Source: Thalassomonas viridans (lineage in GTDB: Bacteria > Pseudomonadota > Gammaproteobacteria > Enterobacterales > Alteromonadaceae). From it: a DNA stretch of 64,000 nt. Each line of letters begins with the position of its first letter. The first letter of the stretch is position 1. Below the pieces are notes generated by a model. It was not told the DNA's origin and ran no database searches. It was given only the letters and a program-made list of their open reading frames with translations. Made by a program: the position numbers and the translations under genes. Below, piece by piece: positions 1 through 64,000 of the stretch. The stretch covers positions 6,448,001 through 6,512,000 of the forward strand of contig NZ_CP059733.1 in NCBI RefSeq assembly GCF_000948985.2, written 5' to 3'.

Positions 1-2933
1 AGCCCCATCTGCTGGCCGGATACGGCGAGTCTACCCTTGGCAAACAAAACATCGCCATCAGCGGCGGCAGCCTGACCCTTAACGGCAGCAAGGTGCCAGC
101 AAACCATAAAGTTTACTTCCTCGGCCGCGAACTACCGCTGAGCAAGCAACAGGGCTTTGTCCACCAGCAAATCCTGCCCAGCGCCGTCCATAGCGCCGAA
201 GTAGCGATATTAGATGAAAAAGGCAACGGCCAGCTGATCCGCCGCGATCTGGAACTGGCGAAAAACAGCTGGTTTTACGTCGGCCTGGCAGACATCACCT
301 TAGGCAAAAACAGCTCCGACGGCCCGGTGGAATTACTCACCGGCGATGACCACCATTACGACGGCGATCTCTTTGTCGACGGCCGCCTCGCCTTCTACAG
401 CAAAGGCAAATGGCGCGACAGGTATAAGGTAACCGCCAGTGTCGACAGCCGCGAGCAGCCGTTAAACGAACTGTTTTCCAACTTCGCCGCCAAAGACCCC
501 AACAGCCTGTTCCGACGCCTGGAGCAGGAAAACCATTACGCGGTCTATGGCGACGATTCCACCCTGGTAGAAGATGCACCGACTAAGGGCAAGTTCTACC
601 TGAAAGTGGCAGACCAATACTCCCATGCTATGTGGGGAAACTTCCATACCAAATTCGACGATACCGAGCTAACCCGTATTGAGCGGGGGTTATACGGCGG
701 ACAACTGGCCTGGAACAGCAGCGAATTCACCAGCTTCGGCCAACAGCAAAGCCAAATAGATCTGTTTGCCGCCGAGGCCGACACCAGTGCTGCCTATGAA
801 CAACACAGGGGCACGGGCGGGTCTTTATATTACCTGCAGCACCAGGATATCACCCAAGGCTCGGAGCGGGTGTCGATAGAGATCCGCGATAAAAATTCCG
901 ATCTGGTGCTAACCCGCATTCCGCTAAGCCCGGGTAGCGACTATGATATCGACTCCCTGCAGGGCCGGATTTTACTGACCAAGCCGCTGCCGTCCACCAG
1001 TGACGACGGCTTGTTGATCCGCGATGGCGGCATCTCAGGTCACCCCACTTACTTAGTGGTGAACTACGAATATGTGCCCGGCTTCGATGAACTCGACGAC
1101 TTGGCACTGGGGGGACGCGCCAGCCACTGGCTCAACGATTCCGTCAAACTGGGCTTCACCGCCAGCTCGCAGGAAGTCAGCGGTGAAAAACAAAAACTGC
1201 TGGGGCTGGATCTCACCTACCGCCATAGCGACAACAGCTACCTGAAACTAGAAGCCGCCCGCTCCGACGGCCTGGCCTTAAGCGCGCAGACTTCTGCCAA
1301 CGGCGGTTATAACTTCAACCCGATCGAAGGCGGCAACAGCCTGGTAAAAGCCGATGCCTACCGGGTGGAGTCCGCACTGGCCTTTAGCGACCTCGGCTTA
1401 AGCAGCCGGGGACTGGGGCAGTTCTACTGGCAGCAAAAAGAAGCCGGTTACCACGGCCTGAGACAGATCACACGATACGACACCGACCAAATCGGCGCCA
1501 ACCTCAGCTGGGGATTCAGTGAAGACACAAACCTGCGCCTGAAACTGGATAACCGCGAAGAAGACGGCGGCATCGACCAACTGACTGCCGAGCTTAACCT
1601 GGTCCAGCGCCTGGACGAACAGTGGCAGCTGAGCCTTGGGATACGTTCGGATGACACCAACGCCGACAACCCGAACAGCGAACCCGACAACCCGGGCAGA
1701 ACCGGCCAGAGAACCGATGTCGTATTGCAGCTGGATTACGATGCCCAAAACACCTGGTCAGCTTTTATTTTCGCCCAGGGCACAGCCGAGCACGACAACA
1801 GCCGCAACGCCAATAACCGGGTAGGTTTAGGCGGCGCTTACCAGCTCACCGACAAACTCAATCTTTCCGGTGAAATCTCCGACGGTAACTTAGGTTTCGG
1901 CAGCCAGATAGGCAGCGAATACCAGTATTCGGAAAACAGCAATGTTTATCTCAACTACCAGTTAGATCCGGACCGCAGCGACAACGGCCTGTCTGGTCGC
2001 AACGGCCAGCTGGTGAGCGGCGCCCGCCACCGCTTCAGCGACAGCACCAGCGTTTACGGTGAAGAGCGCTACCAGCACGGCAACCGCACCGGCCTGGTGC
2101 ATGCATACGGCATAGACTACACCCCGGACGATAGATGGACCTTAGGTTTAGCCATGGAAAACGGCCGTATCCGGGAAAAGGAGCAGGCGGAAGTCGAACG
2201 CGATGCCATCGCCTTTAACGGCGGTTACGCCACGCCGGCATTCAAATATGCCGGGGCACTGGAATACCGCCAGGATAAAACGGACGTTGAAAAACGCAAC
2301 TCCTGGCTGGTGCGCAACAACTTCAACTACAAAGTCAACCCCGACTGGCGCGCCCAGCTAAGGCTGGACATGGCCTTTAGCGACAGCAGCAACGGCGACA
2401 ACCTCAACAGCGACTTCACCGAGGCCCTGCTGGGCTTTGCCTACCGCCCGGTGACCAACGACAGGCTTAACGCCCTGCTAACCTATAATTTCCTCTCGGA
2501 TTTAGCACCAAGCGAGCAGTTCACCGCCAGCGGCCGCCAGCAGGATTACCAGCAGCGCAGCCATGTTTTCGCCCTTGATGCCAACTACGACATCAGCCAA
2601 CGCTGGACCCTGGGCGGCAAGTTCGCCAGCAGAACCGGTGAAATCCGCCAGGGACGGGAGACGGGCCAATGGTTTGACTCCACCGCCGAACTCTACATAG
2701 TGCGCGCCGACTGGCATGTGGTAAAAAACTGGGACTTTTTAGTGGAAGGCCGCATGCTCAAGGTAAGCGAGGCAAAAGATAAACGCTCCGGCGCTTTAAT
2801 CTCCCTGCACCGTCACCTGGGGGATAATCTCAAGCTGGGCATAGGTTTTAACTTTACCGAGTTCTCGGACGACCTTACCGATTTAGATTACGATGCTAAA
2901 GGCTGGTTTATTAATTTAGTCGGTAAAATTTAA
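1..2933 (+). CDS. Large outer-membrane beta-barrel protein, C-terminal part (5' end outside window)
   Basis: The reading frame is open from the first bases of the window, so the gene starts upstream. A GTG at 93 lies inside continuous coding sequence and is not a convincing start. About 975 residues are visible. The first ~300 resemble a folded extramembrane region. The rest is a long series of alternating-polarity, aromatic-rich strands (for example repeated Y/W-x-L-x-hydrophobic patterns up to the final GWFINLVGKI), typical of a large outer-membrane barrel. No TonB-receptor plug can be seen in the part present. Function is unknown; an export or surface role is inference. The gene ends at a strong bidirectional terminator shared with the convergent neighbour. 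Confidence 0.7.
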   Translation, partial: PHLLAGYGESTLGKQNIAISGGSLTLNGSKVPANHKVYFLGRELPLSKQQGFVHQQILPSAVHSAEVAILDEKGNGQLIRRDLELAKNSWFYVGLADITLGKNSSDGPVELLTGDDHHYDGDLFVDGRLAFYSKGKWRDRYKVTASVDSREQPLNELFSNFAAKDPNSLFRRLEQENHYAVYGDDSTLVEDAPTKGKFYLKVADQYSHAMWGNFHTKFDDTELTRIERGLYGGQLAWNSSEFTSFGQQQSQIDLFAAEADTSAAYEQHRGTGGSLYYLQHQDITQGSERVSIEIRDKNSDLVLTRIPLSPGSDYDIDSLQGRILLTKPLPSTSDDGLLIRDGGISGHPTYLVVNYEYVPGFDELDDLALGGRASHWLNDSVKLGFTASSQEVSGEKQKLLGLDLTYRHSDNSYLKLEAARSDGLALSAQTSANGGYNFNPIEGGNSLVKADAYRVESALAFSDLGLSSRGLGQFYWQQKEAGYHGLRQITRYDTDQIGANLSWGFSEDTNLRLKLDNREEDGGIDQLTAELNLVQRLDEQWQLSLGIRSDDTNADNPNSEPDNPGRTGQRTDVVLQLDYDAQNTWSAFIFAQGTAEHDNSRNANNRVGLGGAYQLTDKLNLSGEISDGNLGFGSQIGSEYQYSENSNVYLNYQLDPDRSDNGLSGRNGQLVSGARHRFSDSTSVYGEERYQHGNRTGLVHAYGIDYTPDDRWTLGLAMENGRIREKEQAEVERDAIAFNGGYATPAFKYAGALEYRQDKTDVEKRNSWLVRNNFNYKVNPDWRAQLRLDMAFSDSSNGDNLNSDFTEALLGFAYRPVTNDRLNALLTYNFLSDLAPSEQFTASGRQQDYQQRSHVFALDANYDISQRWTLGGKFASRTGEIRQGRETGQWFDSTAELYIVRADWHVVKNWDFLVEGRMLKVSEAKDKRSGALISLHRHLGDNLKLGIGFNFTEFSDDLTDLDYDAKGWFINLVGKI

Positions 2934-2952
2934 TCTTAAATCCCTTTTAAAA

Positions 2953-2982
2953 AATACACCGGTAGTTTATTACCGGTGTATT
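2953..2982. terminator. Bidirectional rho-independent terminator
   Basis: A perfect 12-bp stem (AATACACCGGTA / TACCGGTGTATT) closes a 6-nt loop between two convergent genes. On the minus strand the stem is followed by six U, so it should act best for the leftward gene. On the plus strand the T-tract is weak. Confidence 0.85.
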
Positions 2983-3028
2983 AACTCCTTAATGCATAAA
3001 CACTATTTCGTAGCAGCTCTCTTTGCGG

Positions 3029-6000
3029 TTACTGGCTTACCGGCAGGCCGAGTAACTCAGTTTTTATTACCACATTATCCAGAGACAGCACAGTTCTGGT
3101 GGCTTTAAGAAACTGGCTTTCATCCTCCGGATAGCGGTTACCATGTTGATCCCGGCACCACCACTCGGTAACATGAACTCCGGCTTCCAGATAGAGAAAT
3201 TCGGCAGTCACACCTTGCGGTTCACGTTCCAATGGTGCCCCTTCACCATGGGTTTTGGCATAACAGGTTTGCGCATTCTCAATATTCCAGTGAAACGATG
3301 CCTTTTCACCGACTTTTAACTCCGCAGGCTGCCACTCAAATAGCACAATTGCCATCTTCTGTTTAACAATATCACTCCAGTGACCTGCGCTCTCACAATA
3401 CAAAACTCCGCTATCGGCATCAGTTACGCAGCCCACGATACGAAATTCATAATCGCTCCCAGCCCGATCAGGTAAGCTATAAAAAGTCGATGTGACTGCA
3501 TTTGCCACCAGCGTCCAGCTAGCGCCATCATTTAAACGTTCTTCGATACGATAGCTTTGGGCATAATCCACCGCCTGCCAGGAAAGTAGCAACGCATCGT
3601 TATCTCCGTTTGTAAGCCGTATATTTTGCGGCGCATCTAGTTTTTCAATGGTTAATAGCGGCTCGATATAAGTACCTTCGGCTTCAGGAATACGGTTACC
3701 GTCCCGCCCCTGACAAAACCATTGCTCCTTATAACTTGTCTCCGGAGGATAAAATACGGAACTGACGGTTGAGCCGTTGCCGTTATAACGCGGGGAAATG
3801 ATGCCTCCCGGAATATTAGCCCGTTCGCAATACCTGACTTCATCGGCAACACGGTTCAATATGGCGCTTTGGCCGTATTTAATATTACCCGGTTGCCAGC
3901 TGATATCTATAGTGCCCGGGATATCCGTTAATGCGCCTCCTTCGATAAAATTAACTTTTGCGGTAAGATATTCATCACCGTTTTCCGGCAAGCGGTTGCC
4001 ATATTTATCTTCACAGTACCAGTGTACGGTTAATTGATTACCTATAGGTGCATCGCTCAGATATAAACTGCCTTTTTCCGGAAAAACATCACTTTGCTCA
4101 TTCGCTATTTGGCCACTGGTATTTACACAACGCTCGGCATTACTGACTTCCCAAAATAGCGCCGAATCTTCCTCAATAAAAACCTCTTCCGGGTACCAGG
4201 CAAAGGTTTCAACTGTCATTGGTTCACCTTGAAAAAGGTAATGTTCGCTGACAATTTCACTTTGCAAATTCCACCCGCTGTTGTTGGGCCTGAGAACCTG
4301 CTTTTCAGTCCAAGCTTCTATGGTTGAGGTCCGTGTAATAGTAAAGGGTTGCTGATAAAGCTGTTTATCACCGCCGTTAATACGGTAATAGGTATAACTA
4401 TCAATTGCCTGACTGGTTTGCTGAATTTCTATCTCTAAAGTCAGGGGAATATTATTAACCTCCTGCCAGGTGCCGCCTTTAGTGATGGTCGGTGCAGATG
4501 GCTTTACCCAGGCATTAATTTGCTGGCTAGTGGCGCAGGTGCCAAGTTCATTACACGCCCAAAGAGTAAAAAAGTAAGCTCCTACATCCCGATCAAAGGT
4601 AATACTTTCCTGTTTATAGTTTTGAATAAGCCAGCTATCAATTTCATCATGCCAGCTGCCGCCGGTAATATTGTAATAACTAGCCAGTTCATCTTGACAC
4701 CAATTCAGGGTAATCAATTCATTTTCTACAACGGTATTATTTAACGCCTTAAAACACTCAGGAACGACAGGCTTAGGAATCATTTCAAAGCTTGCTTCAA
4801 TAACATCACTAACGACACTAAGTCCGGGCTCAACGGCTATGACTTTAATCTGCGTAGTTTCACTGATCACCAGTTCATCAGCGATATAACGGTTCGAAGC
4901 TGTGGTAGGGGTACTGCCATCCAGAGTATAATAAATATCAGTACCGGGAACATCGTGCCTTAGCAGTATCCTGCTACTGACTGAGAACTTACCTGCATTT
5001 GTAGCAAAAGAAGGTGGTGACGATTTATATTGATAGCTCTGAGAAACCTTTTCCCCTTCAACATATGAATAGACGCCATTGTTCACCACTATTTTCTTGG
5101 TCACCGCTTCAATAGTAGCTCCTTGATTTAAAGTAAAAGGCTGGTCGTATTGAACAAAGTCACCATCATCTATGCGATACCAAATTTCACCGTCTCTAGT
5201 AATGGTAGACATAGTGATCTGGGGGAGTGTACCTGCAAAAAAACCACCTGGGGTGATCTCTGGTTTCGCCGGATTTACCCAGGCATTAACCTTGTTACCC
5301 CATAAACAAGCCCCTAATTCATTGCATGCCCGCAGCTGATAATCATAAACACCAACAGCGGGGGTTAGCTGGATGCCAACCTGCTCCAGACGCTTAAATA
5401 AATAACTATTGCCGCTGATAATTTGGTAGTAACTGGCATTTTCATCATCGCACCAATTTAAGGTTATTCCCTCATCTTCACCAACAACATTATCGGCAAC
5501 CGATAAACAGTTCGGGGCAGCAGGAATAGCGACGACATCATAACTTTTCACGACAACATCACTTAAAGCACCACCGCTGGATCGGGCGATTGCTTTAACG
5601 GTCACATCATTTTCAGAAACAATAACGCCGCTATATAAGGGAGAATTTTCTGTCGGTATACTGCCGTCCAGGGTATAAAAAATTTGATCGCCAGCAGAGC
5701 CCGCGGAAAGCGTTATAGCCACACTTCCTGAAACCTTGTCATCATTGGGCTTTATAACAGGTGCTGGTATAGAGGTATTTAAAGTGGCTATTTCACTTTC
5801 ATAATCAAGATAAGCCATGCTGGGCCGGGTCAGCAGGCCTTCAACAACTCCCCAGGCTTCGACAACAGCTCCTGCATTAACGGTAAAGGGAGCAGTGTAA
5901 TAGGTAACGGCCCCGCCATTAACGCGATATTTTATTTTTTCTTCGCCGCCTTGCCCCGTTATCGTTATCTGCCGGGTAGCGCCAATGCCAGACTCTGTAA

Positions 6001-6346
6001 TTAAAGGCTTTTCGGGAACAACATTTACTTCAACCAGGTTACTCCAAACGCAGGTATTGGCCTGATCACAAGCCTTAACCATCAGGCGTATCAGGCCTAC
6101 ATAAAGGTTATCAACGGAGAAATGACTGTCGGTGATATCAACCGCAAGCCACTGGCTCATATTATAAACTTTATAATAAGCAGCCTCCGGCACCTGACAC
6201 CAGTTTAATTCAATGGTTTGGTTCACCGCTACTTTAGTCTGAGCGACCTGCAAGCAGTTCTCGTCATTTATCGTAATTGCCTGTGCTTTAACTGTCATCA
6301 ATATCAAAACAACCAGCAGGGCACTGCCATAAGATATCAAGCGCAT
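3029..6346 (-). CDS. Secreted multidomain repeat protein with chitobiase-C-terminal-like modules
   Basis: The product has 1105 residues and begins with a clear Sec signal peptide (MRLISYGSALLVVLILMTVKAQA). Three kinds of repeat are visible. FN3-like modules containing LNWC...YY recur near residues 45, 295 and 540. Modules with FYTLDGSIPT or YYTLDGSTPT near 225 and 478 match the chitobiase/beta-hexosaminidase C-terminal repeat family. Three C-terminal copies of a W-[YFW]-C-x3-xGNR-x-PE motif lie near 790, 905 and 1070, each after a [FI]xW(Q/Y)P Ig-like strand. No catalytic domain is recognisable. An exported adhesive or carbohydrate-binding role is inference. It is divergent from the flagellins and convergent with the upstream barrel protein. 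Confidence 0.75.
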   Translation of the reverse strand: MRLISYGSALLVVLILMTVKAQAITINDENCLQVAQTKVAVNQTIELNWCQVPEAAYYKVYNMSQWLAVDITDSHFSVDNLYVGLIRLMVKACDQANTCVWSNLVEVNVVPEKPLITESGIGATRQITITGQGGEEKIKYRVNGGAVTYYTAPFTVNAGAVVEAWGVVEGLLTRPSMAYLDYESEIATLNTSIPAPVIKPNDDKVSGSVAITLSAGSAGDQIFYTLDGSIPTENSPLYSGVIVSENDVTVKAIARSSGGALSDVVVKSYDVVAIPAAPNCLSVADNVVGEDEGITLNWCDDENASYYQIISGNSYLFKRLEQVGIQLTPAVGVYDYQLRACNELGACLWGNKVNAWVNPAKPEITPGGFFAGTLPQITMSTITRDGEIWYRIDDGDFVQYDQPFTLNQGATIEAVTKKIVVNNGVYSYVEGEKVSQSYQYKSSPPSFATNAGKFSVSSRILLRHDVPGTDIYYTLDGSTPTTASNRYIADELVISETTQIKVIAVEPGLSVVSDVIEASFEMIPKPVVPECFKALNNTVVENELITLNWCQDELASYYNITGGSWHDEIDSWLIQNYKQESITFDRDVGAYFFTLWACNELGTCATSQQINAWVKPSAPTITKGGTWQEVNNIPLTLEIEIQQTSQAIDSYTYYRINGGDKQLYQQPFTITRTSTIEAWTEKQVLRPNNSGWNLQSEIVSEHYLFQGEPMTVETFAWYPEEVFIEEDSALFWEVSNAERCVNTSGQIANEQSDVFPEKGSLYLSDAPIGNQLTVHWYCEDKYGNRLPENGDEYLTAKVNFIEGGALTDIPGTIDISWQPGNIKYGQSAILNRVADEVRYCERANIPGGIISPRYNGNGSTVSSVFYPPETSYKEQWFCQGRDGNRIPEAEGTYIEPLLTIEKLDAPQNIRLTNGDNDALLLSWQAVDYAQSYRIEERLNDGASWTLVANAVTSTFYSLPDRAGSDYEFRIVGCVTDADSGVLYCESAGHWSDIVKQKMAIVLFEWQPAELKVGEKASFHWNIENAQTCYAKTHGEGAPLEREPQGVTAEFLYLEAGVHVTEWWCRDQHGNRYPEDESQFLKATRTVLSLDNVVIKTELLGLPVSQ

Positions 6347-6441
6347 TATTTATTAACCCAATGAAAAAGGGAGGAATATATAGGGTTATCTTTGGCGAGT
6401 AAACAAACAATCAGGAAAAACAAAAAAAGATAAAAAAAATT

Positions 6442-6468
6442 TAAGTAATCCAAAAAGCTTGTCGCTTT
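6442..6468 (+). promoter_or_regulatory. Sigma-28-like promoter of flagellin 1
   Basis: TAAG, 15 nt, then GTCGCTTT. This has the spacing of the flagellar sigma-28 consensus (TAAA-N15-GCCGATAA), with about 7 of 12 consensus positions matched. The same arrangement recurs ahead of flagellin 2. It would give a leader of about 150 nt. LafS/FliA, encoded downstream, is the likely sigma factor (inference). Confidence 0.45.
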
Positions 6469-6584
6469 GTTCTAGTAGCAACCAAGTAGTACATCAACTT
6501 GCACTTTGGGTTCGGAAAGCTCACCGCCGGTTATTTCGTTGACGAATGATCTGGCCGGCATTTCTTCGATACCCGGCTAACCAA

Positions 6585-6601
6585 AGCACATGTTGTGCTT
6601 A
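6585..6601 (+). promoter_or_regulatory. Leader hairpin just upstream of flagellin 1 ribosome-binding site
   Basis: AAGCACA-TGT-TGTGCTT is a perfect 7-bp inverted repeat about 10 nt before AGGAG. It is identical ahead of both flagellins while neighbouring leader bases differ. A role in mRNA stability or translation is inference. Confidence 0.4.
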
Positions 6602-6623
6602 AGTAACATTAGGAGAATGCCAC

Positions 6624-7646
6624 ATGGCTTTATCAATTCACACTAACTACGCCTCGCTGGTTACCCAAAACCAGTTAGGTAAAACCAACAGCATGTTATC
6701 TACCGCTATGGAGCGTTTAGGTACAGGCCTGCGCATCAACTCGGCTGCCGACGATGCTGCCGGTCTGCAAATCGCGGTACGTTTGCAGTCTCAGTCTAAC
6801 GGTCAGCAAGTGGCTATGCGTAACGCACAAGACGCCATTTCCATGCTGCAAACCGCTGAAGGTGCTTTCGACGAAATCACCAACATCACCCACCGCATGA
6901 AAGATCTTGCCACACAAGCGTCTAACAGCACCAACGGCGATACCGAGCGTAAGTCATTAAATGACGAATTCCAGCAGTTAAAAGCTGAGCTGGGCAACAT
7001 TTTAGGCAACACCGAATACGGTTCAGGCAACAAGTTGTTTGCCAGCACAGGTACTCCTGCCACAGCAGCCGTTGCAGCTTCTGTCGGTACTACCTCAGTA
7101 GCAGCCTCGGGTGTGGTAACTTTCTCTAACCAGGAAGGTTTTGCGGCGGCTAACGGTCTGAATTTCCAAATCGGTGCTTCTACTTCCGAGCGTATGAATG
7201 TTGACGTATCAGATTTGATCAACGATATCTCTGCCCGTATTGATACCTTAGGCGCTATCTTCAATAACGAAACCGTTGTTACAGGTAATGCCAACAACTA
7301 CGATACCCAAAGCTATGACTCAGCTACCGATACCATCACTATCGTAGCCGGTACCGGCAACGAGAGTATGGCCCTGGCTGCCATGGACAACCTGGATGCC
7401 CTACTGTCTGAAGTGGGTGACCTGCGTGGTCAGTTCGGTGCCTCTATCAACCGCTTAGACCACACCATCAACAACTTAGGCAACATGAACCAGAACATCG
7501 AGCTGTCTAAGGGCCGCATCATGGATGCCGACTTTGCTTCTGAGTCTTCCAGCATGACCAAAAACCAGATGCTGATGCAATCTGGCATGTCGGTATTAAG
7601 TAATGCCAACCAGATCAGCGGTATGGTAACCAGCTTACTGCGTTAA
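6624..7646 (+). CDS. lafA: Lateral-type flagellin 1
   Basis: The 340-residue flagellin has conserved N-terminal (about 1-140) and C-terminal (about 255-340) coiled-coil D0/D1 regions and a short variable centre, so it would make a thin filament. The N terminus [18 protein letters not shown] and the gene order with fliD, fliS and the fliT-motB block fit LafA-type lateral flagellins. The start is set by AGGAG, 8 nt before ATG. It is nearly identical to the next gene; most differences are in two central patches, about residues 147-167 and 218-245. The protein is exported by the flagellar type III apparatus and polymerises as the filament. The glycosylation genes at 33-43 kb may act on it (inference). 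Confidence 0.93.
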
Positions 7647-7660
7647 CCGTTTTACGCGTC

Positions 7661-7707
7661 AAGCACCGGCGGCCTACTCTCAATTCAGCTGCCGGTGCTT
7701 TTTTATT
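7661..7707 (+). terminator. Terminator after flagellin 1
   Basis: The stem AGCACCGGC / GCCGGTGCT has a 19-20 nt loop and is followed by TTTTTTATTTTT. A very similar terminator follows flagellin 2. Confidence 0.85.
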
Positions 7708-7972
7708 TTTAATATGGCTTGCCTCATAGATAACAGAGCAACAAAAAATTCCTCAAGCTTGAGAGAACGGCTTGGTTTGCTTGCCAACAGATAAATAGCG
7801 GCATTGCGCTTTAAAGCTGCTCCCCTTCCTCCAAACGAATAACATCTGCCAGCTACAGCAAATAGCTATAATATTCCGGCCCACTTATATTGTTTTCATA
7901 AGCAAACTTTTACTTCACCTTACACCTTTGCCTTTTCTTTTTAGCGAAAAAGAAAAAAGATCAAAAAAAATT
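7708..7972. other. Spacer between the two flagellin genes
   Basis: About 265 bp lie between the first terminator and the second promoter. I see no ORF with coding character and no strong repeat. The last ~30 bp (A-rich, AAAAAAGATCAAAAAAAATTT) resemble the A-rich stretch ahead of flagellin 1, marking the left edge of the duplicated promoter/leader. Confidence 0.5.
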
Positions 7973-7999
7973 TAAGTATCCACAAAAGCTTGTCGCTTT
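7973..7999 (+). promoter_or_regulatory. Sigma-28-like promoter of flagellin 2
   Basis: TAAG-N15-GTCGCTTT, with the same spacing and boxes as the site at 6442. Conservation between the two copies against a changed spacer supports function. Confidence 0.45.
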
Positions 8000-8153
8000 G
8001 TTCTAGTAGCAACCGAGGAGTACATCAAAGTTGTACTCAGGGTGCGGAGGCTCACCGCAGGTTATTTCGTTGACGCATGATCTGGCCGGCATTTCTCCGA
8101 CACCCATTAACCAAAGCACATGTTGTGCTTAAGTAACCTTAGGAGAATGCCAC

Positions 8154-9185
8154 ATGGCTTTATCAATTCACACTAACTACGCCTCGCTGGTTACCCAAAA
8201 CCAGTTAGGTAAAACCAACAGCATGTTATCTACCGCTATGGAGCGTTTAGGTACAGGTCTGCGCATCAACTCAGCTGCCGACGACGCTGCCGGCCTGCAA
8301 ATCGCGGTACGTTTACAGTCTCAGTCTAACGGTCAGCAAGTAGCTATGCGTAACGCGCAAGATGCTATTTCCATGCTGCAAACCGCTGAAGGTGCGTTTG
8401 ACGAAATCACCAACATCACGCACCGTATGAAAGACCTTGCCACGCAAGCGTCTAACAGCACCAACGGCGATACCGAGCGTAAGTCATTAAACGACGAATT
8501 CCAGCAATTAAAAGCTGAGCTGGGCAATATCTTAGGCAACACGGAATACGGCTCAGGCAACAAGTTGTTTGCCAGCACAGGTACCCCAGCCACAGTCGGT
8601 ACAGCCGCGGTGGCCGGTAGCCCGGGTACTTCTTCAACTTTAGATGCAGGTGTAGTGACTTTCTCTAACCAGACAGGTTTTGCGGCGGCTAACGGTTTGA
8701 ATTTCCAAATCGGTGCTTCTACTTCCGAGCGTATGAATGTTGATGTATCAGATTTGATCAACGATATTTCAGCCCGTATCGATACCTTAGGCGCCATCTT
8801 CAACAATGAAGACACTATTACCAATAACGGTAACAACTACAGCACCCAGAGCTACGATTCTGCGACTAATACCATTACCGTAAATGCCGGTACCGGCAAC
8901 GAAAGCATGGCTTTAGCCGCTATGGACAACCTGGACGCCTTACTGTCTGAAGTAGGTGACCTGCGTGGTCAGTTCGGTGCCTCTATCAACCGTTTAGACC
9001 ACACCATCAACAACCTGGGCAACATGAACCAGAACATCGAGCTGTCTAAAGGCCGCATCATGGATGCCGACTTTGCTGCCGAGTCTTCCAGCATGACCAA
9101 GAACCAGATGCTGATGCAGTCCGGTATGTCGGTATTAAGTAATGCCAACCAGATCAGCGGCATGGTAACAAGTTTACTGCGTTAA
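8154..9185 (+). CDS. lafA: Lateral-type flagellin 2
   Basis: This 343-residue tandem paralogue of the preceding gene has the same D0/D1 regions and the same C terminus ([10 protein letters not shown]). Only the surface-exposed centre and scattered synonymous sites differ. The duplication includes the promoter-like boxes, the ~150-nt leader, the ribosome-binding site and the terminator, so both copies can be expressed independently. The pattern of identical ends and a divergent middle is what gene conversion plus diversifying selection on exposed residues would give (inference). Confidence 0.93.
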
Positions 9186-9199
9186 TCAGTTTACGCGTC

Positions 9200-9247
9200 A
9201 AGTACCGGCGGTCCTACTCCCAATCAAGCTGCCGGTGCTTTTTTTTA
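9200..9247 (+). terminator. Terminator after flagellin 2
   Basis: The stem AGTACCGGC / GCCGGTGCT contains one T-G pair and is followed by eight T. It corresponds to the terminator after flagellin 1. Confidence 0.85.
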
Positions 9248-9313
9248 TTTTTACTTTTTTAACGAGATTTTAATCGCGAACACTGCAACAACACAGGATT
9301 CGCCGGAGGTTTT

Positions 9314-10612
9314 ATGATAGATGCGGCTTCTTTTGCTTCTCAACTGGTCAGCGCCGAACGCGCCGGTTTAGACAGGCAATATCAAACACAGCAAACCCTT
9401 GCCCAGAACAAGATCACCGCCTATCAGTCGCTGGACACTAAAGTCGGCGCCTTAGACAGCATATTGACCACCCTGGCCGACAGCAAAAACCTCAACGCCA
9501 CCACTACCAGTATGAGCCAGGACGGTTTTTTCACCGCCAGCACCAGCAACGGCGCCACCGCCGCCAGCTATACGGTAGAAGTTTCCAAGCTTGCCCAGGC
9601 TCACAGGGTCGGGCTGGACTTTGCCAGCGAAACCTGGACCGCACCGACGACCGGCAACCTGAATATAGATTTGGGCGGTACCAGCATGGATCTGGATTTA
9701 AGCACCTTACCCGCCGGCGCCACCCTGGTGGATCTGCGCGACGCCATCAACAGCGCCGCCGACAATCCCGGGGTACAGGCATCTATTATCCGCACCGGCT
9801 CCAATGTCAAGCTGGTGCTTAACAGCGAACAAACCGGCGCCGCCAATACCATCAACATGACCTTAAGCGGCGGCAGCGGCACCGAATACACCGAGCTGGA
9901 CACCGCCATCGGCGCCAGCACGCAATTAACCGCGGCCCAGGATGCGGAATTTAAATTCAGCGGCATAGACATAGTCTCCAGCACCAACAAAATTGAAGAT
10001 GTTGTGGACAACCTCACCCTGGAACTGACCCAAACCAATGCCGGTAACCCGGTCACTTTGACGGTCAACCGAGATGACGACAGCATCAGCGACAACCTGC
10101 AGTCCCTGGTCGATGCCTACAACGGCATTATCGACGAAATCAAAGGCACTACCTTATCGGAAGACGCCAGTTATGTAGCTCTTTCCGGTGACGCCACCGC
10201 CCGCACCCTGAGCACCCAGCTGAGAAATGCTTTCTTTGACCTGCCCTCAGGCACCTATTTAAGCGATTTAGGGCTGGAGTTCGACCGCTACGGCAAATTA
10301 ACGTTAGATAAAGACAAACTATCGGATTCCCTGGATGCCGATCCCAACCTGCTCGATACTATGCTGCTGGCCAGCGACGGCCTGGTAACCCAGCTGGCGG
10401 CGAAAGTAGAGCCCTACAGCAAATCCAGCGGCATTTTCGATGATAAAGTATCGACCTTAAACGATGAAATTGAACGCATTAATGATAAAACCGAACAGTT
10501 AAACCTGCGCATGGAAAACACCTACCAGCGTTACCTGCTGCAGTTTACCCGGATGAATGAGCTGGAATCCCAGATGCAGCAAACCTCCAGTTTGTTTAAC
10601 GTCAGCAGCTAA
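9314..10612 (+). CDS. fliD: Flagellar filament cap protein FliD (LafB)
   Basis: The 432-residue product matches FliD/HAP2. Its N-terminal region (about 1-95) contains the FASQLVSAERAGLDRQ helix. The middle is Thr/Asn-rich. The C-terminal FliD domain (about 215-430) ends in a long coiled coil with many Glu, Arg and Gln. The start follows GGAGG at good spacing. The cap sits at the filament tip and directs flagellin folding. It lies 66 bp after the flagellin 2 terminator; no strong promoter is visible, so read-through is possible. This is the lafB position of the Vibrio lateral cluster. Confidence 0.92.
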   Translation: MIDAASFASQLVSAERAGLDRQYQTQQTLAQNKITAYQSLDTKVGALDSILTTLADSKNLNATTTSMSQDGFFTASTSNGATAASYTVEVSKLAQAHRVGLDFASETWTAPTTGNLNIDLGGTSMDLDLSTLPAGATLVDLRDAINSAADNPGVQASIIRTGSNVKLVLNSEQTGAANTINMTLSGGSGTEYTELDTAIGASTQLTAAQDAEFKFSGIDIVSSTNKIEDVVDNLTLELTQTNAGNPVTLTVNRDDDSISDNLQSLVDAYNGIIDEIKGTTLSEDASYVALSGDATARTLSTQLRNAFFDLPSGTYLSDLGLEFDRYGKLTLDKDKLSDSLDADPNLLDTMLLASDGLVTQLAAKVEPYSKSSGIFDDKVSTLNDEIERINDKTEQLNLRMENTYQRYLLQFTRMNELESQMQQTSSLFNVSS

Positions 10613-10657
10613 TTTACCGGATTTAATTTTCCCGAAACAGGAAACTAAGGACTCACT

Positions 10658-11050
10658 ATGTACGATTTTAACTCAGGTTTAGACGCCTACCAGGAAACGT
10701 CCAACGAAGCCCAGGCGGCCACCGCAGATCCCCACAAATTAGTGGTAATGCTGATTGAAGGTTTTCTTGATGAACTGGAGCGGGCCCAGGGCCATATCCA
10801 GGCCCAGCGTTTTGAACATAAAGGCCGCTCCGTCAGCAAATGCATGGACATCCTTGCCGGGCTGGATTCCGCCCTGGACATGGAGCAGGGCGGCGAAGTT
10901 GCCGGTAACCTGCATAACCTTTACGAATACTGCGCCCTGACCCTGTACAAGGTCAGCATCAGCAACGAAACCGAGCAATTGGCGTCCGTTTTCACCGTGA
11001 TGGAAAACCTCAAGCTGGGCTGGCAGCAAATGGGCAGAGATGCCGCCTAA
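10658..11050 (+). CDS. fliS: Flagellin-specific chaperone FliS (LafC)
   Basis: A 130-residue, mostly helical protein with the FliS signature A-x2-ADPHKLVVMLIEG near residues 20-35. FliS binds the C-terminal disordered tail of flagellin in the cytoplasm and prevents early polymerisation. It follows fliD by 45 bp and corresponds to lafC. In the Vibrio laf order fliT should come next; here a peroxidase gene intervenes. Confidence 0.92.
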   Translation: MYDFNSGLDAYQETSNEAQAATADPHKLVVMLIEGFLDELERAQGHIQAQRFEHKGRSVSKCMDILAGLDSALDMEQGGEVAGNLHNLYEYCALTLYKVSISNETEQLASVFTVMENLKLGWQQMGRDAA

Positions 11051-11183
11051 GCCGCCCGGCAAGTTACAACAAGGCTGGCCCGCACTGAGCCGGCCTTAGG
11101 CAAACGAATAAAGAACTAAAAGCAAAAGTAACCAGATGTTGACTCCCTAAATCATCATCTTTTCTTAGCCTGAATAGTTTGGC

Positions 11184-11207
11184 ACCGGAGTCTCTCCGGT
11201 TTTTTTT
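11184..11207 (+). terminator. Terminator after fliS
   Basis: The perfect 7-bp stem ACCGGAG / CTCCGGT has a TCT loop and a T-run of at least seven. It ends the flagellin-fliD-fliS unit. The T-run starts the direct repeat described in the findings. Confidence 0.9.
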
Positions 11208-11362
11208 GCCTGAAAATCAGTAAATAACCTGAACTCGGGTTAAATAACTCATCCCGGTGGTATCCAGTCCCCGCCCACCGATTTAATCCAAGCTTTTCAC
11301 TGCGATTACCATATGTAACCGCGGGCTGAAATCTTGACCCCGTAAAATAAGGAAATCAACCT

Positions 11363-13156
11363 ATGAGATTGAACTTAAAACTTAATGCAAGCTATTACGC
11401 ACTCGGTTTTTTAGCTTTTTTCCTGTCGATAATAACCCGGCAGGCATATGCACAAACCAGTCCCCCGCAACAACTGATCGTTCACACCCTTTCGGCAAGT
11501 GAAATCAGCTTGTCATGGCAAGCGCCGCAAGACACAACAAGCCTTGATAGCTATGTTATTTTCAGAAACGGCGAACAGGTAGCGACCACCCAAACCACCT
11601 CTTTTATCGACACTTCATTAAACGCCAACAGCACATACAACTATTACGTAGTCGCAACCGACGGACTGGCAGGCAACAGCCAGCCGTCCAACAGCGATAG
11701 CGCCAAAACCCTTGCCAATGACGATAACGACGGCTTGCGCAACGGCTCGGTGATCACCCTGGTGAATTTGCGGCTACAGGATGTTTGTAGCGCCAGATCG
11801 ATTACCGACGTGCCGGCAGAAAACCTGGACACCTGCCTGGACAAGGTGATAGAGGCTTTCGCTTTACAGGAGGGCGTTGAAGATATCAGGGCCTTTGTCG
11901 CCCGCTTAAGGCGCCAGGAAGATCCGGCCCTGGTCAATCTGGGTATGCGCCTGTTCCACAGTAAGTCATTAAGCCAGAATAACGATACCGCCTGTTCCTC
12001 CTGCCACCATCCGGCGCTGAACTGCGGCGGCGACGGCCTGTCATTGCCCATAGGCGTAAATGCCGACAATCCTGAACTGCTGGGCCTTGGCCGTGCCGAC
12101 GGCAATACCGTTCCTTTGGTACCCCGCCATTCGCCGCACCTTTGTAATTCGGCGCTTTGGGTGGACAGTATGTTTTGGGATCAACGCATAGTTTTAGAGG
12201 ACTTCCGCAGCGACCCTGTTGGCCTGGTATCGACAAAAGATATAAGAACACCGGAACGCAATGTCACCCAGAACCTGAAAAACGAAGTAGACAGTGCCGA
12301 CCCGCTAAGGCTGTTAATTGCGCAAGCGCATTTCCCGGTGACGGCAGCAGAAGAAATGGGAGATACCACCGGCTTTGACTCCCCCCAGTCCTACAGAAAT
12401 CATATCGCCACTAAGTTAAAAGCAGATTGGTCTGATGAATTTAAAACGGTATACGGCAGTGAAGAAATTACCTTTATGGGGATCGCCCGGGCACTGGCCG
12501 CTTATGAGGCAACCTTTTTATTTATCGATAATCCCTTCTTCGATTATGTCGGCGGTAACCGCGACAGCTTAACGGAAGATGAAAAGCGCGGTGCATTATT
12601 TTTCTATACCGGTGCCGGCTGTTCCAACTGTCATGACGGCGCCTTCTTTACCCCGGACAGAACCCGTCCCCCGCTTTATCCGCAAATAGGCGCCAAAGCC
12701 GTCGGCGATGGTAACAACCAGCAGCAATTCAGGATGCCTAGCCTGCTAAACGTTGGTATCACAGCACCTTACGGCGACAAAGGCGTTTTTGCTACCCTGG
12801 AGCGGGTCATTAAACATTACTCCAATACCCACCAGTCACTGGTTGATTTTTATCAGAACAAGGAAACCTGTGACCTGCCCCAGTTCCAGCAGTTAACGGC
12901 TGAGGAATGCCAGGCCGTAGTCGGCGGAGGCGAGGAATACGTTCTGGCGCGAAGTGAAGCCAACGGCACTATCGATGCCCCGACCCTGAACTTTACCGAA
13001 CAGGAAATTGCCTACCTTGCGGCTTTCCTGCACACGCTAACGGATAAAGGAGCCATGGCCGGCAGCAATGAAATCAAAGCCCTGACCCCGCCAAGAGACG
13101 GCGGCCCGGACGGCAACCAGCTTGATGCGGTGGACAAAGACGGACACGCCTTATAA
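11363..13156 (+). CDS. FN3-linked di-heme cytochrome c peroxidase (MauG/CCP family)
   Basis: The 597-residue exported protein has a signal peptide (about 1-31), one fibronectin type III domain (about 35-115) and a CCP/MauG module. Two heme-c attachment motifs are visible, CSSCH near residue 212 and CSNCH near 420, as expected for a di-heme enzyme. Family members reduce H2O2 or oxidise protein or small-molecule substrates in the periplasm. An N-terminal FN3 domain is unusual for a classical CCP and suggests a surface or matrix target (inference). The gene sits between fliS and fliT, has its own flanking terminators, and looks like an insertion into the flagellar cluster. Confidence 0.85.
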   Translation: MRLNLKLNASYYALGFLAFFLSIITRQAYAQTSPPQQLIVHTLSASEISLSWQAPQDTTSLDSYVIFRNGEQVATTQTTSFIDTSLNANSTYNYYVVATDGLAGNSQPSNSDSAKTLANDDNDGLRNGSVITLVNLRLQDVCSARSITDVPAENLDTCLDKVIEAFALQEGVEDIRAFVARLRRQEDPALVNLGMRLFHSKSLSQNNDTACSSCHHPALNCGGDGLSLPIGVNADNPELLGLGRADGNTVPLVPRHSPHLCNSALWVDSMFWDQRIVLEDFRSDPVGLVSTKDIRTPERNVTQNLKNEVDSADPLRLLIAQAHFPVTAAEEMGDTTGFDSPQSYRNHIATKLKADWSDEFKTVYGSEEITFMGIARALAAYEATFLFIDNPFFDYVGGNRDSLTEDEKRGALFFYTGAGCSNCHDGAFFTPDRTRPPLYPQIGAKAVGDGNNQQQFRMPSLLNVGITAPYGDKGVFATLERVIKHYSNTHQSLVDFYQNKETCDLPQFQQLTAEECQAVVGGGEEYVLARSEANGTIDAPTLNFTEQEIAYLAAFLHTLTDKGAMAGSNEIKALTPPRDGGPDGNQLDAVDKDGHAL

Positions 13157-13185
13157 GCCGCAAGTCGCCTTACCAAAAGAGCCAG

Positions 13186-13218
13186 CAAAAGGCTTCAGCA
13201 TAAAGCTGGGGCCTTTTG
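13186..13218 (+). terminator. Probable terminator after the peroxidase gene
   Basis: The 8-bp stem CAAAAGGC / GCCTTTTG encloses a smaller CAGC/GCTG stem. Only a weak pyrimidine tract follows, so confidence is moderate. Confidence 0.55.
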
Positions 13219-13336
13219 TCTCATCTTAACCGGCAACTTACCCCCCTGAAGCTCTCTGTTTTTTGGCCTGAAAATCGGCAGCCCCCTGCCTATAGGGCAT
13301 AAATATATTCCGGTTTCCCCCCGGCTTTGACCTCAC

Positions 13337-13350
13337 TTCCGCAAGCGGAA
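13337..13350 (+). promoter_or_regulatory. Palindrome upstream of the sigma-54 promoter, possible activator site
   Basis: TTCCGC-AA-GCGGAA is a perfect 6+6 palindrome about 70 bp upstream of the -24 element, a usual distance for a bacterial enhancer-binding protein such as LafK or FlrC. The activator identity is inference. Confidence 0.4.
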
Positions 13351-13412
13351 ATCCAGCTTCCTCCCTGCCGAGCCAACCTACAACAAACACATGATTTTAA
13401 AACAAAAATTAT

Positions 13413-13429
13413 TTGGCGCATTGCTTGCA
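13413..13429 (+). promoter_or_regulatory. Sigma-54 promoter for fliT-motB
   Basis: TTGGCGCATTGCTTGCA has GG and GC exactly 10 nt apart and matches the sigma-54 consensus (YTGGCACG-N4-TTGCW) at 11 of 13 defined positions. It lies 55 bp before fliT. Sigma-54 control of early lateral flagellar genes fits the LafK-dependent laf hierarchy. Confidence 0.75.
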
Positions 13430-13483
13430 ATATTCTCTGAACACTAAATCCGGTCGTTATAACTTTGCGTAAAGTCAGGTGTC

Positions 13484-13801
13484 ATGGAAAAAAACAAGCT
13501 TGTTTTATCAATGAAAAAAAACATTACCTTATTAACCAGGGCTATGGTGATCGCCGCTGATGATTTTCAGATCAACAGGGTGGCGGAGCTCGACCAGAAA
13601 GTAACGAAATTATTATCCCAGTTAATCGATAAACCCGAACTACGCAACGCGCTGAAAACCGAACTGAATGCCTTATACCAAAGCCATCAGAGGTTATTGC
13701 AGGACTGCCGTTTAGGCAGAGACGCCATCAGGCAATCATTAAAGTACCTGCAACAAAATAAAGAAGGTTTACTCGCCTACCAGGAAATGGACGAACAATA
13801 A
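13484..13801 (+). CDS. fliT: FliT-like flagellar chaperone (LafD)
   Basis: A small (105 aa), all-helical, charged protein at the lafD position directly before fliK. Sequence similarity to FliT is weak by eye, so the call rests mainly on gene order, size and helical character. FliT-type proteins chaperone the cap protein FliD. It is separated by 1 nt from fliK, which indicates translational coupling, and is preceded by the sigma-54 promoter. Confidence 0.6.
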   Translation: MEKNKLVLSMKKNITLLTRAMVIAADDFQINRVAELDQKVTKLLSQLIDKPELRNALKTELNALYQSHQRLLQDCRLGRDAIRQSLKYLQQNKEGLLAYQEMDEQ

Positions 13802-13802
13802 T

Positions 13803-15200
13803 ATGCTGCCAATTAACACTCACTCTCCCGCCCGCGATACCGTCAAGCCGGAGCATATCAGCTCAAACAGCCATCAGGGCAGCGAATCGGCAACAGATGA
13901 AAATTACCAGGATGTCCTGTCCTCATTGGAGCAGGAGCACGCCACCGGCGATAACGGGCAGGCAAACGAAAGTGATCAGCAAGCCCGGCAAACACTGACG
14001 GCCGAAAACGGGACTTCTGCGGAACAAAGCCTGTCAGAAACCACTGATATCCCTGCTTTGCAGGAGCAGGCAGAAGTACCGCTGCCGGAATTATTGGCTG
14101 ATGAAGCAGCAAGGTCAACACAGGAAAATATACAGGCCGGGCAGCTGACTGCCAACCCGGAAGCAGGCAAGCATACAGTCTCCCCGGCCAATGCAGCAAC
14201 CTCTAAGCCAGGTAGTGGCGATGTCATGCCATTGTCAGCTACCCCGGCTGAAGTCAAGCAAACAGCAGAGCAGGTGGCAACTTACCAGCCCAGGGGAACT
14301 ACAGAAACAAGTATGCCTTCCCGGCAAACCGGGAGCGGACAGATGCTGACGGCGGAAGCAGAACAGCTAACACAAGCCGCCATAGAAGAAGCTACCATAA
14401 CTGCTCCAGTGCCCCCGGCAAGCGACACAGGCAAACATGCAGAACAAGCCAGCCGGGCTTCAAGCCAGGCGGTATCTTTGGTTTACCGCCAGCAGGAGCT
14501 ACAAGGCGCGTACAAACTCCCCGGAGAGCGAACACAAGCCTTAACGGGACAAAGCGGCATACAAGCCAGCAGCAGTTTACAACTCAATAAAACCGACGCC
14601 CTGGCAAACTCGGTCCTTCATCATCAGGTGACAGGCGATATCAAAAATATTATTGACGTTTCCGGCGCAAAAGTGCCGGCCGAAGGGCAAGGACAAACCA
14701 CGTCCCAATCCCAAGTGCAAACACTGGCTATGGATGCCGCCCTGGCGGAACGCTCACAAACCGCCAACGGCAAATATGAATGGTCCATGCTCAAGCTCGA
14801 CAGCCAGAAGCAAAACTGGTCCAGACAACTGTTTAATACCCTGCAGGACCGCATCGAAATGCAGGTAAACCAACAAATCAAACAGGCGAAAATACGCCTG
14901 GATCCGCCTGAACTGGGTCGGCTGGAGCTGATGGTGCGCATAGAAGGCGACCGCATGTCGGTCAGCGTAAATGCGTCGAATGCCGGGGTCAGGGACGCCT
15001 TACAAGAAACCAATGAAAGGTTGCGCCAGGAGCTGGAAAACCAGTTCGGCTCCTCGGTAGATGTCAATGTCGGCTCAGATTCTTCCGGACAGGAATTTAA
15101 GAATGAAGAAGAACTGGTCGCTGTTTCAAATGTTGAAGCCACTGAAATAAATCCAACTTCAGTTCCTTTAACCACAGGCTGGCTGAATGCCCTTGCCTAA
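13803..15200 (+). CDS. fliK: Flagellar hook-length control protein FliK (LafE)
   Basis: The 465-residue product has the expected FliK architecture. Residues ~1-300 are a low-complexity, Gln/Ala/Thr/Glu-rich ruler. A compact Flg_hook C-terminal domain lies at about 355-430, with the signature I-R-L-x-PPELGRLEL. FliK measures hook length and switches export specificity to filament subunits. The start is 1 nt after fliT and the 3' end overlaps fliL by 14 nt. Confidence 0.9.
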   Translation: MLPINTHSPARDTVKPEHISSNSHQGSESATDENYQDVLSSLEQEHATGDNGQANESDQQARQTLTAENGTSAEQSLSETTDIPALQEQAEVPLPELLADEAARSTQENIQAGQLTANPEAGKHTVSPANAATSKPGSGDVMPLSATPAEVKQTAEQVATYQPRGTTETSMPSRQTGSGQMLTAEAEQLTQAAIEEATITAPVPPASDTGKHAEQASRASSQAVSLVYRQQELQGAYKLPGERTQALTGQSGIQASSSLQLNKTDALANSVLHHQVTGDIKNIIDVSGAKVPAEGQGQTTSQSQVQTLAMDAALAERSQTANGKYEWSMLKLDSQKQNWSRQLFNTLQDRIEMQVNQQIKQAKIRLDPPELGRLELMVRIEGDRMSVSVNASNAGVRDALQETNERLRQELENQFGSSVDVNVGSDSSGQEFKNEEELVAVSNVEATEINPTSVPLTTGWLNALA

Positions 15201-15702
15201 ACCAGAGCCTGAGCCTAAGCGGAGTAGTAATACATTGAAATCTAAGATACAGGGTAAAACCCAGGTTATTGTCATCACCATATTAGCCACCTTGATCATT
15301 GTCGCCGGACTCAGTTATGCAGGCGTTAATTTTGGCTCGGATATGCTGAAAAGCTTTAGCCAGCCGCAAACAGACGAGCAAAACCGGCCCCTTTATTATC
15401 CGCTGGAAAAGCTGGTGATCAGCGTCGAAAGCGACAAGGTGATTTATTACATGATGATGGAAGTGAGCCTGGAAACCCATGACGAGCCGTCGCTGTCGCA
15501 AATCCGCCATTTCCTGCCGGTGATCCGCAACCATTTCGTTAAAGACTTAAGCCAGCGCAATTTCCAGTCCATGCGCGGCTATCTCAAAGATCTCACCAGT
15601 TTGCAGCAGGAGTTGCACGAATCCCTGCGGCAGGTGCTGGAGAAATACCAGATCCCGGATGTTGTCGACGACGTCCTGATCACTAAATTAGTGATCCAGT
15701 AG
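15187..15702 (+). CDS. fliL: Flagellar basal-body-associated protein FliL (LafF)
   Basis: A 171-residue single-pass inner-membrane protein with a charged cytoplasmic N terminus, one transmembrane helix (about 25-45) and a periplasmic FliL domain containing YYPLEKLVISV and ending VDDVLITKLVIQ. FliL associates with the stator and supports torque. It overlaps fliK, follows the laf order and is followed by fliA after 18 nt. Confidence 0.88.
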   Translation: MPLPKPEPEPKRSSNTLKSKIQGKTQVIVITILATLIIVAGLSYAGVNFGSDMLKSFSQPQTDEQNRPLYYPLEKLVISVESDKVIYYMMMEVSLETHDEPSLSQIRHFLPVIRNHFVKDLSQRNFQSMRGYLKDLTSLQQELHESLRQVLEKYQIPDVVDDVLITKLVIQ

Positions 15703-15720
15703 CAATAGTAGGAGTTACTT

Positions 15721-16437
15721 GTGAATCAGAGCCTTGCCTGGAAAGAAAACAGCGAAGATCTGACGCTACCCTGTCAGGAAGAAGAGCAGCTGCTGATCAA
15801 ATACCTGTATCTGGTAAAAAGGGCCGTCAGCCATTTGCGCAGCCAGGTCAGTACTTTGCAGTCATACGAAGATCTGATCCAGATAGGCACCATGGGCCTG
15901 CTCGAAGCCATCCGCCGCTACGGCAGTGAGCCCGACGATGTCTTCGAAGGTTATGCCTTTAAACGTATCCGCGGCGCAATTTTGGATGAACTACGCCGCC
16001 AGGACTGGCGACCGCGCCAGGCCAGGCAACAGGCCCACAAGCTGAACCGGGCCCGCCGCAACCTGTTAAAAGAGCTGGGACGCGAGCCAAGCGAAGAAGA
16101 GCTGGCGGCGCACCTTGAAGTAGACCTGAAACAGGTACAGGCAATGGAGTTCGACAATGTTGCCGAAGAGATGCACAGCCTGGACGAGCTGCTGCAGGTG
16201 GACAGCAATGTTTTGTCCTACGACTCCAGCACCGACAACAGCGAAATGAAACAGGCGCTGGCGCAAACCCTGGCGCTGCTGGATAAAAGAGAACAGCTGT
16301 TACTTACCCTGTATTACCAATATGAACTGAACATGAAAGAAATCGCCCTGACCCTGAAAATCACCGAATCCCGGGTTTGCCAGCTGCACAAACTGGCAAT
16401 TAAACATCTTCACACTCTGCTGGCACAGCAGCTCTAA
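15721..16437 (+). CDS. fliA: Flagellar sigma-28 factor FliA (LafS)
   Basis: The 238-residue sigma-70 family protein starts at GTG, placed by GGAG. Region 2 is recognisable (GLLEAIRRYG, FEGYAFKRIRGAILDELRRQDW), followed by region 3 and region 4 with a helix-turn-helix near residues 205-230. The length fits sigma-28. In Vibrio lateral systems LafS directs transcription of flagellin and motor genes. The TAAG-N15-GTCGCTTT elements before both flagellins are its likely targets. Confidence 0.93.
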   Translation: MNQSLAWKENSEDLTLPCQEEEQLLIKYLYLVKRAVSHLRSQVSTLQSYEDLIQIGTMGLLEAIRRYGSEPDDVFEGYAFKRIRGAILDELRRQDWRPRQARQQAHKLNRARRNLLKELGREPSEEELAAHLEVDLKQVQAMEFDNVAEEMHSLDELLQVDSNVLSYDSSTDNSEMKQALAQTLALLDKREQLLLTLYYQYELNMKEIALTLKITESRVCQLHKLAIKHLHTLLAQQL

Positions 16438-16447
16438 GGATAACGTT

Positions 16448-17305
16448 ATGCAAAAATTACTTGGCCTGGGCATCATCACCTTATGCGTATTCGGCGGCTT
16501 TGTTTTAGCCAGCGGCCGGTTAATCGCCCTGTGGCAGCCGGCCGAACTTATCATTATTTTCGGCGCCGGCATGGGGGCCATGGTATTGGCCCACCCGAAA
16601 ACCGTATTGGTCGATTTAAAAAACCAGTTAGTCGCCCTGTTCGGCAAAAAAACCGACCGCACCGCCACCATGAAAGAACTGCTGAGCGTGATGCACGCCC
16701 TGCTGGAACTGGTGCGCAAGCAGGGCATGAAGGCGATAGACGAACATGTCGAGTCCTGGCAGCAAAGCTCTTTTTTCCTGCAATACCCGAAAGTACATTC
16801 CGACCCGGTGCTAATCCAGTTTATTACCGACAACTTCCGTATGTTGTCCATGGGCAAGATCACCGCCCATGAACTGGAAGCCATTTTAGAGCAGGAAATT
16901 ATCGCCCTGGAAGAAGATCTGTTAAAACCTTCCGAAGCCATGCACACCACAGGCGAAGCCATGCCGGGCTTTGGCATCCTGGCGGCGGTGATGGGTATCA
17001 TCATTACCATGTCAAAACTCGACGGCCCGCTGATGGCCATCGGCCTGCATGTCGGCGCCGCCCTGGTGGGCACCTTTATCGGTATCTTTATGTGTTACTG
17101 CCTGTTTGAACCGTTAAGCAACGCCCTGGCAACCCGGGTCAACCACAAGATCAAGCTACTGGAATGCGTAAAATCCATCATGGTGTCCCATGTCAGCGGC
17201 AAATCGCCGATCCTGGCGGTAGATGCCGGGCGCAAGTTAATCGACCGCGAAGCCAAACCCAGCTTTATCGAGATGGAAAAATGGCTCACCGATAAGGCCG
17301 CCTGA
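16448..17305 (+). CDS. motA: Flagellar stator subunit MotA (LafT)
   Basis: A 285-residue protein with four transmembrane segments and the MotA/ExbB-type motif GEAMPGFGILAAVMGIIITM around residues 160-185, including the conserved proline facing the ion channel. The cytoplasmic loop is charged, for FliG contact. It overlaps motB by one base (stop/start TGATG). Lateral motors of this type are normally proton driven. Confidence 0.93.
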   Translation: MQKLLGLGIITLCVFGGFVLASGRLIALWQPAELIIIFGAGMGAMVLAHPKTVLVDLKNQLVALFGKKTDRTATMKELLSVMHALLELVRKQGMKAIDEHVESWQQSSFFLQYPKVHSDPVLIQFITDNFRMLSMGKITAHELEAILEQEIIALEEDLLKPSEAMHTTGEAMPGFGILAAVMGIIITMSKLDGPLMAIGLHVGAALVGTFIGIFMCYCLFEPLSNALATRVNHKIKLLECVKSIMVSHVSGKSPILAVDAGRKLIDREAKPSFIEMEKWLTDKAA

Positions 17306-18342
17306 TGTCAGAAACCATAATCATCAAACGCCAGAACCGGCGTAAAAAAAAGAAAGAAGCCGGCGGCGCCTGGAAAGTCGCCTTTGCCGATTTTACCCTG
17401 GCCATGATGGCGCTGTTTATGGTGCTGTGGATACTGGCGGCGTCGAATATCGACGAAAGAACCGAGTTTACCGAGCGCCTGCGCACCTACTCGGTATTTG
17501 ACGGCAAAAACAACCCCTTTGATTTAAGCAACAGCCCGCACCCGATAGATTTCGGCGAAGACTTTTCCGTGCTCGACACCAACAACCGCCTGGATCCCGA
17601 TGCCATCCGCAAGTCGCAAAAAACCGCGCGCTCCCTCAACCAGAAAACCGCCAACGAAGACGGCGACAACGGCTACGGCAACCTGCCCGAACTCAACTCC
17701 CTGTTCAAAGGCAAGGTCAACAACCCGGATCAGCTGGCGCTGCTCGCCTCCAAACTCGAAGCCATAGCCGATACCATAGGCGCGGTAGACAATATCGAAG
17801 TGGAAGTTGTGCCCCAGGGCCTGCGTATTTTGCTTCGGGATGACGACGACAATAAAATGTTCAAACGCGGCAGCGCCATGATGACGCCGTTTTTCCAGGA
17901 TGTGCTGCGCTCGCTGGCGCCGATATTCGCCCAGATAGACAACCGGGTGATGATTTCCGGCCATACCGACTCCGCCCAGTTCCATAACGCCGCCTTCACC
18001 AACTGGGAGCTGTCCAGCCAGCGGGCACTGCAGGCCAGGCAAATGCTGGAGATCGGCGGCATGCCGAAACAAAGGGTTGCCCAGGTGGTGGCCATGTCGG
18101 ATACTATGCTGATCGACAAAGAACAGCCGAAATCCAGCATCAACCGCAGGATTGAATTACTGCTGCTGACGGAACAGGCGGAACAGGCGCTGAGCCTGCT
18201 GTTTAACCAGGCCCCGGCAGACGCCGATACCCAGGCGCCAAGCGCTACTTCAGGCAATGTCATCAACAACGCCTTTGAAGACGCCAGGGCAAACCGGCCG
18301 GTATTGCGCTCACAAATTTTACTGGATGAAACAAGTAACTGA
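17305..18342 (+). CDS. motB: Flagellar stator subunit MotB (LafU)
   Basis: The 345-residue product has a basic N terminus, one transmembrane helix (about 28-48) preceded by the ion-binding Asp29 in WKVAFADF, and an OmpA-like peptidoglycan-binding domain (about 205-295) with ISGHTDS and INRRIELLLL. The WKVA-x-ADF pattern is that of proton-type MotB. It pairs with the upstream motA. The C-terminal ~45 residues after the OmpA domain are not conserved in type. Confidence 0.93.
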   Translation: MSETIIIKRQNRRKKKKEAGGAWKVAFADFTLAMMALFMVLWILAASNIDERTEFTERLRTYSVFDGKNNPFDLSNSPHPIDFGEDFSVLDTNNRLDPDAIRKSQKTARSLNQKTANEDGDNGYGNLPELNSLFKGKVNNPDQLALLASKLEAIADTIGAVDNIEVEVVPQGLRILLRDDDDNKMFKRGSAMMTPFFQDVLRSLAPIFAQIDNRVMISGHTDSAQFHNAAFTNWELSSQRALQARQMLEIGGMPKQRVAQVVAMSDTMLIDKEQPKSSINRRIELLLLTEQAEQALSLLFNQAPADADTQAPSATSGNVINNAFEDARANRPVLRSQILLDETSN

Positions 18343-18343
18343 T

Positions 18344-18799
18344 ATGGACATTGGTAAAGACATTAACCGCAAATATTATCGCTGGCATTTCCAATCGGGG
18401 GAAGTGCCGCTGGTCTACCAGACCTCGGGGGTGCCGGTAAAACTCTACCGCCGTATCCTGTTCTTCGATATCTTCCTGGCACAGGCTATTATCAAGGATA
18501 TCAGCATCGGCGGTGTCGGTTTTATTACCCAGCACGAACTGGGCTCGTCCCTGATCATGGAGCTGCCCAACGGCCTGAAAATTCCCTGCAAAAAAGAGCA
18601 TTACTTCCAGGTAAACGACAAGCTTAATTTCTACGGCGCCAGCTGGAGCGAAAAGGAATATAAGAAAGTAATGCCGTTGCTGAAAACCTATAGCAAGGTG
18701 GCTTACCGCGCCCGGGATGAGGATTCAGAGCCGAATAAGGTCACCGAACTGCATAAGAAAACGGAACGCAGCCCGGAAAAAGATACCGCCGAGCTTTAA
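18344..18799 (+). CDS. PilZ-domain protein, probable c-di-GMP-responsive flagellar effector
   Basis: About 151 residues if started at ATG 18344, one base after the motB stop; an upstream ATG at 18326 inside motB is possible. The second PilZ motif is clear (KDISIGGVGF, D-x-S-x2-G, near residues 51-60). The first motif RxxxR is not obvious; only the YRR cluster precedes it, so c-di-GMP binding may be weak or altered. PilZ proteins such as YcgR act on the MotA/FliG interface. Its place as the last gene of the motor operon supports a motor-brake role (inference). The C-terminal tail is very charged. Confidence 0.75.
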   Translation: MDIGKDINRKYYRWHFQSGEVPLVYQTSGVPVKLYRRILFFDIFLAQAIIKDISIGGVGFITQHELGSSLIMELPNGLKIPCKKEHYFQVNDKLNFYGASWSEKEYKKVMPLLKTYSKVAYRARDEDSEPNKVTELHKKTERSPEKDTAEL

Positions 18800-18844
18800 A
18801 GCAGTAACTTTTTCCGGATATTGTTTTTAGCCCGGGTTCCGGTT

Positions 18845-19318
18845 TTAGTCTGAGAGCGTCACACCCAGCGGTGAGAAATGATATAAAGTTATGGCTTCGG
18901 ATACCGAAGCCGGGTCAAAAGGTGTTTGGTTTTCTTCAGCCCTGTGCGCCAAGTATTGTTTGGTTTGCTCTAAATCCAACTTTTTCTCAGACAAGGTGCC
19001 GGTTGCATAGGCGGTTTTGCCGATAGCGCTCACCGGAAATACCATCTTTCCGTCCGGCACCTTGATGGTTAATGTCGGATAATCTTTATCCGTAGCAAGA
19101 TCCATCCAACAACCGCGTTTCTTACAGACTTTAACCACAACACCTGAAATAGTGCTTGGCTCGGTTTGATATTTTTCCGGGCTTGCCAATAAGGTTGAAA
19201 CCTTAACCACCTTATCCATATCGGCTCCGGTGCCGAATGTTGTCTCCTTGGCCTGCCCCTGCCAACTTGCCAGCAGCACTAACAGCAACAGGGAGTTTTT
19301 ACTCGCGAATAGTTTCAA
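18845..19318 (-). CDS. DUF4920 exported protein
   Basis: A 157-residue protein with a signal peptide (about 1-23). Its core is strand-rich with the motif GVVVKVCKKRGCWMDL, characteristic of DUF4920 proteins (two cysteines in VC-x4-GCWM, possibly metal or redox linked). The C terminus is SPLGVTL. Function is unknown. It is convergent with the flagellar operon with only 45 bp between them and no strong terminator, so some read-through antisense is possible. Confidence 0.7.
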   Translation of the reverse strand: MKLFASKNSLLLLVLLASWQGQAKETTFGTGADMDKVVKVSTLLASPEKYQTEPSTISGVVVKVCKKRGCWMDLATDKDYPTLTIKVPDGKMVFPVSAIGKTAYATGTLSEKKLDLEQTKQYLAHRAEENQTPFDPASVSEAITLYHFSPLGVTLSD

Positions 19319-19348
19319 AGTTAAATTCCTTCTTAAAATGATGAATTC

Positions 19349-19522
19349 AGGGCCTGCTTATCTTTGGCCGTGAATGAGCTTTTTGGCTGTTTTTCCCCCT
19401 ATCGGCGTTAGAAAAATGTCATGTAGAATAACTACACATCCATTTTTCTGCCTTGACTTTTTATTAGGTAAAAGCAAAAACCGCTCAAAAATCTTCATCC
19501 CCTCCAAAAATAAGCAGGCCCT
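19349..19522. mobile_element. MITE-like palindromic element with 19-bp terminal inverted repeats
   Basis: The terminal repeats AGGGCCTGCTTAT[C/T]TTTGG (19349-19367) and its reverse complement (19504-19522) differ at one base. The 174-bp interior is an imperfect palindrome whose centre is a strong hairpin (AGAAAAATG...TGTAG / CTACA...CATTTTTCT). It has no coding capacity. I see no convincing target-site duplication and no autonomous partner in this window. Confidence 0.7.
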
Positions 19523-19670
19523 AGTATAAAGACTTAATTTAAGCAGATAAAAAATTTATAACAAAATACAATCGCTTATTCCAACAACTTTGCCTTTATT
19601 TATTCTCCGCCGCAACAAGGCAAAAGAAAACATCAATATTACCTGGCCGTAATGAAAAACACAGTGTTAT

Positions 19671-20129
19671 TTACCGTTTCACCATATATAAACAGTTTTC
19701 CAGCGTGATTTCTTCAGGATAATCGGCAAACGAAAAACCAAACTTTTCATAAGCCTTGATCGCTTTTTCGTTATGCGACAACACAAACAATGAACATTCC
19801 TGCACATTCAGCTGCGCAAGGCCTGAATCGCAAAGGCGGTGCATAAGTTGCGATGCTATACCTTGCCCCCGGGACCCGGGATTGACGATCAACCTGCCAA
19901 GGTGACATCTGCCCTGCCTGAGATAATATTGGCCAAAGGCACAAAATTCATTTTCATCAGACACTAATGAAAATGAATGCAAGCTATCAAGTTTGAGATC
20001 TTCGGCAAACGAAGATAGGTTATAAGGGTATCTGAAATCTGGTCCGGACCACAGGTTAAGTTCCTGCTCGCTGGAAAACCAGGTCATCATTTCCAGCAAA
20101 TGTTCTTCTTGAGGTTTTATTAACTGCAT
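19671..20129 (-). CDS. GNAT-family N-acetyltransferase
   Basis: About 152 residues from ATG 20129; a GTG six bases upstream is an alternative. The GNAT core is visible: strand beta4 LGRLIVNP followed by the acetyl-CoA pyrophosphate loop S-RGQGIASQLM (R/Q-x2-G-x-G/A) near residues 95-105, then the NEKAIKAYEKFGF motif typical of motif B. The substrate is not predictable. Adjacent genes give no functional context. Confidence 0.8.
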   Translation of the reverse strand: MQLIKPQEEHLLEMMTWFSSEQELNLWSGPDFRYPYNLSSFAEDLKLDSLHSFSLVSDENEFCAFGQYYLRQGRCHLGRLIVNPGSRGQGIASQLMHRLCDSGLAQLNVQECSLFVLSHNEKAIKAYEKFGFSFADYPEEITLENCLYMVKR

Positions 20130-20228
20130 AACCACCTATCCAATTGAATAACAAATAAAATTATAACATTTTAGGGAGTTTCTAAATAGCAGTTATTTCG
20201 CTTTATTGATGCGTTTTTACCTGCAATA

Positions 20229-20627
20229 TCAGTCCGGTTTTACGGTATTGTCTGCAGCAAGCAAGCGCCACAACAAAAATGCCAGCAACATCGCCATGGC
20301 AATAGCAAAAAAGTCGACCAAATAGCCTTGGCCATCGGAAAAATCACCAAAAGGCACACCCAGAGATACAGGCGGAAAATAGGGAAACCAACTCTCGCCG
20401 CCGATTTCCCTGATGCTTTGCGAAGCAAAAAACAATAAGGCAGCAAGCAGGCCCTTACGCCTTTTATGCCAGACATCATAAGCGCCATATGCAGGGATTA
20501 ATACAAACACCGCAAGGTAAGAAAATATATTGAGTAAGGGCTTATTTTCAAAACCTGAAAAAGCCATCACGCCAATACCGATCAGGGAAAACATCGCCAG
20601 GATAAAACCGGCACATTTGAACTTCAC
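20229..20627 (-). CDS. Small integral membrane protein, unknown function
   Basis: 132 residues with four predicted transmembrane stretches (about 5-23, 34-52, 60-75, 105-125) and a short basic loop WHKRRKG. It has no recognisable family motif. It is oriented with its neighbours but separated by about 100 bp from each, so it is probably monocistronic. Confidence 0.55.
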   Translation of the reverse strand: MKFKCAGFILAMFSLIGIGVMAFSGFENKPLLNIFSYLAVFVLIPAYGAYDVWHKRRKGLLAALLFFASQSIREIGGESWFPYFPPVSLGVPFGDFSDGQGYLVDFFAIAMAMLLAFLLWRLLAADNTVKPD

Positions 20628-20709
20628 TTCTACTCCTAAGCCTTACAGATTGTTTAAAGCGCAGAGGAAAGCTATTCAGCTGACATACGCTTCAAAAACG
20701 TGCCGGTTA

Positions 20710-21213
20710 TCAAGCAAGTGCCTGCGCCAACTCTTTGCCTGGCGGCAGCTTATTGCCGATAGTTTTGCCGGTAACGGCATGGTAGGCTAACCCCGACAGC
20801 ATTTTCTTCTGCAGACCTTTCATCACAGGCCGCAGCATCACCATACCCATGAGCGCCCCAAGCGGCCCGAACTTAACAACAAACTCCATATCCATGAAAA
20901 CTTCGCAACTGGTTTCACTGATCTTTTCAACCCTGAACCCGGCATACATAGTTTCCAGCGGCATGGAAAATTCGCTAAGCACCACCCTGAAACTTTTGTT
21001 CTCCTGATATGCAACTATTTCTTCATACACACCGGATTTATCGTAAAAAATACAATGCCGTTTGGCACCTAGACCGGAATGTTTGTCACCTATTATCGGT
21101 GACTTTTCCACGCCAAAACTGAACTTTTCGACACCGCCGAAATCATCCAATATTTCCCATACTTTTTCAGCAGTTGCCTTGATTTTAAGGGCGGATTTTA
21201 CTTGATGCTTCAT
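20710..21213 (-). CDS. SRPBCC (polyketide cyclase/START-like) family protein
   Basis: The start is set at ATG 21213 after AAGAG; the reading frame extends upstream without coding character. The 167-residue product begins with the SRPBCC hallmark KIKATAEKVWEILDDFGGVEKF, and has alternating strands and a long C-terminal helix. The fold forms a hydrophobic ligand cavity. Ligand and role are unknown. The upstream 11-bp stem hairpin at 21259 may be regulatory. Confidence 0.75.
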   Translation of the reverse strand: MKHQVKSALKIKATAEKVWEILDDFGGVEKFSFGVEKSPIIGDKHSGLGAKRHCIFYDKSGVYEEIVAYQENKSFRVVLSEFSMPLETMYAGFRVEKISETSCEVFMDMEFVVKFGPLGALMGMVMLRPVMKGLQKKMLSGLAYHAVTGKTIGNKLPPGKELAQALA

Positions 21214-21708
21214 GATACTCTTATGTGCTAATTGATTATGATGCCAAGTATCACACAGCCCTACTGACAGCATAGTGTCAGTAGGGATTTTCTTTAAAAC
21301 AGACCTGCTTTTATGGACAACACAAAAACATAAAAGGTACAAAAATTACCGCTCGGCTATTTGCCACCAGACGCTAATTTAGTACTTTATTGCTAAAAGT
21401 AGTGTGCAAAAACAAGACGGCTGGGTATTGCTATACCTCCACCAAAAACCCCCAATAAAGGCGCCTTCCAAAACCATAATACCCTGGCAACAAAACAAAG
21501 ATTTTAACCGGATATTTAATCGCCCAAACAAGCCCAATTTAATGGATTTATCCGCCCGATAAGCTATAACTAATAGTGTATTTATAACCAGCGGAGGCAC
21601 CTTATAGCGAATCATCAATCGATAAAGAATTAACGAAAACCAGGCGCTCCCCCTGAGTGTGCGGACACCCAGAGAGAGCTGACCACAACTGATACGAGGA
21701 TATCAATT
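21214..21708. other. Intergenic region with an 11-bp stem hairpin, no supported gene
   Basis: The inverted repeat CCCTACTGACA / TGTCAGTAGGG (21259-21269 and 21276-21286, loop 6) is followed on the plus strand by ATTTTCTTT. There is no gene on that strand to terminate, so it may be an operator, a remnant or a terminator of an unannotated transcript. The rest (to 21690) is AT-rich. A 79-codon minus-strand frame at 21379-21618 has atypical composition and no ribosome-binding site and was not accepted. Confidence 0.5.
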
Positions 21709-21876
21709 ATGGCTAAAATCAATGATATGCCAGAGTTTCACTCGGTTAAAGTTTTTTTAACAAATGCTGTTAATCACAGCAATCACCAACACCCCACCTG
21801 CCACCTCAGGCTTAACCACCATCTTGAGTATGTAAAACAGCATCAAGCCATTACAGGAGGACGCCGTCATGTCTGA
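21709..21876 (+). CDS. Small protein, translationally coupled to the next gene
   Basis: A 55-residue ORF (MAKINDMPEFHSVKVFLTNA..., His-rich middle NHSNHQHPTCHL) preceded by GAGGA at 8-nt spacing. Its stop overlaps the ATG of the following gene by a few bases. Translational coupling and a good ribosome-binding site support expression. No family is recognised; function unknown. Confidence 0.45.
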   Translation: MAKINDMPEFHSVKVFLTNAVNHSNHQHPTCHLRLNHHLEYVKQHQAITGGRRHV

Positions 21877-22126
21877 TAACAACTCAACTGACACATGGTT
21901 AACCACAGAGATTTACAAGCTGAATGACGAGTTTAGCCAGTTTAGCGGCAAATGCGCTTTTCTCTGTCAGGCCTTTGCCGCGGTTAGCAGCAATCCGGAA
22001 TGTATAGATGAGCAAACGATTTACGGCCTGGACTTTTATGCCCTGTGGTTAAAAGAGAAAATTGAAGCTTTTGATCACCAGATAGAAAATCTCAACCATC
22101 GCCTGCGAAAGGAGTCTGACCTGTAG
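21869..22126 (+). CDS. Small hypothetical protein
   Basis: 85 residues, preceded by a strong AGGAGG. The sequence is helical with two cysteines (CAFLC) and a C-terminal amphipathic helix (EKIEAFDHQIENLNHRLRKE). It has no signal peptide. It overlaps the 55-codon gene upstream and so probably works with it. I do not recognise the family. A GCCGGTTA / TAACCGGC stem follows at about 22146-22176 without a T-run. Confidence 0.55.
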   Translation: MSDNNSTDTWLTTEIYKLNDEFSQFSGKCAFLCQAFAAVSSNPECIDEQTIYGLDFYALWLKEKIEAFDHQIENLNHRLRKESDL

Positions 22127-22271
22127 GTATTGGTTAATACTAACTAGCCGGTTAACCTTTCCAAAACTAACCGGCATATACAAAAAGAACTGCTATGTAT
22201 CACTACAAAGTATTAAAAGGCAGGCACAACAATATAATTTATAATTACAAAAAATAATGGGAAGATAACTT

Positions 22272-22721
22272 ATGCGGCCAACTCAACTACTTTTCGTTGT
22301 TGTACTCATGTCAATCGTCTCATGCACAGCTAAAATTACAGAAAAAAGTTTATATAAACAATTTTCAGCCTATGCCCTGACGGCTAATAACAACAATATC
22401 CTTAGCCAAAGTCCCAAGTTTTTCAGTAAAAGATTATTAGCCCAAGCGAATAGCAGTAAGGCTAGTCAGGCAGAGATAGCAGGCCAGCTATTATTCAAAC
22501 AATATATGGCAACTCAGGTAAATAGCTTTGAGGTGATAACCGACAATAGCGGTTGTTTAACGGTGAACGGCTATGACAGTGAGAACATGCCTTTGTCATT
22601 TAACCTTAAATATATTCATAACCAGGAAAAATGGCTGATTGATGACATCAATATCTCTTTTGTTAACAGCGAAGCCGATTTTAGTACATCAGCCCAATGT
22701 CCCGGTGAATATATAAATTAA
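22272..22721 (+). CDS. Putative lipoprotein, unknown function
   Basis: 149 residues with a type II signal peptide, lipobox SIVSC with Cys18. The remainder looks like a small alpha+beta (NTF2/DUF-like) fold with a late disulfide-capable pair of cysteines (C near 98 and 144). Preceded by GGGAAG. It ends at a very strong bidirectional terminator. Confidence 0.65.
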   Translation: MRPTQLLFVVVLMSIVSCTAKITEKSLYKQFSAYALTANNNNILSQSPKFFSKRLLAQANSSKASQAEIAGQLLFKQYMATQVNSFEVITDNSGCLTVNGYDSENMPLSFNLKYIHNQEKWLIDDINISFVNSEADFSTSAQCPGEYIN

Positions 22722-22741
22722 AAAGTCATTCTGTCAAAAAA

Positions 22742-22773
22742 ACAGGCCAGTGATATCACTATCACTGGCCTGT
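22742..22773. terminator. Bidirectional terminator
   Basis: A perfect 13-bp stem ACAGGCCAGTGAT / ATCACTGGCCTGT with a 6-nt loop. An A-run lies on the left and a T-rich stretch on the right, so it can serve both the lipoprotein gene and the convergent TonB receptor. Confidence 0.9.
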
Positions 22774-22840
22774 CTTATTTTACAAACGTTTTTCCAAAGT
22801 GCTGTATCAAATCATTATCTGCAACAGCCCTTGGCTTAGA

Positions 22841-25123
22841 TTAGAACTGGTAGCTAACACTCAAATCAAAACTTCTAGGCAAGATATAACGGGCATTAGA
22901 CGAAAGCGCATCACGGGGATCCCCTTCGGTTAACCCTTCTTCATCGGTCAGGTTATTGGCGGCAAACTGCACCTGCACCTCGTCGGTCACATCTAAGATC
23001 ACCCCAAGATCAACTTTTTCGTAACCCGGAAGTTTCTGGTCGTTGATATTGGCATTGCTGGAATGACGCTCACCCACTGCGGTGATAGTACCGTATAAGG
23101 TTGCTAACATGCCGTTGGCAAATTCATATTCATAGCTTGGAGTCACACGCACCTGCCACTTAGGTAAGCGCTGCAGCTCATTGCCTTTATCTTTACCCTT
23201 GAGGATTTCGGTGTCCTGCAGGGTAGAGTTCAGGCTGACAGAGAAACCGTCGTCATTGAAGTAGCTGAAATCAAGCTCAACACCGTAAGCTCGGGTCGTG
23301 CGGGTTACCGCACCGGCGCCCGGTACCGGCACTTCCAGATCCCCTTCAACTTCATTCAGGAAACCTGTGGCGTATACGCTGTAGTTGTCTTTCGCTAATT
23401 TATAGCCCAGCTCGTACTGGCGTACGTCCTTGACCAGGTCTTCGCCGTTTTTGTAGTCATCGTAACTTTCACGCAGGTCGTCAAAGAACGGCATCTTGCT
23501 GCCGTTACTGATACGGGCAAAAACTCCCATATCGTTTGCCAGGGCATAGTTACCGCCGAAGGTCCAGGACGTACCGTTTTCATCATAATCTACCGCTTTG
23601 GAGATAGAGCCGGTCAGGCCTTCATCCACGGTATAGTCGATTTCGTGTTTCTCGAAGCGCACACCACCGTCTAAGGTCAGTTTCTCGGTCACTTCATAAG
23701 ACAGAGCACCGTATACCGCGCGAGTGGTACCGTCACCAACGCTGTTAATGTCATAGTTCCAGCCACAGCTGTCGGCGTTGTCATTACAGTCGATACCGGT
23801 CAGCATTTCCCCGCCGGTTTCTACTACGTAGTAGGCCTGGTTACCTATGCTCCACCAGTCTTTAGACTGATAGGTAGAATTGTAATAACCTGCGGTAAAA
23901 CTGCCTTTGTCGAAAGTCTTGGTCAGGGCGAGGTCATTGGTAAAGGCTTCAATGTCTTTTTTCACTACCCAGCGGCCAATTTGCTGCACCATAGTATCGC
24001 CGCTGTATTCAGTGCCGCTTACCGCACCGGTAGCAGTAGCACCGTTATCCGCAACGCTTGATAACAGCTCGGCATTGCCGTTAGGCACAAAACCGTAAGT
24101 ATCGGCATCGCCGCTGGTATAAACAAAGCGATCTACCAGTTCCCAGCCGTTTTCCAGATCCAGCTCAACGCTACCGCCGGAAGCCGAACCTTTCCAGCCG
24201 CGGCCGTCGCCAAAATCAAAAGACTCGCTAACATTGTCCGGCCCATATTGAATAGTGGCCTGGCGGTTCTGGGAACCTATCTGCACGTATTCGTTGTCTA
24301 CACCCGGCGCATTGATAGGCGCAGGCAGGTACCAAACGCCGTGATCGTCGGTTTGACGGGTATAAAAGTTAATTTTGCCGTTATCCAGCTCTTTGGTGAT
24401 ATTGATGGTGAACTGCTGGCCTTTTTCGGCGTTAAAACCGGCATCGCGCACACCCGGCGAGCTTTTCACGTAACCACCCACCATAAAGTAAAGGTCGTCT
24501 GCCAGGGCGCCGCTGACCACGCCGTCAAAACGTTGCAGGCCGTAGTCGGCTGTAGAATATTTTACCTTGCCTTCGGTGTCTTCACTGCCTTCTTTTAATA
24601 AGAAGTTAGTGGTCAAACCCGGCTGGCCGTTGGAGATTACCGGGTTGGTACCACCGCGCAGGGCTTCCATAAATTCAACGGTTTCATCCAGGCGGAACAG
24701 GGTAGAGTTTTCCAGGAAAGACAGGGTCGGTGGCGGGAAGATTGGCGCACCTTGCAGTTGTACCGTCAGGAAAGGTGCATCACCTGTGCCCGGGAAACCG
24801 CGGACAAAAACGTTGGCCCCGGAAACACCGCCGGAACTTTCCGACCAGACGCCGGGAACCGCTTTAAATAAATCGGCGGTGCTTTTCGGCGCCAGCTTTT
24901 TAATATCGTCTTCGGAGAAGTTACTGATGGCGTAACTGGCATCCACTTTTCTTACCGCTTTACCGCTGAAAGTACCGGTAACTACGATTTGTTCAATTTT
25001 TTCGGTTTTCTGTGCTGACGAGCTATTAGCTGCTGTCTCTTGTTCCGCACCTGTAGCAGTAAACGGCTGGCATACCAGGGCTAGTACTGCAGCAACGGAA
25101 GATAGTTTAAAATTCGTTGTCAT
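22841..25123 (-). CDS. TonB-dependent receptor of the alpha-glucoside locus
   Basis: About 760 residues from ATG 25123, giving a clean signal peptide (MTTNFKLSSVAAVLALVCQP). An ATG 10 codons upstream lies within the promoter-proximal region and is less likely. The plug domain is visible (IEQIVVTGTFSG, then PKSTADLFKAVPGVW, VFVRGFPGTG, EFMEALRGG at about residues 45-170). A 22-strand barrel follows, ending SFDLSVSYQF with terminal Phe. The protein takes up a ligand across the outer membrane. LacI-type operators directly upstream and the divergent lacI gene indicate that the ligand is an oligosaccharide, probably an alpha-glucan fragment (inference). Confidence 0.88.
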   Translation of the reverse strand: MTTNFKLSSVAAVLALVCQPFTATGAEQETAANSSSAQKTEKIEQIVVTGTFSGKAVRKVDASYAISNFSEDDIKKLAPKSTADLFKAVPGVWSESSGGVSGANVFVRGFPGTGDAPFLTVQLQGAPIFPPPTLSFLENSTLFRLDETVEFMEALRGGTNPVISNGQPGLTTNFLLKEGSEDTEGKVKYSTADYGLQRFDGVVSGALADDLYFMVGGYVKSSPGVRDAGFNAEKGQQFTINITKELDNGKINFYTRQTDDHGVWYLPAPINAPGVDNEYVQIGSQNRQATIQYGPDNVSESFDFGDGRGWKGSASGGSVELDLENGWELVDRFVYTSGDADTYGFVPNGNAELLSSVADNGATATGAVSGTEYSGDTMVQQIGRWVVKKDIEAFTNDLALTKTFDKGSFTAGYYNSTYQSKDWWSIGNQAYYVVETGGEMLTGIDCNDNADSCGWNYDINSVGDGTTRAVYGALSYEVTEKLTLDGGVRFEKHEIDYTVDEGLTGSISKAVDYDENGTSWTFGGNYALANDMGVFARISNGSKMPFFDDLRESYDDYKNGEDLVKDVRQYELGYKLAKDNYSVYATGFLNEVEGDLEVPVPGAGAVTRTTRAYGVELDFSYFNDDGFSVSLNSTLQDTEILKGKDKGNELQRLPKWQVRVTPSYEYEFANGMLATLYGTITAVGERHSSNANINDQKLPGYEKVDLGVILDVTDEVQVQFAANNLTDEEGLTEGDPRDALSSNARYILPRSFDLSVSYQF

Positions 25124-25228
25124 CACTTCATCCTCTTCAGACGAGCATTTCATGTTGTAACACTAGTCTTTGATAGTCGTAATTCTAGTTTTGAAAGATT
25201 TCTTTCCCCACATTCAATATAGGCACCT

Positions 25229-25244
25229 TTGCAAACGTTTGCAA
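25229..25244. promoter_or_regulatory. LacI-family operator 1
   Basis: TTGCAAACGTTTGCAA is a perfect 16-bp palindrome with the central CG typical of LacI/PurR-type sites. It sits between the divergent receptor and regulator genes. Confidence 0.8.
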
Positions 25245-25251
25245 TGCTTTT

Positions 25252-25268
25252 ATGCAATCGTTTGCAAT
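25252..25268. promoter_or_regulatory. LacI-family operator 2
   Basis: ATGCAATCGTTTGCAAT is a near-match to operator 1, spaced about two helical turns from it. Confidence 0.65.
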
Positions 25269-25298
25269 TTGCAGTCAGGAAAGTTTAACCAAGTTTGC

Positions 25299-25312
25299 TG
25301 CAAACGTTTTCA
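25299..25312. promoter_or_regulatory. LacI-family operator 3
   Basis: TGCAAACGTTTTCA has one mismatch in the right half-site. It is the closest site to lacI, consistent with autoregulation. Confidence 0.6.
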
Positions 25313-25367
25313 AGACTATGATATAAGGGTGATTGTAATGTGCGCCCAATATGCAATAATCACCGCC

Positions 25368-26390
25368 ATGAAAGAAAAGACCATTAAAACACTTGCCGAC
25401 ATTGCCCAAATGGCCAATGTTTCCCAGTCGACGGTATCCAGGGCGCTGCGCAACAATCCCCTGGTAAGCCAGAAAACCCGGGAGTTTGTCCAGCAGCTGG
25501 CCCGCGAACATAACTTCAGCGTCAATGCCACCGCGAGTAAGTTGCGCACCCAAAAAACCCATACCATAGCCGTGATTGTCATGTTCGACCAAAATACCGA
25601 ACAGTCGATTTCCGATCCGTTTTTGATGAAGTTGTTGGGTACCATAGCCGACGAACTCACCAAGTTCGGTTATGACATGCTGCTCACCACCACCAAAACC
25701 GCCACCGGCGACTGGAATAATTATTACTTTGAATCCCGCCGGGCAGACGGCCTGATTATTGTCGGTCAGGGAGAGCATGACCCGCGCATCGAAGCGCTGG
25801 CCAGCAACAATGTGCCTTTTGTGGTCTGGGGTACGGAAGTTGCCAACGAAAAATACACCACTATCGGTAGCGACAACCGCAAAGGCGGTTACCTGGCGGT
25901 GAAACACCTGATCGACAAAGGTTGTAAAAATATCGCCTTTATGGGGGACATAGAACATAACGAGCTGGAGCAACGCTGGCTGGGTTACCAGGATGCCTGC
26001 AACGAAGCCGGGCTAGAATTAGATCCGGCGTTAAGGCTTAAAACCGATCTGACCTCAAACGACGGCTACCACCAGATCAAGGCTTATCTGGAAGGCGGTC
26101 AGCAAAAAATCGACGGCATTTTTGCCGTCAGCGACACCATAGCCCTGGGGGTCATGAAATATCTGCATGAGCAAAATATTGCCATCCCCGGGGAAATCGC
26201 CATTATAGGTTTTGACGATATCGCCATGTCGGCGTTCAGCTCGCCTTCATTGACCACAGTACGGCAAAACACCACGGCGGCGGGTGAATTACTGGTCAAC
26301 AAGCTCTTGAAAAAAATTGCCGATGAGCCGATTGAATCCAGGCTGCTGGAAGTAGAATTAATCGTGCGCCAGTCCAGCGAACAAACATAA
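25368..26390 (+). CDS. LacI-family transcriptional regulator of the saccharide locus
   Basis: The start is set at ATG 25368, giving a 340-residue protein beginning MKEKTIKTLADIAQ. The upstream 66 codons in frame overlap the operators and lack coding character. The helix-turn-helix occupies residues ~6-25 with the hinge around 50-60 and the LacI signature VSQSTVSRAL. The periplasmic-binding-like effector domain spans ~62-335 and contains FAVSDTIALGVMKYL and GFDDIAMSAFSSPSLTTVRQ. The four CAAACGTTTG palindromes in this locus are its probable targets; the effector is probably the imported sugar or a phosphorylated product (inference). Confidence 0.9.
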   Translation: MKEKTIKTLADIAQMANVSQSTVSRALRNNPLVSQKTREFVQQLAREHNFSVNATASKLRTQKTHTIAVIVMFDQNTEQSISDPFLMKLLGTIADELTKFGYDMLLTTTKTATGDWNNYYFESRRADGLIIVGQGEHDPRIEALASNNVPFVVWGTEVANEKYTTIGSDNRKGGYLAVKHLIDKGCKNIAFMGDIEHNELEQRWLGYQDACNEAGLELDPALRLKTDLTSNDGYHQIKAYLEGGQQKIDGIFAVSDTIALGVMKYLHEQNIAIPGEIAIIGFDDIAMSAFSSPSLTTVRQNTTAAGELLVNKLLKKIADEPIESRLLEVELIVRQSSEQT

Positions 26391-26409
26391 ATAAGGCTTT
26401 AGGCCGCTC

Positions 26410-26603
26410 CTGTTCATCCATGAACCCGCATCATTGCCTGCAAGGATGCAGGTATTTGGCTTACGCCGGGAGCCGGTAAGCTGACCGTACATCCTGTACA
26501 TTAGGACTCTTCTGTTCATCCATGAACCCGCGTCATTGCCTGCAAGGATGCAGGTACTTAGCTTACGCCGGGAGCCGGTAAGCTGACCGTACATCCTGTA
26601 CAT
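26410..26603. repeat. Tandem 92-bp repeat with four palindromes per unit
   Basis: Two copies (26410-26501 and 26512-26603) are separated by a 10-bp spacer. Each unit contains, in order, GTTCATCCATGAAC, CCTGCAAGGATGCAGG, a CTTAC...GTAAG stem and GTACATCCTGTAC. The copies differ at a few positions outside the stems. It is intergenic, between lacI and the pgmB terminator. The type resembles REP/BIME-like extragenic repeats; whether it recurs in the genome cannot be seen here. Confidence 0.8.
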
Positions 26604-26609
26604 AAAAAA

Positions 26610-26638
26610 GGGCTTAGCCAATAAAGCCGGCTAAGCCC
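26610..26638 (-). terminator. Terminator of the pgmB-GH65 operon
   Basis: A perfect 10-bp stem GGGCTTAGCC / GGCTAAGCCC with a 9-nt loop. It is followed on the minus strand by six U (AAAAAA at 26604-26609). Confidence 0.85.
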
Positions 26639-26655
26639 GGTTCACCCACTAAAGA

Positions 26656-27300
26656 TCAACTGAGCAGCTGCTGTACATCCATTTCCCCTGTGGTCGGGAA
26701 AACGATATCCGCCTGAGTTAAAACAGACTTTTCACCTATACCCACGGCATACATGCCGGCAGATTTAATGGCCGTAACTCCGGCCACCGCATCTTCCACC
26801 CCGATGCAATCTTCGGGTGAAAGCCCCAGCCCCTGAGCCACAGACAAAAAGATATCCGGGGCGGGTTTGCTGTTGGCCACCGAGGCGGCATCGCCGATAA
26901 AATCAAACAAGTCGGCGATCCCCAGCTTGTCCACCACAAAAGCAGCATTTTTACTGGCGGAAGCCAGGCCGATTTTAATGCCCTGCTCTTTTAACGCGGC
27001 AAAACAGTCCAGCACCCCGGGAAACAAGTTATCCGGGTTAATATCATTGATCAGCTCCAGATAGTGTTGGTTTTTTTCCACTAATAACTGTTCAAACTTT
27101 TCTTCGCTGACGCTCAGCTGGCCTTTGTCCAGAATCAGCTGCAGCGAACCGACCCGGTCCACCCCTTTCAGGCCTTCGTTGTCTTCCCGGGTAAACTCCA
27201 GTCCCAGTTGATGAGCGGTGGCCTGCCAGGCAATAAAGTGAAACTCAGCAGTATCTGTGAGCACACCATCGAGGTCAAAAATAAAAGCTTTGGCTGTCAT
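26656..27300 (-). CDS. pgmB: Beta-phosphoglucomutase
   Basis: The start is set at ATG 27300, two bases after the GH65 stop codon, giving 214 residues. It is a HAD-superfamily enzyme with motif I FDLDGVLTDTAE (nucleophile Asp9, acid/base Asp11), the beta-PGM signature GLKGVDRVGSLQLIL, motif II LASASKNA, motif III K with PDIF, and motif IV GVEDAVAG. It converts beta-glucose 1-phosphate to glucose 6-phosphate. Coupling to a GH65 phosphorylase, which makes beta-Glc-1-P, is the classic pairing and strongly supports both assignments. Confidence 0.92.
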   Translation of the reverse strand: MTAKAFIFDLDGVLTDTAEFHFIAWQATAHQLGLEFTREDNEGLKGVDRVGSLQLILDKGQLSVSEEKFEQLLVEKNQHYLELINDINPDNLFPGVLDCFAALKEQGIKIGLASASKNAAFVVDKLGIADLFDFIGDAASVANSKPAPDIFLSVAQGLGLSPEDCIGVEDAVAGVTAIKSAGMYAVGIGEKSVLTQADIVFPTTGEMDVQQLLS

Positions 27301-27302
27301 GG

Positions 27303-29723
27303 TTAGTGCTCCGCAATTAATGAAAAATCTTGTGCCGGTTTGTCCTGCGTCAGGACAACTTCTTGCTGGCCGTGCTGCAAACACAGGGACTTGCCGGTCA
27401 GTAACTGATAACTGACCTTTTCCCCGCTCATGGTTATTTGTAACTGGCACCCCAGCAGGCGCAGTTTAAAGCTTACCCCTTGCCAGTCTTTTGGCAGGAA
27501 AGGGTTAAAGCAGGCCTTACCGTCCCGCACCCGTAAACCGGCAAAGCCCTGGGTGACACACATCCAGGAGCCCGCCATGGCTGCGGTATGCACGCCGTAA
27601 TGGCTGTTTTTATGCAAGTTGGCCAGGTCCGTCATCACGGTATCTTCAAAGTAACGGAACGCCTGCTCACGCTGCCCCACTTCGCTGTAAGCAATACTGT
27701 GGGTACAAGCCGACAGGGTGGAGTCGTGCGTGGTCAGGGGCTCGTAAAACGCCAGGTTATTCTTTTTCAGCGACAGGGGCACCATATCGTCCTGAAGGAA
27801 GTTAGCCAAAATCACATCCGCCTGCTTAAGCACCTGGTGACGGTAGATCACCAGAGGATGGAAGTTCAGCAATAACGGATATTTGTCTTTCGGCGTACCG
27901 GCAAAATCCCAGGGTTTCTTGGCTAAAAAGCTGTCATCCTGGGGAGAGATATCGAGTTTGTCGTCATGGGGCAGATACATATTGTCGGCAATTTTCTGCC
28001 ACTGCGCCAATTCGGCCTCATCCATCCGTAGTTTCTCCAGCAGGCGCTGATAATTTTCCGGCGCCTGTTGCCCCATCTGCCGGGCCAGATCGCAGGCAAA
28101 AGCCAGATGGATTTTTGCCATAACATTAGTGTAATAGTTGTTGTTTACCAGTGCGGTATATTCATCCGGACCGGTAACCAGATCCAGGCAGAATTGTCTC
28201 CCCCGGGCCTCATTAAAGTGCCCCAGCGACGGCCACAGGCGCGCACTTTCAAACACCAGCTCGGCGCCTTCGTTCCAGATAAAGTCCCAGTCGCTGGTGG
28301 CGGTAAAATAATGCCTGACGGCATAGGCGACGGCAGCATTGATATGGTACTGCGCCGTACCCGCCGGGAAATAGGAAGAGCACTCTTCACCGCCGATAGT
28401 ACGCCAGGGGAATAGAGCCCCGTGAGGATGGCCCATTTCCAGTGCACGTTTCCTGGCTTTATCCAGGCTGCGGAAGCGGAAAGACAGCAGGCTGCGGGCA
28501 ATTTCCGGCTGGGTGTAGATAAAATAGGGGATAATATAAATTTCCGAATCCCAGAAATAATGACCGTCATAACCCGGGCCGGTCAGGCCCTTGGCGCCGA
28601 TATTGCGTTGGCCGTCACGCCCCGCCGACATATAAAGATGCAGCATATTGAGGCGGATCGCTTTCTGGTGCTCGCTATTGCCGGAAATTTCGATATCGCT
28701 GTTGTACCAGAACTCACCGATAAGCCGGCTGTGTTGCTGGTAGTGGCCGGCATACCCCAAAGTCATGGCCTGTTCCAGTTCGGTTTTCGCCAGCAATATC
28801 TGTGCTGTCCCCTGCTCTGCGGTATTCTTATCCCGGCTGTCGTCTTCGACAAAGACATGCGAGATAAAGCTGTATTTGCAAAAGCTCAGCTTATCTTCCC
28901 CCAGCTCCAGGCGGTAACGGCAGGTTAGCCCTGAAGCGTCGGCAGGCTCGCCACCGATAAATTCAGCCCCGTCAGCAAAGCTATGGCTGATGGCATGGCA
29001 TATCAGACTTGACGGCAGGTCCAGCTGCTGCAGCTGGTAAGAAATGTGTTCGCCGCTGTCACCGGCGATCAAGCTCAGGTTCTCGGCAACGGATAAATCC
29101 CCTACCCTGGGATCGTCGCTGCCTTTGCCCTTGGCCAGGTTATTGGCAATGCCGGAAACTAAAACCACAGGGCCGCGAAATGCCATGGGTTCCAAGGTAA
29201 AAGCATTAACCATCAGGTTGGCATTATGCTGGCAAACAAAACGTTGTGTATGAAGTTTAATTTCCTCCCCGGAAGGCGTTGCCAGCAACAGGGATTCTTC
29301 AAAGACGCCGGTTTTCATATTCAAGCGCCGGGCAAGCACTTGTTTTACGCCAAAGGCTTGATCATCGCGCTCATTAAACAGGGAAATGCCTTTGCTGTCG
29401 GCCACCTGCAGCATCTTGTTGTTGAAGCGGGCAAAACCGTAGGCAGATTCATCATAATGGATCTGTTCACTGACATAGGCGCCGTTAACATAAGTGCCCT
29501 CACAGTCCACGGGAAAGTCGGCATGCCGGTAACCGGACGTGCCCCGGGTGCCTATGGTGCCGTTGCCCAGGGCAAAGAGAGTTTCGCTTACCGCAAGGGG
29601 AAGATGCTCAAGCTCAGCCCGGGTAACGGTCCATTCGCTGCTGTCGGCTGCGGCATCCAAATGATGAAAAGTCTGCAAGGTAAAACCCTTTAAAAATATT
29701 GATTGCTTAAAATAATCATACAA
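27303..29723 (-). CDS. GH65 disaccharide phosphorylase (maltose/kojibiose/trehalose phosphorylase type)
   Basis: Up to 806 residues. ATG 29723 has no ribosome-binding site and lies only 13 bp from the operator. A TTG at 29678 follows AAAGGG at good spacing and gives 791 residues (LQTFHHLDAA...), so the true start is uncertain. GH65 marks are visible: GTRGTSGYRH, the active-site block GYDGHYFWDSEI, and the general acid in TGPDEYTALVNNNYY near residue 520. The enzyme is cytoplasmic and phosphorolyses an alpha-glucoside to beta-Glc-1-P and glucose. Which alpha-linkage it cuts cannot be decided by eye; maltose phosphorylase is my first guess. Confidence 0.88.
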   Translation of the reverse strand: MYDYFKQSIFLKGFTLQTFHHLDAAADSSEWTVTRAELEHLPLAVSETLFALGNGTIGTRGTSGYRHADFPVDCEGTYVNGAYVSEQIHYDESAYGFARFNNKMLQVADSKGISLFNERDDQAFGVKQVLARRLNMKTGVFEESLLLATPSGEEIKLHTQRFVCQHNANLMVNAFTLEPMAFRGPVVLVSGIANNLAKGKGSDDPRVGDLSVAENLSLIAGDSGEHISYQLQQLDLPSSLICHAISHSFADGAEFIGGEPADASGLTCRYRLELGEDKLSFCKYSFISHVFVEDDSRDKNTAEQGTAQILLAKTELEQAMTLGYAGHYQQHSRLIGEFWYNSDIEISGNSEHQKAIRLNMLHLYMSAGRDGQRNIGAKGLTGPGYDGHYFWDSEIYIIPYFIYTQPEIARSLLSFRFRSLDKARKRALEMGHPHGALFPWRTIGGEECSSYFPAGTAQYHINAAVAYAVRHYFTATSDWDFIWNEGAELVFESARLWPSLGHFNEARGRQFCLDLVTGPDEYTALVNNNYYTNVMAKIHLAFACDLARQMGQQAPENYQRLLEKLRMDEAELAQWQKIADNMYLPHDDKLDISPQDDSFLAKKPWDFAGTPKDKYPLLLNFHPLVIYRHQVLKQADVILANFLQDDMVPLSLKKNNLAFYEPLTTHDSTLSACTHSIAYSEVGQREQAFRYFEDTVMTDLANLHKNSHYGVHTAAMAGSWMCVTQGFAGLRVRDGKACFNPFLPKDWQGVSFKLRLLGCQLQITMSGEKVSYQLLTGKSLCLQHGQQEVVLTQDKPAQDFSLIAEH

Positions 29724-29735
29724 ATTTTCACGGCC

Positions 29736-29753
29736 TTTGCAAACGTTTGCAAA
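29736..29753. promoter_or_regulatory. LacI-family operator 4
   Basis: TTTGCAAACGTTTGCAAA is a perfect 18-bp palindrome between the divergent GH65 and MFS genes. It shares its core with operators 1-3, tying all transcripts of the locus to one repressor. Confidence 0.82.
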
Positions 29754-29892
29754 AAATATTTTTACCCTCTAGAATGGGGATGTTTTTATCGGGAATACAA
29801 TTGATCTTGGGGTTATCGCGGCAAGGTTTGGAGATTATTTATAGTTTCAGACAATTAGCTTTAGTCTTATATCAGGGGATAAGAGGATTCAT

Positions 29893-31125
29893 ATGAATAA
29901 CTGGCGTATTAAATTATCTTTGCTGTTAACTTACTTTGTCTTTGCGATCTTGCTCAACAGCGTCGGCATAGTGATCCTCCAGGTCATTAAAAATTACGAA
30001 GTAACCAAGTCTGCCGCCAGCATACTCGAAGGCTTCAAAGATTTGCCCATCGCCATTGTCTCCTTTCTTGTCGCCTCTTACCTGCCCAGGTTCGGCTACC
30101 GCAATTCGATAATCTCCGGCCTGGTGATAGTCACCCTGGCCTGCCTGGCCATGCCGCAATTTCCCGGCTTTACCATGACCAAAATCCTGTTTTTGGCGGT
30201 TGGCGTCGCCTTTGCCCTGGTTAAGGTTTCCGTCTATGCCACCGTAGGATTAATCACGGAAAACCGCCAGGCCCACGCCTCCTTTATGAACACCATAGAA
30301 GGTTTCTTTATGGTGGGGGTATTATCCGGTTACTGGATCTTCGGCCTGTTTATCAACCCGGACGAGCCGGCCTCCCAGTCCTGGCTTCAGGTTTATTATT
30401 ACCTGGCGATTTTATGCTCGGTTAATATTTTATTACTGCTCTCAACTCCCTTTAACCAGCAGGAGCAAGCCGACGACGAGTCAGGCTCGGCACTGCAAGA
30501 ATTTATCGCCATGCTCAAGCTGGTGAAAAAACCTATGGTTTATGTTTTTGTTATTTCGGCTTTTTTATATGTATTGATCGAACAGGGCATAGGCACCTGG
30601 CTGCCCACCTTTAACAATGAAATCTTAAAATTGCCGACTGACATCAGTGTCCAGGTCACCAGCATTTTTGCCGCCTGCCTGGCCATCGGCCGCTTAGGCG
30701 CCGGTTACCTGCTCAGACGCATCAGCTGGTATGCCCTGCTCAATGCCTGTTTGCTCTTTATGTCGGTACTTGTGGTACTGACCCTGCCCATGACCCGGGA
30801 CGTAACCCTGGCGGACAATGTCACCTGGCAAAACCTGCCGCTGGTGGCCTGGCTGTTCCCCTGCATCGGCTTGTTTATGGCCCCCATCTACCCGGCGATA
30901 AATTCCGTGATTTTAAGCGCCCTGCCGAAGAAACAACATGCCGCCATGACAGGTTTGATCGTGCTTTTCTCGGCACTCGGCGGCACTACCGGCTCCTTGA
31001 TCACTGGCCAGGTATTCGCGGCCTTTGACGGGCAAACGGCGTTTTACCTGACCCTGGTGCCTATCGCCATTATTTTACTGACCTTAAGGCAGTTACGTAA
31101 CTTCGCCGCTAAGCACCAAGACTAG
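29893..31125 (+). CDS. MFS sugar permease of the alpha-glucoside locus
   Basis: A 410-residue protein with about 12 transmembrane helices and MFS features, including the charged loop after TM2 (LPRFGYRNS) and the second-half repeat (AIGRLGAGYLLRRIS). Overall it resembles the FucP-like/sugar MFS group. It is divergent from GH65 across operator 4. It probably carries the disaccharide across the inner membrane to the phosphorylase (inference). A GGGATAAGAGG sequence precedes the ATG. Confidence 0.82.
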   Translation: MNNWRIKLSLLLTYFVFAILLNSVGIVILQVIKNYEVTKSAASILEGFKDLPIAIVSFLVASYLPRFGYRNSIISGLVIVTLACLAMPQFPGFTMTKILFLAVGVAFALVKVSVYATVGLITENRQAHASFMNTIEGFFMVGVLSGYWIFGLFINPDEPASQSWLQVYYYLAILCSVNILLLLSTPFNQQEQADDESGSALQEFIAMLKLVKKPMVYVFVISAFLYVLIEQGIGTWLPTFNNEILKLPTDISVQVTSIFAACLAIGRLGAGYLLRRISWYALLNACLLFMSVLVVLTLPMTRDVTLADNVTWQNLPLVAWLFPCIGLFMAPIYPAINSVILSALPKKQHAAMTGLIVLFSALGGTTGSLITGQVFAAFDGQTAFYLTLVPIAIILLTLRQLRNFAAKHQD

Positions 31126-31135
31126 TTCTCCCGCT

Positions 31136-31161
31136 CCCGGCTGCCATCAGGGCATGCCGGG
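31136..31161. terminator. Hairpin after the MFS gene, weak terminator candidate
   Basis: CCCGGC and GCCGGG pair around an inner TGCC/GGCA stem. No T-run follows on the plus strand, so rho-independent termination is doubtful. Confidence 0.35.
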
Positions 31162-31327
31162 AAAAACTGTACCTGTGCCATAATGAAGCCAGCGGCTACA
31201 CCTGTACCGGCGGCCAAACTGGCACAAATATTTCTTCTCTTTTCCATATGAAAGCAGCAGCAAAAAAACCTGTTGGCCGCAACCTTTTTTCAGTTAATTT
31301 CCTTGCAATCGGCGAAAATAATCACAG

Positions 31328-31344
31328 TTGGCTTTATTTATGCA
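31328..31344 (+). promoter_or_regulatory. Candidate sigma-54 promoter of the FlgO-rml operon
   Basis: TTGGCTTTATTTATGCA has GG and GC exactly 10 nt apart and about 9 of 13 consensus positions, and lies 56 bp before the first gene. The CACG part of the -24 box is not matched, so it is weaker than the fliT promoter. Confidence 0.5.
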
Positions 31345-31399
31345 TTTATCTTCCCAGAGATAAATTAAGGGCGCCCAGACAGAAGCCGGGGTTGTTAAA

Positions 31400-31990
31400 A
31401 TGAATAAATTTTATAATGTATTGTTAGCTACTTGCATCGGATTAACCGGTTGTCAAACTCTTGACTCGGTTACTCCTGTCACAGATGAAGAACTCCCGGA
31501 GACGGCAGTTTTTGACAATAAGTTGTCGTCCCTGGTCACCGGCTTGTTGAGATCGGAAAAATATGACTACCGCAACAAACCCACTTTGATCACTACCTTT
31601 GTCTGGACGGATACCCTGAGTTATAAAAACCAGCCCAATGCGTTCAGGTTTCTGGGACACCAGCTGGCGGAAAGCATGAAAACCGAACTGGTACAGTACA
31701 GCGCCAGGGTAGTGGAACATAAGGCGGCAAAAGCCGTTTCCATCTCCCCCAACGCTTCCTACTTTTTGTCCCGGGATGTCAAGGAACTCGCCAGCAAGGC
31801 CCAGGCAGAATACATCATTGCCGGCACCATCACCGAACTTGACGGCGGTGCTATGGTGAATGCCGAAGTTATAGAGATCAGCAGCAGTGAAATTGTCGGC
31901 GCGGCACGCGAGTTCTTCCCGACGTCCGCTGCCTGGTCGTCAAACAGGGTGAGCCTGCGCAACAATATGCTCCACCGTGAAGGTAAATGA
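31400..31990 (+). CDS. FlgO-family outer-membrane lipoprotein 1
   Basis: 196 residues with a lipobox (GLTGC, Cys18) and a FlgO domain: FVWTDTL, RFLGHQLAESMKTEL, AEYIIAGTITELDGGAMVNAEVIEI. FlgO with FlgP and FlgT forms outer-membrane structures of sheathed or H-ring flagella in Vibrio and relatives. It is the first gene of an apparent operon with two paralogues and dTDP-sugar genes, downstream of a sigma-54-like promoter. A role in assembling the outer-membrane part of a flagellum is inference from family. Confidence 0.75.
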   Translation: MNKFYNVLLATCIGLTGCQTLDSVTPVTDEELPETAVFDNKLSSLVTGLLRSEKYDYRNKPTLITTFVWTDTLSYKNQPNAFRFLGHQLAESMKTELVQYSARVVEHKAAKAVSISPNASYFLSRDVKELASKAQAEYIIAGTITELDGGAMVNAEVIEISSSEIVGAAREFFPTSAAWSSNRVSLRNNMLHREGK

Positions 31991-31997
31991 GGTAAAT

Positions 31998-32663
31998 ATG
32001 AAAAAGTTAATGTTGATCATGCTGGGGATTTTAGCCGGTTGCAGCAGTCAGGAGCCGCAGCTGGTGATTGAAGACCACAAGCCGAAAAAATATCAGTTTG
32101 AACCGGTAAAACACGACAAGGAAAACAATCATTCGGTGAGTTATTACGACAAGCCGCTGATCAAGAACGTCAACCATTATATTAAGTGGCTGACCCAGGA
32201 TCTGTTCGCCAATATCGACTTCCCCGATAACGATGCGGTTTTTGTGATTTCCGATCTGGCCCTGCTGGACTCGGACCTCAACAAAACCAATCATTTCGGA
32301 CGCCAGGTCACCGAGGCCATGACCCATGAAGTCAACCGTACCGGTTTCTCGGTGATCGACATCAAGGCCCGGGGTTTTATCCGCATGTCGGAGTCCGGCG
32401 ACTTGTTCTTCCAGACGGAAGATTACAATGAAATCTTAAGCCAGACCTCGGCTACCAATATTATCAGTGGCACTATGACCCGGCACAGGGGCGGTTACCT
32501 GATCAATGCCAGGGTGGTTGATCTCGCCACCACCGCCCTGATCAGTTCCGCACAGATTTTTGTGCCTTACGATGTTGTCGATGCGGTAATGCTGGAAGAC
32601 CAGGTTTCGCCGCCCCCCAAGATCAATGAGATTTCACTGAAACCTTCCTCGGTCCGGGAATAA
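31998..32663 (+). CDS. FlgO-family outer-membrane lipoprotein 2
   Basis: Start chosen at ATG 31998 after GAGG, giving a type II signal (GILAGC, Cys15) and 221 residues; a GTG at 31977 is less likely. The FlgO core is recognisable (FVISDLALLDSDLNKTNHFG, VTEAMTHEVN, ATNIISGTMTRHRGGYLINA). The spacing of 7 bp from gene 1 indicates one transcript. The C-terminal tail carries PPPK after the domain. Confidence 0.75.
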   Translation: MKKLMLIMLGILAGCSSQEPQLVIEDHKPKKYQFEPVKHDKENNHSVSYYDKPLIKNVNHYIKWLTQDLFANIDFPDNDAVFVISDLALLDSDLNKTNHFGRQVTEAMTHEVNRTGFSVIDIKARGFIRMSESGDLFFQTEDYNEILSQTSATNIISGTMTRHRGGYLINARVVDLATTALISSAQIFVPYDVVDAVMLEDQVSPPPKINEISLKPSSVRE

Positions 32664-32687
32664 CCTTTCACAGCAGTAAAAAGAGAG

Positions 32688-33320
32688 ATGATGATGAACT
32701 TAATTACTAAGACTCAAAAAACCTTGCAGACGCTGACCTTAAGTGTTTTTGCTGTTGCCGCCCTAACCTCTTGCACCCTGCTTAAGGAAATCCAGCAAGA
32801 TGCGACCGGTGAGGGCAAAGAGCCGGAATTAACCGATGAATCCGTGCCCTTTGTCCTTAACGAGCAGGAAGTGATCCCGTTTTTCCATACCCATAAAATG
32901 GTCAGGGATTATACCGACAAGCTCGCCCACGACCTGTTCAATAACATGGTGCGCACCGAGCTGAAATCGCCGGTGGCGGTAGCCAGCTTTGTCAGTTTCG
33001 ACTCCTCGCTGGAAGAAGGCAACCGCCTGGGCAACCTGATCAGCGAAAGCCTGCTGGGGCAGGTACAGGAATACGGTATCCCGGTAATGGACATACATTT
33101 AATGAACGGTATCGAAATGACCAGCGACGGCGAGTTTTCTTTTAGCCGGAAAATGACTAAGATAATGAATTCGAAGACATTAAATTATGTATTATCCGGC
33201 GTTGTGATCGGCAATGAAAGGGGTTATACCGTCAATGCCAGGATCATAGAGTTTGGCTCTATGCAGGTATTGTCGACGGCAAGCACCTTTATTCCGTCCT
33301 TTGTCGCCGAAGTTTTATAA
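32688..33320 (+). CDS. FlgO-family outer-membrane lipoprotein 3
   Basis: About 210 residues; three successive ATGs at 32688-32696 make the exact start uncertain. It has a lipobox ALTSC (Cys29 from the first ATG). The FlgO core is visible as [32 protein letters not shown] and [20 protein letters not shown]. Three divergent FlgO paralogues in a row suggest a hetero-oligomeric ring component set (inference). It is followed by rmlB after 14 bp. Confidence 0.75.
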
Positions 33321-33334
33321 ATATTGGCGCATAT

Positions 33335-34342
33335 ATGAATATTATGGTGACCGGCGGGGCCGGCTTTATCGGCTCGGCCCTGATACGCTATCTGATCTCA
33401 CACACAGATCATAAGGTGATCAATGTCGATAAACTCACCTATGCCGGTAATTTAGCGGCCCTGGAAAGCGTCGCCGCTAATCCGAGATACGCCTTCGAAC
33501 AGGTGGATATCTGCAACCGGGCAGAACTGGATCGCATCCTTAATTTTTACCAGATTGATCTCGTGATGCACCTGGCCGCCGAAAGCCATGTTGACCGCTC
33601 CATTGACAAACCCGCGGCCTTTATTGAAACCAACATCCTGGGCACTTATACCCTGCTGGAAGCCTGCCGCTGCTACCGGCAACAATTACCGGCAAAGGCA
33701 CAGGCCGGTTTCCGTTTCCATCATATTTCCACCGACGAAGTCTACGGCGACCTGGCGGATTCCGAAGAGCTGTTCACCGAAACAACCGCCTACGCCCCCA
33801 GCTCTCCCTATTCCGCTTCCAAGGCGGCAAGTGATCATCTGGTACGGGCCTGGTTGCGTACCTATGATTTACCCGCGGTGATCACTAACTGCTCCAATAA
33901 CTATGGTCCGTATCAGTACCGGGAAAAGCTGATCCCCTTGATTATCGAGCGGGCAATAGCAGGCCAGCCACTACCGGTATACGGCGACGGCCAGCAAATC
34001 CGCGACTGGCTTTATGTCGACGACCATGTCCGGGCCCTTTACCTGGTGGCCACCCAGGGAAAAACGGGGGAAACCTACAATATCGGCGGCCATAACGAAC
34101 TCACCAACCTGGAGGTTATCGAGCAGATCTGCAGCATTCTGGACGAGCTAAAACCTTCGGCTGTTGCAGGCATTAAGCACTACCGGGAACTGATCACTTT
34201 TGTGCCCGACAGGCCGGGCCATGATATCCGCTATGCCATAGATGCCAGCAAAATCGCCAGAACACTCGGCTGGACGCCGATAGAAACCTTCGAAACCGGC
34301 ATTAAAAAAACCGTGAACTGGTATCTGGATATAGGAAAATAA
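33335..34342 (+). CDS. rmlB: dTDP-glucose 4,6-dehydratase
   Basis: A 335-residue extended SDR enzyme with the NAD motif GGAGFIG (residues 7-13), the active-site TDEVYG near 133-138, the YSASK catalytic Tyr/Lys near 159-163, and RDWLYVDDH. It converts dTDP-glucose to dTDP-4-keto-6-deoxyglucose. No rmlC or rmlD follows; an aminotransferase is encoded instead, so the product is probably a 4-amino-4,6-dideoxy sugar and not rhamnose. Confidence 0.93.
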
Positions 34343-34382
34343 GCTATATAATCATCAATATAAGTTTTTAAAAGGCAATAAA

Positions 34383-35252
34383 ATGAAAGGTATTATTTTA
34401 GCCGGAGGCTCGGGAACCCGTTTATACCCGATCACTAAGGGCGTTTCAAAGCAGTTATTACCTATTTATGATAAGCCGATGATCTATTATCCGCTGTCGG
34501 TGCTTATGCTTGCGGGGATCAGGGAAGTTTTGGTGATTTCCACCCCGGAAGACATAGACGGCTACCGGCGTCTGCTGGCGGACGGTCAGCAATTTGGCAT
34601 CGACATTTCCTATGCAGTGCAACCCGACCCCGGCGGCATAGCACAAGCCTTTATTATCGCTGAAAAATTTATCGGCAACAGCAGTGTCTGCCTGGTGCTG
34701 GGGGACAATATTTTTTACGGTCAGGGCTTTAGCCCGCAACTGGTTAAAGCAAGAAAAAAAACGCAAGGAGCCACCCTTTTTGCCTACCCGGTAAAAGATC
34801 CGGAACGCTTTGGCGTAGTGGAATTCGATAACAAGATGGCGGTGCTTTCCATCGAGGAAAAACCGCAACAGCCCAAATCTAAATATGCGGTAACCGGCTT
34901 ATATTTCTATGATAACCAGGTAGTAGATATGGCCAAATCCATCTCCCCTTCCGCCCGGGGAGAGCTGGAGATCACCTGCATCAACAACCTGTACCTGAAA
35001 CAGGGAGAGTTGCAGGTCGAGCTGTTGGGACGGGGCTTTGCCTGGCTCGATACCGGCACCTATGAAAGCCTGATCGCCGCCAGCCAGTTTGTCCAGACCA
35101 TAGAGCAGAGGCAGGGTTTTAAAATCGCCTGCCTGGAAGAAATCGCCCTGCATAATGGCTGGTTGACACAGCAACAGGTGGCGGATATCGCCAAATCCAT
35201 GAGCCAGAACAGTTACGGCTTATATTTATATGAGTTGATAGGCAATAAATGA
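34383..35252 (+). CDS. rmlA: Glucose-1-phosphate thymidylyltransferase
   Basis: The 289-residue nucleotidyltransferase has the signature [20 protein letters not shown] (residues 8-27), LGDNIFYG, and the DTGTYESL block near the C terminus, all typical of RmlA. It makes dTDP-glucose for RmlB. The 3' end overlaps the next gene by 4 nt. The AAAGG before ATG sets the start. Confidence 0.93.
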
Positions 35253-36340
35253 TCCCATTGAACAAACCTTATCTGCCGGAGCAGGCACAATACCAGAAGT
35301 ATCTGCAAACCGCCCTGGACAGCCAGAGGCTCACCAATAACGGACCTTTGGTACAAGAATTAAAACACCGGCTTGAGCAATACCTGGGGGTCAAATACCT
35401 GTTGCCGGTCGCCAACGGCACCATGGCACTGCAGCTGGCCTATAAAACCTTTGATCTCACAGGCAATGCCGTCACCACCCCTTATACCTTTATTGCCACC
35501 AGCAGCAGTTTGCAATGGCTGAACATCAGCCCAAATTTTGCCGATATCAACCCGGATACATTAAATTTATGCCCGGACCAGGCACTGACGGCCATCAATA
35601 ACAACACCAGCGCCCTGGTGCCGGTACATGTTTACGGCAACCCCTGCGATGTCAACGCCTTTGAAGAAATCAGGAAGACTACCGGGTTAAAGGTGATTTA
35701 CGATGCCTCCCATGCCTTTGGCATCACCCTGGGGGGGCAAAGCATACTCAACTACGGCGATGCTTCCACCTTAAGTTTTCATGCCACTAAACTTTTTCAC
35801 TGCGTCGAGGGTGGCGCGGTAATTTTCAACAACGAAGCCGATTACCGGCGCGCCGCCCGGATGATCAATTTCGGCATAGCCGAAAGCAGCGGTGAGATTG
35901 CCGGTCCCGGCATCAACGGTAAAATGAGCGAGTTACACGCCGCCATGGGCTTGGCGGTACTTGATGATATAGATAACATCCTGACCCGCAGAAACCGGCT
36001 GTTTGAGTTGTATAAAACCCTGCTGACTGACTACCTGGACTTCCCCTTGTGGCACCGGGAAGCCAGCCAGAATGCCATCTATTTTCCGGTTATCTTCAAC
36101 TCGGCAGAGGATTGCAACAGGTCATTCTTAGCCCTGGAAAAGCAGGGCATAGCGTCACGCCGCTATTTTTCCCCTTCCCTCAACACCCTGGACGGGACCT
36201 TCAGCGGCCCGGGCATAAGCTGCCGCCACTCGGAAGCTTATGCCCAAAGGGTATTGTGCTTACCCCTATATTTTTCTCTGACCGAAGCCGAGGTAAAAAA
36301 AGTTGCCGGAACCCTGATCCGGTCGCTGGCTAAGCCTTAG
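35249..36340 (+). CDS. DegT/DnrJ/EryC1 sugar aminotransferase (VioA-like)
   Basis: A 363-residue PLP-dependent fold-I aminotransferase. The PLP lysine lies in SFHATKLFH near residue 180, and the DASHAFG and [15 protein letters not shown] blocks are conserved. Following RmlA/RmlB, it should aminate dTDP-4-keto-6-deoxyglucose at C4 to give dTDP-viosamine (Qui4N) or its epimer (Fuc4N). The first fits a VioA-type enzyme, but the epimer cannot be excluded. Its 3' end overlaps the convergent methyltransferase by 11 nt. Confidence 0.85.
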
Positions 36341-37085
36341 GGCCGGCGCCTTTTTCACACAGCAAGAAGATACTGGCGCATAAATCCGGGTATTGCTGGC
36401 CCAGCTGATAACAGCCCTCCAAGTATTCGGGGGAAATAATATCGGTATTGAGCAGCCGGTCCCATTGAAAGTTCGCCAGCGCCTTAAAGAAAATACCGGA
36501 GCGGTATACCACCTTAAGCCCGGCTGCCCTGGCATCCCTTTCCAGGGTATCCAGGGTATAGGTGCACCTGTGGCCATGCTCGTGCTCTGCCGGAGTAACG
36601 GCACTATTATGGGAGATTAAGCCCATTTTTACGGCGATTTGCCTTGAAGGAGCGTTGGCATTGGGACACACGAGAAAAAAGCGGCCATTGTCGTTCAGCC
36701 ACTCGTCGTTGACTCGTTTTAATACCGCGACCGGATCATCCAAATGCTCAAGCACATGCGTCATCACAATATTATCGTACCGCCTCGGCAACTGTACCTC
36801 TTCAAAACGGCCGTTGATCAGACTCGCCTTGTCCCCCAGATTTGAGCGGGCAACGGCTATGGCCTCATCCGAGGCTTCAACACTGGTGATATCCTGAAAA
36901 AAAGCCTGCAGCCTTTGGGTAAATTTTCCTTCATGGCCGCCCAGCTCAAGCAAACTGCCGGGACGGAAGAAGGTCTCAAAGGCCCTGACCATATAGGGGT
37001 GCATCACATCGTAATCAAAGCCATACGCATACTTGTCGTCGCCGGCGTCTTTTAACTCGTCATTATAATTGCGCTTGTTTGTCAT
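36330..37085 (-). CDS. SAM-dependent methyltransferase 1
   Basis: 251 residues with a class I methyltransferase fold: motif I LLELGGHEGKFT near residue 45, acidic residue after strand 2 (VEAS), and VMTHVLEHLDDP near 108-119 as in UbiG/Methyltransf_11 proteins. Its paralogue lies at 39676. Last gene of the minus-strand glycan cluster. The likely substrate is the amino-sugar or its acyl chain (inference from context). Confidence 0.8.
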   Translation of the reverse strand: MTNKRNYNDELKDAGDDKYAYGFDYDVMHPYMVRAFETFFRPGSLLELGGHEGKFTQRLQAFFQDITSVEASDEAIAVARSNLGDKASLINGRFEEVQLPRRYDNIVMTHVLEHLDDPVAVLKRVNDEWLNDNGRFFLVCPNANAPSRQIAVKMGLISHNSAVTPAEHEHGHRCTYTLDTLERDARAAGLKVVYRSGIFFKALANFQWDRLLNTDIISPEYLEGCYQLGQQYPDLCASIFLLCEKGAGPKA

Positions 37086-37124
37086 CTTTGCTGCCTTATC
37101 AGGCTCCCGGCACGAGAGCGTGAA

Positions 37125-37691
37125 CTAGTTTTCATCCCAGTAATGGGTTTTTGCAATCAATTCCCGGTAATCGTCTACCGTGATACCGACGACGATTTGA
37201 TCCCAGTAACGCCCCCTCCTGAAATAATAATTCCTTCTGCGTCCTTCTTCCTTCCAGCCGAGTTTTTCCCCGCAGTAGCTCTTGATGGAAATGGTATTGT
37301 ATTCAATCATGGAGCCGTCGAGGCGCTGCAGGTGCAATTCGTCAAAGGCATAACGCATGGTCGCCATCACCGCATCGACGCCGTAACCTTTGCCCCGGGT
37401 ATTTTTGTCTCCTATCATTACCCCGTGCCAGGCATGGTTGTTGCGCCAGTCGATATTGATAATGCTGGAAAGGCCGATAAGCCCGAGGTCAGGTGCTTCG
37501 ATGGCAAACCTCTGGTTGAGCTGATCGTCTTTAAGGCGGTCGAACCACCTTTTATGAAAGTCCATCGAGCTGGGAAAATGTATCGCCCCCATAGTATCCT
37601 GTAATTCCGGATCATTGGCCCATTTGTGCAATGTAACCAGGTCACTTTCTTCGATGGCACGTAATATGATTTTTTTACCTTGAATATTAAT
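37125..37691 (-). CDS. RimJ/RimL-type acetyltransferase with probable ATT start
   Basis: The GNAT domain is clear (GLIGLSSIINIDWRNNHAW, the acetyl-CoA loop RGKGYG, then YNTISIKSYCGEKLGWKEEG). A TTG at 37631 would delete the first strand. In frame upstream lies ATT AAT ATT CAA GGT AAA, five bases after a perfect AGGAGG, giving 188 residues with a normal RimJ-like N terminus (xNIQGKKIILRAIEESDL). No ATG, GTG or suitably placed TTG exists between. I therefore place the start at ATT 37691-37689. In this island it probably N-acetylates a dTDP-4-amino sugar (inference). Confidence 0.75.
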   Translation of the reverse strand: MNIQGKKIILRAIEESDLVTLHKWANDPELQDTMGAIHFPSSMDFHKRWFDRLKDDQLNQRFAIEAPDLGLIGLSSIINIDWRNNHAWHGVMIGDKNTRGKGYGVDAVMATMRYAFDELHLQRLDGSMIEYNTISIKSYCGEKLGWKEEGRRRNYYFRRGRYWDQIVVGITVDDYRELIAKTHYWDEN

Positions 37692-37700
37692 GGTAACCTC

Positions 37701-38684
37701 CTATTTCAGCTTATGGTTCAGGTTATGGGTGTCGCTTTCCAGCCGCGCCAGGCCGAAACCAAAGCGACCGAATTCATTGCCGTTATAAAGCATATAAACC
37801 TTACCGTCGCAATGAAAAACATGGGGATAACACATCATTTGCGAGTCCCAGCCAGTGTCCGACAGGCCGATACCGGCATTGGCATCATCCCGGGTCCAGT
37901 TAACCAGATCCGTCGAAAAGGCATACCCTAATTTATAGCCTTTTCCGGCCTGATCCCGAAAGCCAATGGCATGGCGGTAGCAAAAATACATATGGTAGGT
38001 CTGGTCTATCTTGATCACCGCAGGCAGTGCCTGGCATTCATTTTCATCGAGAACGTCGCTGATCAGGTGCCGGTTGTCTTTGCACCAGTGAATGCCGTCG
38101 TCGGAGCGGGCGGAAGTGATTTTGTAGACCCTTTGCGGCGCGCCGTTAGCGGGATCCTGCAGCCACTTAGTGCCATGGATATACCACATATAAAAGCTGT
38201 CATCAAAATGGGCAACAAAGGCGTCTCCCACCAGGAAAGGCTCATGCAGAGACGGCGCAACAACCGGCCCCTGGCCGAGTTTTTGGAAGGTTTTGCCGCC
38301 GTCGGTACTGGTGGCATAACCTATGGCGGCATCGACACTGACCGCTGCTTTCCGGTTCCAGCCCGTGGTATAAGCCATCAGGGTATCCCGGTGCCGGTAG
38401 ACATTAAAGGGAAAAATACCGTGCTCGTCGAAACTGCCCAGTTCCCCCAAGGGAATCACTTCACGGCTGGAATAGCCCAGCATTTTCTTGAAGCTTTTGT
38501 CAAAATCCACATAGAAAACCCGGCTTAACAGTTTGCCATCCGGCTCTCTCTCTGCGGCGGAGAAATAAATACGGACATAATCGTCAAAAACCAGGGCCTG
38601 GGGGGATCTGGCAAACTCAACACAGTTATTGGGTAAGTTAATATCGGCAGGATCGAATATCTTGCCAAGCTTCTGCCATTTCAT
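37701..38684 (-). CDS. GH43/GH130-like five-bladed beta-propeller protein A
   Basis: 327 residues, no signal peptide, so cytoplasmic. Repeated blade patterns with W-Y/FY strands and the Asp-rich turns of GH43/GH32/GH130 superfamily propellers (GTFDEHGIFPFNV-like block, TSARSDDGIHWC, AFSTDLVNWTRDD, MCYPHVF). It is paralogous to the next gene. Homologues are usually annotated only as glycosylase-like. A phosphorylase, transglycosidase or non-catalytic role in sugar modification is possible. The TAG stop overlaps the ribosome-binding site of the acetyltransferase gene. Confidence 0.65.
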   Translation of the reverse strand: MKWQKLGKIFDPADINLPNNCVEFARSPQALVFDDYVRIYFSAAEREPDGKLLSRVFYVDFDKSFKKMLGYSSREVIPLGELGSFDEHGIFPFNVYRHRDTLMAYTTGWNRKAAVSVDAAIGYATSTDGGKTFQKLGQGPVVAPSLHEPFLVGDAFVAHFDDSFYMWYIHGTKWLQDPANGAPQRVYKITSARSDDGIHWCKDNRHLISDVLDENECQALPAVIKIDQTYHMYFCYRHAIGFRDQAGKGYKLGYAFSTDLVNWTRDDANAGIGLSDTGWDSQMMCYPHVFHCDGKVYMLYNGNEFGRFGFGLARLESDTHNLNHKLK

Positions 38685-39661
38685 CGCTGACTCCCGTCGC
38701 CGGCGGCTTGATTGTCGAGTTTCGCCAGGCCGAAACCGTACCTGCCAACATGGTTGCCCAGATAAAGCATATAAAGTTCACCGTCCAGTTCAAAAACATG
38801 GGGGTAGGCGATCGACTGATCGTCCCAGCCCTCAGCGGAAATATCTATCCCGGCCCGGGAGTCATCCCTGCGCCAGTTCACCAGGTCATCGGACACCGCA
38901 TAACCTATGCGGTAACCCCTGTCGTTATTGCGGAAATCCAGGCAATATTTATAACAAAAGAACATGTGATACTGGTTGTTATAAAAAATAACATCCGGGC
39001 TGGCCTGGCATTCGTTTGCTTCCAGCCTGTTTTCAATAATGGCTTCCCCGCTCCGGTGCCAGTTGGTGCCGTCGGTGGAAGTGGCCATTTTGATTTTATA
39101 GACAGCTTCCACCCTGCCCTGATGCCGGAGCCACTCAGTGCCGGCAACATACCACAAGTACCATAAGTCGTTAAAACGCCTGATCTTGGGGCCGCTCAAA
39201 ACATAGGGGTCATGAATATTGCTGGTGAGCAAAGGCCCCTGCCCCAGCTTTTGAAAAGTCTTGCCGTTATCCCGGCTGATCGCCTTGCCGATGGAAACGG
39301 TAAAGGGGATAGATTCGCACCGGGTCCAGCCGCCGTAATACAGATGGACTTCTTCGCCGACCCGTATGCTGGACACGGGATAGGTGCCGAACTGATCAAA
39401 GGTTCCCAGCTCACCTAAAGGCAGAATAGGTTTTTCGGCAACCGCCAGAATATTAAAGAGATTTTTACGGTCCAAATCAACATAAGCGGAATAGCTGGTA
39501 TATTGGCCGTTATCGTCCGGTCGGGCGCGGCAGGAAAAATAAACCCGGACAAAGGTATCAAAAATTAATACGTCCGGCGCCTGGGCATATTCCGCAAGCC
39601 AGCTTTTGCCGGTGACATCGGCAGGATTAAAGACCCTGCCAAGTTTTTTCCAGTTAAACAT
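38681..39661 (-). CDS. GH43/GH130-like five-bladed beta-propeller protein B
   Basis: 326 residues, paralogous to protein A along its whole length, overlapping it by 4 nt. Shared blocks include LGELGTFDQFGTYPV, YGGWTR, FQKLGQGPLL, ATSTDGTNWHRSG, YAVSDDLVNWRRDD and AYPHVF. It has no signal peptide. A tandem pair retained inside a glycan-biosynthesis operon suggests a heterodimer or two successive steps (inference). Confidence 0.65.
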   Translation of the reverse strand: MFNWKKLGRVFNPADVTGKSWLAEYAQAPDVLIFDTFVRVYFSCRARPDDNGQYTSYSAYVDLDRKNLFNILAVAEKPILPLGELGTFDQFGTYPVSSIRVGEEVHLYYGGWTRCESIPFTVSIGKAISRDNGKTFQKLGQGPLLTSNIHDPYVLSGPKIRRFNDLWYLWYVAGTEWLRHQGRVEAVYKIKMATSTDGTNWHRSGEAIIENRLEANECQASPDVIFYNNQYHMFFCYKYCLDFRNNDRGYRIGYAVSDDLVNWRRDDSRAGIDISAEGWDDQSIAYPHVFELDGELYMLYLGNHVGRYGFGLAKLDNQAAGDGSQR

Positions 39662-39675
39662 TTACCACCTTAAAA

Positions 39676-40398
39676 CTATTTAACAGCTAGCTGAGCCAGC
39701 AAGGCGCAGCTCAGTTCGGGATAATCGACCCCCATTTCACAAAAGGCGCGGATGATTTTGTCATCAAAATTCAGCGAGATCATTTGCGCCGTGGTCACGG
39801 GTTTTAAATAAATGCCTTCCAGTTTCTCCATGCGGTAGCCGGCATCCGCCACTTCCTGCTCCAGGCGCTCAACATTGTAATAGCGCTTATGGCCGCACAA
39901 GTGGTCGTGCTCGGATAACTCCTGCATATCCGGCAGTAAACCGGCCAGATGCCCCAAACGCCGGTTTAAGACTTCGGCATTGGGAACGGTCACAAACATT
40001 TTCCCCCCGGGGGCGAGAAACTGTTTGATATGGGACAGGGTTTTATGGGGGTCGTCGACATGTTCCAGCACAAAACCGGCAACTATGACGTCAAACCTTT
40101 CCTCACTGGCAAAGGTTTCAAAATAACTTTCGACGATTTCGGTATGACTGTCGGCGTGCCGGCTTTTATAAAGCTCGATCACCGCCGGCGAAGCGTCCAC
40201 CACCAGGTGGCGTTTAAAATGTCCGGAGAATATTTCGCTGGTGATCCCGTGTCCTATGCCGAGCTCAAGCAAAGAACCGGCGTTTTCACAGGCGCTGATA
40301 ATACGTTGCGGATACCAGTTCATCAAAATATTGTTGTCGAAGTCATACAGGTTGTTACCCTGGTATGCCTTGAGGTGCGTATCTAAAATATTGCTCAT
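39676..40398 (-). CDS. SAM-dependent methyltransferase 2
   Basis: 240 residues with motif I LLELGIGHGITSEIF near residue 43, motif post-I VVDAS, and VAGFVLEHVDDPHKTL near 107-122. The closest relative in view is the methyltransferase at 36330; both contain a similar EHDH/HEHGH region followed by Y-x-VE/LDTLE. It lies 14 bp before propeller gene B. Likely O- or N-methylation of the sugar or acyl group (inference). Confidence 0.8.
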   Translation of the reverse strand: MSNILDTHLKAYQGNNLYDFDNNILMNWYPQRIISACENAGSLLELGIGHGITSEIFSGHFKRHLVVDASPAVIELYKSRHADSHTEIVESYFETFASEERFDVIVAGFVLEHVDDPHKTLSHIKQFLAPGGKMFVTVPNAEVLNRRLGHLAGLLPDMQELSEHDHLCGHKRYYNVERLEQEVADAGYRMEKLEGIYLKPVTTAQMISLNFDDKIIRAFCEMGVDYPELSCALLAQLAVK

Positions 40399-40484
40399 TT
40401 TAAATCCATAGCCATATATACCCGTTAGTTTCTCTTACTTTCTAAGCCAGAGACATGCCAACTTTTACCCCTTAGGCGGTTTGC

Positions 40485-41186
40485 TCACAGCAGGCGGTAG
40501 CGGGGCAATAAATCCCGTATTTCCTGCGCAGAGTTAAACATTAACACATCGATAATAGATAAACAGGGGACAAAACCCTGCCCGAACTGCCGGTAGCGGA
40601 TGGGATCTGTCTGCAAAAAATTCAGGGAAATGCCGTGTTCGCCGAAATGGTTTTTATCGTATAACTCCAGACCGCCAATAGGATTGATATACTGAGTCGC
40701 CTGCAGTTGCCGGCATATATCAATAACCTTATCCTGTGCTTTCAGGGCCTGGATGTCCGGTAAACTTGAGCTGATAACCAGGGACGTTTTTATGTCCAGG
40801 TAGCTTAAAACCGATGTAAGCGAATTCAGGATAAAGCCGAATAAATTATTTTCCCGGCACGCCATGATCTCCCGGATCAGGGGGAAAGCATCATCAAAGT
40901 AAGGCGCCTTACGGTAGCTTTCGGCCAGGCGGTTCAGCAGTTTGACTTTGTCCCGCTGCCAGCCCTCGGCCAGAAAACGCTGGTTGACAAAAAGATAATC
41001 GGAGGCTTTTTTTAACGGCAAAGAAATAAAGGCATCTTTACCGTTTTGCAAAATCCGGTTCCGGTTTATCCAGCCTTGTTTGCTGTATTGGATTTCATCG
41101 TAAATGACAAATTTGTCAACAGCGGCAAGCAACTGAAAATAGCCGATATAAGGCATAAAATAAGGCTGCATAATTGCTATTTTCAT
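40485..41186 (-). CDS. WbqC-family protein
   Basis: A 233-residue protein with the WbqC family N terminus IMQPYFMPYIGYFQL and VIYDEIQYSKQGWINRNRI. WbqC-like proteins occur in O-antigen and flagellin glycan clusters that use 4-amino-4,6-dideoxy sugars. Their activity is not firmly known, and an acyl or aminoacyl transfer role has been suggested by context. Presence here supports the Qui4N-type assignment. Confidence 0.82.
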   Translation of the reverse strand: MKIAIMQPYFMPYIGYFQLLAAVDKFVIYDEIQYSKQGWINRNRILQNGKDAFISLPLKKASDYLFVNQRFLAEGWQRDKVKLLNRLAESYRKAPYFDDAFPLIREIMACRENNLFGFILNSLTSVLSYLDIKTSLVISSSLPDIQALKAQDKVIDICRQLQATQYINPIGGLELYDKNHFGEHGISLNFLQTDPIRYRQFGQGFVPCLSIIDVLMFNSAQEIRDLLPRYRLL

Positions 41187-41256
41187 CAGGCATCATCCCA
41201 GGTTGTCATAGATAAAGGGGCGCTGGCACACCCCTTAGTTTAGCCGGGAGCATGTA

Positions 41257-43134
41257 TCAGCTTTTCAGTGCCGTTTCAAACAACAGGTTGGTTGCCTGGG
41301 AGTACTTGTCCATATCCATGCTAAAGATTCTCTTAAAGCACTGCTTGGCCAGCATTTTCTCATACAGGCTTTTCCGCTCTTGCTCATTGTCTATCAGGTT
41401 GACGGCTTTTTTCACCAGCTCGGCAACGGAATCACAACCCAGCTCGTCCAGCATGTCGACCGTATCCCAGATACAGGCATCCGTTCGGGTGTACAGGTGC
41501 TGGTGACCTTTGATGAACAGCTTGGGCTTGTTCAGGACAATGGCATCGGTATTACTGTTTGCCCCGCCAAAAGGCAAAGTAGGTATTAACAGGTGTGCCT
41601 TGCTGATAACCTTCATATAATCGATATAATGGCTGAAACTCACCAGTTCAAAGGATTTCAGCATCTTGCCAAGCTGGCGTTTAGTGGACAGATAAGCCAG
41701 GTGATTATCCTCATGGCCGGAAAAGAACACAAAGGTGACTTTTTTCGATGCTTTCATCTGAATTTGCCTGCAGACATCAATCACGGGATAAGTCACTTTG
41801 GTCATAATACCGTTAATGGCAATCTTGATTTCGTCGCCGTCCTCCAGGAAATGATTATGGGAGGCAATAAACTCATCGGTCAGATCCGGATGAATGGTAT
41901 GCAATACCATGTCTTTGGTGGGAGCATCCACCATAACGATTTTTTCGGTGAAATAAGGCTGCAAGTCTTCCGCCGAGTAGGTGTTGCCCACCACCATGCA
42001 GGCATCGATTTCCGGGCTGTAGCTGCTCGAAGGATGTCCCCCCATCATCAGCTGTTTCGGCGCCAGGCGTAACTGGCTCAGGCATATGGTCCACAGCGCC
42101 ATGCCGATCGACGGATAGAAGATAATATCCGGGGCTTCCGCCGCCACTAAGGCGGCATTGGTATTGACATCATAATCATCTTCGATTTCTACCACCTTGG
42201 AAAAGACGTCCAGGGCATTGTCTTCTACCTTGGGCGGCTCAATAAAAGCAACCAGTTCATATTTTTCCGCCAGCTCGATAAAGAAGCGGTTATATGAACG
42301 GAACATGGCATGGCTTTCCGAATAGGACTCCAGCAAAACGGCAACTTTCATCTTAGGCTTATGTTCAAAAGCCGGCAACCCGGCCATATATTGCTTTACA
42401 TCATCCGATAACCAGTTGGGCAGATTATGCCGCACTAAGGCCGTCAACCACTTTTTAAACTGGTATTTATCCGCGGAACTGGCGTAGCTACAGGCAAAAT
42501 AACAGTATGACAGCTTACCTAAATCGGCAATCACCGGCAGGTCCAGCACCGGCAAGTCCTTAGCCGACTCCAGCAGGTAATTGAAGCCGTCATTGGTTTC
42601 TTTGGTAAGCCCCGGGATCGCCTGTGTCACCAGGGAGATATAGGTGGTTAATGCCATGGCCGGCGACGCCTGGAACACGTCTTTCCAGGGCAGGCGTATC
42701 TTGCTCGGTAAACCGATCAGCATTAACAACAGCGTCAACTGCTTTTCATTAAACTTAATCCGGCCATATTTATCCGCTTTATACAAACCTAAGTGGTCGA
42801 TTAAGGCATCGGTATTATTCCAGATGCTGGCAGAGAACACCCAGTCGATGGCCATCTTGAAAATCAGGAAAGTGTCAACAAACCCGGGAGAGGGTTTGTA
42901 CCTGGGGGCACTGAATAACTCGGTGATCAAAGAAGCAAATTGATTGCAAAAAGTATACATGACTTCTTCTTTTCCCGGGCCCGCCTGCGGCTGCATCGGG
43001 TTCACCGCAGCCTGGACCATTAAACCGCTGTTGTTGAGCACGGTATCCCGGATAAACTCGGCAATATCCTGCTCGGCCGCCCGAAAATTCTGACTTCTGA
43101 TGTTTTGCGCAATTTGTTGTGTGTTTAAATTCAT
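41257..43134 (-). CDS. HMW1C/GT41-like protein glycosyltransferase
   Basis: Start chosen at ATG 43134, giving 625 residues (MNLNTQQIAQN); 41 upstream codons lack coding character. Residues ~1-280 are helical. The rest forms a GT-B pair with VAVLLESYSESHAMFRSYNR, a GHPSSSYSPEIDACMV block, KVTFVFFSGHEDNH, and the donor-site region IPTLPFGGANSNTDAIVLN followed by FIKGHQHLYTRTDACI. The order and motifs resemble HMW1C/O-GlcNAc-transferase-type enzymes that modify proteins in the cytoplasm. As the only glycosyltransferase in the island, it is the best candidate to attach the modified sugar to flagellin or another surface protein (inference). Confidence 0.75.
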   Translation of the reverse strand: MNLNTQQIAQNIRSQNFRAAEQDIAEFIRDTVLNNSGLMVQAAVNPMQPQAGPGKEEVMYTFCNQFASLITELFSAPRYKPSPGFVDTFLIFKMAIDWVFSASIWNNTDALIDHLGLYKADKYGRIKFNEKQLTLLLMLIGLPSKIRLPWKDVFQASPAMALTTYISLVTQAIPGLTKETNDGFNYLLESAKDLPVLDLPVIADLGKLSYCYFACSYASSADKYQFKKWLTALVRHNLPNWLSDDVKQYMAGLPAFEHKPKMKVAVLLESYSESHAMFRSYNRFFIELAEKYELVAFIEPPKVEDNALDVFSKVVEIEDDYDVNTNAALVAAEAPDIIFYPSIGMALWTICLSQLRLAPKQLMMGGHPSSSYSPEIDACMVVGNTYSAEDLQPYFTEKIVMVDAPTKDMVLHTIHPDLTDEFIASHNHFLEDGDEIKIAINGIMTKVTYPVIDVCRQIQMKASKKVTFVFFSGHEDNHLAYLSTKRQLGKMLKSFELVSFSHYIDYMKVISKAHLLIPTLPFGGANSNTDAIVLNKPKLFIKGHQHLYTRTDACIWDTVDMLDELGCDSVAELVKKAVNLIDNEQERKSLYEKMLAKQCFKRIFSMDMDKYSQATNLLFETALKS

Positions 43135-43289
43135 ACTAGGTAGCCATGATTTCTGAAAAATTTCTTTGCCCTGATTTCGCTGAGAACCGGTATCTGGCCA
43201 GGGCAAGCTGGGGTTAGTAACGCCATATTCACTTAACCGCTCAATGCCAGCAGGCAAAAGTGACCGGCAGTCGGGAGCCGCTAAATATG

Positions 43290-44024
43290 TTAGCTGCCGG
43301 ATAATTCCGACAACGGCTGCCCTTTATATTCGGTAGGAATACACTGGGTGCCTAATGCCTTTAACCGGCTGCATACTTCATCCGCCTGGAAGCTGTCGGA
43401 AAACTTACCGGCTTTAACCCGGTAAAAAGTATTCTGCTTAATGCTGATTTTTTCAAAAATCGCCTTCAGCTTACCCAGGATGGCCGGGTGCTTATGCTGC
43501 AGCCGGTACCAGGTGGGCCTGACCTGTTGCTGGTTTGATAAGGAATAAAGCTGCAAGGTATAGGCGGGGCCTGTGCCCGTTGTTTGCACTACAGGCTCTG
43601 ATGCCGGCTTGGCTGTCGGCTTAGCTGCCGGCGTTGGCTCGGCTGTTTTAGTAACTTGCGGTCGAGGTTGGGCATTTACTGCCGGCGCCGGTGCCGCTGC
43701 AACCGTATCCTGGCGCTGCGTTTGCGCAGCGGCCTGCTGTTTTGCCGTTTCATTTTCGCTGATAATGGTATTGAGCTGATCGATGAGTTCCGTCAGCTCA
43801 CCTTCGATGGCCACCAGGCGCTCAATGCCGGGTTTGATATCCTGCCATTCGTGTAAATGCTCTTCAAATTTCGGAATAGTAGCGGCGGCCGGCTGCTGTA
43901 CCCGCTGGGGACCGGCATTTTCCAGGGGAGCCGCTTCAGGTTCATCCTGCATCATAGTGCAGCCCGACAAGCCTGTCAGCAGGCTGCAACAAATGGATAA
44001 GGTCAAGAATAAATTTTTGTTCAT
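43290..44024 (-). CDS. SPOR-domain lipoprotein 1 of the pilus locus
   Basis: 244 residues: type II signal with lipobox GLSGC (Cys22), a helical segment (about 60-95), a Pro/Ala/Thr-rich linker, then a C-terminal SPOR domain (about 155-235) with YTLQLYSLSN, FYRVKAGKFSD and paired cysteines (VCSRLKALGTQC). SPOR domains bind denuded peptidoglycan. Encoded 41 bp after the usher, itself ending in a SPOR-like domain. A paralogue lies at 51261. It probably anchors the pilus assembly platform to the cell wall (inference). Confidence 0.78.
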   Translation of the reverse strand: MNKNLFLTLSICCSLLTGLSGCTMMQDEPEAAPLENAGPQRVQQPAAATIPKFEEHLHEWQDIKPGIERLVAIEGELTELIDQLNTIISENETAKQQAAAQTQRQDTVAAAPAPAVNAQPRPQVTKTAEPTPAAKPTAKPASEPVVQTTGTGPAYTLQLYSLSNQQQVRPTWYRLQHKHPAILGKLKAIFEKISIKQNTFYRVKAGKFSDSFQADEVCSRLKALGTQCIPTEYKGQPLSELSGS

Positions 44025-44065
44025 TTGAGTATTACCATTTTGATCATGATTATCATCCTACACGG

Positions 44066-47000
44066 CTAGAAACTGAATTCATACGGCTGCACCGTGCAAT
44101 TGATGTCTAACTGGCTGGTTTTTTCACAAGCCTGCTCCGCCTGTTCGCTTTCCTGGTAAAACGCCAGGTTCAACTGATATTTTTGACTGGTTTCGTCATA
44201 GATAAAAAAGGCCGGTTGCTTTAAAAGACGGCGATAACGTTTTTGCAATAAATACCAGTAAGTTTTCAAAATATCCAAAGAGGTAAAAGAGCCGACGCTG
44301 ACCACATAACCGGCGGTAAATTCCAGCTGATCCAGGGTAAAATCAGAACCGTTGATAACATCTCCCTGGGCCGTCAGGTTAATGGCCAGTTCATCCGCTT
44401 CATGAAGTTTTTTCCGTTCGATATAACCGGGATCTACCGCTGCCCGGTAGTTGCCCGGCCGTAAATCGGTAAACAGGTAATAACCATCGTATTCGGTTTC
44501 CGTGGTCGCCACTATCTTGTCGTTTTCATCCAGCAAGTTAATGGTGACATAAGGCGCGGCCTGCTCTTCCCCTTTGCTGTTACGGATATACACTGTGCCT
44601 TCCACCTCACTGGAGGTTACCACAGGGAAATCAAGACGGTCGACAAAACCCCGGCGCGGGGTAATAGAGACGCCCTCAAACCCGGGGATCAGGAAAGGAT
44701 CGTCCAGACTGCCTTCTTTAAGTTCGATATCTGTAGTGATATTCGTCGGCATGTTTTGCAGCATGGCCACGCCTTGTTCGTCCGTCTCTGCCTGACGCCG
44801 GTTTTGCACCCCTTTAACTTTAGCGCCTTCCACCAGCGGCTCTCCTTCATCGAAACGGCCGTTGGCATTTAAATCTTCAAAAACCCTGACAATCAGGGCG
44901 CCACTGTGGGTAAGGGGCCTGGAAGTGACAAAGTAGTCATCCCTGTCGGTTTCATAACCCAGGCTAAAGCGCAGGAATAATCCCAATGTCCAGTCACCCT
45001 GCTGGTCATAACCTATGTTGCCGGTTAAGTTAAAGGCATCCTGTTTCCAGTTCAGCCCCAACTGGCTGCGGTAATTATCGAGTTCCGGGAAATATTCCAG
45101 CTCGAATTCCGATTGCAGGTGATCAGTCAACGCCCAGCTGACTTCAGAACTTATCCGGGAAATTTCCGCTTCCGGATCTATGGTGTAGTCGGTTTCCAGC
45201 CGGGTAAAATACTTGCCAAAGGAACGCTGTATCCGGGCCTGGCCACTGAGAGTCTGGCTATCGCTGTCGATACCGCTAGGATTTTCAATGTCTTGCCAGA
45301 ACAAGGCATTACTGATCGAGGTTTTATGGGTGTTGATACTGATCTGGTTAGAAAAGTTATTCACTTTTTGCCCGTTACGCTCTTCGGTAATACGGAACTG
45401 GTTCTGGTAATTGATCGGCAAACCTATATCACGCAATATATGCCCCGACATACGGAAGAAATGCTCGCTGCGATCCCCTAAATTGTTATCGCCGCCGCTA
45501 CCGGCAAAATTATCCTCGCGATAACTGTAGTCAAAGGAATGTGCGCCGATACCGGTTTTTGCCGACAAGCGCAAACTATAGTTTTCGTCCTGATCATACT
45601 GGATATTGGTATCTAACAGCAGGCGTTCAAATAAGGTCATATTGGCGCCCAGGGTATAGTCAAACTGGTTATCTCCCTCTTCGGCGATCAAGCTCGAATG
45701 TCCCAGGGAAAAAGACAACCAGTCGGTAACCCCCTGGTTATAACGGGCGGCCAGTAACCAGCCCTCTTCATCGTCGGCTGAGTTATTTGACACGCCAAAT
45801 AAGGATTTACCGGTTTGTGTCAGGGACACCCCGTAAGAAGATGAAAGCCCCTTCAAACTGTTTTGATTGATGAAGACTTCCCGGGTGCTTTTTTCCACCT
45901 GCCCCTGGGGGCCGTACAACACCATTTCGAAGATATTGTTACCAAAAACCAGGTCGACGTCGTTAAATTCATAACGGCCGCTTTGCAAACTGATTTGCCG
46001 GTCGATCAATATGCCGTTGCGGTAAAGTTCCACATCCCAACCCGGCTGGATGTCGCCATTGATATTGATCTTGTTGTTGACAATATTGCCGATCACGCCA
46101 CTGGAAAGCGAGAATCCCCGGCTAAGACTGGCGTTGTAATCGATGCCTGTATTAATAGGTGAAATATCGCCAAACTGGTAGCTGGTGAGATCCAATGGCC
46201 CCAGCAGGCCCCCTTCGGGAGATTCTTTGGATAACTTCCAGCGTAGGTCGGTGACTGCATCCCCCTTAATACCACTCATAAAATACTGGCTGTTTAAATA
46301 AGCCAGGTCATGGCTGCCCAATACCGAATAACTGTGGAAGCTATCGTCTTTGGTCAGGCGGCTGTTCAGCTGGACATCAAACAAAGGGGTGGAAAATGCC
46401 CGGTAGCTGTTCTCTTTCCAGGGCAAAACCGGGTAACTGGTTTCCTGGGTATAAACCTGGCGCTTTTCCCGCTCCAGGCGTTGCTCAATCGGTAAAGGCT
46501 GTTTCGAGGTCACCACCATGGTCAGGTTATTAAAGTCAAATTCCATATTGGTGCCGAACCAGTAATTGATCACATCGGCATCAACATAAAGATCATCTTC
46601 CTCTATGCTGTAGGTGTCCGCAGCCAGGGGGATAGATTCACCGTTAACTATGGCCCGGGGTGATGTTTCCGGGTTAAAGGTAAGCTCAAATGAATTATCT
46701 TCACTGATAAACCAACCGGCGGCCGTTTGTTTGTCCAGATCCACCTCGATAGGAAAATCCAGCACCTCAAACAAATTGCTTAAACTGATACGGGCATTGG
46801 CCTGATTTTTATAGGCAAAAACATCTGACAAATAATATTTTGCCACGTAAATCCCCAGCAGGAGTTCTTCTCCGATCGGAATACCTATGTCCTCGTCTGA
46901 ACCGGGATCTGTTTCGGGTACTTGGGTATCGGCTACGGGGATTTCCGGCGCGTCGGCAGCTGCTGCAGCTTCGGCGGATGCCGCTATGGCTTGTACGGCG

Positions 47001-47164
47001 GCTGTCTCAACCTGTCTGGCACGGAGAGTTCCAGATTTTTGTTGGATCTTTTTAATAAGATTAATAAAACGACTGTCAGTCAAAGCCCGGGGCTCTGCAG
47101 CATAGGCGGCAGTATGCAGGCAAGACAGGCAGAGAAATACACTAACTAACAGTCGCTTCATCAT
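44066..47164 (-). CDS. Usher-like outer-membrane protein with Ig-like inserts and C-terminal SPOR-like domain
   Basis: A 1032-residue protein with signal peptide (about 1-22), an acidic Ala/Pro linker, an N-terminal domain, then a barrel with usher hallmarks (DVELYRNGILIDRQISLQSG, FNDVDLVFGNNIFEMVLYGPQG). Two SdrD/carboxypeptidase-regulatory-like Ig domains follow (about 755-830, FEDLNANGRFDEGEPLVEGA; and 840-920). The last ~95 residues look like SPOR (YVVSVGSFTS ... YQLNLAFYQESEQAEQACEK ... C). It lies 15 bp downstream of the chaperone gene. An usher fused to a peptidoglycan-binding domain is unusual. Confidence 0.78.
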   Translation of the reverse strand: MMKRLLVSVFLCLSCLHTAAYAAEPRALTDSRFINLIKKIQQKSGTLRARQVETAAVQAIAASAEAAAAADAPEIPVADTQVPETDPGSDEDIGIPIGEELLLGIYVAKYYLSDVFAYKNQANARISLSNLFEVLDFPIEVDLDKQTAAGWFISEDNSFELTFNPETSPRAIVNGESIPLAADTYSIEEDDLYVDADVINYWFGTNMEFDFNNLTMVVTSKQPLPIEQRLEREKRQVYTQETSYPVLPWKENSYRAFSTPLFDVQLNSRLTKDDSFHSYSVLGSHDLAYLNSQYFMSGIKGDAVTDLRWKLSKESPEGGLLGPLDLTSYQFGDISPINTGIDYNASLSRGFSLSSGVIGNIVNNKININGDIQPGWDVELYRNGILIDRQISLQSGRYEFNDVDLVFGNNIFEMVLYGPQGQVEKSTREVFINQNSLKGLSSSYGVSLTQTGKSLFGVSNNSADDEEGWLLAARYNQGVTDWLSFSLGHSSLIAEEGDNQFDYTLGANMTLFERLLLDTNIQYDQDENYSLRLSAKTGIGAHSFDYSYREDNFAGSGGDNNLGDRSEHFFRMSGHILRDIGLPINYQNQFRITEERNGQKVNNFSNQISINTHKTSISNALFWQDIENPSGIDSDSQTLSGQARIQRSFGKYFTRLETDYTIDPEAEISRISSEVSWALTDHLQSEFELEYFPELDNYRSQLGLNWKQDAFNLTGNIGYDQQGDWTLGLFLRFSLGYETDRDDYFVTSRPLTHSGALIVRVFEDLNANGRFDEGEPLVEGAKVKGVQNRRQAETDEQGVAMLQNMPTNITTDIELKEGSLDDPFLIPGFEGVSITPRRGFVDRLDFPVVTSSEVEGTVYIRNSKGEEQAAPYVTINLLDENDKIVATTETEYDGYYLFTDLRPGNYRAAVDPGYIERKKLHEADELAINLTAQGDVINGSDFTLDQLEFTAGYVVSVGSFTSLDILKTYWYLLQKRYRRLLKQPAFFIYDETSQKYQLNLAFYQESEQAEQACEKTSQLDINCTVQPYEFSF

Positions 47165-47179
47165 ATCGGAATACCGCAG

Positions 47180-48022
47180 TTAATTTTGAGATTTTATTTT
47201 TATATTGCTCAAAGGAACATCAAAAGTTCTTTCTGCCATCACGGTATTACGCATCTCCTGTCTGCCCTCGTAGGCAACCCTGAGGGTGCCGGCTTCCGGG
47301 CGGTATTTTAACCAGTGAAGAGTATAATATTGGTGATCTAACTCGGGATAAAAATTAACTGAATTTAGTATCGCCACCTGCCGCTCTTTATCACTGCCTC
47401 TGGGAGTCCAGTAAGCCACAATACTGCCGTAAGTACTGGTACTGCCGGTGCGGTTTAATTTAACGGCAACCTCGGCCTGTTGCTTGGCAACATTATGGAA
47501 CACCTGTACATCATCGACCGCGACCTGGGCATTCAGTGCCCCCTGACGGAACATCACAGGAATACTGTAGCTGAGGGAAAGTTTCAGTACTATGCCGGAG
47601 GTAGGCTCAGGGCCGGTATTTCTTTCCGGCAGAGCGGTAAACAGCAAATGAGATCTGTATTCACCATCTTGTAAATTCTTCGGCCGACGGGCGGCAACCT
47701 TGATGATTTGTCTTTCATTGGGAGCCAGGGTAACTTGCTTGGGACTTATCCTGTACATATTACTGGCGATGGGGAAGTTCTTCGCTTCCTCGTCAGTCAG
47801 GTTTTTATATCCTCCTTGCGGTAAAGCGGACTTTTGCACCCATTCCATCCGGTAGGTACGGGTGACATCACCGGTATTCATCAATACCACTTTACCTGAA
47901 CGGGTACGCTCATCAAGAACAACCCGCATCGGGGATATCAATAAACTCGCCTGCGCGAGGAAGCTTTGTATAAATAACAGGGCTATGATGACTTTTGTCA
48001 ATTTTATGACCGATGCTTTCAT
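47180..48022 (-). CDS. PapD-like periplasmic pilus chaperone
   Basis: 280 residues with a signal peptide and two Ig-like domains. Marks of fimbrial chaperones are visible: LLISPMRVVLDERTRSGKVVLMNTGD near the N terminus, KQVTLAPNERQIIKVAAR at the end of domain 1, and SLSYSIPVMFRQG at the hinge. It should donate a strand to DUF4402 subunits in the periplasm and deliver them to the usher. The type is closer to alternative or archaic chaperones than to FimC (inference). Confidence 0.83.
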   Translation of the reverse strand: MKASVIKLTKVIIALLFIQSFLAQASLLISPMRVVLDERTRSGKVVLMNTGDVTRTYRMEWVQKSALPQGGYKNLTDEEAKNFPIASNMYRISPKQVTLAPNERQIIKVAARRPKNLQDGEYRSHLLFTALPERNTGPEPTSGIVLKLSLSYSIPVMFRQGALNAQVAVDDVQVFHNVAKQQAEVAVKLNRTGSTSTYGSIVAYWTPRGSDKERQVAILNSVNFYPELDHQYYTLHWLKYRPEAGTLRVAYEGRQEMRNTVMAERTFDVPLSNIKIKSQN

Positions 48023-48137
48023 GATTCTTCTCTTTACCTATAAATACAAATAATACGGGTTAAATCTTTTATGATTACCGCCATTACCTGAAACTGCTTT
48101 TAATGGATGAATTACCAACAAGCCTAGCTGTAACTAT

Positions 48138-48611
48138 CTAATAATTAAAGGTTAGTTGCAAGCTCGCCCGATATTGCACATCTACATAACTACCGCCATT
48201 ACCTGAGGTACGCAATGTGCCACCGATTTTGATAGATGCATATCCTGTGCCATCAGTAGTCACTGAAGGGGCAGTATCCACACTTACCAGGGTAAATTGT
48301 TCGGTAGGGGCAGGATCAACCGTAGTCGTGGTCATTTGCGTGACACTGGCAGAGGTAAAGACTTGCACATTGCCGGGTAAGTCCGTCAGTACAAACTCGG
48401 CGGGATTCCCGGGGTCTATCACCCGAATATGATTAATGATGGTGGTTTGGCCGTTTTGGCTGATGGTGATATCACTGGCCACCGAATTGTCTAATACAGC
48501 AATAGTGCCGAAAGACAGAGGTTCAATCAGTGTTATGGTCGCACTGGCGGGAAATGCCAGTAAGAAGAGAAGGAGAAGGTTAGTTTTTTTCGTTAACAAA
48601 GCAGATAACAT
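48138..48611 (-). CDS. DUF4402 pilus subunit, minor
   Basis: 157 residues with a signal peptide and the DUF4402 pattern: an N-terminal strand leading into LSFGTIAV, SGN-type loops and a C-terminal YRASLQLTFNY strand. DUF4402 proteins are Ig-like exported subunits seen with chaperone-usher genes. It is downstream of the larger DUF4402 gene across a 14-bp-stem hairpin, so it is probably made at a lower level, as expected of a minor or tip subunit (inference). Confidence 0.75.
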   Translation of the reverse strand: MLSALLTKKTNLLLLFLLAFPASATITLIEPLSFGTIAVLDNSVASDITISQNGQTTIINHIRVIDPGNPAEFVLTDLPGNVQVFTSASVTQMTTTTVDPAPTEQFTLVSVDTAPSVTTDGTGYASIKIGGTLRTSGNGGSYVDVQYRASLQLTFNY

Positions 48612-48617
48612 AATTGA

Positions 48618-48660
48618 AACTAATATAATCAGGGAGAGTGACTCCTTGATTATATTAGTT
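48618..48660 (-). promoter_or_regulatory. Strong intercistronic hairpin in the pilus operon
   Basis: A perfect 14-bp stem AACTAATATAATCA / TGATTATATTAGTT with a 15-nt loop lies between the two DUF4402 genes. No U-run follows on the minus strand. It probably stabilises the upstream major-subunit mRNA or attenuates read-through. Confidence 0.65.
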
Positions 48661-48683
48661 ATTATTAATTAATCAACGGATAA

Positions 48684-49286
48684 TTAATAATCAACCGTCA
48701 TGGTATAGTTACCCGTATAAGCGGCGTCTATATAGGCCGACGTCGTCACCGTAGCATCGGTCTTCAATGACGTACCGGCATCAAAACTTACCGTTCCCGC
48801 AACATCGGTTTGCAGGTTACCACCGGCATAAGCAACACCATCATTGGCACCACCACGGATAATTGCAGTCCAGTCGGCCTGTAGAATATCGAAGTTAGGT
48901 GATCCCGGAGGAGCAGCGGCCGCAGTTAACTCGAAGTCAGCCGGGAAAGTGATGGTCAGGTTGGTGAAAGGTGCAGCGTTAGTGACAGTAAATTGACCCA
49001 CAGAACCTGCAGCTAATTGCGTCATACTGGAGTTAGCTACGGCAGTGGTACTTGTCGTACCGTCGGCAGCCAATACTAAGGTACCGATATTAACACCACC
49101 TGTAGGATCAGCGGTCGCACGAACCGTACCAAACGACAGGGCCGTATCTTCGGTCAGGGTAAAGGTATTTTGAACCGTTACCGAAACTGTCGAAGGAGCT
49201 GTTGCAGCAAAAGACTGCGCAGACACTGCGGTTAAAAAAGTAGCTGTTAATACCTTTGTTATCCGATTGTGATTTAAATTAAGCAT
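48684..49286 (-). CDS. DUF4402 pilus subunit, major candidate
   Basis: 200 residues with a signal peptide cut near AQSFAA. The body is Thr/Ala-rich and strand-rich with TLTEDTALSFGTVRATADP, GQFTVTNAAPFTNLTITFP and a C-terminal TGNYTMTVDY, characteristic of DUF4402. First gene of the minus-strand pilus unit, followed by a stabilising hairpin, hence probably the major shaft subunit. A GGAGATTTTT ribosome-binding site precedes the ATG. Confidence 0.78.
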   Translation of the reverse strand: MLNLNHNRITKVLTATFLTAVSAQSFAATAPSTVSVTVQNTFTLTEDTALSFGTVRATADPTGGVNIGTLVLAADGTTSTTAVANSSMTQLAAGSVGQFTVTNAAPFTNLTITFPADFELTAAAAPPGSPNFDILQADWTAIIRGGANDGVAYAGGNLQTDVAGTVSFDAGTSLKTDATVTTSAYIDAAYTGNYTMTVDY

Positions 49287-50025
49287 AAAAATCTCCGTTG
49301 TTCATCTGTAAAATCGATAGTAATGTGACACTAAAATACAGAGGCATAAGCAACTCTTTTTTTGTGACGCAAAATTTGTATCGACAGTAATAAAAAAACC
49401 TTTAATATTTTTTTTTACTTACATTGGTATTTAAGCATAGTCGTCGGACATAAATATTTGTAGTTCAACATGTTAATTAAATCAGCACATTGATTACGCA
49501 TATTACTATCTGAGCATTTTATAACTTATGAATAACAATTATCCTTAAGCTCCATTACCTTCCATTAAAGTTTTATTCATAATATTGCTCGATTTCCCTA
49601 ATCTTTAAGATTACAACTTAGACACTTAAAAAATAAAGTAAAACCTAATATCATCAACTTTTCATAGCAAGATCATTAAAGCAGGTGGCATGCCAAAAAA
49701 ACAAATGATCTTTAACTCACATCCGTAGTTTTGGTTTATTACAGGTAATTCAGTGACTTAACAAACAAAATTAAATGCTAATAAATTTTAAACATCCTGT
49801 TTATCACTAAGTTTAGTCAAATCCCGGTAAATAGCCTGCAATATATGGGCAATAAAGAGGCAATAATTTACCCGGTTGTTTGCCCCGGGGGTCTTTTTTT
49901 GCCGCTTTGGCGGCAAAGGATCCTTGCCGGATCTTTCTTCGATCCCAAAAAGGATCGCTTAGATCCTTTTAGACCCTTCCTGGATAGCAGCCAAAGGCAA
50001 ACAAGACCGCCAAGCACTTTTAATA
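49287..50025. other. AT-rich regulatory region and structured palindromic block before IS630
   Basis: A 740-bp gap with no supported gene. The right half of the pilus promoter region is very AT-rich, as usual for fimbrial operons. A 22-bp sequence at 49767-49788 is repeated exactly inside the IS630 element at 50059-50080. Positions 49890-50008 hold nested palindromes: TTTGCCGC-TTTG-GCGGCAAA, GGATC-TTTCTTC-GATCC and AAAGGATC...GATCCTTT, enclosed by GGTCTT...AAGACC. Confidence 0.5.
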
Positions 50026-50066
50026 CCAATCGGCATAAATATATGATCTAATATGGTTAAAATTAA

Positions 50067-50573
50067 ATGCTAATAAATTTAATCATGCATCAATTAGAGA
50101 CTATAGACTTCAAATCCTTGGCAAGACATGAAAAAAATGCGCAGAAGCGAATCCGGCTTTTGGCATTAGCACATTTTAAAGAGGGCATGAATAGAACCGA
50201 GATATCGAAATTACTGAAGGTAAGCCGCACCAGCGTCAACAAATGGGTTGCAGGTTTCTTATCTCAGGGGGTAGATGGGTTATCCGCCAAGCCTCAACCG
50301 GGAAGGCCGCCATTATTATCAACTGAACAATTACAACAAATAGCTAAGTTAGTTGAGCAGGAAGCAAATAAGGACAGTGGTGGGCGTTTAAAAGGAAGTG
50401 ATATCAATGAGTTTATCAAGCAGGAGTTTGGTGTCATATATGAGCCTTCTCATGTATATCGTTTGCTCAAGAAAATGGGCTTCTCCTGGATAACGAGTCG
50501 CTCTAAACACCCTAAACAATCAGACCAGGTACAGGAATCTTTTAAAAAACTTCCAGTTGTCAACGATCCTTAA
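50067..50573 (+). CDS. IS630 transposase, N-terminal helix-turn-helix part
   Basis: 168 residues; initiation could also be at ATG 50085. It contains a helix-turn-helix (MNRTEISKLLKVSRTSVNKW, residues ~38-57) and the Pro-rich GRPPLL linker, ending after SFKKLPVVNDP where the frame closes. The catalytic part continues in a different frame, so this is either the first half of a recoded transposase or a frameshifted relic. Confidence 0.8.
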   Translation: MLINLIMHQLETIDFKSLARHEKNAQKRIRLLALAHFKEGMNRTEISKLLKVSRTSVNKWVAGFLSQGVDGLSAKPQPGRPPLLSTEQLQQIAKLVEQEANKDSGGRLKGSDINEFIKQEFGVIYEPSHVYRLLKKMGFSWITSRSKHPKQSDQVQESFKKLPVVNDP

Positions 50574-51120
50574 CGTTCCTGGGCACATCTCTCTGGATAA
50601 AGTTGATGTTTGGTTTCAAGACGAAGCACGATTCGGTCAACAAAATACAACAACTCGGCTATGGGCAAGGACAGGCACTCGACCTAGAGCTATAAAACAA
50701 CAACAATTCGAATATGTGTACCTATTCGGTGCTGTATGTCCTGCCACAGGCGCAACAGAGGCCGTGATAGCCCCTTGCGTAAACCAAGAAGTCATGAGCC
50801 ACCATCTTGCTCAAATATCCCAAAGAACACCTCCGGGTCGTTATGCTGTAGTGCTCATGGATGGTGCCAGTTGGCATACCGCTAGCGTTGCAAACCAATT
50901 CGATAATCTCAATATACTGAAACTACCGCCGTACTCTCCAGAATTAAATCCTATAGAACAGGTATGGCAATGGCTACGGCAAAATGAATTAGCCAATCAA
51001 TGTTTTGCTGGATATGAAGATATCGTTAACAAGCTGACATCAGCATGGAATAACTTCATCAGAGATGAGCAAATGGTAAAAGGGGTATGTAGTCGAGACT
51101 GGATTGAATTGAACAGTTAA
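50557..51120 (+). CDS. IS630 transposase, C-terminal DDE part
   Basis: 187 residues if started at the TTG; the frame is open from about 50494, an 80-nt overlap with the first part. It carries the DDE domain: VWFQDEARFGQ (first D), VVLMDGASWHT (second D), LPPYSPELNPIEQVWQWLR (E). It lies in the +1 frame relative to the upstream part. The overlap contains TTTAAAAAAC, where loss of one A would join the halves as FKN. Confidence 0.8.
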   Translation: MSTILNVPGHISLDKVDVWFQDEARFGQQNTTTRLWARTGTRPRAIKQQQFEYVYLFGAVCPATGATEAVIAPCVNQEVMSHHLAQISQRTPPGRYAVVLMDGASWHTASVANQFDNLNILKLPPYSPELNPIEQVWQWLRQNELANQCFAGYEDIVNKLTSAWNNFIRDEQMVKGVCSRDWIELNS

Positions 51121-51136
51121 TTATGCCGATTGGTAT

Positions 51137-51260
51137 AAACAAAGAAAACTGAACAAAGGAGGAGGCATTGCTGCCTTAACTAACAGTTAAACCTGCTGCA
51201 ATAATAAAGAAAAGATATTCAGATGATCCGACTCCCGGCCAGACGGGAGCCGGTAAAGTT
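51137..51260. other. Right flank of IS630 with a hairpin
   Basis: The CTCCCG-GCCAGA-CGGGAG hairpin downstream (minus sense) of SPOR lipoprotein 2 lacks a U-run. It may be its terminator. No gene. Confidence 0.35.
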
Positions 51261-52001
51261 TTAACTGACAGGTGTACCGGAATATTTGATCACGGCGCAA
51301 TATTGGTTCTGCTGTTTAAGACGCTTACAAATTTGGTGTGCCTTGGTTGCCGAAGAATAGGGACCAACCCTTAAACTCTGAAACGTACCCTCTTCCCTGA
51401 CAATCGCCTCCAGTAAAGGTTCTTTATTCAGCAGTACAGAGCCATATTTTTGTTTAAAGTAATTCCACCCCAACCTGGCATTGGCTTCGGTTCTAAATGC
51501 CGCCAGATGGATCCCCACCTGAACCTTGCAATGACTGTTTTTTGACATGCTGAAAGTACTGGCGGCGGCACAGCCAGGATGAACAGCCTTTTTCTTTGCT
51601 GCCACTTCTTCAGCGGCAGGCCCGGTATTATTTTCTGCCTGCGCCGCTAATTCTGCCTGTTTTCTTGCCGCCCTGGCTTCTGCCGATTCTTTTTGTTTGG
51701 CCAGCTGCTCCAGCGGCCCAGTACCCAGGTTTGCCGCCTTACCCAGCTCCGCCACCAACAGCTGCATGTCAGATTCCAAAGCCAGCAACCTTTCAATTTC
51801 AGGTGCCAACGGCGCCCAAACATCAATATGGCTGTTTAGCTGTTCATGTATGGCTTCCTTGGTGATCTCCTGCTCTTCCCCTTCAGCCTGCGGCTGGGTG
51901 GCACAGGAAAATAACAGGGAACTGCCTAACAGAACAGCCAGGGGACGAAAATACACAGTCCGGTATTTAGAAAAAGATAAATGCTGAAAAGGCGCTGGCA
52001 T
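51261..52001 (-). CDS. SPOR-domain lipoprotein 2 of the pilus locus
   Basis: Start taken at ATG 52001, giving 246 residues with a long type II signal (SSLLFSC, Cys33). A helical region includes LAPEIERLLALESDMQLL, matching IKPGIERLVAIEGELTEL of the first SPOR lipoprotein. A charged Ala/Lys/Glu segment and a SPOR domain (about 165-246) follow, with VQVGIHLAAF, FQSLRVGPYSS and ICKRLKQQNQYC. The two lipoproteins flank the subunit-chaperone-usher genes, which supports their belonging to one system. Confidence 0.75.
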   Translation of the reverse strand: MPAPFQHLSFSKYRTVYFRPLAVLLGSSLLFSCATQPQAEGEEQEITKEAIHEQLNSHIDVWAPLAPEIERLLALESDMQLLVAELGKAANLGTGPLEQLAKQKESAEARAARKQAELAAQAENNTGPAAEEVAAKKKAVHPGCAAASTFSMSKNSHCKVQVGIHLAAFRTEANARLGWNYFKQKYGSVLLNKEPLLEAIVREEGTFQSLRVGPYSSATKAHQICKRLKQQNQYCAVIKYSGTPVS

Positions 52002-52233
52002 ATCGACACTCGCTGCGTTAATTATCAAAAACCTAAACAAGCTATGCTTGTTTTACTCTATCGTTTAGCTATAAAGCAAAGATCATGCTAACACTATATT
52101 TCCCCATACTGCATACATGACCGGCGGCCCTATAACCAGTATAAATCAAGGCCAGTCCCGGCAATAGCCGCCGGCATGGAAATAATGTTATCAGCCTTAC
52201 TCCCCGTGGACGACAAGTATTTGACTCATAGAA

Positions 52234-52812
52234 TCAAGTCTTATTTTCTAACCTGATCACTATCAACTGCTGTCCGGTTAAACTGACCCGTTGCGCCAGC
52301 GGCATTATTTGCACCAGGTGCTGTGGCGCAACCACTTGCTCTGTATCCTGGCGGGATAATCGGATCTCACCGCTAAGGGCATAGACAAAACAGAGATCAC
52401 AAGGCAAAAGCTCCACTTGTCCGGGTTCTACATACGTCTGCACATCCACCCGGTATTTACCGGCCCTTGTCATCAGGTTAAAGTCGGTAATAGCACCGCC
52501 AAGCAAACGGCCCCTTGTTTGGCAGCCGCCGTCAAAAGTCGACACAGTCAATAAACGATCCAGGTTATCAACTCTTGTTTGTCCTGCCTGTGTATGGCTG
52601 AGTTCTATTCCCTGTCCGGAAATTAAAATCAGGTTGCGCAGATAACCGGAAAAATCAGAAAAGTCACCATCTTCTGCCACAGAGGCAATGCTTAGCCGCC
52701 AGTCAAAATCCGTGAGTGTACCCCCTTCACTGATTGCCAGCTCGGTGGTGGTGCCTTTACCATTTTTCCACGGAATGGTTTTAAACCGGGACGGGGAAAT
52801 AATATTGATCAA
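52234..52812 (-). CDS. HutD/Ves family protein
   Basis: A 192-residue cupin-like protein with the HutD/Ves signature (PWKNGKGTTTELAI near residue 14, DFDWRLSIASVAEDGDFSDF near 35-54, and the LLGGAITDFNLM block near 103). The family occurs with histidine-utilisation genes or as the cold-induced Ves protein; biochemical function is not settled. No hut genes are nearby. It is divergent from the interrupted DUF1326 gene. Confidence 0.85.
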   Translation of the reverse strand: MINIISPSRFKTIPWKNGKGTTTELAISEGGTLTDFDWRLSIASVAEDGDFSDFSGYLRNLILISGQGIELSHTQAGQTRVDNLDRLLTVSTFDGGCQTRGRLLGGAITDFNLMTRAGKYRVDVQTYVEPGQVELLPCDLCFVYALSGEIRLSRQDTEQVVAPQHLVQIMPLAQRVSLTGQQLIVIRLENKT

Positions 52813-53017
52813 AATGTCATTGCTCTAACAAAAAACCGGATGCCCAGTATATGATCAGATAACCAAGAGCTGTAGCTTAGCATGGAAAATTAAAGGTTAT
52901 TTGCTATAAAAATGATAGCGATAACAACAAAAGGCCATATTTGCTACCAGCCCTTTCGACTATACCGGAACTATTGGTGATCAGGATGACAGATGTCAAC
53001 AAATGGTTTTTACATAT

Positions 53018-54287
53018 CAGGGCAAACGGGTCTAAATCATACAGCTTTAAATCCAACGGTTAATACTTTCATCATATAATTATTATCCCAACCGGCCTTT
53101 AGACGCTTATTTTTTACGCCAACTTTGGCACTGAGCTCATTTTTAAGTAGGTTAAGCGCTACTTTATTCATCAATGCTATATTTTCAGCAGCATGTCCGC
53201 TACGAAGCCGATTTTGGTCTTCGTTAAAGCTAACATCCAATTGCCAATGCAGCTTATTCTCAACGTGCCAATGACTACGTATCGCCATTGCCAAAAATTC
53301 GGCACTTTTATCTGCATGGCTCGTTATGTAATAGCGTTTCTCTCTCGATACCTTGCCACCACTTTCCCTCGTTGAATCCACCACAGCTATCGCTTTGACG
53401 GTATTCCATTTAGGATGGCGCTCTATAAGCCAGTCCACATCTGTTGTTAACCAAATATCCCGCTGTTCAACACGACCGTGCTCACCATCCACTGTTTTAT
53501 GAACGCTATGTTCTACTGTGCTGAAGTGCTTAGCTAACTGAGTTTCTAAGAAAAACTTCACGTCATCATGAAATTCCCCTTGGTTCCCCTTAAGTGCCAA
53601 TAAATAATTCGCCTCTTTATCAACTATTTGGTCACCAATTTTATACTGGCAACCCATGGCATCTGTTGTGATGGTTGCCCCTTTAATATCTAATAGCTTT
53701 AACAAGATTGGGATGGCTGTAATTTCATTAGACTTATCTGCAACTTTAACCTGACCAAAACAGAGATTATTCTTTACAGACCAAGCACTGACTATATGTA
53801 TTGCAGGGTTACCAGAAGCTTTATCAAGCGTACTGCGCATCACTTTACCGTCAATGGCGACAATATCATCATTTAAGTGACCTAACTGGCTAACCCAACG
53901 GATGAATGCCTCACCAAATTCTTTGGGATTTAATCGGTTTAATACATCACCGAAGGTATCATGGCTTGGAATGCCATGAGATAAATCTAAAAATTCACTA
54001 AACCAATCTTGCTTAGATTTGCCATATTCTTCAATTGCGCAGAAATCATCGCACCCACAGATAATGGCGCATATTGAAATGGTTAATATATTAACCAGGG
54101 GGTGGCGCTGAGTTCGAGTTACACGAGGGTCGGTTAGATCACTAAATACTTGGCTGATAGTCGTCTCTGTCATTGTCTTTATTCAAGCAAAGGCTACTAT
54201 AAACCACGATCATAATGATCAGTCAAATGATCACGGAATAAATACTTCAAAACAAGCTAATTGATTAAATTAGACCCGTTCGCCCTG
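53018..54287. mobile_element. ISAs1-family insertion sequence with 10-bp target duplication
   Basis: The inverted ends CAGGGCAAACGGGTCTAAAT and CAGGGCGAACGGGTCTAATT (read inward) have few mismatches. The flanking direct repeat TTTTACATAT occurs at 53008-53017 and 54288-54297. The intact duplication indicates a fairly recent insertion. The element carries one full transposase gene. Confidence 0.93.
53037..54173 (-). CDS. ISAs1-family transposase
   Basis: A 378-residue DDE transposase with the N-terminal DDE_Tnp_1-associated region (FSDLTDPRVTRTQRHPLVNI), IVAIDGKVMRSTLDK (first D), ATITTDAMGCQ (second D) and SHWHVENKLHWQLDVSFNED (E). It is full length compared with the family, so the element may be active. 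It is antisense to the disrupted host gene. Confidence 0.93.
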   Translation of the reverse strand: MTETTISQVFSDLTDPRVTRTQRHPLVNILTISICAIICGCDDFCAIEEYGKSKQDWFSEFLDLSHGIPSHDTFGDVLNRLNPKEFGEAFIRWVSQLGHLNDDIVAIDGKVMRSTLDKASGNPAIHIVSAWSVKNNLCFGQVKVADKSNEITAIPILLKLLDIKGATITTDAMGCQYKIGDQIVDKEANYLLALKGNQGEFHDDVKFFLETQLAKHFSTVEHSVHKTVDGEHGRVEQRDIWLTTDVDWLIERHPKWNTVKAIAVVDSTRESGGKVSREKRYYITSHADKSAEFLAMAIRSHWHVENKLHWQLDVSFNEDQNRLRSGHAAENIALMNKVALNLLKNELSAKVGVKNKRLKAGWDNNYMMKVLTVGFKAV

Positions 54288-54934
54288 TTTTACATATGCA
54301 CCAAATCGAGTGCTGTAACACCAGTTATGGTTATAACGGTCAGTTTGCCGGTTTTCCCGAATGTATTGACGCCAAATGTGAGGTCATCATAGGCTTTTCG
54401 GTGATTGAAGGCAGGTTTAATCATCTGGATCTGGCCGGGCTTAAGATCATTTATGCTGCCATGTGGCCCAAAGCCATCTACCAGGGAGACGGTATCTGCG
54501 TACTTTTTGTCGATTCAACCGCCAGGCCGGAACAAGTATCTGCCATTGCCAGCATAATGTCGGGCCAGTCGGGAGGACAGCCTTTCGAGCTGTTGGCCGG
54601 CACCTTTTCGGCATTTGAAGGACCTGTGCTAAAAGACATTGAAATAAATATCGACGAAAAATACACCCACTTTGCTATCCGGGATATGGTGCATGCCCAA
54701 CAAAGCCCCCTGATCAGTCCGCTTACGGGTATAGAGCAAAACATACAAATGAGTTACCCTGAAGCTACCCTGACGGGGCAAAACACCAGACTGGCGCTTA
54801 CACGGCTGATGTCTATCAATTACGGCCGGCTGAATTTTGAACACAGCGACTGTTTTGCGGCAAAAACCATAGTCACCTGGAGCAACTAAGGTCTTTATTT
54901 AAATAAAGGCAGTATCAATTACCGGGTAAAATAA

Positions 54935-55702
54935 ATGCATTATCGGCAAGTCAAAATATTTATCCTTTCCTGGTTATTGGCCTGCGCCAGCCTTGGCGCC
55001 CGGGCGGACGAATTATCATTACGGGTCGTGACAGAAAATTTCCCTCCCTATAATTATCAAACCGATAAAGGCGAACTCGCCGGTGTCATGAACCATATAG
55101 TGCAGGAACTGTTAAAACGCCTGGAGAGCAAACAAAACATAGAAGTCCTGCCATGGGCCAGGGCATATAAAATAGCCCTCACCGAACCGAACACCCTGAT
55201 TTATTCGATATTAAAAACCCCGCCCAGGGAAGAAAAATTTCACTGGTTATTATCTTTTTTGTCCCTGGATATCAATATGTATGCCTTGCCCCGGGCACAT
55301 AGGGGCCAAATCAGCCAATTCAGGGAAGTTCAGCAGCAAAGCATAGGCATAATGCGCTCCAGCTCACACGAAAACTATATCCGGCAGCATTTCACACCTC
55401 ACAACAACAAGATCATTACCAACATTTCCTATTTGCATCTCTACCAGATGCATCAGCGGCAACGCCTGGATTTGCTCGTCGCTCCCAGGCGCTTGATCGA
55501 TTATTTAAACCAGAGCGAGCAAACGCCACCGGAGACTCGCCCTAAGGCCATTTTTAAACTGCCCTTCCCCTACCAGAAAAAACTTTATATTGCCCTGAGT
55601 AAAAACAGCCCGGCAGCCACAGTAACCCGGGTGAAAAAAGCCCTGATAAGCATGCGGGACGACGGTACTATTGCCAGGCTCCTTGCCCGCTACCAAATCT
55701 GA
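54935..55702 (+). CDS. Periplasmic amino-acid-binding-like protein (SBP_bac_3)
   Basis: 255 residues with a signal peptide (about 1-24) and an extracellular solute-binding family 3 fold: LRVVTENFPPYNYQ at the N terminus, GELAGVMNHIVQELLKRL, WARAYKIALTEPNTLIYSI, and the closing ALISMRDDGTIARLLARYQI. Many stand-alone homologues in marine gammaproteobacteria lack transporter genes, as here, and the ligand cannot be predicted. It ends before a strong terminator. Confidence 0.82.
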   Translation: MHYRQVKIFILSWLLACASLGARADELSLRVVTENFPPYNYQTDKGELAGVMNHIVQELLKRLESKQNIEVLPWARAYKIALTEPNTLIYSILKTPPREEKFHWLLSFLSLDINMYALPRAHRGQISQFREVQQQSIGIMRSSSHENYIRQHFTPHNNKIITNISYLHLYQMHQRQRLDLLVAPRRLIDYLNQSEQTPPETRPKAIFKLPFPYQKKLYIALSKNSPAATVTRVKKALISMRDDGTIARLLARYQI

Positions 55703-55774
55703 GACGGGAATCGACATCTATATTTACCAATAACAATTGATTAACAATGTAATTACTATTACACTCCACGCCCT

Positions 55775-55824
55775 AAAAATCACGGCCAGGTTATTGCTCG
55801 ATACGATAATCGACCGTGATTTTT
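55775..55824 (+). terminator. Terminator after the binding-protein gene
   Basis: An 11-bp stem AAAAATCACGG / CCGTGATTTTT with a long loop containing a small TCGAT/ATCGA stem, followed by T residues. It precedes the barrel gene by 35 bp. Confidence 0.75.
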
Positions 55825-55859
55825 TAATTTTCCAAATTTTAGTTGTAAAGGAATTCCTT

Positions 55860-56366
55860 ATGTTTAAAAAAACGGCCATTGCCCTGTCTATGATGTGCCT
55901 GCCTTTAACTGCTTCTGCCCAATGGCTTGCCGGCGGCGGTTATGTTAATTTCTCCGATGATGTCGACGGCATAGACCTGTCTTTAAGCGCGGTTTACGGC
56001 TCACTGGCCTATAAAGTGGAAAGTGCCGACAGCGCCTGGAGCTTTATGCCGGAAATCAGATTAGGCAGTGGCATCTCCGACGATAAAGAAAGCGGCATTA
56101 AATTTGAAATCGAGCGTTACTTTGCTGTTTCAGCCCGCGCCCAGTATGACTACAGCAACGGCGTTTTCGTTTTTGTAACCCCGTCGTACGCCAACCTGGA
56201 TAATAAAGTGTCTTTCCAATATTTCTCTGAATCAGATGACGAGTGGGATTTTGGTATCGGCGCCGGTCTTGGCTTTAACGTTAATGAAAACGTCACCATC
56301 GAAGCCAGCTACGACAGATACGACGATGTCGACGCTTTCGGTGTAGGAATCAAATACGCTTTTTAA
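55860..56366 (+). CDS. Small outer-membrane beta-barrel protein
   Basis: Start at ATG 55860 after AAGGA, giving 168 residues; upstream in-frame codons overlap the terminator and are not coding. Signal peptide MFKKTAIALSMMCLPLTASA, then about eight amphipathic strands ending GVGIKYAF with terminal Phe, as in OmpA/OmpX-type 8-stranded porin-family barrels. Asp-rich turns suggest divalent cation binding or surface charge. Function unknown. It ends with its own terminator. Confidence 0.78.
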   Translation: MFKKTAIALSMMCLPLTASAQWLAGGGYVNFSDDVDGIDLSLSAVYGSLAYKVESADSAWSFMPEIRLGSGISDDKESGIKFEIERYFAVSARAQYDYSNGVFVFVTPSYANLDNKVSFQYFSESDDEWDFGIGAGLGFNVNENVTIEASYDRYDDVDAFGVGIKYAF

Positions 56367-56383
56367 GGCTGACTAATATTGTC

Positions 56384-56407
56384 AAGCGGGTTGCCGACAA
56401 CCCGCTT
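56384..56407. terminator. Terminator between the barrel gene and the convergent peptidase
   Basis: A perfect 10-bp stem AAGCGGGTTG / CAACCCGCTT with a CCGA loop followed by TT. Placed between convergent genes. Confidence 0.8.
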
Positions 56408-56430
56408 TTACCCGCCCAAACCAGGGGCCG

Positions 56431-58101
56431 CTAGTTTCCCAGGATATTCAATACGCTGATATAAAAATTGCTGTCTATTTCCACCTTGGCATCCGGGGTT
56501 TTCAGCTCGAATTCACTCCAGGCGTTAACAGGAGTCAGCCACAGCGGTTCACCGCCTATGATGGCTTTTACCGGCATATCAAAGCCGTCTACGGTATTGC
56601 TCCAGCGAAATTTCATCACCTTGCCTTTGACGAAATATTCCAGTACAGGCACCCGTACATCCCGCAGGTACTGATCGAAGATTTTCGTTAGATCCTTACC
56701 CGAATGCCTGGTCATATATTGTTCCACCTGGCGGCCACTCACGGTTTTATGGTAAAAATCCCGGTTCAGGCCGCGGAGAATTTTACGCCAGAGGACATCG
56801 TCGTCTACCACCTGGCGTATGGTGTGCAACATGTTGCCGCCCTTGGGATACATATCGAAAGAGCCTTCCCGGTTGGCGTTATAAACACCGATAATCGGCT
56901 TATCGTTCAGCACATTTTGCCGGGTGCCCCGGGAGTATTCGCCGCCTGCCTGCTTGCCGTAAAAATATTCCACAAACAGGTTTTCACTGTAGTTGGTGAA
57001 ACTTTCGTGGATCCACATATCGGCGATATCCCTGTGGGTAATGTTATTGGCAAACCATTCATGGCCGGCTTCATGGACAATAATAAAGTCAAATTCCAGC
57101 CCCCAGCCGGTGCCGCTGCGATCCCGTCCTTTATAGCCTTTTTGGTAGCCGTTGCCGTAAGTCACCGAACTCTGGTGCTCCATGCCCAGGTACGGCGCTT
57201 CCACCAGCTTAAAGCCGTCTTCATAGAAAGGATAAGGGCCGAACCAGTACTCAAACGCTTCTATGGTGCGGCGGGCATCCTGAAAATGTTTTTTTGCCTT
57301 GGCCAGGTTATCCCGCAACACATAATAATCCAGATCCAGCGGCCCCAATTCCCCCTGGTAGACCTCACCGAAGTGCACATAATCGCCGATATTAATATTA
57401 ATGCCGTAGTTGCTGATGGGACTGTTGACCTGCCAATGGTAGGTTTTGCTTTGCCGCCCGGGATGTTCCTCAATTTTGATCAGCCGGCCGTTGGAAACAT
57501 CCATCAGGTGCTCGGGCACTTCCACGCTGATCAGCACGCCGTTATCCGGCTCGTCATAGGCATGGTCTTTATTGGGCCACCAGACGCTGGCCCCGACCCC
57601 CTGCACCGCAGAAGCGATAAAATCATTGCCCCTGCTGTCCTTTTGCCAGGTAATGCCGCCGTCCCAGGGGGGATTCTCGGCCACCAGAGGCTGGCCGCTG
57701 AACGTCAGCACCAGCTGGTATTCTTCGCCTTTTTCCTGCGCCTTGCCCGGGGTAATAAAATAGGAATAACCGTCGCGCTCGACTTTTAAGGCTTCCCCGT
57801 CCTGGCTCACGCTTTCCAGCACCATAGGGGGCTGCAGCTCCAGCTGCAGGCGCTGCCCCGCCGATAACACCCGGTAGCTCATGGTATTGGTGCCCGAGAT
57901 AAATTGCTTTTTTGGATCAACCGAAATATCCAGGTGATAATGCATCAGATCCCACCAGGCACGCTCCGGGGTCACCGAGCCCCTGAGCCGGTCCTGGCGG
58001 CTGATATCCTGCCCCTGTTTAAAGACATCTTTGGCCGGGGAAAAAGGGCTGAACAGGGTCGCCATGGCCAGCAGCGCCAGGCCGGGTAATATATTCTTCA
58101 T
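56431..58101 (-). CDS. M1-family metallopeptidase (aminopeptidase N-like)
   Basis: Start taken at ATG 58101, which gives a proper signal peptide (MKNILPGLALLAMATLF); a TTG 11 codons upstream is less likely. 556 residues, about the length of short M1 enzymes. The zinc site is VHEAGHEW near residue 340 with the third ligand in HESFTNYSE. The exopeptidase motif is GMEH instead of the usual GAMEN, near residue 305. Presumed periplasmic or secreted, releasing N-terminal residues from peptides. Confidence 0.87.
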   Translation of the reverse strand: MKNILPGLALLAMATLFSPFSPAKDVFKQGQDISRQDRLRGSVTPERAWWDLMHYHLDISVDPKKQFISGTNTMSYRVLSAGQRLQLELQPPMVLESVSQDGEALKVERDGYSYFITPGKAQEKGEEYQLVLTFSGQPLVAENPPWDGGITWQKDSRGNDFIASAVQGVGASVWWPNKDHAYDEPDNGVLISVEVPEHLMDVSNGRLIKIEEHPGRQSKTYHWQVNSPISNYGININIGDYVHFGEVYQGELGPLDLDYYVLRDNLAKAKKHFQDARRTIEAFEYWFGPYPFYEDGFKLVEAPYLGMEHQSSVTYGNGYQKGYKGRDRSGTGWGLEFDFIIVHEAGHEWFANNITHRDIADMWIHESFTNYSENLFVEYFYGKQAGGEYSRGTRQNVLNDKPIIGVYNANREGSFDMYPKGGNMLHTIRQVVDDDVLWRKILRGLNRDFYHKTVSGRQVEQYMTRHSGKDLTKIFDQYLRDVRVPVLEYFVKGKVMKFRWSNTVDGFDMPVKAIIGGEPLWLTPVNAWSEFELKTPDAKVEIDSNFYISVLNILGN

Positions 58102-58248
58102 ATAATCAACAAAGTATTCAAAATTCCGCGACAAATGTTACCAGCCCGGCATTTAATAGCCAAGCATGGCCTTTGCGCCGGCCGCGCTAAGTTGCCGGGC
58201 AAAGATCCGCACTTGCCAAGACTTGAAACTTCACGTTAGAATTTAAAA

Positions 58249-58266
58249 ACGTTAACGGGCTTTTCG
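58249..58266 (+). promoter_or_regulatory. Palindrome upstream of the TPP riboswitch
   Basis: GTTAACG and CGTTAAC pair around a short loop, about 12 bp before the riboswitch. It may be an operator or a leader hairpin; no specific regulator is implied. Confidence 0.3.
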
Positions 58267-58278
58267 TTAACCCTATGA

Positions 58279-58361
58279 CTTGTCGGAGTGCCAAAAGGGC
58301 TGAGATCGCAAAAGCGGGATCCGTAGAACCTGATCAGATTAGTATCTGCGAAGGGAACAAG
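58279..58361 (+). promoter_or_regulatory. TPP riboswitch (THI element)
   Basis: The conserved THI core is present: CGGAGTGCC, GGGCTGAGATC, GGATCCGTAGAACCTGATC, then AGTATCTGCGAAGGGAACA, with P1 formed by CTTGT/ACAAG. It precedes thiC by about 130 bp. Downstream, a GCCAGA/TCTGGC hairpin and GCCAGTTTTTT may form part of the expression platform. TPP binding is expected to lower expression of the whole thi operon. Confidence 0.95.
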
Positions 58362-58486
58362 AGAGCAGTTTGCCAGATTTAGCACGCAAACCGGCTCCTC
58401 GTTGACAGCAATTGCCAGAGATCTGGCCGTTGCCGTTTTCCACACCTTAAAGCTCCGCCAGTTTTTTACTTTTATTAAACAGGTGA

Positions 58487-60421
<1,935 letters not shown>

Positions 60422-60430
60422 GAGCAAATC

Positions 60431-61624
60431 ATGGCAAATATTGCCATAGTCGGCGCCGGCCTGATGGGCCGGCTGACGGCTTTAACCCTGCACCGCCAGG
60501 GGCACCGGATCAGCCTGTTTGATAAGGACGACAAAAACGCCCGCCACAGCGCCGCCTATGCGGCGGCGGGCCTGTTAACGCCTTTGGGGGAAGCCATAGG
60601 TTGCGAAAGCAATATAGTGACCATGGGGTTAACCTCACTGAAGTTATGGCCGAAAATCATAGCCTCGCTGGAAGAGCCGGTGTTTTTCCAGCAAACCGGG
60701 GCCCTGCTGGTGAGCCATACCCAGGACCAGGGGGATTACCTCAGGTTTAAGCGTTTTTTGCAGCAGCATTACCCCAAACATCCGCAACAAAGCCTGGACC
60801 GCAGCGCACTCTTGGCATTGGAGCCGGAACTAGGCAGGAGTTTTAACCAGGGCCTGTATTTGCCGGAAGAGGGCCAAATCGGCAACCGCCGCCTGCTGCG
60901 GGCCCTGTGCCATCAGCTGGAAAGCGAAGGGGTCAACTGGCTTAACGGCTGTGAAGTCACCGGGATTGCCCCGGAGGAAAACGGCTCGGTGCTGGAATAC
61001 CGCCAGTCTGGCGAAAAACAGCGGCAAAGTTTTAATCTGGTGATCGACTGCCGCGGTTTCGGCGCCAAAAGAAGCGGCAGGGACAGCGGCGCAGATCTCA
61101 AAGATTTACGCGGCGTACGCGGCGAGCTGTTCCAGTTGTTTGCCCCCGAGGTCAATATCTCCCGGCCGGTGAGGTTGATGCACCCCAGGTACCAGCTGTA
61201 TATAGCCCCCAAAAGCAAAGGTTATTACGTGGTGGGGGCCACGGAAATCGAAAGCGAGGATGACTCGCCGATGACGGTGCGTTCGGCGCTGGAATTGCTC
61301 AGCGCCGCCTACAGCGTACACCCGGGGTTTGCCGAAGCCGCCATCCGCCAGCATATCAGCCAGCACAGGCCGGCCTTTAGCGACAACCAGCCGAAAATCC
61401 TGATCCGCCCCGGACTGATACAGGTCAACGGCTTATATCGCCATGGCTTTTTGATCGCCCCTGTGTTATTACAACATGTTAACGAGCTGGTAACAGCCCT
61501 GGCGCCGACACTTGCGGAAAAAACCCGGTTTTCACAGCAGATATTAAAGAAAACCCTGGCCGCCAGTCGCTTTACCTATTCACAGCTACTGCCCATAGGA
61601 CTCTATGATGCAAATATTCATTAA
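60431..61624 (+). CDS. thiO: Glycine oxidase ThiO-like FAD enzyme
   Basis: A 397-residue DAO-family flavoenzyme with the N-terminal dinucleotide motif GAGLMG (GxGxxG, residues 7-12), HSAAYAAAGLLTP and the C-terminal HRPAFSDNQP and GLYRHGFLIAPVL regions. ThiO oxidises glycine to dehydroglycine for thiazole formation and replaces ThiH. It is 9 bp after thiC and its end overlaps thiS. Confidence 0.9.
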   Translation: MANIAIVGAGLMGRLTALTLHRQGHRISLFDKDDKNARHSAAYAAAGLLTPLGEAIGCESNIVTMGLTSLKLWPKIIASLEEPVFFQQTGALLVSHTQDQGDYLRFKRFLQQHYPKHPQQSLDRSALLALEPELGRSFNQGLYLPEEGQIGNRRLLRALCHQLESEGVNWLNGCEVTGIAPEENGSVLEYRQSGEKQRQSFNLVIDCRGFGAKRSGRDSGADLKDLRGVRGELFQLFAPEVNISRPVRLMHPRYQLYIAPKSKGYYVVGATEIESEDDSPMTVRSALELLSAAYSVHPGFAEAAIRQHISQHRPAFSDNQPKILIRPGLIQVNGLYRHGFLIAPVLLQHVNELVTALAPTLAEKTRFSQQILKKTLAASRFTYSQLLPIGLYDANIH

Positions 61625-61817
61625 CGGACAGCCATTTGCGCTTGAAGACGACTTCAGTGTCACTGCGGCACTTATGCTGTTTTTAACGCCGGAGCAGCAA
61701 AAGACCTCCTTTGCCGTTGCCTTAAACGGTGAGTTCCTTGCCCGGGAAAACTACCCGGACACTGAGCTTAACAACCGGGATGCACTGGATGTGCTCTTTC
61801 CCATCCAGGGCGGATAA
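61608..61817 (+). CDS. thiS: Sulfur-carrier protein ThiS
   Basis: A 69-residue ubiquitin-like protein (MQIFINGQPFAL...) ending in the required Gly-Gly (FPIQGG) for adenylation and thiocarboxylation. The second of two adjacent ATGs is preferred by AGGA spacing. It overlaps thiO by 17 bp. It supplies sulfur to ThiG. Confidence 0.95.
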   Translation: MQIFINGQPFALEDDFSVTAALMLFLTPEQQKTSFAVALNGEFLARENYPDTELNNRDALDVLFPIQGG

Positions 61818-61841
61818 GTCATTTTTACCAGCGAGCCAAAC

Positions 61842-62645
61842 ATGTCTCTAACAATTTATGATCAGCCCCTGAGCAGCCGCTTATTGATCGGTAGCGCCCT
61901 GTATCCTTCCCCTCTGGTGATGAAACAGGCCATTCTTGCCAGCGGCGCCCAGGTCGTTACCCTGTCGCTGAAACGCCAGAACCCGGCGGCCCTGGCGGGG
62001 GAAACCATCTGGCAGTATATTCAGGAATGCGTCGCCCAGAACCAGGGATTTTTGCTGCCCAATACCGCCGGCTGCAAAACCGCCAAAGAGGCGGTGACCC
62101 TGGCGAGAATGAGCCGGGAAATTTTTGCCACCGACTGGATAAAACTTGAGGTGATCGGCGACGACTATAACCTGCAGCCGGATCCGTTTGAGCTGCTCAG
62201 CGCCGCAGAAACCTTGCTCAAGGACGGTTTTAAGGTGCTGCCCTATTGCACCGACGACCTGGTGTTGTGCCAGCGCCTGTACGATCTCGGCTGCCGGGTG
62301 ATCATGCCCTGGGCCTCGCCGATAGGCACGGGCAAGGGCCTGATGAATCCCTACAACCTGGAAACCATACGTTTACGGCTGCCGGACGCCACCCTGATCC
62401 TGGATGCCGGTATCGGCAAACCCTCAGATGCCTGCCTGGCCATGGAGATGGGTTACGACGGTATCCTGCTCAACAGCGCCGTCGCCCTGGCGGATAACCC
62501 GGTACAAATGGCCCGGGCCTTTGCCCAGAGCATAGAAGCCGGCAGCCTGGGCTATGTCGCCGGTATCATGCAGCCAAGGCAAACCGCCCACCCGAGCACC
62601 CCGACCTTAGACACCCCGTTCTGGCATCAGCCGGGAGGGCAATAA
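61842..62645 (+). CDS. thiG: Thiazole synthase ThiG
   Basis: A 267-residue TIM-barrel enzyme. The N terminus [11 protein letters not shown] is typical, and the active-site region includes [11 protein letters not shown] (Schiff-base Lys) and [49 protein letters not shown] forms the phosphate site. It joins dehydroglycine, DXP and ThiS sulfur into the thiazole. Confidence 0.95.
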
Positions 62646-62646
62646 G

Positions 62647-64000
62647 ATGGCTTTAGCAAACAAACCCGGACAAAAGCCCGTAGTCTGGAGCATATCCGGC
62701 AGCGACTGTTCCGGCGGCGCCGGCATCGCCGCCGACATCAAAACCGGCCACGGCCTGGGGGTGGAAGTCTGCTGTCTGATCACCGCCAATACGGTGCAAA
62801 ACTCGCAGCAGGTGTTGAATATCAACCCGGTCAATATCGATATTTTGCAGCAGCAGGTGGATATCCTGCTTGAAGACAAGCCTCCCGGCGTCATAAAAAT
62901 CGGCCTGGTAGCCAACAGCTATCAGCTGAACTGGCTGGCCCTGACCCTGGGCAAACTAAAACAGCAACTGCCGGGACTTAAGGTGATTTACGATCCCGTG
63001 GGCCAGGCCAGCGCCGGCGGTGTCTTGTCTTCACTGACCAGCAGGGATATCAGCGCCCTGCTGCCGCTGGTGGATGTTCTCACCCCGAACTTGCAGGAAG
63101 CCCAGACCTTAACCGGGTTAAACCAGATATCGGCAGCGGAGCTGGCACAGGCAGTCACCCGCCTCGGCGCCAAGGCCTGCATCATTAAAGGCGGCCATAA
63201 GCCGGGCAACAGCTGTGATGACTATTGCCTGGACAGCGGAGTTAACTATGCGCCGCAAGCAGGCGAAAACGGCATCAGCTACCGGTTAACCTCCCCCCGT
63301 TACGACACCAGTTACTCCCACGGCGGCGGCTGCAGCTTTGCCTCGGCCCTTAGTGCCTTTATCGCCCATGGCTACCTGCTGCGGGATGCCCTTACCCTGA
63401 CAAAAGCCTTTATCAACCAGGGGTTAAGCGCCTGCCAGGGAATAAACGATTATTACGGCGCCTTCGAACAGCTGGGCTGGCCCGCCGGACCAGAATATTT
63501 CCCCAAGGTTATGTTCGACAACGGCGCCGGTCTCAACGGCGCCTTTGCCCCGCTGGGCATCAGGCGCCCCGCCCCCCGCGAAGCCCTTAAACCCGGCGGC
63601 AAAAGGCTCGGCCTCTACCCTGTCATAGATTCCCTGGCCTGGCTCGAACGCCTGCTGCCTCTGGGACTGGAGATTATCCAACTTAGGATAAAAAATACCG
63701 AGCCTGACCAGCTGGAACAGATGGTCGCGGATGCGGTAAAAATGGCCAGGGCCCATAATACCCGGCTGTTTATCAATGACCACTGGCAACTGGCCATCAA
63801 ATACCAAGCCTATGGCGTACACCTGGGGCAGGAAGATTTGCATGAGGCGGACCTGGCACAGATACAGGCCGCGGGATTGCGCCTGGGCATCAGCACCCAC
63901 GGCTGTTACGAGTTTTTGCTGGCGCAGCAGCTGAAACCTTCCTACCTGGCCATAGGGGCGATTTATGATACCCAAACCAAAGATATGACGGGACAAATCC
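62647..64000 (+). CDS. thiDE: Bifunctional HMP-P kinase / thiamine-phosphate synthase ThiDE (3' end outside window)
   Basis: The frame is open to the last base (451 codons). Residues ~1-270 are ThiD (GSDCSGGAGIAADIKT at 18-33, IYDPVGQAS, VLTPNLQEA, IIKGGHK, SHGGGCSFASALSAF). A linker to about 320 leads into ThiE (RLGLYPVIDSLAWLERLL, EIIQLRIKN, FINDHWQLA, GVHLGQEDL, GISTHGCYE, YLAIGAIYDTQTK). The protein phosphorylates HMP-P and couples HMP-PP with the thiazole. The ATG lies one base after the thiG stop. The ThiE end is cut by the window. Confidence 0.93.
   Translation, partial: MALANKPGQKPVVWSISGSDCSGGAGIAADIKTGHGLGVEVCCLITANTVQNSQQVLNINPVNIDILQQQVDILLEDKPPGVIKIGLVANSYQLNWLALTLGKLKQQLPGLKVIYDPVGQASAGGVLSSLTSRDISALLPLVDVLTPNLQEAQTLTGLNQISAAELAQAVTRLGAKACIIKGGHKPGNSCDDYCLDSGVNYAPQAGENGISYRLTSPRYDTSYSHGGGCSFASALSAFIAHGYLLRDALTLTKAFINQGLSACQGINDYYGAFEQLGWPAGPEYFPKVMFDNGAGLNGAFAPLGIRRPAPREALKPGGKRLGLYPVIDSLAWLERLLPLGLEIIQLRIKNTEPDQLEQMVADAVKMARAHNTRLFINDHWQLAIKYQAYGVHLGQEDLHEADLAQIQAAGLRLGISTHGCYEFLLAQQLKPSYLAIGAIYDTQTKDMTGQI

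Follow-up and report, generated by a model that had tools for sequence, protein, structure and literature searches.

Wall-anchored outer-membrane pores are known, as with the AMIN domains of PilQ and the LysM of intimin-type proteins. To our knowledge, neither anchoring of an usher to the cell wall nor its placement at chosen sites is established for classical chaperone-usher systems, and we know of no SPOR part in archaic (Csu) or alternative (ECP, CFA/I) ushers. The archaic and alternative pathways are described, in the available part of PMC4654587, as having little sequence likeness to the classical ones, and the gene set studied here, in a window of 64,000 nucleotides (the whole stretch of Thalassomonas viridans DNA that was analysed), is likewise a non-classical system of low sequence likeness to them. 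It resembles FimD/PapC in its predicted layout, an N-terminal domain being followed by a barrel with a plug-like insert and by two domains at the C terminus, and in the adjacent PapD-like chaperone, whereas it differs in the absence of a PF00577 match, the DUF4402-type subunits, a SPOR tail past the second C-terminal domain and the accompanying SPOR lipoproteins. As in PilQ and the intimin-type proteins, an outer-membrane pore would carry its own wall-binding part, but with another fold and another export pathway. Our data suggest a pilus machine anchored to the cell wall, formed from a SPOR-tailed usher and SPOR lipoproteins. Among the matches listed from the open-licence PMC literature, no description of an usher with SPOR was found, in agreement with the original prediction, whose author knew of no chaperone-usher pathway of such design.

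Table 1. Features of the locus and its surroundings (positions within the window).
Feature	Position	Strand	Evidence and remarks
Three FlgO-family genes	31400..33320	+	196, 228, 210 aa; PF17680 1.5e-31, 2.3e-31, 2.2e-37
Lipoprotein A	43290..44024	-	ORF list; SPOR lipoprotein, 244 aa
SPOR domain of lipoprotein A, residues 153-229	43338..43568	-	PF05036 8.5e-10; genome scan; residue counts
Usher	44066..47164	-	ORF list; 1,032 aa; model and FimD/PapC fold matches
SPOR-fold usher tail, residues 949-1031, with C1013 and C1023	44072..44320	-	Homologue Pfam, model, hhalign, structure matches
Two Ig-like C-terminal usher domains, about 755-834 and 841-946	44327..44902	-	Pfam, model, VIA
Usher beta barrel, about residues 261-738, 24-25 strands	44951..46384	-	Model strand list; VIA rows
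Usher N-terminal periplasmic domain, about residues 100-220	46505..46867	-	Model; putative assignment
PapD-like periplasmic chaperone	47180..48022	-	280 aa; PF00345 4.4e-7
Subunit 2, DUF4402	48138..48611	-	157 aa; PF14352 6.5e-9
19-pair inverted repeat between subunit genes	48618..48660	no strand	Sequence scan; putative function
Subunit 1, diverged relative of subunit 2	48684..49286	-	200 aa; profile match 6.7e-8
SPOR lipoprotein B	51261..52040	-	Up to 259 aa; ORF list, Pfam, BLASTP
SPOR domain of lipoprotein B, residues 177-252	51285..51512	-	PF05036 7e-8; genome scan; residue counts

All six genes of the unit (A, the usher, the chaperone, the two subunits and B) lie on the minus strand. The lipoproteins had been said to flank the set, which holds for A, beside the usher, but less well for B, parted from the subunit genes by opposite-strand transposase ORFs (50067-51120) and by a stretch of about 0.8 kb in which no ORF is listed. 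Promoter-like sites were at chance (15 found, 16.7 expected) and terminator-like sites near chance as a whole (12 against 10.1); the inverted repeat could possibly control the ratio of subunit 1 to subunit 2. The predicted PapD-like chaperone is borne out by its Pfam PapD_N match and is encoded in 80 of the 81 loci compared, while a sequence search of the PDB gave no match for it. Two DUF4402 subunits had been claimed, and Pfam confirms the second; for subunit 1, where Pfam gives nothing at E<=0.001 (the one row, Gp5_C, is at chance level, 0.57) and the match comes from a profile built on the family of subunit 2, the DUF4402 label therefore denotes distant homology.

The usher, present in single copy in the genome, falls outside the sequence-defined family PF00577, which gave no match over cut-off in the genome; no usher family appears among the Pfam rows of 32 usher homologues, and a distant relative, L121, reaches PF00577 at 0.0021, below the curated cut-off. 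A sequence search of the PDB matched no usher, and a single-sequence scan of genome contigs found no relative. Its structure model (pLDDT 85.7) has FimD/PapC as best fold-search matches, and modelling shows the FimD/PapC layout, with an N-terminal domain, a barrel with a plug-like insert, probably at about residues 358-422, and two C-terminal domains. Residues 259..735 of the model were placed by VIA on FimD 3ohn and PapC 2vqi, and one VIA row extends FimD 3rfz_E over 101..946 with an rmsd of 11.9, the run on the whole model probing mainly residues 249-849. The Ig-like domains, the second of which includes a Pfam SdrD_B match at 867-910, had been taken for inserts; they align with the C-terminal domains of FimD and are ordinary usher parts, so that the extra piece relative to ordinary ushers is the last 83 residues or so. 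The predicted usher fold together with the PapD-like chaperone and partner genes places the locus among chaperone-usher pathways, as originally proposed.

The original prediction of a SPOR-like C terminus depended on this tail scoring as SPOR. Taken literally it does not, the window's own tail having no match to Pfam SPOR (PF05036) and being absent from the eight SPOR places found by the genome scan, but three other results overrule this. SPOR was matched in 10 of 32 usher homologues (Pfam, E<=0.1); the tail model has the order strand-helix-strand-strand-helix-strand and matches the SPOR structures of CwlC, RlpA, DedD and DamX; and hhalign of 103 usher tails against 110 lipoprotein C-termini gave a probability of 98.4% (E 8.6e-15, 88 columns). 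The usher tail is thus predicted to have the SPOR fold, as in these four proteins, from which the present case differs in that SPOR forms part of an usher or is encoded alongside one and that the glycan-contacting Gln is mostly lost in the usher tail. This position is Ser in the window's usher, and Gln is kept in 4 of the 103 tails; it is seen in P0052, P0069, P0113 and P0116, and in L142, whose usher keeps it although the locus has SPOR lipoproteins. Position 997 or 999 is basic in 13 of the 103, whereas F960, the counterpart of RlpA F274, never varies. Judged by the residue at the conserved Gln position, the tail would not be classed as a glycan-binding SPOR. Gln loss need not abolish glycan binding, since the glycan in the RlpA SPOR is held largely by main-chain contacts, according to the available part of PMC6895207.

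Lipoprotein A consists of a lipobox-like LSGC, a region with a conserved W-x3-KP-x3-RL motif, a linker and the SPOR domain, in which both the Gln and the basic residues that make up the glycan-contact pattern are present; with its PF05036 match and this Gln, kept as in RlpA in 68 of 70 A-type lipoproteins, it would qualify as a glycan-contacting SPOR. Lipoprotein B has a lipobox-like LFSC, a listed start at TTG, though translation may begin further downstream, and His at the Gln position; among B-type lipoproteins, Gln occurs in 12 of 40 and His in 25. The claim of two paralogous SPOR lipoproteins is upheld by the Pfam matches and by BLASTP between A and B (3.7e-17). The lipoproteins encoded with the usher share one layout, a lipid anchor followed by the conserved N-terminal motif, a linker and a SPOR domain with a Cys pair. 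A Cys pair is present in all usher tails and SPOR lipoproteins counted, in contrast with the other SPOR proteins of the genome, five of six being without it; the remaining one, L008, shows Cys-pair pattern matches, one just behind the SPOR stretch. Nine proteins were excluded from the SPOR lipoprotein set (n=124), namely six FlgO-domain proteins, L061 (13.3 bits), L077 (14.2 bits) and a 144-aa ORF of L043. The six long proteins had been candidates for FlgO-SPOR fusions and were rejected, Pfam giving FlgO and no SPOR, with only the lipoprotein N-terminal motif shared.

The survey of relatives, proposed earlier for usher-SPOR fusions, shows the design to be conserved, with a Cys-paired tail in 80 of 81 ushers and a SPOR lipoprotein in 78 of 81 loci. 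For 13 SPOR-less usher relatives, no SPOR gene was found in the flanking DNA examined, of which little exists for L122 and L127; L124, whose usher is cut off by the end of the contig, was for that reason not counted. A single gain of the SPOR tail was considered and is not supported, SPOR-bearing ushers forming no one split in the usher tree (FastTree only; L129, whose usher is in pieces, left out): L151-L153 join SPOR-less L122 (0.904), L120/L121/L123/L124 stand next to the main clade (0.966) and SPOR-less L089 lies inside it (1.0).

We propose, with about even confidence, a chaperone-usher pilus platform clamped to peptidoglycan, in which the lipoproteins read glycan and the usher tail docks. 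The chaperone would deliver DUF4402-type subunits to the usher for export; the SPOR domains of the lipoproteins, above all of the A type, where Gln and the basic residues are kept, would read denuded glycan; and the usher tail, with most glycan residues lost, would serve as a dock keeping usher and lipoproteins together at the wall. Six distant SPOR ushers with no SPOR lipoproteins beside them keep Gln, which fits this division, few as they are and from about three lineages; the main-chain contacts in RlpA, the low share of Gln among B-type lipoproteins and the usher tails that keep Gln, that of L142 included, speak against it. If lipoprotein A behaves like known SPORs, sites of recent division would be favoured, but septal placement follows only by analogy with SPOR behaviour elsewhere. 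The earlier view that three SPOR anchors tie the pilus to peptidoglycan is too simple, as A keeps the glycan residues, B does so in part and the usher tail has mostly lost them. A version in which the SPOR of the usher would take hold of denuded glycan on its own, by way of the backbone and the invariant Phe, the lipoproteins adding avidity, has some appeal given the predicted SPOR fold, F960 and the main-chain contacts described for RlpA in the available part of PMC6895207, and given that lone SPOR ushers exist and keep Gln. The residue counts of the usher tails, set against those of the A-type lipoproteins, weaken equal triple anchoring, which we regard as doubtful. The Cys-paired SPOR type common to usher and lipoproteins, with the loss of glycan residues in the tail, could also fit a pure protein-protein module, in which the lipoproteins insert or gate the usher in a pilotin-like way through SPOR-SPOR contacts and wall binding is not relevant; the glycan-contact residues that A-type lipoproteins keep would be needless for pure docking, and this seems to us unlikely. 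That the neighbourhood and the fold resemblance both arise by chance, as the Pfam miss of the window's own tail and the weak Foldseek E-values (5.5e-3 at best) might suggest, is already contradicted by the present analysis and scarcely credible.

The FlgO-family genes, which went unmentioned in the original prediction, may possibly be a further envelope link or component, although this is uncertain. FlgO, FlgP and FlgT belong to the Vibrio flagellar H ring, according to the available parts of PMC6375700 and PMC6504787; what is shared with it here, at the level of gene neighbourhood, is FlgO-family genes adjoining 50 of the 81 loci (137 genes), and in 37 loci they lie on the same strand as a unit gene no more than 150 bp away. 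One could imagine the unit working with FlgO-type ring proteins, the pilus sitting beside a flagellar H-ring-like collar or inside it, and the six proteins that combine a FlgO domain with the N-terminal motif of the lipoproteins, the FlgO neighbours at L151-L153 and the FlgT-like ones at L120, L121 and L123 are in agreement with this. In the window, however, the three FlgO genes, which account for all FlgO matches in the genome (two FlgT genes lie elsewhere in it), are about 10 kb beyond lipoprotein A, near flagellar genes; other genomes carry FlgO genes apart from the unit, and in 5 of 24 genomes searched (hosts of L023, L070, L072, L080 and L053) no FlgO match was found and the unit is present. 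As FlgO belongs to the Vibrio H ring, its neighbourhood could be ordinary synteny with motility genes, and such a ring-linked system appears very improbable. The clamped platform could be extended, tentatively and against our expectation, to a pilus in a wall-bound outer-membrane collar, with the docking usher SPOR, the glycan-reading lipoproteins and FlgO-type ring proteins, either borrowed from the flagellar H ring or used by both, setting pili at chosen wall sites, for example new poles or beside flagella.

New here is the loss of Gln in most usher tails, with its retention in A-type lipoproteins and lone SPOR ushers. SPOR domains are also seen in an apparent pilus setting, and the proposed split between glycan reading and docking is testable. 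Since a conserved SPOR usher, SPOR lipoproteins and natural SPOR-less relatives exist together, wall anchoring and placement of ushers become directly testable. A possible role is also suggested for proteins named 'sporulation protein', 'SPOR domain-containing' or 'SdrD B-like' in databases. The gene set was found in marine bacteria.

By its predicted fold and its partners, the unit is a chaperone-usher system with SPOR modules on the usher and on the lipoproteins. The SPOR domain that the original prediction had placed at the usher C terminus (the usher tail, residues 949-1031) found no Pfam match in the window's own usher, either in the search of the protein or in the SPOR scan of the genome, but it is supported by the homologues, 10 of 32 of which matched SPOR at E<=0.1, by the fold model and by profile comparison. 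Among the 120 database matches listed for the usher, 6 carry a precomputed PF05036. Modelled alone from 68 sequences (pLDDT 88.0), the tail adopts the order strand-helix-strand-strand-helix-strand, and the VIA structure comparison gave values of 10.2 for 6ozd (an exported protein), 8.3 for CwlC, 7.4 for RlpA, 6.8 for DedD, 6.7 for glycan-bound RlpA, 6.2 for DamX and 4.4 for the next entry. CwlC ranked first in Foldseek, with a weak E of 5.5e-3. By hhalign, 103 usher tails matched the C-termini of 110 lipoproteins, the subset of the 133 lipoprotein-profile genes that scored above 100 bits, at 98.4% probability (E 8.6e-15, 88 columns). A Cys pair is present in all 103 usher tails and in all lipoproteins resembling lipoprotein A (A-type, 70/70) or lipoprotein B (B-type, 40/40); of the six further SPOR proteins encoded in the genome, five lack it, while the sixth (L008) has matches to the pattern, one of them just behind its SPOR stretch.

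Searched against Pfam, lipoproteins A and B each matched SPOR, the chaperone matched PapD_N and subunit 2 matched DUF4402; the profile of subunit 2's family also matched subunit 1 (6.7e-8). The usher falls outside the sequence-defined usher family PF00577 and occurs as one copy in the 7.9-Mb genome; it shares 89% identity with a Thalassomonas haliotis protein labelled 'sporulation protein'. The inverted repeat between the subunit genes could possibly control the subunit ratio. The ORF pair inside the unit is presumably an IS630-like transposase, and short inverted repeats with TA-rich ends flank it.

Features of the window and of related loci in other genomes (L-numbers)
Feature	Position	Strand	Remark
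Unit: lipoprotein B, subunit 1, subunit 2, chaperone, usher, lipoprotein A	43290-52040	-	transcription order
Two overlapping ORFs, transposase-like	50067-51120	opposite to unit	between lipoprotein B and subunit 1
Further transposase ORF	53037-54173		
Inverted repeat, 19 pairs	48618-48660		separates the subunit genes
HMW1C-like glycosyltransferase	41257-43257		HMW1C_N 3.3e-47 (Pfam); adjoins lipoprotein A
Sugar-nucleotide dehydratase, nucleotidyl transferase, DegT aminotransferase, two glycosidase-like, two methyltransferase genes, WbqC	33335-41186		
Three FlgO genes	31400-33320		~10 kb from unit
Two flagellins, FliD, FliK, FliL, sigma factor, MotA, MotB	6624-18342		flagellar genes
Distant usher, two SPOR domains	L123:7611-11225		long linkers; no SPOR lipoprotein near
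Distant ushers, SPOR + SPOR-like repeat	L151:7929-11573; L152:6996-10532; L153:7065-10640		long linkers; no SPOR lipoprotein near
Motif-FlgO proteins	L016:5604-6722; L017:5537-6628; L018:5607-6683; L019:5342-6436; L043:5135-6562; L059:4920-6239		

To assess conservation, 81 loci were compared, namely the window and the best 80 of 334 encoding stretches found by a profile scan of genome contigs. The chaperone and the Cys pair of the usher tail are each present in 80 of them, and 76 ushers score above 20 bits with the tail profile. The 133 lipoprotein-profile genes are spread over 79 loci (49 loci have them upstream and 67 downstream, 37 being counted under both); 108 fit a simple lipobox pattern, and Pfam at E<=0.001 assigned SPOR to 110 and FlgO to 6. 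A SPOR profile, not independent because it was partly built from the same set, accepted 124 of the 133, located in 78 of the 81 loci (one in 40 loci, two in 30, three in 8). The other three are L061 (borderline), L066 (contig edge upstream) and L089. The L089 usher (L089:8824-11586) lies within the main usher clade and ends without a SPOR tail; this locus has either lost both tail and lipoprotein or had a separate history. The observation behind the original prediction is confirmed, and its interpretation, a tie to peptidoglycan, perhaps at septal sites, is supported in part: anchoring of the system to the wall is likely.

More distant relatives serve as a natural control. At class level 36 of 369 genomes gave a match at E<=0.001, which in 25 covered only short stretches, and at phylum level 13 of 398 matched at E<=1e-20. 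For 22 relatives outside the window's genome, whole-genome SPOR scans and ORF lists were used. Two (L142, L143) resemble the main group; 13 have an usher without SPOR and no SPOR gene in the available flanking sequence; six (L120, L121, L123, L151-L153) carry SPOR on the usher with no such lipoprotein nearby, the SPOR of L120 lying in the ORF beside a masked stretch; L124, whose usher runs off the contig, was assigned to none of these groups. In the L153 genome another SPOR gene lies 7 kb away; its product resembles DedD and not the unit's lipoproteins.

According to the passages of PMC6895207 on the RlpA-glycan structure, side-chain contacts are made by Gln270, the highly conserved one, and three Arg, most remaining contacts being main-chain. 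VIA aligned tail model 19..95 to RlpA 266..341; if the first strand is taken as ungapped, this places S956 at Gln270 and F960 at F274. Phe 960 is found in 103/103 usher tails, Gln at the Gln270 position in 4/103 and R/K at 997 or 999 in 13/103. The A-type lipoproteins, labelled by profile and not by gene position, have Gln in 68/70, R in 56/70 and K or R at the following position in 67/70; the B-type have His (25/40) or Gln (12/40) at the Gln position. Every lone SPOR usher has Gln in its first SPOR; L142 is an exception to the pattern, its usher keeping Gln although SPOR lipoproteins are present. The simplest reading of this residue pattern, from which we infer which SPOR reads the wall, is a division of labour: where lipoproteins do so, the tail of the usher no longer had to and could turn into a docking module.

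FlgO-family genes (137) occur in 50 and FlgT-like genes in 20 of the 81 loci (best 80 of 334 and the window), as Pfam confirmed on examples. Where they occur among loci L010-L089, the FlgO-family genes adjoin the unit in two or three copies and several arrangements. In 37 loci a unit gene has a same-strand FlgO gene no more than 150 bp away; this FlgO gene follows lipoprotein A or the usher in 30 loci and precedes a lipoprotein-profile gene in 7. In six of these 7 (L016-L019, L043, L059) the lipoprotein-profile partner is without SPOR, and one protein carries the N-terminal motif of the lipoproteins together with a C-terminal FlgO domain, as though FlgO could stand in for SPOR and SPOR for FlgO at this end. 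An obligatory role of FlgO is disfavoured by its absence from 5 of 24 genomes searched (hosts of L023, L053, L070, L072, L080). Passages of PMC6375700 and PMC6504787 place FlgO in the H ring of the Vibrio flagellum, so these genes may neighbour the unit for a flagellar reason.

The three window genes are the only FlgO matches in the genome; they are separated from the unit by the sugar and glycosyltransferase genes and lie fairly close to the flagellar set, presumably a lateral-flagella cluster. The HMW1C-like glycosyltransferase stands beside the unit in 5 of the 81 loci (same best 80 of 334 and window) and may glycosylate a pilin or an adhesin.
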